Part shown: positions 1 through 22,627 of the stretch, piece by piece
Layout: each line of letters starts with the position of its first letter
Position numbering within the stretch: the stretch's first letter is position 1
IMG/VR virus record: IMGVR_UViG_3300005882_000024
Location: 1 to 22,627 of that record
Length of the DNA stretch: 22,627 nucleotides
Direction: 5' to 3' (one strand)
Source of the DNA: a virus
Program-made: the position numbers and the translations under genes
Notes under the pieces: generated by a model
Seen by the model: only the letters and a program-made list of their open reading frames with translations
What the model was told of the DNA's origin: nothing
Database searches by the model: none

Positions 1-3000
1 GTCTAAGGACTTTTGGCACATAGCGCCATTCTTCTATTTCCTTCTGTACTTTTTCTTCGGTATACAAATCATATTTTTCAAAATCCTCAATATCCCCTTT
101 TATTTTTTGAGCCTTATCTTCGCCTATTATTGTTTTGTAAGTGTTTAATACATTTTTTAACGGCTCTACAAACTTTCCATAAGTGTTATTAAACTCTTTT
201 GCGAAAGTTAAACTGTCTTCGGTTGATGCAAATGCTTTTTTTCCATATTCTTTTGTCGTTAAAGCTTCAAGTTTAGCTTCAAGCAAATCGATTGCGGCAA
301 GAGGTTCTTCTTTTATTGACGAGAAGATGTCTTGTAAATAACGTTGATAAGAGTTTAAAGTGAATAGGATTGCGTTACGCAATGCGCTATTAGTGATGTC
401 TTGCGCCAGTTCTTTTAACTCACTTACTTCTTTTAATCCTTGAGCTGCCAAAGTAGTTCGGTCAAGTACTGAAGTAGATAGTTCTATTTGCCTTTTTAGA
501 AGCTCAAGAGGAAGTTTGCTTTTTTTAGCCAACCATGCTTGAACTTCGTTATCTATTTTAGAAAATTCAGAAGATAAGTCGCCAACACGCTTTTCGAGCG
601 ACACTAATAATTTAACAGCTTTTTTTATTGCATTAATGTCGTTAGACATTGGGATTTTAAACTTCTGCACTTCATTAAGCAAATTGGTAATATCTTGCAG
701 ATCTGCTTCGGGCAATCCGGCTGCCACGCCCGTGCGATATGCCGAAACAAGCTTACTTACAAGGTTGGTTTGGACATCAGCCATTGAGCGTCGAAGAGCA
801 TCTAGAAGAATTTGTTCATATTGTTGCACATCCCCTTCGCGCCCAGGCAAACCTTTATACTTTGCTCTAAAAGATTCAATTGCTTTAATTTGATTAGAAA
901 AACTTGCGTATGTTTCTTGCTCTATTAGACTGTTAAGTGTGTTGTATAATTTAGCAGATCCTTGTACAACCTTCTGTTCTGCATCTTTAATCGTTTTTTG
1001 TGCTTGGGCTGAACCTGCAAACTTGCTGTTTTTTATTGTAGTAATTAATTCATTGAGAGTTTCAATGTAGTTATTTACATCTTCAGCTGTTTCCAAGCTA
1101 TTGCTATTAAGTGCTTCTATATAAGGATTTATTAATGAAGAAAATTCCTTACTTACATCGCCGATTTTAGCAATGGCTATTTCTGCTTCTTTGGTAGCTA
1201 CAGTCATGTTATCTATATCTTGGGGAGTAAGTAAGTTAGGGTTATCTAACGCTTTTTCTAATTTTCCTTCATAATCCAAGAGCTTATTTGCGAGGTCTTC
1301 TGTTCCTTTTACGCCGTATTCTGCTACCGAATTAAGCCTTTCTCGCCAGCTTCTTATAGATTCTATAAGGCTAACTATCTTGCTGCGAGCTTTATCTCTA
1401 AGGCCTGCTTCAACTTCAGTTCCTTTAGCTGCCGGTAGATCAGCTAGAGTTTGTTTTAAATCAGACCATGTGTTGTCTTGAAGCCCTTCATCATAAGCAG
1501 TTATTATATTATCTAATGATTCGAGTGTATCTTGGAGTTGTTTAATCACCATGCCGCGCACAATAGAATCAGTAATATTTTGCGCTTTCTTTATTTCTGC
1601 TAAGATTTGATTTTTTAGATCTTCGGCAGCTTTACGTCTTTCAAACCCTTCTTTCGGCAGATCTTTTATTAAAGAATTTAAATTTAGTCTTTGCTTAAGG
1701 CTTTCGGTCGCATAACGACCTCTCGATAGGTCAGATTGATAAGAGTTTATTGTCTTAGAAAGGTCGATTAAGTTTTGCATTACCCTTTCAGCATCTTCGG
1801 TAGCTTTAGGAAGTTCGAGTGGCATAGCTGAAATTGTATCGATAAGACGCTGTATTTCAGCTTGCCGTTCTTTTAATCCATACTTTCCAAAGTTTGAACT
1901 TAGTTCTATCAGACTATCTAAAAGCGCTTTTTTAAGCGATAAGTAGGTTTGGTTAATAGCTTTAGTAAGGTTTGTGGTATCTATACCTTGTGTGCCGGTG
2001 AGCGCACGGTAGCCTTCAAGCTTCCTTATGCTATCGGTAAATTGTCCGTACATTTCTGACTGTACTGTTTCAGCTATATTTTCATTAATTTTTAGTACTT
2101 CTACACCTATTTTCTGTGCTATCCAATTGCTTACAAAGGCTCTTTGTTGCGGAGTAAGTCTTTTTATATAATCAATTACGTCATCGCTTAAATAAGTAAC
2201 CGTATCAACTGTACCAGTAGCAATAGCCTTTTGTATTTCGTATAATTTGTCGGCCGTAAATTTTACTACTTGGCCTTTTAGTATAAATGTTTTACCGCCA
2301 CCAAGAATGTCGCCTATGCCAGCAAAAATGTCTTCCAATGCCTTTGGCATGTTTGACAGAGTACTTTCTAATAAAGCGCCCTCGTTCTTGAGCGCTTCTA
2401 TATTGTCTCTAAGATATGCAAATTTAGAGAATATTTCGCCAATTAGCCGAATGTCCTGTGCAGAAATTGCACCTCTCTTAACCTTACCTTTAAGTATACC
2501 GAGTGTATTTACAACTTCTTTAATGTCATCAATATAAGTTTCTTTTAGCTTACCCTTACCTACTTCAGAAAGTAGAGAAGAAAGCTCATTGGCCTGATTG
2601 TTTAAGTCGCCAAATTTAGCGATAATTTGGTCTATTAGTTTTGTAGTAATTTCTGTAGCTTCAGGCATATTAATCCTTGAAGCGAGGAGAATCTGTAAAC
2701 GCGTCTGCAATTCGTTAACATCGGTAGTGTTTGTGCCTTTAAAAAGATAATCTACAACCGTATTTTGCCAGTTGTTAGTTATATCTATTAGTTCTTTAAA
2801 CCTTTTTAAGTCTTCTTCTGTTAATTTAGCTAATGCTTCGGGATCGACTGCAATCTGTTGAGCTTCCTGTATTGCGCGCCCGATTTCAGGGACACTTAAT
2901 GAACCTGCAACTCTCTTAAGTACATTTACTATGTTTGCGACTTCGGCAGGAAGTTCGTTGGAAAATTTGATAGCTTGAGTTTGATTTATAGTACGAGAGC

Positions 3001-6000
3001 GCAAAGAAAGGAGATTTTCATTTATGCCAGCAATGATGTCTTGAGGTAGCGTTAAGCTGCTTAGTGCTTCATTAAAGTTGTCGTATTGTTGTTTTAGCAA
3101 TTCCTCGCGCTTTGCTTGTAACTGCTTAATCTTACTTGTGTAAGTTCCTCTTTCATCTATTCCAAATTCTTTAACTAAGAGAGCGCGATAAAGCGATTGT
3201 TCTTTTGCCGGCGCATTCTTAACAATTTCATCTATGGTTTTGTTGGTAACATTTACATAGTCATTAATTACGCCTAAGGTGTTGTTGATTGAATCCAAAG
3301 AATCGACAGAAGTTTCAAGAGAATCGTCAAGAGTCTGTTGTAATGCACTGGTTTTAACACCCACATAAGTTTTAAAGTACTCTAGCTGTCTTTTGCGTTC
3401 GTTTATTTTGTTTTCTAGCTGTAATACTTCGTTTTGCCATTCTTTCGAGCCCTTCTGGGTTTGAGTAAGGTTAAGTAATGCTTCTACTTCATTAGCGGCA
3501 AGTATACCAATGTCATTAAGTACAGTACTAAATGATTTTATGTAGTCAATTTTACCTTTTACAGTTGTCTGAAGCGAAGATTTTAACTCTTGTTTTATTA
3601 ACTCAGGAGTTTTACCTCTAAAACCTTTCTCAAACAAAGATTTGAATTCTGTGGCGGAGAAAATTTTATTAAAAGCCTCATCAAAAGATAATCCTTCTTT
3701 AATTAATGATTGTATTTGTTCTTTGATATACTCAACTGCCGCGCCTTCAATCCCTGCCATTGTTTCTACTTTTGCTTTGATGGCATTTTTGAGATCGGGA
3801 GGCAGAACTTCATCGCCTAAAGTGGAGAGCAATTTTATTGTTTTCTCTAAGAGCACCCAAGAAGTGTCACCGTAAATTTCTTTTAGTTGATCATAAAGAA
3901 CGTCCGCACCTTGAGAAGAAAGTTTATCTACATAAAGTTCAATAGTTGCTTTTATGTTTTTGAGGGTATATTTTTCGCCTGCAAACCGTTTAAGAGTAGC
4001 TTTTTCGGTGGCTGCAAGAATCTCAGAAAACTTTTCGGTAGTAATATTTGTAGCTTTAGCCGTTTGAATTAAATTATCTAAAAAGTCAGTAAGGCTATTA
4101 ATTGTTTCTAGCTCTCCTTCGAAATCCATAGAAGGAAGATTGCTTATTGATAAAGAATCTTTAAGTTCAACAAGTTTATCAAAGTAGGGCGCAGTCATAT
4201 CTTCAAGTTTCGAGAAATTTTCGGCAAGAGATTTCATTGTATTATATTTGGTTGATAATTTAAAACTTGCATCAGCGAAAGCTGCTTCCAATTTCTTTGT
4301 TTTTTCTTTGCTAGAAATAGGTTCTAAATTGATGTTTGTTATATCGGTAGCAAGCGAGAAAAGAGTTTCTTCAAACTTGCGATATGATTCAACAAAACCC
4401 GTTATTTTAGTGATTCGCTCGTCAATCTTTGCTTTGTCATACAAAGACAGAAATTCTTCTTCTTCCTTTGTTTTTGTTGATTTTTGCCGAATAATAGCTG
4501 CTAATTTAGAGATTTTTTGATATTCTTTCAGTACACCCTGCCACATCTTGAGGCTTTCATCTAATCCTTTAGTCATGCCAGCAAAGAAATCTGATATTTC
4601 AGCCGGCGTACGCCCTTTTACATAATTTGCCCAACCAGCAAAGTTCTTGGGTAAAGTCTTTTTACCTATCTGCTCCTGTGGCACAATCAATTTACTAAAG
4701 TCAGGTCTAAATTTCCACCAAGCAGCCTCTGGCAAGCTTTCAGGAATAGTTTTTTCTATAACTTCAGAGAGTTTTTCGCCTATTTTGTTGCCAAGCTCAA
4801 CAATTTGGTTTTCGACAGAACCAAAGAAGTCTTCTATAACTTTTATAGAGTTTTCATCTATTTCAAAGGAAATTGTTCCTTCAAAGGAAGAAATTTTCAT
4901 AAGCCACGGGAACATCTCTGTAAGCTTCTCTTCTGCGTCTTTTACTGCAGCTGCAAGCTTTTTTGTTTCCCATGTCGCTTTTTCTGTACCTTCGGTTGCT
5001 GCGTCTAACCGCTGTTTATATGTGTAATAAGTGTTGGTTACTTTCTTTACTTCTCGAGAAAGTCGTTCATAATGTTCGTTAAGTTGTTTGATTTTCTGAA
5101 TTTGGTTATAAATGAGCATTATAATGCCAGCGGCACCTGCGCCAATTGCCCAAGGGCTTAATAGTCCCTTGCCCAAAAAACTACCAATGGCAGAAAGTGT
5201 AGAAGTTCCTTCGGCTACTGCTTTAGAAATAATAGGAATTAATTTTTGAGTAAGACCAGCTGCCAACGGCACACCAATAAGAATAGCAAGTCTTCCTGGT
5301 TCAAGTGCTTCTGTTAAAGAGCGAAGTAAGGCAGAACCCACGCCTTCAAAGGCTGCAGTAAGTCTTGTTTTAAAACCCTGAAGAGCGGCAGCATAGGTGT
5401 TTAATCTAAGTTCAGCCATTCTTTGTGCTTCGCCGAGAGCCGTCATGCTGGAAGCGGCAGCTTCTGTAACTCTATCAAAATTTTGCATTACAGCAAGAAA
5501 ATCAGTATAACGCCTTGTCCCACCAGCCGCAACAGCAATTGCTCTTTGCTCGGACTCTGACAACTGATCCCATTTATCAGCTATAGCACTAAGAATATCC
5601 ATTACACCCATAGAAAGATATTCTTCTTTAGAGACGCCAATTAAAGAAGAGAGCGCAGTTTGCGCCGTTTCACGACCATACATACGGCCGATAACAGTAC
5701 GCCACGCAGTACCTATTTCTCTACCACTCTTACGTGTCGCTTCTACAGCAGCCGTAACAAGCCCAATAAAATCGTCAAGATCGGCATTGGTGGCCTGTGC
5801 AACCGTACCTATTTTAGTAATGGCATCCGCAAGTTCGTTAGAAGTAATAGCAAACGTAGAACTTACTTTAGCTATTTTGTCTATTGTTTTTGCATAATCT
5901 TCTGCACTTAACTTAAATTGTCTTGTTAAAGCTATGAGGGTTCGGCTGGATTCTTCTACGGAAAGGGTAGTAGCTTGCATAGCCAATAATGTGGCTTCTG

Positions 6001-7666
6001 TGGCTTGCGCAAGTTCTTCGCCACGAAAACCCTGTCTAGCAAAGTTGAGCATTATATCGAGAGCTTCGCCCGCAGCGACTTTGTATTTTGTTGCTAAAGC
6101 GATGCCGAGCCCCCAATAATGTTCTATGTCTTCCGTCTCTGACAAAACTTTCTGTATGTCAACCAACTTTGTTTGAAGTTCTGTCATAATACTTAAATAA
6201 GACTTAAACACCCTTGCCGAACCGTAGATCGCAGTTGTAGCAATACCCCATGTAGCAACCTTTTTTAGTGCAACAAAGGTGCTTTGAACGTTCTTAAGAG
6301 TAGAAACAAAATTGCCACTTTTTTCGTTAGCAATTTGAAATTTTTGTGGAATACCATCTAAAGATTTAGCTATATCATTTTGTGCTGTAGCATAAGCCTT
6401 TACACTTTTGGTAGCTTCGTCATAGGTATAGGTTACTCTAAAAACTGCTTTGTGCTGATCATCAAGAGCAATAGAAATATCCTTTGTCCATTTTTGTAAG
6501 TCCATTGGGATTTTCTTGACGTCAGGGCCGAAAGCAGCTTTCCATGCTTTAGCTATTTGTTGAGCTTGCGATTCTATTTGAGGAATGTCTTTTTGAATTG
6601 CTGAAGAAATTTGTCCAAATAATTGTTGTGCATCATAATTAAGCGTTGTAGCTGTGTCGTCCACTGCTTTTCTTGTTAACTCTAATCGTTGCGGGATGCC
6701 ATCTAGAGACTTAGCAACATCATTCTGTGCTGTTACATAAGCTTTAATGCTTTGAGTGGCATTGTCATACGCATAACTTACTCTAAAAATGGCGGTATGT
6801 TGTTCATCTAATGCAACAGAAATATCTCTTGTCCATTTTTGGAGATCCATAGGAGTCTGGTCGGCGCCAGCCCCCATAGTTGTTTTCCATATTTCAGCTA
6901 TCTGTTGAGCTTGTTTTTCTATTTCGGGCAATGCTTTTTTGATAGAGTCAGATACTTTTGTAAAAACAGCTCCTGAATCATATCGAAGAGTCTCGTTAAA
7001 AGACTTTAAAGTGGATTTTGCTACTTCTAATTTAGTGGGAATGCCTTGAATTCCCTTGGCTACATCATTTAATGCGTTAACATAAGCATAGATAGATTTT
7101 CTGCCTTCATCATAAGCATAAGAAATTCCATAAATAGCTTTTTTACCGTTTTCAAGCGGGACTTCGATAGACCTTGACCATTTTTGTAAATCTAAAGGCA
7201 TGGCGGCGGCCTCGCCGCCAAATATTTCCTTCCACGCTTTAGATATTTCTTGCGCTTCTTTCTTTATGGCAGGAGCTTGTGCTTTTATAGTTTTTGCAAT
7301 TTGTTCAAAAACCCTTGATGGCCTTGTTATTGCTTCAGCGCTAGCTTTCGACTGATCATCGAGCTCTGCAAGAACTTCTTTGTGTTTTTTCATTGATTCA
7401 GTTGCTTCTTTTATTGGCTTAGTATCAACTCTAGGCATTTTAAGTTGCTTTACCCGGCGTACCGTCGCCGAAAGCTCTTTATTAAAAGCTTGTGTTTGCT
7501 TCTCAACGGCGGAAACTTTGCGCTGAAGCGCAGTTAAACTATTATTAACATTTGATAAATCTAGAGATTTAAAGCGCTGCTCAATGGTTTCAATCATTTT
7601 GAGGGCTTCTGAGGGATCAACCTCTAGCCTTAATAGATAATCGGTTTGGTAAGCGTTGTCTGGCAT
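1..7666 (-). CDS. Tail tape measure protein (5' part; runs off left edge)
   Basis: This gene sets tail length and is probably the scaffold around which the tail tube polymerises. The frame is open from ATG at 7666-7664 to base 1, giving 2555 full codons with no stop, so it is incomplete at its C-terminus. A site reading AAGGGGGCC lies about 8 bases before the start, 14 bases after the stop of the chaperone extension. Residues 1-119 look helical, with a coiled-coil character. Residues 120-464 are three 115-residue repeats. Residues about 494-740 match the typical phage tape-measure core (segments such as VAAGEALDIMLNFARQGFRG and AVAAGGTRRYTDF). Residues about 790-860 hold hydrophobic segments (for example WAIGAGAAGIIMLIYNQI), as expected for a protein ejected with DNA. 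The rest is long, charged, helical sequence. Most siphophage tape measures are about 700-1500 residues, so this one is very large. Its position after the tail tube and frameshifted chaperones supports the call. Confidence 0.93.
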   Translation of the reverse strand, partial: MPDNAYQTDYLLRLEVDPSEALKMIETIEQRFKSLDLSNVNNSLTALQRKVSAVEKQTQAFNKELSATVRRVKQLKMPRVDTKPIKEATESMKKHKEVLAELDDQSKASAEAITRPSRVFEQIAKTIKAQAPAIKKEAQEISKAWKEIFGGEAAAMPLDLQKWSRSIEVPLENGKKAIYGISYAYDEGRKSIYAYVNALNDVAKGIQGIPTKLEVAKSTLKSFNETLRYDSGAVFTKVSDSIKKALPEIEKQAQQIAEIWKTTMGAGADQTPMDLQKWTRDISVALDEQHTAIFRVSYAYDNATQSIKAYVTAQNDVAKSLDGIPQRLELTRKAVDDTATTLNYDAQQLFGQISSAIQKDIPQIESQAQQIAKAWKAAFGPDVKKIPMDLQKWTKDISIALDDQHKAVFRVTYTYDEATKSVKAYATAQNDIAKSLDGIPQKFQIANEKSGNFVSTLKNVQSTFVALKKVATWGIATTAIYGSARVFKSYLSIMTELQTKLVDIQKVLSETEDIEHYWGLGIALATKYKVAAGEALDIMLNFARQGFRGEELAQATEATLLAMQATTLSVEESSRTLIALTRQFKLSAEDYAKTIDKIAKVSSTFAITSNELADAITKIGTVAQATNADLDDFIGLVTAAVEATRKSGREIGTAWRTVIGRMYGRETAQTALSSLIGVSKEEYLSMGVMDILSAIADKWDQLSESEQRAIAVAAGGTRRYTDFLAVMQNFDRVTEAAASSMTALGEAQRMAELRLNTYAAALQGFKTRLTAAFEGVGSALLRSLTEALEPGRLAILIGVPLAAGLTQKLIPIISKAVAEGTSTLSAIGSFLGKGLLSPWAIGAGAAGIIMLIYNQIQKIKQLNEHYERLSREVKKVTNTYYTYKQRLDAATEGTEKATWETKKLAAAVKDAEEKLTEMFPWLMKISSFEGTISFEIDENSIKVIEDFFGSVENQIVELGNKIGEKLSEVIEKTIPESLPEAAWWKFRPDFSKLIVPQEQIGKKTLPKNFAGWANYVKGRTPAEISDFFAGMTKGLDESLKMWQGVLKEYQKISKLAAIIRQKSTKTKEEEEFLSLYDKAKIDERITKITGFVESYRKFEETLFSLATDITNINLEPISSKEKTKKLEAAFADASFKLSTKYNTMKSLAENFSKLEDMTAPYFDKLVELKDSLSISNLPSMDFEGELETINSLTDFLDNLIQTAKATNITTEKFSEILAATEKATLKRFAGEKYTLKNIKATIELYVDKLSSQGADVLYDQLKEIYGDTSWVLLEKTIKLLSTLGDEVLPPDLKNAIKAKVETMAGIEGAAVEYIKEQIQSLIKEGLSFDEAFNKIFSATEFKSLFEKGFRGKTPELIKQELKSSLQTTVKGKIDYIKSFSTVLNDIGILAANEVEALLNLTQTQKGSKEWQNEVLQLENKINERKRQLEYFKTYVGVKTSALQQTLDDSLETSVDSLDSINNTLGVINDYVNVTNKTIDEIVKNAPAKEQSLYRALLVKEFGIDERGTYTSKIKQLQAKREELLKQQYDNFNEALSSLTLPQDIIAGINENLLSLRSRTINQTQAIKFSNELPAEVANIVNVLKRVAGSLSVPEIGRAIQEAQQIAVDPEALAKLTEEDLKRFKELIDITNNWQNTVVDYLFKGTNTTDVNELQTRLQILLASRINMPEATEITTKLIDQIIAKFGDLNNQANELSSLLSEVGKGKLKETYIDDIKEVVNTLGILKGKVKRGAISAQDIRLIGEIFSKFAYLRDNIEALKNEGALLESTLSNMPKALEDIFAGIGDILGGGKTFILKGQVVKFTADKLYEIQKAIATGTVDTVTYLSDDVIDYIKRLTPQQRAFVSNWIAQKIGVEVLKINENIAETVQSEMYGQFTDSIRKLEGYRALTGTQGIDTTNLTKAINQTYLSLKKALLDSLIELSSNFGKYGLKERQAEIQRLIDTISAMPLELPKATEDAERVMQNLIDLSKTINSYQSDLSRGRYATESLKQRLNLNSLIKDLPKEGFERRKAAEDLKNQILAEIKKAQNITDSIVRGMVIKQLQDTLESLDNIITAYDEGLQDNTWSDLKQTLADLPAAKGTEVEAGLRDKARSKIVSLIESIRSWRERLNSVAEYGVKGTEDLANKLLDYEGKLEKALDNPNLLTPQDIDNMTVATKEAEIAIAKIGDVSKEFSSLINPYIEALNSNSLETAEDVNNYIETLNELITTIKNSKFAGSAQAQKTIKDAEQKVVQGSAKLYNTLNSLIEQETYASFSNQIKAIESFRAKYKGLPGREGDVQQYEQILLDALRRSMADVQTNLVSKLVSAYRTGVAAGLPEADLQDITNLLNEVQKFKIPMSNDINAIKKAVKLLVSLEKRVGDLSSEFSKIDNEVQAWLAKKSKLPLELLKRQIELSTSVLDRTTLAAQGLKEVSELKELAQDITNSALRNAILFTLNSYQRYLQDIFSSIKEEPLAAIDLLEAKLEALTTKEYGKKAFASTEDSLTFAKEFNNTYGKFVEPLKNVLNTYKTIIGEDKAQKIKGDIEDFEKYDLYTEEKVQKEIEEWRYVPKVLR
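6275..7309 (-). repeat. Three tandem 115-residue repeats within the tape measure protein
   Basis: Residues 120-234, 235-349 and 350-464 of the tape measure are three copies of one unit. The shared DLQKW motif recurs exactly 345 bases apart (7178, 6833, 6488). Each unit runs from a helical part (F-x-x-I/V, then a Q/E-rich helix ending near AWK or IWK), through [LM]DLQKW, to a likely beta-hairpin (YAYD or YTYD) and a second helix ending at GIP. Over the 59-residue core, copies 2 and 3 share 43 identical residues and copies 1 and 2 share 33. The third copy diverges after GIPQKF. I do not recognise the unit as a named domain. It lies upstream of the recognised tape-measure core. Confidence 0.88.
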
Positions 7667-7680
7667 TTGCAGGCCCCCTT

Positions 7681-8708
7681 TTAATCACCGCCCCCAATAG
7701 CAATAAAGCCCATTTCATCTGTATTTGTTTCCATGTCATACATATATTTGTTAAAGTATTCGATTCGTTGGTTTTCTAAGTCTTTATGCCGTTTTTCGAG
7801 CCACTTATTTACTGTGGCATCATCGGCCATAAGAGCGTCGGGTGGGCGGTTAATAGGTTCGGAATAGATGTCGTCGTAGAGAAGTGCATAGTCTATAAAC
7901 AGAAGAAGGAGAGGATTGTTTTTTGAAAAGTCGAAAAGCTCGTTCTCGCGCCGGAAGACTTTAGCTATTCGCCATTTTCTTCGCCAGTGGGAGGAACGAG
8001 CAATTTTTCTAAAAAACTATCACTGTACTTTCTATAGAAATCCATTATTGAGCTCCACATGAGGTCGAGAATAACATCAGGCGCCTTGCCAACGTCTTCT
8101 ATGTCTTTCCATATCTCAGAGCCATCTTCACGCCTGACAAGTTTATAGATGTAATAAATACGCCTTTGTTGTTCCGCAAGGGCATCAGCAGTAGTAGAGA
8201 GATAGCGCTCTTTTTCGCCTACAAGAGCTTGAAGTTCCTGCATGGCTTCGTTATATTCTTCTTCGATTTTTTTAATCTTTTTAGCAAGAGATTCGCGTTC
8301 TTTGGGATCGTTAGTTTTTATAAAGTCCTTGCTTAGGGTAACGTATTTTTGTGCCGCTTCTGTAGCCTTCATCTGTGCTTTTTCAAGCGCTTTTTCGTTC
8401 TCTTTAGTCCAAATACCCTTTTCTTCAAGCATGTCCATAAGTTGTGATACAGTAGGTAATCCTTCGTCAAGACAGTTAAGGTATGCCTTGGCATGAATGT
8501 AATCTGCTTCAGATTTAACTTCAGCAGAAGGGTAGTAAACTCTTATTTTGTGTCCTTTTATGTCGTATATCCTATAACCTTCGTTTATCGTGTCTAAGGC
8601 TTCTTGTACTTCTGCGCCAGTAAGTCCTTCGGTGTCTTCGGGGTAAATTACAGCCTTTGCTTGCTCAACATCGATGTTGTCATTAAAAACCTCTTTCTTT
8701 TCACTCAT
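7681..8708 (-). CDS. Tail assembly chaperone, long -1 frameshift fusion product (lambda G-T-like)
   Basis: This is the predicted 342-residue product: the first 233 codons of the upstream chaperone frame, then a -1 slip at the T TTT TTA heptamer (8016-8010), then 109 codons in the new frame to TAA at 7683-7681. In the second frame the open region begins right after a TAG that overlaps the slip site. It has no ATG, GTG or TTG until an internal ATG far downstream (the M of ALMADD), so it has no plausible start of its own. The added part begins RKIARSSHW, continues with a basic stretch and then acidic/aromatic helical sequence (YALLYDDIY, NKWLEKRHKDLENQRIEYF), and ends GGGD. In phage lambda and many siphophages the G and GT proteins bind the tape measure and recruit tube subunits. 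Position just before the tape measure and just after the tube genes supports the same role. Slippage efficiency is unknown. Confidence 0.8.
7938..8016 (-). promoter_or_regulatory. Programmed -1 ribosomal frameshift signal: slippery heptamer plus downstream stem
   Basis: The minus strand reads T TTT TTA (8016-8010), exactly in the 0 frame of the chaperone gene (codons TTT at 8015-8013 and TTA at 8012-8010), which fits the X XXY YYZ rule. The same heptamer is used at the HIV-1 gag-pol junction. After an 8-base spacer (8009-8002) comes GCTCGTTC (8001-7994), perfectly complementary to GAACGAGC (7945-7938). This gives an 8-bp stem around a 48-base loop that contains the 0-frame TAG (7967-7965). 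A shorter GAAGA/TCTTC pairing can nest inside. Heptamer phase, spacer length and stem all fit a stimulated -1 shift. Confidence 0.82.
7965..8708 (-). CDS. Tail assembly chaperone, short product (lambda G-like)
   Basis: A 247-residue protein read to the 0-frame TAG. An AAGGAGG site lies 7-8 bases before its ATG. The N-terminal 95 residues look like a small alpha/beta domain. Residues about 96-185 are strongly helical, with E/K-rich heptads (KALEKAQMKATEAAQKY, KKIKKIEEEYNEAMQEL). Residues 185-235 (YYIYKLVRREDG, then MWSSIMDFYRKYSDSFL) are helical with aromatic residues. The stop is not the end of the reading unit, because the -1 frame stays open for another 109 codons. It sits between the tail tube and tape measure, where siphophages encode the G/GT chaperones. 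Those proteins keep the tape measure soluble and are absent from the finished virion. It is longer than lambda G (about 140 residues) because of the coiled-coil section. The family call rests on position and frameshift architecture more than on sequence. Confidence 0.78.
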   Translation of the reverse strand: MSEKKEVFNDNIDVEQAKAVIYPEDTEGLTGAEVQEALDTINEGYRIYDIKGHKIRVYYPSAEVKSEADYIHAKAYLNCLDEGLPTVSQLMDMLEEKGIWTKENEKALEKAQMKATEAAQKYVTLSKDFIKTNDPKERESLAKKIKKIEEEYNEAMQELQALVGEKERYLSTTADALAEQQRRIYYIYKLVRREDGSEIWKDIEDVGKAPDVILDLMWSSIMDFYRKYSDSFLEKLLVPPTGEENGE

Positions 8709-8737
8709 TCTTTTATCCTCCTTTTTGTAATAACATG

Positions 8738-8770
8738 AAAATCGGGGACGGCTCTTAAAAAGCGTCCCCG
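8738..8770 (-). terminator. Terminator-like hairpin after the second tail tube gene
   Basis: On the minus strand CGGGGACG (8770-8763) pairs perfectly with CGTCCCCG (8750-8743) around a 12-base loop, followed by ATTTTC. It starts about 20 bases after the tail tube stop and ends about 30 bases before the chaperone start. The stem is strong but the T-run is only four bases, so partial termination is more likely than complete. That would lower chaperone and tape measure expression relative to the tube protein. Confidence 0.62.
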
Positions 8771-8789
8771 GATATAGAAATGCTAAAGT

Positions 8790-10445
8790 TTAGAAATCAG
8801 AAGGTGGAGAGTTGGTAATATAGAAGTCGCTAGCAACGAAATTGAGAGTCCTAGTAGAAGTAGTTTTGAGTTCTGCGCCGGAATCGGTATTGTTTATCAT
8901 TAATCTAGTAAACTTGTAAATCAGCTTTGTATTTCCATCTCTATCTAAAATCTCTACATAAAGATTCCGGGTATCAGCCGATTCAAGAAAATCATATTCG
9001 TCTATTGCTGTATCAGTAAGTATGGCGTTGTAAATATCTTCGATGTTCTCTGTTTCATCTAAGGTAATGTCACACGTTACATCCGCCGGCAACTGGGTGA
9101 CAAGCAGGTATGCTCCCTTAGAACCTAGTTCCTGACGACTATCTACATTAAAGTTCACATTAGCATTTGCCGAAGATATTCCAATAATCCTGCTTCCTTT
9201 AGAAGCATAGCTGTCAGCTAAATAGATTTTAACCTGGTCTTTAAGTACCTGTTGTAGCAAACCATTTGGTTCTACGTCGGTAATATAGTTTACGTAATAA
9301 CCCTGTCCTAACTCTATACCACCAATATAAGTATAGTCGGCAGAAACACTTGTAGTGGGAGCAGAGACAAGAGTAAAACTTCCGGTGTCGTAGTCTATTG
9401 TTCCGCCATCCGATAGAGTCCCGTCACCATTGTCAGTAACGCTGGTAGTGCCATCGACAAGAATTGAAACTGATCCGGCGACTATGGGAGTCTCAGACAA
9501 TGTAAGGGTTGTATTTACACCATCTATAACACCGCTCGGAGTCTCGCCAGAAACATTAACTTCGGGCCCCTTGATAGTAGTGTCGTTTATTAAGGTTGCA
9601 CCACTTATAAGAGTCCCGTCACCAGCGCGAACGCTAACAAGATTAAGTGCTGGGTGAGATATTGTTAAATATCCGTCAATAGTACAACTTACCTGTTCGG
9701 TTAGGAGTTGACCGTAAAAGAGCGCAGGTCCATCAAGAGGTTGATCGTAAGTATAAACAACACTTACCATTGTAGGAGCTACACCTTCGTAACTCCCTAT
9801 ATTAATTGAGTTGCCTACACTAATAGAAGTAACATCTGTTATGTCTTTGCCGGCAATATCAGCTGGTTGTTCAGCTACTGCCTGGAGAATCTTGGTGGGT
9901 GTTTGCGCTAATTCTGCCACACCACTACTTACTTTAACTTTTCTTTCTACTATTGTAGCCGCTTTAGAACCTTTGAGGACTGTATATTGCAAACCCTGAA
10001 AAGAGAAAGTAATTGTACTAGAACCATCAACATTCCACGACCAGCCAATAGATGATAATGCACCGTCTTTAACTTCATAAGATTGGAGGATTTGTGGAGT
10101 AATATCCTTTATTTGGTTGCGCGCGATTGTAGAAAACACAAAATGCGAAGTTTTTTCCGCAAAGTCTTCGCTTGAAATGATCGTAGGTAAATCGTTTTCT
10201 GATAAATCATAAGAAAGGTCTTTGAGTAAAGCGAGATAGGGGTACAAAGACCCCATCTCGCGCACCCTAAGAGTTACATCTGTTTGCATTTCTTCAGGAA
10301 TGGTATTGCTTGCTGTATATGAACCAAGTTCTTCGGGTCTTGTTGAAATTATACGAGGTGATGCACGCACCTGCTCAGACCTATACATATTATGCCCGTT
10401 AACAAAAGGTCTGAATTGCTGTTGTTGTATTACAGTTGTACTCAT
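8790..10445 (-). CDS. Tail tube protein paralogue 2, carrying an extra inserted domain
   Basis: This 551-residue protein is probably a major subunit of the tail shaft. It is co-linear with the 471-residue protein encoded just upstream. The first 50 residues share 29 identities, and the last 140 or so are more similar still (motifs SYASKG, ISSANAN, RQELGSK, QLPADVTCD, TRNLYVEIL, TDSGAELKTT). The main difference is a 74-residue domain at residues 300-373, nearly identical to one in a head decoration protein of this phage. Residues about 245-298 form another small beta segment shared with the paralogue. The sequence is almost all beta, and the C-terminal pattern (NLYVEIL, then LIYKF, then LNFVASDFYI) suits a tube beta-barrel. 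The ribosome site AAGGAGG lies 8-9 bases before ATG. A terminator-like hairpin follows the stop. A sheath role is less likely because no small separate tube gene follows. Family identity is inferred from position and fold pattern. Confidence 0.72.
   Translation of the reverse strand: MSTTVIQQQQFRPFVNGHNMYRSEQVRASPRIISTRPEELGSYTASNTIPEEMQTDVTLRVREMGSLYPYLALLKDLSYDLSENDLPTIISSEDFAEKTSHFVFSTIARNQIKDITPQILQSYEVKDGALSSIGWSWNVDGSSTITFSFQGLQYTVLKGSKAATIVERKVKVSSGVAELAQTPTKILQAVAEQPADIAGKDITDVTSISVGNSINIGSYEGVAPTMVSVVYTYDQPLDGPALFYGQLLTEQVSCTIDGYLTISHPALNLVSVRAGDGTLISGATLINDTTIKGPEVNVSGETPSGVIDGVNTTLTLSETPIVAGSVSILVDGTTSVTDNGDGTLSDGGTIDYDTGSFTLVSAPTTSVSADYTYIGGIELGQGYYVNYITDVEPNGLLQQVLKDQVKIYLADSYASKGSRIIGISSANANVNFNVDSRQELGSKGAYLLVTQLPADVTCDITLDETENIEDIYNAILTDTAIDEYDFLESADTRNLYVEILDRDGNTKLIYKFTRLMINNTDSGAELKTTSTRTLNFVASDFYITNSPPSDF
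9327..9548 (-). other. Mobile-looking 74-residue beta domain inserted in tail tube paralogue 2
   Basis: Residues 300-373 (from GETPSG to DYTY) are absent from the 471-residue paralogue, which passes directly through this point. They align without gaps to residues 128-201 of the 224-residue decoration protein, with 51 of 74 identical. The centre is almost invariant (SILVDGTTS, TDNGDGTLSDGGT). The pattern (DGVN-T, then PIVAG-SILVDG, TDNGDG, YxTG, DY) resembles small beta-sandwich domains that I recall from many phage virion proteins, but I cannot assign a named family. Over the best-conserved 68 bases the two DNA copies are only about 70% identical, mostly by synonymous change. Confidence 0.88.
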
Positions 10446-10475
10446 ATTATTCCCCTCCTTTTAGTTTAGAATCAA

Positions 10476-11891
10476 TCAAAAGTCAGCAGCAGGAGAGGAG
10501 GTTATGTAAAAGTCAGAAGCAGTAAAATTAAGAGTTCTAGTGGCTGTGGTCTTAAGTTCAGCACCAGAATCTGTGGTATTGAGCATGAGTTGGGGGAATT
10601 TGTAAACAAGCTGAACGTTGCCATTGTTGTCCAAAATTTCTACATAGAGATTTCTGGTGTCATCAACTTGCAGGAAATCGTATTCGTCTGAAGGGCTATT
10701 TCCCATAATAGCGTCATAGATAGCTTCGACATTTTCGGTTTCGTCAAGCGTAAGATCACAAGTGACGTCAGCAGGCAACTGAGTGATAGCAAGGTATGGA
10801 TCTTTACTACCAAGTTCTTGCCTGTTATCGGTGTTAAAGTTAGCGTTGGCATTAGCTGAAGAAACACCTATAAGCCTATCTCCCTTTGACGCATAGCTAG
10901 GCGCAAGGAATATTCTTGCCTGACTCTTAAGAGTCTGGGTAAGCATACCAGGCATTTCTTCATCGGTTATATAGGTAACTACATAATCTGCAGCAGCAAA
11001 AACCGCATCAGAAGTAACTGTAGTGCCACTAATTGAATTTGAAGTACCAAAAAGAGCACCATTTGCATCTCTTATACTTATAAGGTTTATACCATTGTGA
11101 GATACAGTGACAGTATTTGACACCCCGTCACCTGTAACGGTTTCAGAAACAACTCTTCCGTAGAAGAGCGCAGGATCGCCATCTTGCTGATCAAATGTAT
11201 AAAGAACACTTATGGATGTAGGAGCTACACCGTTGTATGTGCCAACGTTAATATTGGCGCCTGAAGCAATGGAACAAACGTCGGTTATATCTTCGTCAGC
11301 AATGGAAGAAGGAGCTTCTGCTACAACCTTCAATATTTTGGTGGGTGCAAAAGCAAGAGTTGCTACTCCACTACTAACGCCTACGCTATGTTCAAGCAAA
11401 GGCGCAGCCTTAGTTCCTTTGTGAACAATGTAGGATGAACCCTGGAAAGAGAAATTGATAGTACTTGAGCCGTCGACAGCCCAAGACCAACCTATACTAT
11501 TAAGAGAAGCTTTATTAACAAAGTAGTTCTTGAAAATTACAGGTGTTATATCGCCAATTTCAGCTCTTGCAATACGCGGGAAAACAAAAGTTGTTCTTTT
11601 TTCAGCGAAATCGGCGCTTGAAATAGTTGTGGGAAGGCCAGCTTCCTCAAGATCGTAGTTGATGTCTTTGATCAAGGCAAGGTAGGGATAAAGGATTCCC
11701 TGTTCTCTTACCCTGAGCGATACATCGGATTGTATTTCCTCGACAAAGGAATTTCCGGGAGTGTAAGCACCAAGTTCTTCCGAACGTGTGGAAATTACCC
11801 GGGCAGTCGCCCTTGCCTGTTCAGCTCTATATATATTATGTCCATTTGCAAAAGGACGTATCTGCTTCTGTTGAAGCGGTTCATACGGCAT
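10476..11891 (-). CDS. Tail tube protein paralogue 1 (plain form)
   Basis: This 471-residue, mostly beta protein is the likely major tail tube subunit. ATG at 11891 follows a GAGGAGG site by about 8 bases, and only 13 bases separate it from the preceding gene. Residues 1-240 and 305-471 align along the whole of the next gene's product and probably form the tube domain. Residues about 245-300 (starting near TVTGDGVSN) look like a small extra beta domain that interrupts it, comparable in role to the Ig-like domain of lambda gpV. That comparison is architectural, not a sequence match. The C-terminal part has conserved blocks RQELGSK, QLPADVTCD, TRNLYVEIL and SGAELKTT. It lacks the 74-residue insertion of its paralogue. 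Position between the head-tail joining genes and the chaperone/tape measure genes is the usual place for the major tail protein. Confidence 0.75.
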   Translation of the reverse strand: MPYEPLQQKQIRPFANGHNIYRAEQARATARVISTRSEELGAYTPGNSFVEEIQSDVSLRVREQGILYPYLALIKDINYDLEEAGLPTTISSADFAEKRTTFVFPRIARAEIGDITPVIFKNYFVNKASLNSIGWSWAVDGSSTINFSFQGSSYIVHKGTKAAPLLEHSVGVSSGVATLAFAPTKILKVVAEAPSSIADEDITDVCSIASGANINVGTYNGVAPTSISVLYTFDQQDGDPALFYGRVVSETVTGDGVSNTVTVSHNGINLISIRDANGALFGTSNSISGTTVTSDAVFAAADYVVTYITDEEMPGMLTQTLKSQARIFLAPSYASKGDRLIGVSSANANANFNTDNRQELGSKDPYLAITQLPADVTCDLTLDETENVEAIYDAIMGNSPSDEYDFLQVDDTRNLYVEILDNNGNVQLVYKFPQLMLNTTDSGAELKTTATRTLNFTASDFYITSSPAADF

Positions 11892-11904
11892 TTAACTTCC
11901 CTCC

Positions 11905-12621
11905 TCAAAGAGCATTTATTTGAATTATTGCTTTGTGGGCATTAATGTCCATACCCGGAAGGCTCGTGTCCCTATAAGAAAGAGCTCGGGGGACAAGAGC
12001 GTCGGTAGCAGAATAAACGAAAGAATCATTAATAAAAGCAAGTCCTGTAGATTTGTCCCACAGAACAGGTTCTGTAGTAAGATCCATAATAGGGATTTTG
12101 TTTCGGTATAGATCGATTATCCAATCAGCCATTTCGCTTTTCTCTAAATTATTAGAAGCTATAATGTCTAGTTGGATAAAGGGATTGCTTTGAATCAGTC
12201 CGCCACCAAGTTCGCCGCCAGATATTTTTGATGACGGAACAGAAACAGCAAAAAAAGGCATAACCGCTTTAAGAGCTTCTGCGGATAATGTGTAAGAAAA
12301 GTGGTACTCTAGCACTGCATACTTAGGTTTATAGAATGAAATAGTTACCTTGTCGGTAGGCTGTGCTATGCCCGTGAGGTCGAATATTCCACTCAATGGG
12401 GCATAACGCACATAAGAAGTTTCAACGCCATTCACCAAAACCGTGGGGATAAAGGAATTGCCGTTGACATCTATATAAATCGAGTGAAATGGTGTAGGGG
12501 TTTGCCAAAAATTATCACCAAGATAGTTGGCTTCCTCTTCTTTAATCTCGTATAATCCGGCATTCATAACTTGATATTGTAAATCATAATAAACGCTTTT
12601 AAGTATGGAGGTTGTATTCAT
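11905..12621 (-). CDS. Probable tail terminator or tail completion protein
   Basis: A 238-residue protein of mixed alpha/beta character. ATG is preceded by AGGAGGG, and it follows the previous gene by 11 bases. The N-terminus is helical (SILKSVYYDLQYQVM). A beta-rich middle follows (TVLVNGVETSYVRYAPL), then VTISFYKPKYAVLEYHFSY. The later part (QLDIIASNNLEKSEMADWI, then IDLYRNKIPIMDL) has the strand-helix-strand look of tail terminators. The gene just before the major tail protein commonly encodes the terminator that caps the tube and docks it to the head. I assign it by position and pattern and see no unique motif. A neck protein of another kind is possible. Confidence 0.5.
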   Translation of the reverse strand: MNTTSILKSVYYDLQYQVMNAGLYEIKEEEANYLGDNFWQTPTPFHSIYIDVNGNSFIPTVLVNGVETSYVRYAPLSGIFDLTGIAQPTDKVTISFYKPKYAVLEYHFSYTLSAEALKAVMPFFAVSVPSSKISGGELGGGLIQSNPFIQLDIIASNNLEKSEMADWIIDLYRNKIPIMDLTTEPVLWDKSTGLAFINDSFVYSATDALVPRALSYRDTSLPGMDINAHKAIIQINAL

Positions 12622-12632
12622 TTAAAACCCTC

Positions 12633-13298
12633 CTATCGCTTTTCCGCAGCCTTAGTCCTTAGAATTGCCGCAAACTTTTCTTTCATTCTTTTTGCCGCCA
12701 TCGCCCACGAACTTCTTAATAAAGGATATGCAGGAACAACCGAAGGTTTTCCGCCCATAAAAGGAGAAAATGAGAAAAATGTTAATGGTTTTCCAGCAGC
12801 TGGGCCCGAAATAATATCGCCTATTGTTTTGTGCCAGACGAAAGTTGCTTGTGTTGGAATGTCAAGCGACATTAATCCGAAAGCTTCGACATACTGACCG
12901 AATTCTAAGGCGCGCCAATATGGCACTGGCCTCTGAAGCGAATATTCTATAGAACGAATTTCGCCAGCCATATCAGTGTACACAACATTCTTAGGGCCTG
13001 TGTCTGAAGTTTTTGAATCTAATGTGGCAACATTTCCCCAAGCTAAGCCAAACTGTAATCCGCTGGCGCTAAAAACTACCGATTCTTCATTGATAGCCTC
13101 AAGATATTGATTGAATACATATTGAAAATACGGTTTGATTTTTGGTGTTTCGTCTAAAACTAATTCAGGGTTTTTAAAAGCCCGCTTCAATGTATCTGTA
13201 GCTTCTTTTGCTGAATCTTTGAATTCAGAGCGGACGTTTTCAAGAAATTTTAGAAAATTTTCTTTGCCGTGGGCTTCTACTTTAACTTTAAGCTTCAT
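12633..13298 (-). CDS. HK97 gp10-like head-tail joining / minor tail protein
   Basis: A 221-residue protein. Its ATG overlaps the previous gene's TGA (ATGA, 13298-13295), so translational coupling is likely. The N-terminus has a strand then a long charged helix (residues 5-42: KVKVEAHGKENFLKFLENV). The middle has YWRALEFGQ (127-135) and the C-terminal part has PAYPLLRSSW (189-198), followed by a basic helix (MAAKRMKEKFAAIL). The combination of an aromatic 'W-x-ALEFG' segment and a late 'P-x-x-PLLR-x-x-W' segment is typical of gp10/minor-tail-U-type proteins in the head-tail junction clusters of siphophages and prophages. It is longer than the usual 110-150 residues because of added middle segments. 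Position between a putative stopper and a putative tail terminator agrees. Confidence 0.6.
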   Translation of the reverse strand: MKLKVKVEAHGKENFLKFLENVRSEFKDSAKEATDTLKRAFKNPELVLDETPKIKPYFQYVFNQYLEAINEESVVFSASGLQFGLAWGNVATLDSKTSDTGPKNVVYTDMAGEIRSIEYSLQRPVPYWRALEFGQYVEAFGLMSLDIPTQATFVWHKTIGDIISGPAAGKPLTFFSFSPFMGGKPSVVPAYPLLRSSWAMAAKRMKEKFAAILRTKAAEKR

Positions 13299-13726
13299 GC
13301 CAACCGCCTCGCATGAATTAAGAGGCCTATTGGTTGGCTACTATTACCCACGGGAATAATGCTCGCTACTTCATACTTGGCGCTATGTTTTGCGCCGCCT
13401 GCCCATTCATCTAATATTTCAAATTCTTTAATCGAAGACCAATCTACATTCATTAAAGAAGAGTCGGATTTTATCATTATTACAGAGTCGCCTTGCATAA
13501 CCCTTAAAGGTGCTAATATTTCAGGTTCAAAAGCGCCTTCAGGAACCTTTACGGCTGTATCAGTGACAACTGTTTCGGTAGGCGTTGCTCCAAAAGCATA
13601 GTTGGTATTAGTTACCGGCGGCTTTTTAACGGAGATGGTAACTGAATAAAGGGAAGAAAACACAGAATAAACAGAAGAAAAAGCGTCTTCCAAAAGTGTA
13701 CTGAGGTTGATCGCGTCTATATTCAT
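13295..13726 (-). CDS. Putative head closure / stopper-type connector protein
   Basis: A 143-residue protein with an amphipathic N-terminal helix (residues 5-28: AINLSTLLEDAFSSVYSVF) followed by beta-rich sequence (AVKVPEGAFEPEILAPLRVM, DSVIMIKSDS, AKYEVASIIPV, IGLLIHARRL). Small beta-barrel proteins in this slot are usually head-completion stoppers (lambda FII or SPP1 gp16 type). The ribosome site is weak (GGCGG about 9 bases before ATG), and the start lies 11 bases after the stop of the gene before it, so it may depend on coupling. Its end overlaps the next gene by four bases. The role is inferred from order and fold pattern only. Confidence 0.45.
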   Translation of the reverse strand: MNIDAINLSTLLEDAFSSVYSVFSSLYSVTISVKKPPVTNTNYAFGATPTETVVTDTAVKVPEGAFEPEILAPLRVMQGDSVIMIKSDSSLMNVDWSSIKEFEILDEWAGGAKHSAKYEVASIIPVGNSSQPIGLLIHARRLA

Positions 13727-13737
13727 GGCATCACCGC

Positions 13738-14133
13738 CTAATATTTAACAACTATACCGAAACCCAATAGCCGTTTTTTTAATTCTTTAAGCTTTTGTGT
13801 ATGCTTTTCTATTTCTTTGTCTACGGTATTTTTGGGGTTCTGTGCAACTGCAAGTGTACCAATAGAGACACGTTGCGCGCCTGGAATCTGCGAAGCAACT
13901 TCACGCACAATATTTAATACTACCGTAAGTGCTATGTACAGCTTAGCAAGGCTAGTCTGGGCTGAATTTATGACAAGTGAGTCATTTGAAATCGTTGCTA
14001 TTTTCTCGGGTATTTCTATTACAGCTTCTTCTATACGAGAAGCTATTGTTTCATCAGGTTCATCAGAGATGTATTTCATCGCTTTCCGACGAACAATCTC
14101 TATAATATCCTGTATGTTAGAATCTATGATCAT
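13738..14133 (-). CDS. Putative head-tail connector (adaptor-type) protein
   Basis: A 131-residue protein, mostly helical. Residues 1-20 form a helix (IQDIIEIVRRKAMKYI). Residues 30-48 and 60-85 form further helices (SLAKLYIALTVVLNIVREV), and the C-terminus is a basic helix (KLKELKKRLLGFG). All-helical proteins of this size two genes after the major capsid protein are commonly the adaptor ring that extends the portal (HK97 gp6 or SPP1 gp15 type). The start has a G-rich site (GGGGGGAAG) just before ATG, and the following CCCC could pair with it, so translation might be somewhat restrained. There is no diagnostic motif, so the assignment is positional. Confidence 0.42.
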   Translation of the reverse strand: MIIDSNIQDIIEIVRRKAMKYISDEPDETIASRIEEAVIEIPEKIATISNDSLVINSAQTSLAKLYIALTVVLNIVREVASQIPGAQRVSIGTLAVAQNPKNTVDKEIEKHTQKLKELKKRLLGFGIVVKY

Positions 14134-14152
14134 GGGGCTTCCCCCCGTCTAA

Positions 14153-14545
14153 TCATTTCTTTTTGTTCTGTTTCTTATTTTTGTTACTCTTTGGCCGCCC
14201 AGGTCGTTTAGGAGACTGTTTTTTATCCTTTTTATCTTCCTTCTTCGTTTCTTCTTTAGGTTTTTCATCCTTTACTTCCTCGAGTCTTTCCTCATCTGCT
14301 TCTTTGGGCGCAACTTCTTTTACTTCAACAACTTCCGAAGTAACCATGACGGCTTTCTGTACAACCTCGTCTTCAACTGTAATTTCTTTATCGCAGCGCT
14401 CAAATATTCCATCAGCCAAAGCTTTGTCTATTCTTTTTTTGTATCGCTTATACCAATATTCAGAAACATAAACTTCTTTGTCGGGCGGGAAAAGAATCCA
14501 TCCTACTTTCCTATATTCCTTCTTTACATTCTTTAAAATCATCAC
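14153..14545 (-). CDS. Small virion-region protein with lysine-rich, AT-hook-like C-terminus
   Basis: A 130-residue protein with GTG at 14545 and an alternative ATG directly after it at 14542. AGGGAGG lies 7 bases before the GTG. The start overlaps the previous stop (GTGA), so coupling is likely. Residues 1-55 look folded (KKEYRKVGWILFPPDKEVYV, then a basic helix). Residues 56-75 are beta-like. Residues 76-110 alternate Glu and Lys runs, and the tail is very basic with KRPGRPK at 113-119, close to the AT-hook core (R/P-GRP). The C-terminus ends in lysines. This suggests a disordered nucleic-acid-binding tail, which would be odd for a connector. Possible roles are a capsid-interior DNA-contacting protein or an unstructured linker. 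I do not recognise the family. Confidence 0.6.
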   Translation of the reverse strand: MMILKNVKKEYRKVGWILFPPDKEVYVSEYWYKRYKKRIDKALADGIFERCDKEITVEDEVVQKAVMVTSEVVEVKEVAPKEADEERLEEVKDEKPKEETKKEDKKDKKQSPKRPGRPKSNKNKKQNKKK

Positions 14546-14823
14546 TCTTCATCCTCCCTTTTTAAAAAAGCTTTCTTTACCAACGAATAGACATACTTTC
14601 CGTCATTTCGGAAAAGGAAAAAGCAAAGGTCTTTAAGTTTAAGTACTTTAGAAGTTTCCCAGAAACATTGTTCTATCGGAACTCTATTGCATTTTTCTTC
14701 TAAGCGCGGGAGATCAAGCGCTATCAAATCAAGATGAGTGTCTACAAAAGATTCGGGTATATCACGCGCCTTGCAGGCTTCTTTTATTATCCCTATCATT
14801 GCGTCAATTTTCTTCTTCAACAC
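14542..14823 (-). CDS. Hypothetical small helical protein after the major capsid gene
   Basis: About 93 residues from a GTG at 14823. An upstream in-frame GTG at 14829 would sit only one base from the AGGAGG site, whereas the 14823 GTG is 7 bases from it, so I prefer the latter. The protein is helical and basic at both ends, with four cysteines (17, 45, 53, 67 from this start) but no CxxC pair. Segments include DAMIGIIKEACKARDIPESF and KDLCFFLFRNDGKYVYSLV. It lies directly after the capsid terminator, in the first slot of the connector cluster, and its stop overlaps the next start. I do not recognise it. Confidence 0.6.
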   Translation of the reverse strand: MLKKKIDAMIGIIKEACKARDIPESFVDTHLDLIALDLPRLEEKCNRVPIEQCFWETSKVLKLKDLCFFLFRNDGKYVYSLVKKAFLKREDEE

Positions 14824-14841
14824 AATCACGCCTCCTTCATT

Positions 14842-14873
14842 AAAAAAGGGAAAGGGGGATTAACCCCCTACCC
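14842..14873 (-). terminator. Rho-independent terminator directly after the major capsid gene
   Basis: Three bases past the capsid TGA, the minus strand reads GGGTAGGGGG, loop TTAAT, CCCCCTTTCCC, then TTTTTTA. The five-G/five-C stem plus one A-T pair is extended by GGG/CCC across a small internal loop. Six Ts follow at 14847-14842. With genes on the same strand continuing at 14823, it is probably an intra-operon attenuator that gives more capsid than connector mRNA. Confidence 0.75.
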
Positions 14874-14875
14874 TA

Positions 14876-15805
14876 TCAGAGGGTAACTTTGTAGAATCTA
14901 AGAGGATCAAAGATACCCATTGCAACTCTTCTTGCACCGCGGTATCCGATCAAGTATTCTTTCCTTCTGTCTTCGAGTTGAAGAACGTCGGTCTGGCCTC
15001 TCTGCCATACTTTTCCATGAGCCCCATCAGCATAAATGAAGTAAATGGTGTTAGTGGGGAAGGTCGTAACCAAATCACCATCACGTGCAGAAGTGGAAAC
15101 TTTCTCTATCTTTCCAGACCAGAAGTAGCTAAGTTCTTTCCCGTTGTAATTCTTAAGTGCATCCATTTTCAAGGCTTCAATCGTTGAGTGTTCAGCAAGC
15201 ATTACTATCTTTGTTTCGTCAATAAGTCCTTTATCAACAAAATAGCTAACAACATTTCTAAGGTTGTCAATTGTGATTGCTGCCCATGAAGTGCTGTTGC
15301 CGTATTCAGCACTAATGGCCGACTCAAGAAGCGACAACCAGTCTTTATCTTCTTTATAGAGCAAGTTGTTGAGCAGCGTGGTTCTTGCTCTTCTTCTCTG
15401 ATCAAGAGCCCCCTGAAGGACAAAGGATTCAGGAACATAAGCATTTCCAGCAAGAATGTATTCGGGGAATACGGTGTAACCTGGCTGAGCAAGAGTCTTC
15501 TGAGGAGCGGCACCAAACTGAGTCATGTAGATGATAGGTACTTTTTCTTGTTCAGAATCGTTGTAGAAACCAGGCAATACACTGGGGTCAGTTATTGTCT
15601 GGAACTCAAAGAGCCTTCTGGCATAACCAATGTTAATTGAATTTATAGAAACCTTGTCGGTGACAGTTGCGGCTTCCTTCTTCGTAAGCCTTTCGGTATC
15701 TTCGTCAATGGCACTAGCCATGTCCTGGCAATTCAAAATTATTGCTTCTCTATCACCCTCGGCGGTTTTTCTATAAAGGGTTTTAAGTTCTTCTAAACTT
15801 GGCAT
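14876..15805 (-). CDS. Major capsid protein (HK97-like fold inferred)
   Basis: This 309-residue protein probably forms the procapsid lattice. ATG at 15805 follows AAAGGAGG by about 9 bases. The helical N-terminus (LEELKTLYRKTAEG) could be a short delta-like or contact arm. The middle resembles capsid proteins of this class: a beta region (INSINIGYARRLFEFQTI, APQKTLAQPGYTVFPEY), then a spine-helix-like segment (DKDWLSLLESAISAEYGNS) and ALKMDALKNYNG. The C-terminal beta strands (VVTTFPTNTIYFIYAD-type, then GYRGARRVAMGIFD) fit the axial domain. Order (portal, protease/scaffold, decoration, capsid) and the strong terminator right after it support the call. I see no catalytic or cross-linking residue that I can assign. 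Confidence 0.82.
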   Translation of the reverse strand: MPSLEELKTLYRKTAEGDREAIILNCQDMASAIDEDTERLTKKEAATVTDKVSINSINIGYARRLFEFQTITDPSVLPGFYNDSEQEKVPIIYMTQFGAAPQKTLAQPGYTVFPEYILAGNAYVPESFVLQGALDQRRRARTTLLNNLLYKEDKDWLSLLESAISAEYGNSTSWAAITIDNLRNVVSYFVDKGLIDETKIVMLAEHSTIEALKMDALKNYNGKELSYFWSGKIEKVSTSARDGDLVTTFPTNTIYFIYADGAHGKVWQRGQTDVLQLEDRRKEYLIGYRGARRVAMGIFDPLRFYKVTL

Positions 15806-15846
15806 TATGCGAACCTCCTTTAGCTTATTCGGTTTTCAGATATAAA

Positions 15847-16521
15847 TTAGTATTTAAATTCAGCTACGATGTAGTCGTTTGATACTTCTACAACCTTGCC
15901 GATTAAGACAGTATCGGGAATTTCGTAATCATTAACAACGCTGGTGGCCGGCGCAACAGCGAGGGTGTATTCGCCAGTAGCGTAGTTAACCGTTCCGCCA
16001 TCGCTTAATGTCCCATCCCCGTTGTCGGTTATAGAAGTCGTACCGTCAACCAAAATTGAAAGAGTACCAGCGACAATTGGTTGATTAAGTGTAGTAAACG
16101 TCTTGTTTACGCCATCAGTTACTCCTGTGGGTGTTTCGCCGGTAACTTTGTTGACTGCATTTGTATATTTGGAATTCAAAGTTGACCAATATAAAGAATC
16201 ACCAGCAGAAAAAACAACATTTGCTAAAACGGCGTTTTTAATAGCAACTTCTACCCCAGGAATTCTCTTTATTACAACGGCATAATCAGAAGTAGAAACG
16301 GTGTGGAAAACAACACCGTAGTAATCAAGATTAAAATTGGGATCAGAATAATCAATATCAGCGTTAGAAATAGGTACTACATTACTACCAGAAAGCTTTA
16401 CAGGAAAGGCACTAACAATATTTACACTAGGCTTCAAACCTGTTTGTTTAGAAACAGGATTTGGAGCCCAGTAAACATCAACATATTCAGCATAAGGGTT
16501 TTCAAAAACGGTATATGGCAT
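15847..16521 (-). CDS. Capsid decoration protein paralogue 2, with inserted domain (DUF2190-like)
   Basis: This 224-residue protein likely binds the outer capsid surface. Residues 1-124 and 202-224 align with the whole of the 138-residue protein encoded just before it (shared blocks MPY-VF-N-YAE, DVYWAP, KQTGLKPSV or RQTGLKPSV, FHT, IPGVE, YWST, GKVVEV, DYIVAEFKY). Between NAV and DTV it carries the 74-residue domain (128-201) also found in tail tube paralogue 2. A second smaller difference is a short insertion near residues 53-66 (DIDYSDPNFNL). The 'VFSAGDSLYWST' and 'IGKVVEV' pattern is what I recall for DUF2190-type decoration proteins. A site reading AAGGGGG lies 8 bases before ATG, 25 bases after the previous stop. 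Confidence 0.76.
   Translation of the reverse strand: MPYTVFENPYAEYVDVYWAPNPVSKQTGLKPSVNIVSAFPVKLSGSNVVPISNADIDYSDPNFNLDYYGVVFHTVSTSDYAVVIKRIPGVEVAIKNAVLANVVFSAGDSLYWSTLNSKYTNAVNKVTGETPTGVTDGVNKTFTTLNQPIVAGTLSILVDGTTSITDNGDGTLSDGGTVNYATGEYTLAVAPATSVVNDYEIPDTVLIGKVVEVSNDYIVAEFKY
15919..16140 (-). other. 74-residue beta domain inserted in decoration paralogue 2
   Basis: Residues 128-201, from GETPTG to DYEI, match residues 300-373 of tail tube paralogue 2 over their full length. It sits in a loop of the decoration fold: the flanks YTNAV and DTVLIGK correspond to YTNAA and DTVEIGK in the plain paralogue, which has only a few residues between them. Clean boundaries on both sides suggest insertion of a whole folding unit that projects from the capsid surface. 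Target and function cannot be read from sequence. Confidence 0.88.
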
Positions 16522-16546
16522 TGTTATTCCCCCTTAAAATGGGTTA

Positions 16547-16963
16547 TTAGTACTTAAATTCAGCAACAATATAATCGCTCTGTACTTCTACCACTTTGCC
16601 AATTTCGACTGTGTCGCTAGCAACAGCGGCATTGGTGTAATTCTTGTTTACCGTACTCCAATACAAAACATCACCAACAGCAAAAGCTACGTTGGCACAA
16701 ATGGTCGTAGAAATTCTAATTTCTACACCAGGAATAGGTTTAATTACGACCCCATATTCATCGGTGGCAGTCGTATGGAAGAGAATTCCGTAAGGGACAT
16801 CAGTAGCGCCAATTGCGACAAGCGCACCGCTGTCAATCTTGACAGGCGTACCGCTTGCCAATTCTACGCTAGGTTTAAGACCCGTCTGCCTTGAAACGAC
16901 GCCAGGTGCCCAATAAACATCAATGTTTTCAGCATAGGAATTTGTGAAAACTTCGTATGGCAT
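16547..16963 (-). CDS. Capsid decoration protein paralogue 1, plain form (DUF2190-like)
   Basis: This 138-residue, all-beta protein probably stabilises the mature capsid as an external decoration. GAGGAGG lies 7 bases before ATG. It begins only 2 bases after the protease/scaffold gene ends. Features are MPYEVFTNSYAENIDVYWAP at the N-terminus, GTPVKIDSG, YGILFHT, VVIKPIPGVEI, FAVGDVLYWST and the C-terminal IGKVVEV-DYIVAEFKY. The 'GDVLYW' turn followed by 'IGKV' near the C-terminus is characteristic of DUF2190-like small decoration proteins encoded before phage capsid genes. The assignment is from recall, not from a search. It is the shorter ancestor-like form of the next gene. Confidence 0.76.
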   Translation of the reverse strand: MPYEVFTNSYAENIDVYWAPGVVSRQTGLKPSVELASGTPVKIDSGALVAIGATDVPYGILFHTTATDEYGVVIKPIPGVEIRISTTICANVAFAVGDVLYWSTVNKNYTNAAVASDTVEIGKVVEVQSDYIVAEFKY

Positions 16964-16965
16964 TT

Positions 16966-18285
16966 TTATACCTCCTCTTTAGCGGTTTTGCGGTACTCGG
17001 TGAACGGATTTACGTCACGCGACTGTGGCGATAAAGTTTTATTCACTACCGTTTCCGCTTCCGCTTTCTTTCTTTTAGAAAGGTTAATCATGAGTTCAAT
17101 GTCGTCGTCAGACTTTTCGACAAGAGAATCAAGAAGCGCATCGTCAAATTCAATAGAAGCAGCAATAAGTTTTTCTTTTATTGCAGCCCGACGGCTTTCT
17201 TTCTTTGCTTCTGCTATTTCTTTCTCTTTTTCCGCAAGTTTATTCTTTAGCTCTTCTATTTCTGTCTTCAATTTGTCTATCTCGTTCTGTGCTTCTTTTT
17301 TAGCTTCTTCAGCCTCGGCAAAATAATCACTTATGACTTCAGACATTATTTTCTTTACGTCTTCTGCAGTGAGTAAGGTTACCGGCTCACTATTTGAAGA
17401 ACTGGAATAGGTATAGACCGCAGGTTCTACAACAGGTGCTTTAACTGTGACTTTTGCAGTATCCGTGGTTACAGTAGTAGGTTCAGCAAGTTGTGTTTCC
17501 TGTTCGTTAGCAGTTTCCTGCTCAGGAACAGCTTCTTGTTCATTAGCGTTTTCTGGCTCTTGTGTTTCTTCAGTAGCAACTTTTTGTTTTATGGCTTCTT
17601 CTTCCGCCACAGCGGTCTGTTCAGAAGCCTGCTCAGCGTTTTCGGCTGCATTCCTAACTTCCAAAGTAATCGCCTCCTTGTCAGCAGGGTTGGCAACAAG
17701 ACCGCTTCCGCTGATTTCTACAATGTCGCAAAGGGCATAACCTAAAGTAAGAGCGCCCTCCGGAATCTCATCTATGGTCACCACTTTTACCTGATTGTCG
17801 ACAAAAACTATGGGCTTGACAGTCTTAAACCAAACTTCCATTGAGAAAGTTGCTCTTCCCTCTCGAATTTCTTTGTAAATAAATTCGCCTTCTTCCTCTA
17901 ATGCAGCAAGGGCTTCTTTGTCTATAAGCGCTGTAATAACCAACTCGCCGCCCTTATCTGCCGTGGCTGGAATGTATTCGGCCACAATATTAGAACCTAT
18001 GTTTTTAGCTGGATCATGGCTTGAACGAATAAGCGATCCTTCGACAGTTCTGTACACAGGAAGAATTTCTTCTTCGAGGAAAGCATCTTTGTTAGCATTT
18101 ATATATTTCGCAACTTTCTCAATATCAGATAAATCGGTTGGCAATGTGTGCAAAAGAATATATTTTATAAATATCTTCATTGGACGATTATCAGTTACAT
18201 CAGCCGAGCCATATGGCTCAACTGTATATTCGCCGGGTTTAATAAGTATTTTCCGACGCTCTAAACCGGCGTGTTTTGAGTCCAT
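16966..18285 (-). CDS. Prohead protease-like domain fused to scaffolding coiled coil
   Basis: A 439-residue protein in two parts. Residues about 1-205 form an alpha/beta domain like phage prohead proteases: SLIRSSHDPAKNIGSN (His90 is a candidate catalytic His), GGELVITALIDKEAL, ATFSMEVWF (Ser148 is a candidate nucleophile) and EISGSGLVANPADKEA, the last resembling the 'SLVxNPAN' end of U35/S78-type proteases. Residues about 210-295 are a low-complexity Glu/Gln/Ala/Thr linker with repeated NEQE units. Residues about 305-370 are a strong coiled coil (EAQNEIDKLKTEIEELKNKL), with a short basic C-terminal segment after it. The whole suits a protease-scaffold that directs capsid assembly and is then removed. 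AGGAGGG lies 6 bases before ATG, 17 bases after the portal. Catalytic residues are only suggested, so the N-terminal domain could be inactive. Confidence 0.72.
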   Translation of the reverse strand: MDSKHAGLERRKILIKPGEYTVEPYGSADVTDNRPMKIFIKYILLHTLPTDLSDIEKVAKYINANKDAFLEEEILPVYRTVEGSLIRSSHDPAKNIGSNIVAEYIPATADKGGELVITALIDKEALAALEEEGEFIYKEIREGRATFSMEVWFKTVKPIVFVDNQVKVVTIDEIPEGALTLGYALCDIVEISGSGLVANPADKEAITLEVRNAAENAEQASEQTAVAEEEAIKQKVATEETQEPENANEQEAVPEQETANEQETQLAEPTTVTTDTAKVTVKAPVVEPAVYTYSSSSNSEPVTLLTAEDVKKIMSEVISDYFAEAEEAKKEAQNEIDKLKTEIEELKNKLAEKEKEIAEAKKESRRAAIKEKLIAASIEFDDALLDSLVEKSDDDIELMINLSKRKKAEAETVVNKTLSPQSRDVNPFTEYRKTAKEEV

Positions 18286-18302
18286 ATTTATCCCTCCTAC
18301 AA

Positions 18303-19640
18303 CTAGACGGTTGGATTAGTATTCTCTACTGGCTTTCTGTCTTCGGGATAGTTATTATCGGAAGTAGAGCCAGGTGGTCTTCCGTTTTGAATTAGCGCTA
18401 GGAACGGAAGGAATAGATCATAAGAATTTTGAAGTTCTTTCTCTTTAAGAAGTCTCTCTTTTTCCACAGCAAAATCAATAAAAGAAAGGTTTTCCAAAGT
18501 CGTTTGAGCACTAATAAGGCCTTCACGACGCAAGGGGATAAGTATCTTCTGTATAAACTCTTCAGATTCTAAGTCAAACGGCCTAAATCTAAAGATTGGA
18601 GTATCTTTCAGTCCTGCGTCTTCGGCAAACTTACGAAGCTCTCTTGTGATAGCATTCCCCACAATACGGCGGTACCTATTTAGGCGGCGAACAAACAGTT
18701 TTAACCCCACAGCGGCAGTGGCATAATTGTTTGCGCCTTCAACAACAGCTGAATTAGTATTAAGCGCCCAGAATATTGCTTTGTTTATAGGTTCATATCT
18801 CTGTGGCGAAAGAATGTCAATATCAGGATGAATAAATTCAATTTTCATGCGGTCATCATAGACTAATGTCATAGTACGACCAATAGTCTGAAGAACTTTG
18901 CCCACTTCTTCTATCTCTTCAGGATCAGCGTCGCGAATAGTTATAAGAGTAATCTGATTAATCAAACCGTTAAGAGTTGCTATATCTACATCACTCATTT
19001 TCTTTTTGCGACGCAAAGCGGGTAATGCACGCCTTAAAAATGGCTGGCCATATATTTCAAATTGACGCTTTTCAGCTATATGCAATATTTCTTTGATTGT
19101 TAAAGTTTTTGGCTCTAAATCCTGCTCGTCGATCGTTTCTGTGTTTTCAGAAGGATCAATGATATACTTAAGTGTTCTAGGATCCCACGGTTGTCCTTCA
19201 ATCTTTACTATCAATGGATTAATATTTACATACCCTATGGTTGTTTCTATGCTCTTTTTTTTGTAGGTAAATACACCTTTTTGACGCTGCAAAAAAACAT
19301 TATTGGTGACATAGAGAGTCCAGAAAATTTCATCTAACAAAGTGGGTAAATCTAAAATGTTATCTAGATATTCCTTGAATAAATCTACATTCTTTTCTTC
19401 AACACCCAACAAATTATAGTTAGTAACGCTAAGAGAAACCATTAAATCTATGACCGTTCCAACAATATCGTCACCAAAAGTTGCGCCGATACATTCGCGC
19501 ATAACTGCGTGAATTTCATCAGGAATTCGATCGGCGTCAACTAATGCAAGTGGTGATCCAGTAATAGACGAAATGCCAACTTTCTTTCTTGTTTCATTAG
19601 CAACTACACGTTCGTCAGCAAGGGTTGCTACATAATTCAT
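18303..19640 (-). CDS. Portal protein
   Basis: This 445-residue protein forms the dodecameric ring at the capsid vertex through which DNA enters and leaves. ATG overlaps the terminase stop (ATGA at 19640-19637), with AGGGGG about 8 bases upstream inside the terminase gene. Typical portal features are the stretch IYGQPFLRRALPALRRKKK (196-214), followed by a helix near ATLNGLINQI, the region IDILSPQRYEPINKAIFWA (274-292), and LRREGLISAQTTLE (370-383). The last of these is the 'lower/upper bound' pattern seen before the crown. The C-terminus has NGRPPGSTSDNN, typical of phage portals. Length is at the short end of the family. Genomic position between terminase and protease/scaffold is standard. 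Confidence 0.87.
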   Translation of the reverse strand: MNYVATLADERVVANETRKKVGISSITGSPLALVDADRIPDEIHAVMRECIGATFGDDIVGTVIDLMVSLSVTNYNLLGVEEKNVDLFKEYLDNILDLPTLLDEIFWTLYVTNNVFLQRQKGVFTYKKKSIETTIGYVNINPLIVKIEGQPWDPRTLKYIIDPSENTETIDEQDLEPKTLTIKEILHIAEKRQFEIYGQPFLRRALPALRRKKKMSDVDIATLNGLINQITLITIRDADPEEIEEVGKVLQTIGRTMTLVYDDRMKIEFIHPDIDILSPQRYEPINKAIFWALNTNSAVVEGANNYATAAVGLKLFVRRLNRYRRIVGNAITRELRKFAEDAGLKDTPIFRFRPFDLESEEFIQKILIPLRREGLISAQTTLENLSFIDFAVEKERLLKEKELQNSYDLFLPFLALIQNGRPPGSTSDNNYPEDRKPVENTNPTV

Positions 19641-22072
19641 TCAATTTGCCCCCTTTGTTCCCAAGGAGAGCCAACTAAGATAAGTGGCTTTTTCACCTTC
19701 TTCTTTTTCTTTTGCTTTAGCATTTCATAAACCAAGGAATAGCCTCTTATAGAAGCAGACACAAGGTCGTCGTGCATATTTTCATTAGGAGTTTTAAGAA
19801 TAATGGTTCCGCCACGTCCAGGGCGGGCTACCAAAGTGGAAGCCTGCTTGCGCAAAGTAATGTAAGTAGCATAAATATCTTCTATTGATTCCGGATATTG
19901 TTTGTCAATAGATGTTTCGCCAGTAGTTGGTTCTTGTGGAATTACAATCTTTTTGCTACGTAGGGCATCTTTGAAATTTGAATGATGAAGCATATTGAGT
20001 TCAGGCGACCCATATATTCCGTGTATCAAACGTCTGCCCTGCATATCTAAATCTGAATCTATCGGCACAATTGGTTGCATAACTACTTTTTCGCCAGATA
20101 TAGGATGAATCACTTCTGCAGTATCCATTAGCCTTTCTTTTACCGCTACACCACCGCCGCGCAATTCTAAAGCCAGTCCTTCAACTGTTCCGCCCCCAGC
20201 TTCGATAGCCAAAATAGCCTGTCTTAAGAAATTTGCTTCTTCTTGCGGATAGTCAAAAGAGTATTCAGCAAGATATACCAACCCAACAAAAGGAACCTCA
20301 GGATCGTATTCAAATACTGCAAGCGACGCTTTGTCGCCTGTGGTTTGACCGCCTTCGATAGGGTCAAACCCCAAGAAGTATTGTTTCCCTGGTTTCCCAT
20401 TAGGGAGTAAATAAGAGATAAATGGACTCGGAGTAAAGCGGATAAAACACGAAGGACTTCTTGCTTCTTCTATCAATTGTGGCGGATAGAAAATGCCTTT
20501 CAAAGACACAAAACGACAGAGATATTCTGCGCGAATAAGAGAAGTGTCAGAACTTTCTTCTACATCACGGATAATTTCTTCGTTCATAAACCCTGGCGAT
20601 GGATCTTTATATGTAATAACATCAATGTTGTATTTGTCGCCATCGCGACCCATGTAGCGAAGGAATTCGTCGTGAAAGGGTGTGTCTTCGTGCCCCGCTG
20701 TACCAACTGCTACAATCGAAAAAGCAGAAGGGATGTCTATTCCCAACTTCTTTAATCTAACTCGCTGCATTGGGTCTTGAGAAACGCTAACAAACGGTTT
20801 AACGACAGCACTGAGTATTTTGTCTGGAAAATCTTGTCGTTCTTCTATCATCAAGCGCGTGGCGCGCTTACCTCTAATTTTCTCCCCTTGACCAAGCGGG
20901 ATAGCTATTATTTTTGAACCTGTCTTAAATTTGATTACCTTCTGATCGGGTTCGCGAGTAGGCGTAGATTCTAATGCGCTCATTCCTATAGTGGCATCTT
21001 CGCCCTTAAGCCCCTGCACGATTTCACTGGCGCCATCCCACATTCCTGAAGACTGTCTAAAAGAAGGACCTACCATCACAATAACTTCGCGCGCAAATAA
21101 CGCAGCAACAAGTGCAGAAAAAACAGCACCAAGAAACGTTTTTGCCGTTCCACGACCACCAAGAAAAAGGTAAAACGGTTCCATCTTCCACCAGCTTTTA
21201 AGTATCATTTTTTGATACCAGTCAAGAGTAAGTCCATATAATACGCGCGCAGCATATACAGGATCAGCGCGAAGATGTTCTATAAAAAGAAGCTCTGGTT
21301 CAGTTAGAATGTTTTTTTTTACGGCTTCGTAGTAATGTGGCGGAATGGGCACACCAAGTTCTTCATCTCGGCGTATCTTTTCGCGCAACTTAGAGATTTC
21401 TTCTATTTGTTCTTCGGTTAGAGTTGCACCTATCTTCTCTTTGCGTATTTTAGATAGAAGTTCTTTTTGCGGCATCGCATAGTATTTTTCATAGAGCCTT
21501 ATGTAGTCTGCTATAGCTTCCTTTACCCGCTCATCGCCTTCCTGCCGTCTTTTTTTCAAAAGAGAAAGATCTTCAAGATGAGACGAAAGATTGTTCTGGG
21601 TTTCCTGCAACTCTTTAAATAGTTCGCGCGGGATAACTTCGTTGTTTATAACATACACTTCGCACTTTTCAAAAAGTTGCATAAGCCTGAGTTCAGCCAT
21701 TATGACAGACGACACCAAAAGCTGATCGGCGGGACTTTGGAGAGTGTATTCTTTTTCGTAATCTTGTTGTCTTTTGCCATAAAATTCTTTGGCGCCATGC
21801 TCTTTATAGTAAAGAAAATTCGGATCATTAAATTGTGGCGGTACAGATTTCAGGGTTTCTTTTTTCTTTTCTTCTTGCTCCTTCTTCCATGCTTCTAATC
21901 TTTCTTTGTAAATCTCCTTCGCGCGTTCTTCAAATTTCTTTGTGCTCCCTATACTGTATAAGACGGTTAATTCATATATATCTTTACGATTTAATAAATC
22001 AAGATTGGCATTCTTTCCTAAAGCTTTTTTTAGAGCTGAGTCAAACCTATCCTGCACCAACTTCTTCGCCAT
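19637..22072 (-). CDS. Terminase large subunit with long N-terminal extension
   Basis: This 811-residue DNA-packaging motor combines ATPase and nuclease. ATPase motifs are Walker A GGRGTAKT (305-312), a Walker B-like LMIEE (407-411; the usual aspartate is Glu), and coupling motif VGTAG (456-460). The RNase H-like nuclease has FDPIEGG (Asp570), LALELRGGG (Glu636) and HDDLVSA (Asp768/Asp769). Large terminases are commonly about 450-600 residues with Walker A near residue 50-100. Here about 260 residues precede the motor: a helical N-terminus, then E/K-rich coiled-coil stretches (50-75, 150-180, 205-240) and a segment near 115-175 (AELRLMQLFEKCE, LFKELQETQNNLSSHLEDL) that looks like a small-subunit-type helical pair. 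No separate small terminase lies in the window. ATG has GGAAGTG upstream. Confidence 0.9.
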   Translation of the reverse strand: MAKKLVQDRFDSALKKALGKNANLDLLNRKDIYELTVLYSIGSTKKFEERAKEIYKERLEAWKKEQEEKKKETLKSVPPQFNDPNFLYYKEHGAKEFYGKRQQDYEKEYTLQSPADQLLVSSVIMAELRLMQLFEKCEVYVINNEVIPRELFKELQETQNNLSSHLEDLSLLKKRRQEGDERVKEAIADYIRLYEKYYAMPQKELLSKIRKEKIGATLTEEQIEEISKLREKIRRDEELGVPIPPHYYEAVKKNILTEPELLFIEHLRADPVYAARVLYGLTLDWYQKMILKSWWKMEPFYLFLGGRGTAKTFLGAVFSALVAALFAREVIVMVGPSFRQSSGMWDGASEIVQGLKGEDATIGMSALESTPTREPDQKVIKFKTGSKIIAIPLGQGEKIRGKRATRLMIEERQDFPDKILSAVVKPFVSVSQDPMQRVRLKKLGIDIPSAFSIVAVGTAGHEDTPFHDEFLRYMGRDGDKYNIDVITYKDPSPGFMNEEIIRDVEESSDTSLIRAEYLCRFVSLKGIFYPPQLIEEARSPSCFIRFTPSPFISYLLPNGKPGKQYFLGFDPIEGGQTTGDKASLAVFEYDPEVPFVGLVYLAEYSFDYPQEEANFLRQAILAIEAGGGTVEGLALELRGGGVAVKERLMDTAEVIHPISGEKVVMQPIVPIDSDLDMQGRRLIHGIYGSPELNMLHHSNFKDALRSKKIVIPQEPTTGETSIDKQYPESIEDIYATYITLRKQASTLVARPGRGGTIILKTPNENMHDDLVSASIRGYSLVYEMLKQKKKKKVKKPLILVGSPWEQRGQIE

Positions 22073-22085
22073 TCTATCACTTCCT

Positions 22086-22493
22086 TTATTCCGTCAGGTC
22101 AACCAGTAAATAACTGATAATTTTTTCATGCTTTTTTGCTGCCAACGATGCACGTTGCTCAAAAACGTTTGCTTCTTTATATTTTTTGGAAGGAAAAATG
22201 AGAGTTTTTACTGCAGAATATATGTCTATAGCAATGTATGTAATTATAAATACAAGAGGGGTAAGTGTCCGTGCATCTTTGTAATGCCTAAATTCATGCC
22301 GTAATATTCTGTCTCGCGCATAACTGTTGTAGAATTCTTTCTCTACTAAAGTCCCAATTAGTAAATTGCAACTTATTGTTTTGCACGGGAAAATTCTTGG
22401 TATTTTATTCACAATGAAAACTATTGGCTTCCCTATATACATAAGTACCGAAATCAATATATTGATCCCTATAATCCATCCTAAAATTTCCAT
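22086..22493 (-). CDS. Small membrane-anchored zinc metallopeptidase-like protein (HExxH)
   Basis: About 135 residues from ATG at 22493. A TTG one codon earlier is only 4 bases from the AGGAGG site, while the ATG is 7 bases away. Residues about 1-30 form a hydrophobic N-terminal membrane helix (GWIIGINILISVLMYIGKP). RHEFRHYKDA contains the zincin motif HEFRH (about residues 66-70 from this start). A second hydrophobic helix follows (LVFIITYIAIDIYSAV). VFEQRA near residue 110 is a candidate third ligand (Glu in an 'N-x-FE-x-x-A' setting). This fits a tiny membrane peptidase of a type seen scattered in phage genomes, but I do not know its substrate. It is the first gene of the visible operon, 13 bases upstream of the terminase. 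A zinc-binding but non-catalytic role is possible. Confidence 0.62.
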   Translation of the reverse strand: MEILGWIIGINILISVLMYIGKPIVFIVNKIPRIFPCKTISCNLLIGTLVEKEFYNSYARDRILRHEFRHYKDARTLTPLVFIITYIAIDIYSAVKTLIFPSKKYKEANVFEQRASLAAKKHEKIISYLLVDLTE

Positions 22494-22510
22494 CAAGCTA
22501 CCTCCTCCTT

Positions 22511-22538
22511 GGTTAATAAAACTCCCTTTTTATTAACC
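22511..22538 (-). promoter_or_regulatory. Perfect 11-bp hairpin abutting the first gene's ribosome site
   Basis: GGTTAATAAAA (22538-22528 on the minus strand) pairs perfectly with TTTTATTAACC (22521-22511) around the loop AGGGAG. The ribosome site AAGGAGGAGG begins immediately after it. With no T-run following, it is not a standard terminator. It could be a protein operator (a symmetrical DNA site) or an RNA hairpin affecting access to the ribosome site. The function is inferred only. Confidence 0.6.
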
Positions 22539-22576
22539 AGCTTTCTTTTTTCTCTTTTTGCTTCCTAAACAGTATT

Positions 22577-22605
22577 TATGGGTACTAAGTTACTTAGCAC
22601 CCATA
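22577..22605. repeat. 29-bp near-perfect palindrome upstream of the first gene
   Basis: TATGGGTACTAAGT, a central T, and ACTTAGCACCCATA form a dyad with 13 of 14 matching pairs (the mismatch is a G-U wobble in minus-strand RNA). The outer CCATAG (22601-22606) can instead pair with CTATGG at 22617-22622, so two hairpins compete for the same bases. There is no T-run on either side. Candidate operator or attenuator; the rest of the non-coding right edge shows only a purine-rich stretch (22540-22570 on the minus strand). Confidence 0.55.
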
Positions 22606-22627
22606 GCCCTTGACATCTATGGTTAAT

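Follow-up and report, generated by a model that had tools for sequence, protein, structure and literature searches.

Mycobacteriophage Douge carries Ig-like domains on its capsid and tail-tube proteins, and these domains bind host-surface glycans (PMC13033339). In SPP1, the tail tube protein gp17.1 and its FN3-extended form gp17.1*, made via frameshifting, are mixed in the tube at 3:1 (PMC8718954), and in the 936 lactococcal phages binding modules decorate the neck, tail and distal tail (PMC6669499). The I-domain of P1 gp23 is beta-rich, protrudes outward and contacts the neighbouring capsomer (PMC12810830), while the inserted domain2 of the YSD1 tail protein packs against the adjacent ring subunit (PMC8718954). 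Both the display of one kind of domain on head and tail, as in Douge, and the existence of promiscuous phage domains are already known.

Here, we focused on a 22,627-base metagenomic virus fragment that forms a whole IMG/VR virus record (the window). Like Douge, this virus has one class of small beta-sandwich on both the head and the tail shaft (PMC13033339), here as predicted from sequence. In Douge, the domains are found at the C-termini of the major capsid and tail tube proteins, with one gene each, whereas in the window virus they are internal insertions in the second copies of duplicated decoration and tail genes and match no Ig-like Pfam model. As with gp17.1 and gp17.1* of SPP1 and TpeX of the 936 phages, plain and domain-bearing tail subunits come from one virus; there they are mixed in one tube (PMC8718954, PMC6669499), and here they are known from genes. 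Unlike in those phages, where a programmed translational frameshift adds the domain C-terminally, the window virus has gene duplication and internal insertion, and it has them in the head too. The novelty lies in the sequence family, in its insertion in the second copies of two duplicated genes in one genome next to a plain, single-copy sibling virus, and in gene duplication, not frameshifting, as the probable route to mixed virions.

The virion genes of the window are all encoded on the minus strand in the standard order (Table 1), with small head-tail genes between the major capsid candidate and the pair of tail genes. The plain and long copies are identical at 62% of the aligned positions for the tail pair and at 63% for the decoration pair. 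The plain decoration protein matches Pfam Phage_cement_2 (PF09956) with an E-value of 5e-5 and 24.0 bits, exactly at the curated cut-off of 24, and its orthologue in the sibling virus scores 20.6 bits, just under this cut-off. The match of the plain copy supports the assignment of this pair as putative decoration proteins. The PHROG and Pfam libraries gave no family match for the tail proteins, and we infer their identity as tail tube proteins from gene order alone.

Several other features of the region were observed. The tape measure candidate contains three 115-residue tandem repeats near its N-terminus (6325-7315, minus strand; starts at 118, 233 and 348), with 43-59 identities per 100 residues between copies. 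A clear terminator-like hairpin (AGGGGG...CCCCCT followed by a T run; 14853-14869, minus strand) is located immediately 3' of the major capsid gene. Adjoining the terminase gene, positions 22086-22496 (minus strand) encode a small hydrophobic protein with an HExRH motif (RHEFRHYKDARTLTPLVFIITY). A protein resembling it (KHEYRHIAQQRWLSPPLFFILY; L003:3358-3780) is encoded close to the tail genes of L003, an unrelated virus, and has a PHROG protease match (E 1e-4); the two proteins gave a short BLASTP match (E 2e-6, single comparison). A 5.3-kb contig (L019, IMGVR_UViG_3300005101_000089) contains a terminase that matches that of the window at 100% over 811 residues, and stops short of the decoration genes.

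Table 1. Features of the window, in order of position, with the evidence for each.
Feature	Position	Strand	Evidence or remark
Tape measure protein candidate, at least 2555 aa, runs off the record	2..7666	-	Length, gene order, composition
247-aa gene between tail protein and tape measure genes, assembly-chaperone position	7965..8708	-	Gene order only
Long tail (tube) protein, 551 aa, second copy, domain carrier	8790..10445	-	62% identical to plain copy
Inserted 74-residue domain, tail copy	9327..9548	-	Residues 300-373 of long tail protein; predicted beta strands at moderate confidence, block means about 56-81
Second native beta region of tail protein, residues 247-295; insert interrupts before strand 383-388	9561..9707	-	Three-way alignment with plain paralogue and L008; moderate-confidence strands
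Native beta module of tail proteins, residues 162-235	9741..9962	-	In plain and long copies; block pLDDT 63-89; matches phage neck, tail and tailspike domains
Plain tail (tube) protein, 471 aa, first copy	10476..11891	-	Gene order ahead of tape measure gene; single-copy orthologue in L008
Major capsid protein candidate, adjoins decoration pair downstream	14876..15805	-	Weak PHROG major head protein match (E 0.024); 49% identical to syntenic L008 protein; gene order
Long decoration protein, 224 aa, second copy, domain carrier	15847..16521	-	63% identical to plain copy outside inserts
Inserted 74-residue domain, decoration copy	15919..16140	-	Residues 128-201 of long decoration protein; 51/74 identical to tail copy; pLDDT about 86-96
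Plain decoration (cement) protein, 138 aa, first copy	16547..16963	-	Pfam PF09956 Phage_cement_2; single-copy orthologue in L008
Protease/scaffold candidate	16966-18285	-	Virion gene order
Portal	18303-19640	-	Virion gene order
Terminase large subunit	19637-22072	-	Virion gene order

Read on the minus strand, both inserted segments encode 74 residues, and the plus strand of both contains stops. The ungapped alignment of the two (BLASTP 97 bits, E 8e-34) has a BLOSUM62 score of 266, compared with a maximum of 69 among 2000 shuffles, and these segments are the sole copies of the domain in the whole record. The residue ranges given in the initial annotation were correct, its count of 51 identities without gaps was reproduced, and the carrier is indeed the downstream (second) gene of each duplicated pair. 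Its claim that the neighbouring paralogue lacks exactly that domain is right about the absence and too strong in its "exactly", as linkers and a 10-residue insert also differ. The insert boundaries are clean within a few residues. Short linkers flank the tail copy on both sides, and in the long decoration protein the additions beyond the domain are a few linker residues and the 10-residue insert at about residues 57-66. This ten-residue stretch (16324-16353, minus strand; around DYSDPNFNLDYY) is acidic/aromatic in composition and is missing from both the plain copy and the sibling virus. HMM searches and profile comparison were also used to look for a diverged equivalent of the domain in the plain copies, and none was detected. 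The domain HMM gave no real match to the plain tail protein (E 5.3) and did not report the plain decoration protein.

A sibling virus was found through alignment of the tail protein (loci L007-L009, repeated as L017 and L018). Its locus L008 is syntenic with the window (53% identity for the terminase and 49% for the capsid protein) and contains the decoration gene (135 aa) and the tail gene (476 aa) each as a single, plain copy. A search for the domain in the 48.8-kb and 24.2-kb records of the sibling found none, and the HMM detected nothing meaningful in L008. The window paralogues are 61-63% identical to each other, versus about 43-51% to L008. As the paralogues are nearer to each other than to L008, which has single plain genes, both duplications are probably specific to the window lineage and followed its split from L008. 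The simplest reading of these sequences is that both genes were duplicated and that one copy of each then gained the domain in the window lineage; domain loss in the sibling is an alternative for which the data leave some room. Soon after the tail gene (L008:12464-14351), the sibling contig contains cell-like genes (thymidylate-kinase-like and outer-membrane-like, judged by eye from translations). No tape measure gene was seen in this contig, as if it were a truncated or rearranged provirus.

Relatives of the module in other viruses were found by scans and by HMM searches, the latter covering 1012 open frames. An unrelated virus (L004) encodes a 346-aa protein that carries the module at 67% identity (L004:9611-10651) and is presumably a tail protein, given its position ahead of a tape measure gene. 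In the L003/L034 virus, the module is part of a baseplate J protein (L034:16751-18016; domain E 1e-39) that matches PHROG baseplate wedge (E 4e-62). A downstream putative tail fibre of this virus has a tandem array of the module (L003:427-1899). The first ~45 and last ~25 residues of the module also recur in this array as separate repeated sub-units. The array is broken by a frame break near L003:450. Partial, more distant copies are found in L005/L006 and L012-L016. Like the window proteins, the structural protein ORF18 of the archaeal virus psiM2 (a Methanothermobacter virus) has a copy of the module, near its N-terminus, and this copy is distant (E 5e-5); unlike the window, psiM2 has one gene with no duplication seen, and its copy is diverged (36% identical in the alignment). 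The module recurs in non-homologous virion proteins, namely a decoration protein, two unrelated tail proteins, baseplate J, a tandem array and psiM2 ORF18. It is a promiscuous virion module.

Searches of reference collections gave few matches. With tblastn, nothing was found in 50,697 phage records using either the window copy (E 0.1) or the baseplate J copy (E 1), and the tail protein likewise has no close relatives among these records. A pattern scan gave no relatives of the decoration protein. Sequence searches of the PDB gave no significant match, and a PDB profile search gave only weak ones, including repetitive beta-helix spikes and P1 gp23 (E 0.69). No Pfam or PHROG family names or covers the domain, and the Pfam Ig-like models (Big_1, Big_2, I-set, FN3) are unmatched by the domain copies, the L003 and L004 copies and the host proteins. 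The nearest family is DUF2460 (PF09343), to which the best single copy scores 14.8 bits against a cut-off of 30.4, though in register. One copy from the L003 array aligns in register to DUF2460 positions 98-173 (E 0.02), and the whole array protein reaches an E-value of 8e-4.

For structure prediction, alignments A12 and A4 were used for folding, and mixed MAFFT alignments that smeared the plain paralogues over the insert were left out. The domain divides each host protein into two parts. AlphaFold2 modelled the segment in the long decoration protein with block pLDDT values from 86 to 96, and most of the backbone is below 60. In support of the initial annotation, the segment is predicted to fold confidently on its own in this protein, and it is not predicted to be buried in the core fold; for the tail protein the model is weak. 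That model is poor overall (mean pLDDT 43.8, with terminal parts under 35), and the strands of the insert are predicted at moderate confidence.

The decoration-copy domain was compared with 1000 chains using VIA-align. The best match among them is the extra domain of the R4C distal tail protein (PDB 8gtc chain G; Z 7.6, 2.1 A, 70 residues), followed by the P1 capsid protein gp23 (PDB 9ukm; Z 6.9, 29% identity over 73, residues 197-299). Further matches include a contractile injection system baseplate protein, tailspike, neck and tail-tube proteins, the YSD1/Chi tail proteins (Z 4.5 and 4.9) and, at a lower rank, the T7 tail complex. Phage virion proteins fill nearly all top rows, and Ig variable-type chains have Z scores of 3.5-4.6, versus up to 7.6 for phage virion domains; matches with Z below 8, the tool's caution line, may reflect merely a common arrangement. 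Foldseek searches of the PDB and BFVD gave no match under E 0.001, probably because most of the decoration model has low confidence. The listed BFVD matches nonetheless include several major capsid and tail proteins.

We take residues 197-299 of P1 gp23 to be the outward-protruding, beta-rich I-domain (PMC12810830). The structural match spans the whole module, and among the 1012 open frames searched by HMM, P1 gp23 ranks first of the non-members, a weak match (E 0.0055) in which it has the stretch PIxxGxxxIxVxxxxSxxDNGxGxL, including the DNGxGxL motif, in common with the module. Sequence and structure point to the same region of P1 gp23. Unlike the module, the I-domain is part of the major capsid protein itself and has longer loops. 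The R4C distal tail domain has an E-value of 0.34 in the domain HMM search. It is the best structural match; however, the module stays under the cut-off of the Pfam family (PF09343), and the R4C domain is located at the tail tip, not on the shell or shaft. The best explanation of the models is that the module is a small beta-sandwich with the same general fold as the GTA-type distal tail extra domain and the P1 I-domain.

The native beta module at residues 162-235 occurs in all three tail proteins, including that of L008; it and the insert match one and the same segment of a solved tail tube protein. The models suggest that this native module and the insert share a general fold. A module of this fold is probably present already in the plain tail protein, and the insert adds another, nested in the adjoining region.

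The two domain copies have intact frames and differ at 91 of 222 bases (DNA identity of only 59%). Third codon positions agree at 21 of the 74 codons and differ at 53, and the same codon is used at 13 of the 51 identical residues, compared with 17.5 expected at saturation under the codon usage of the window. The saturated synonymous sites and the low DNA identity rule out recent copying of the domain inside this genome. As 51 residues are identical and only 13 of them have identical codons, the coding sequences indicate protein-level purifying selection on the module. The L004 copy is identical to the two window copies at 49 and 48 of 74 residues. Together with the saturated sites, this equal closeness to L004 makes separate acquisition possible, and the domain copies may be old or may have been acquired separately. 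Since neither copy is much closer to its partner than to L004, a coordinated placement on head and tail is not required. The proposal that the same unit had been placed on head and tail therefore stands as a description of the end result, and not as a single intragenomic event. Two further ideas were rejected. Avoidance of DNA homology between the copies is not significant (13 versus 17.5 identical codons, P 0.11), and for an origin of the insert by tandem duplication of the native tail module, profile comparison gave a probability of 1.8% and the HMM sees no second copy in the long tail protein.

The explanation that we prefer, with a probability of roughly 0.55, is as follows. The two segments would represent a single promiscuous virion module, about 74 residues long, that folds on its own. 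The decoration and tail (tube) genes would each have been duplicated in this lineage, with the second copy holding the module as an insertion. Plain and module-bearing forms would both be made and co-assembled, such that only part of the head and tail subunits carry the module, which would make low-affinity contact with the host surface or a surrounding polymer, an effect that the high copy number would multiply. Each of the four genes has a strong Shine-Dalgarno site (anti-SD energies of -10.2 to -13.1, the long decoration gene being the weakest), and the gaps within the gene pairs are only 25 and 30 bases; promoter and terminator scans between the paralogues gave nothing useful. As the frames are intact, the ribosome-binding sites good and the genes adjacent, both forms are probably made. 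We infer that the module-bearing subunits co-assemble with the plain ones, in a mixed or position-specific manner, and display the module outward. Low-affinity contact with host or polymer would be the most likely role; two observations favour weak adhesion, namely the recurrence of the module in unrelated structural settings and the glycan binding of the Ig-like domains of Douge. A bolder version, which we put forward only tentatively, is that the head-surface and tail genes were duplicated independently, that one copy of each received the same ligand-binding module, and that one ligand specificity is displayed at sub-saturating density over the whole particle, with duplication replacing frameshifting.

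The module may instead stabilise the particle and bind no ligand, bridging capsomers or decoration subunits on the head and clamping ring subunits on the tail. The P1 I-domain and the YSD1/Chi tail proteins are among its structural matches (Z 6.9, 4.5 and 4.9), the former touches a neighbouring capsomer (PMC12810830) and YSD1 domain2 packs on the adjacent ring subunit (PMC8718954), and the tail copy lies within a region that already holds native beta modules. However, the module has different neighbours in the decoration protein, the two tail proteins, baseplate J and the array, which a ligand-binding or self-contained unit fits better, and the sibling virus manages without it. We regard stabilisation as a serious but unlikely alternative. 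Somewhat less likely still is that the long paralogues build distinct substructures, such as certain tail rings or capsomers, with the module marking special positions. Separate genes permit such specialisation, the paralogues are ~38% diverged and the long decoration protein has its extra 10-residue insert, but the good Shine-Dalgarno sites on all copies fit mixing equally well.

The wide scatter of the module across non-homologous proteins would also be expected of a largely neutral mosaic passenger that recombines among virion genes and is tolerated in surface loops. We consider this improbable, as 51 of 74 residues were kept despite saturated synonymous sites, which implies long-term selection at the protein level. 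That one sequence was duplicated or made chimeric by misassembly is hardly credible, even though the window is a metagenomic fragment and no other record that spans these genes turned up: 91 bases and 53 third codon positions differ between the copies, whose frames are intact, a repeat search (seed 10, minimum 25 nt) sees no repeat between them, and the independent contig L004 carries a homologous insertion.

The Douge precedent for coverage of head and tail by one kind of domain limits the surprise of this finding. The window nevertheless constitutes a clean natural experiment, in which the edges of a mobile module can be traced in two parts of the virion, both within one genome and by comparison with a single-copy sibling. 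In different viruses, decoration, tail, baseplate and fibre proteins are connected by a sequence family that has no Pfam entry. Should plain and decorated subunits co-assemble, gene duplication would be a second route to partial decoration of the virion, besides the programmed frameshift.
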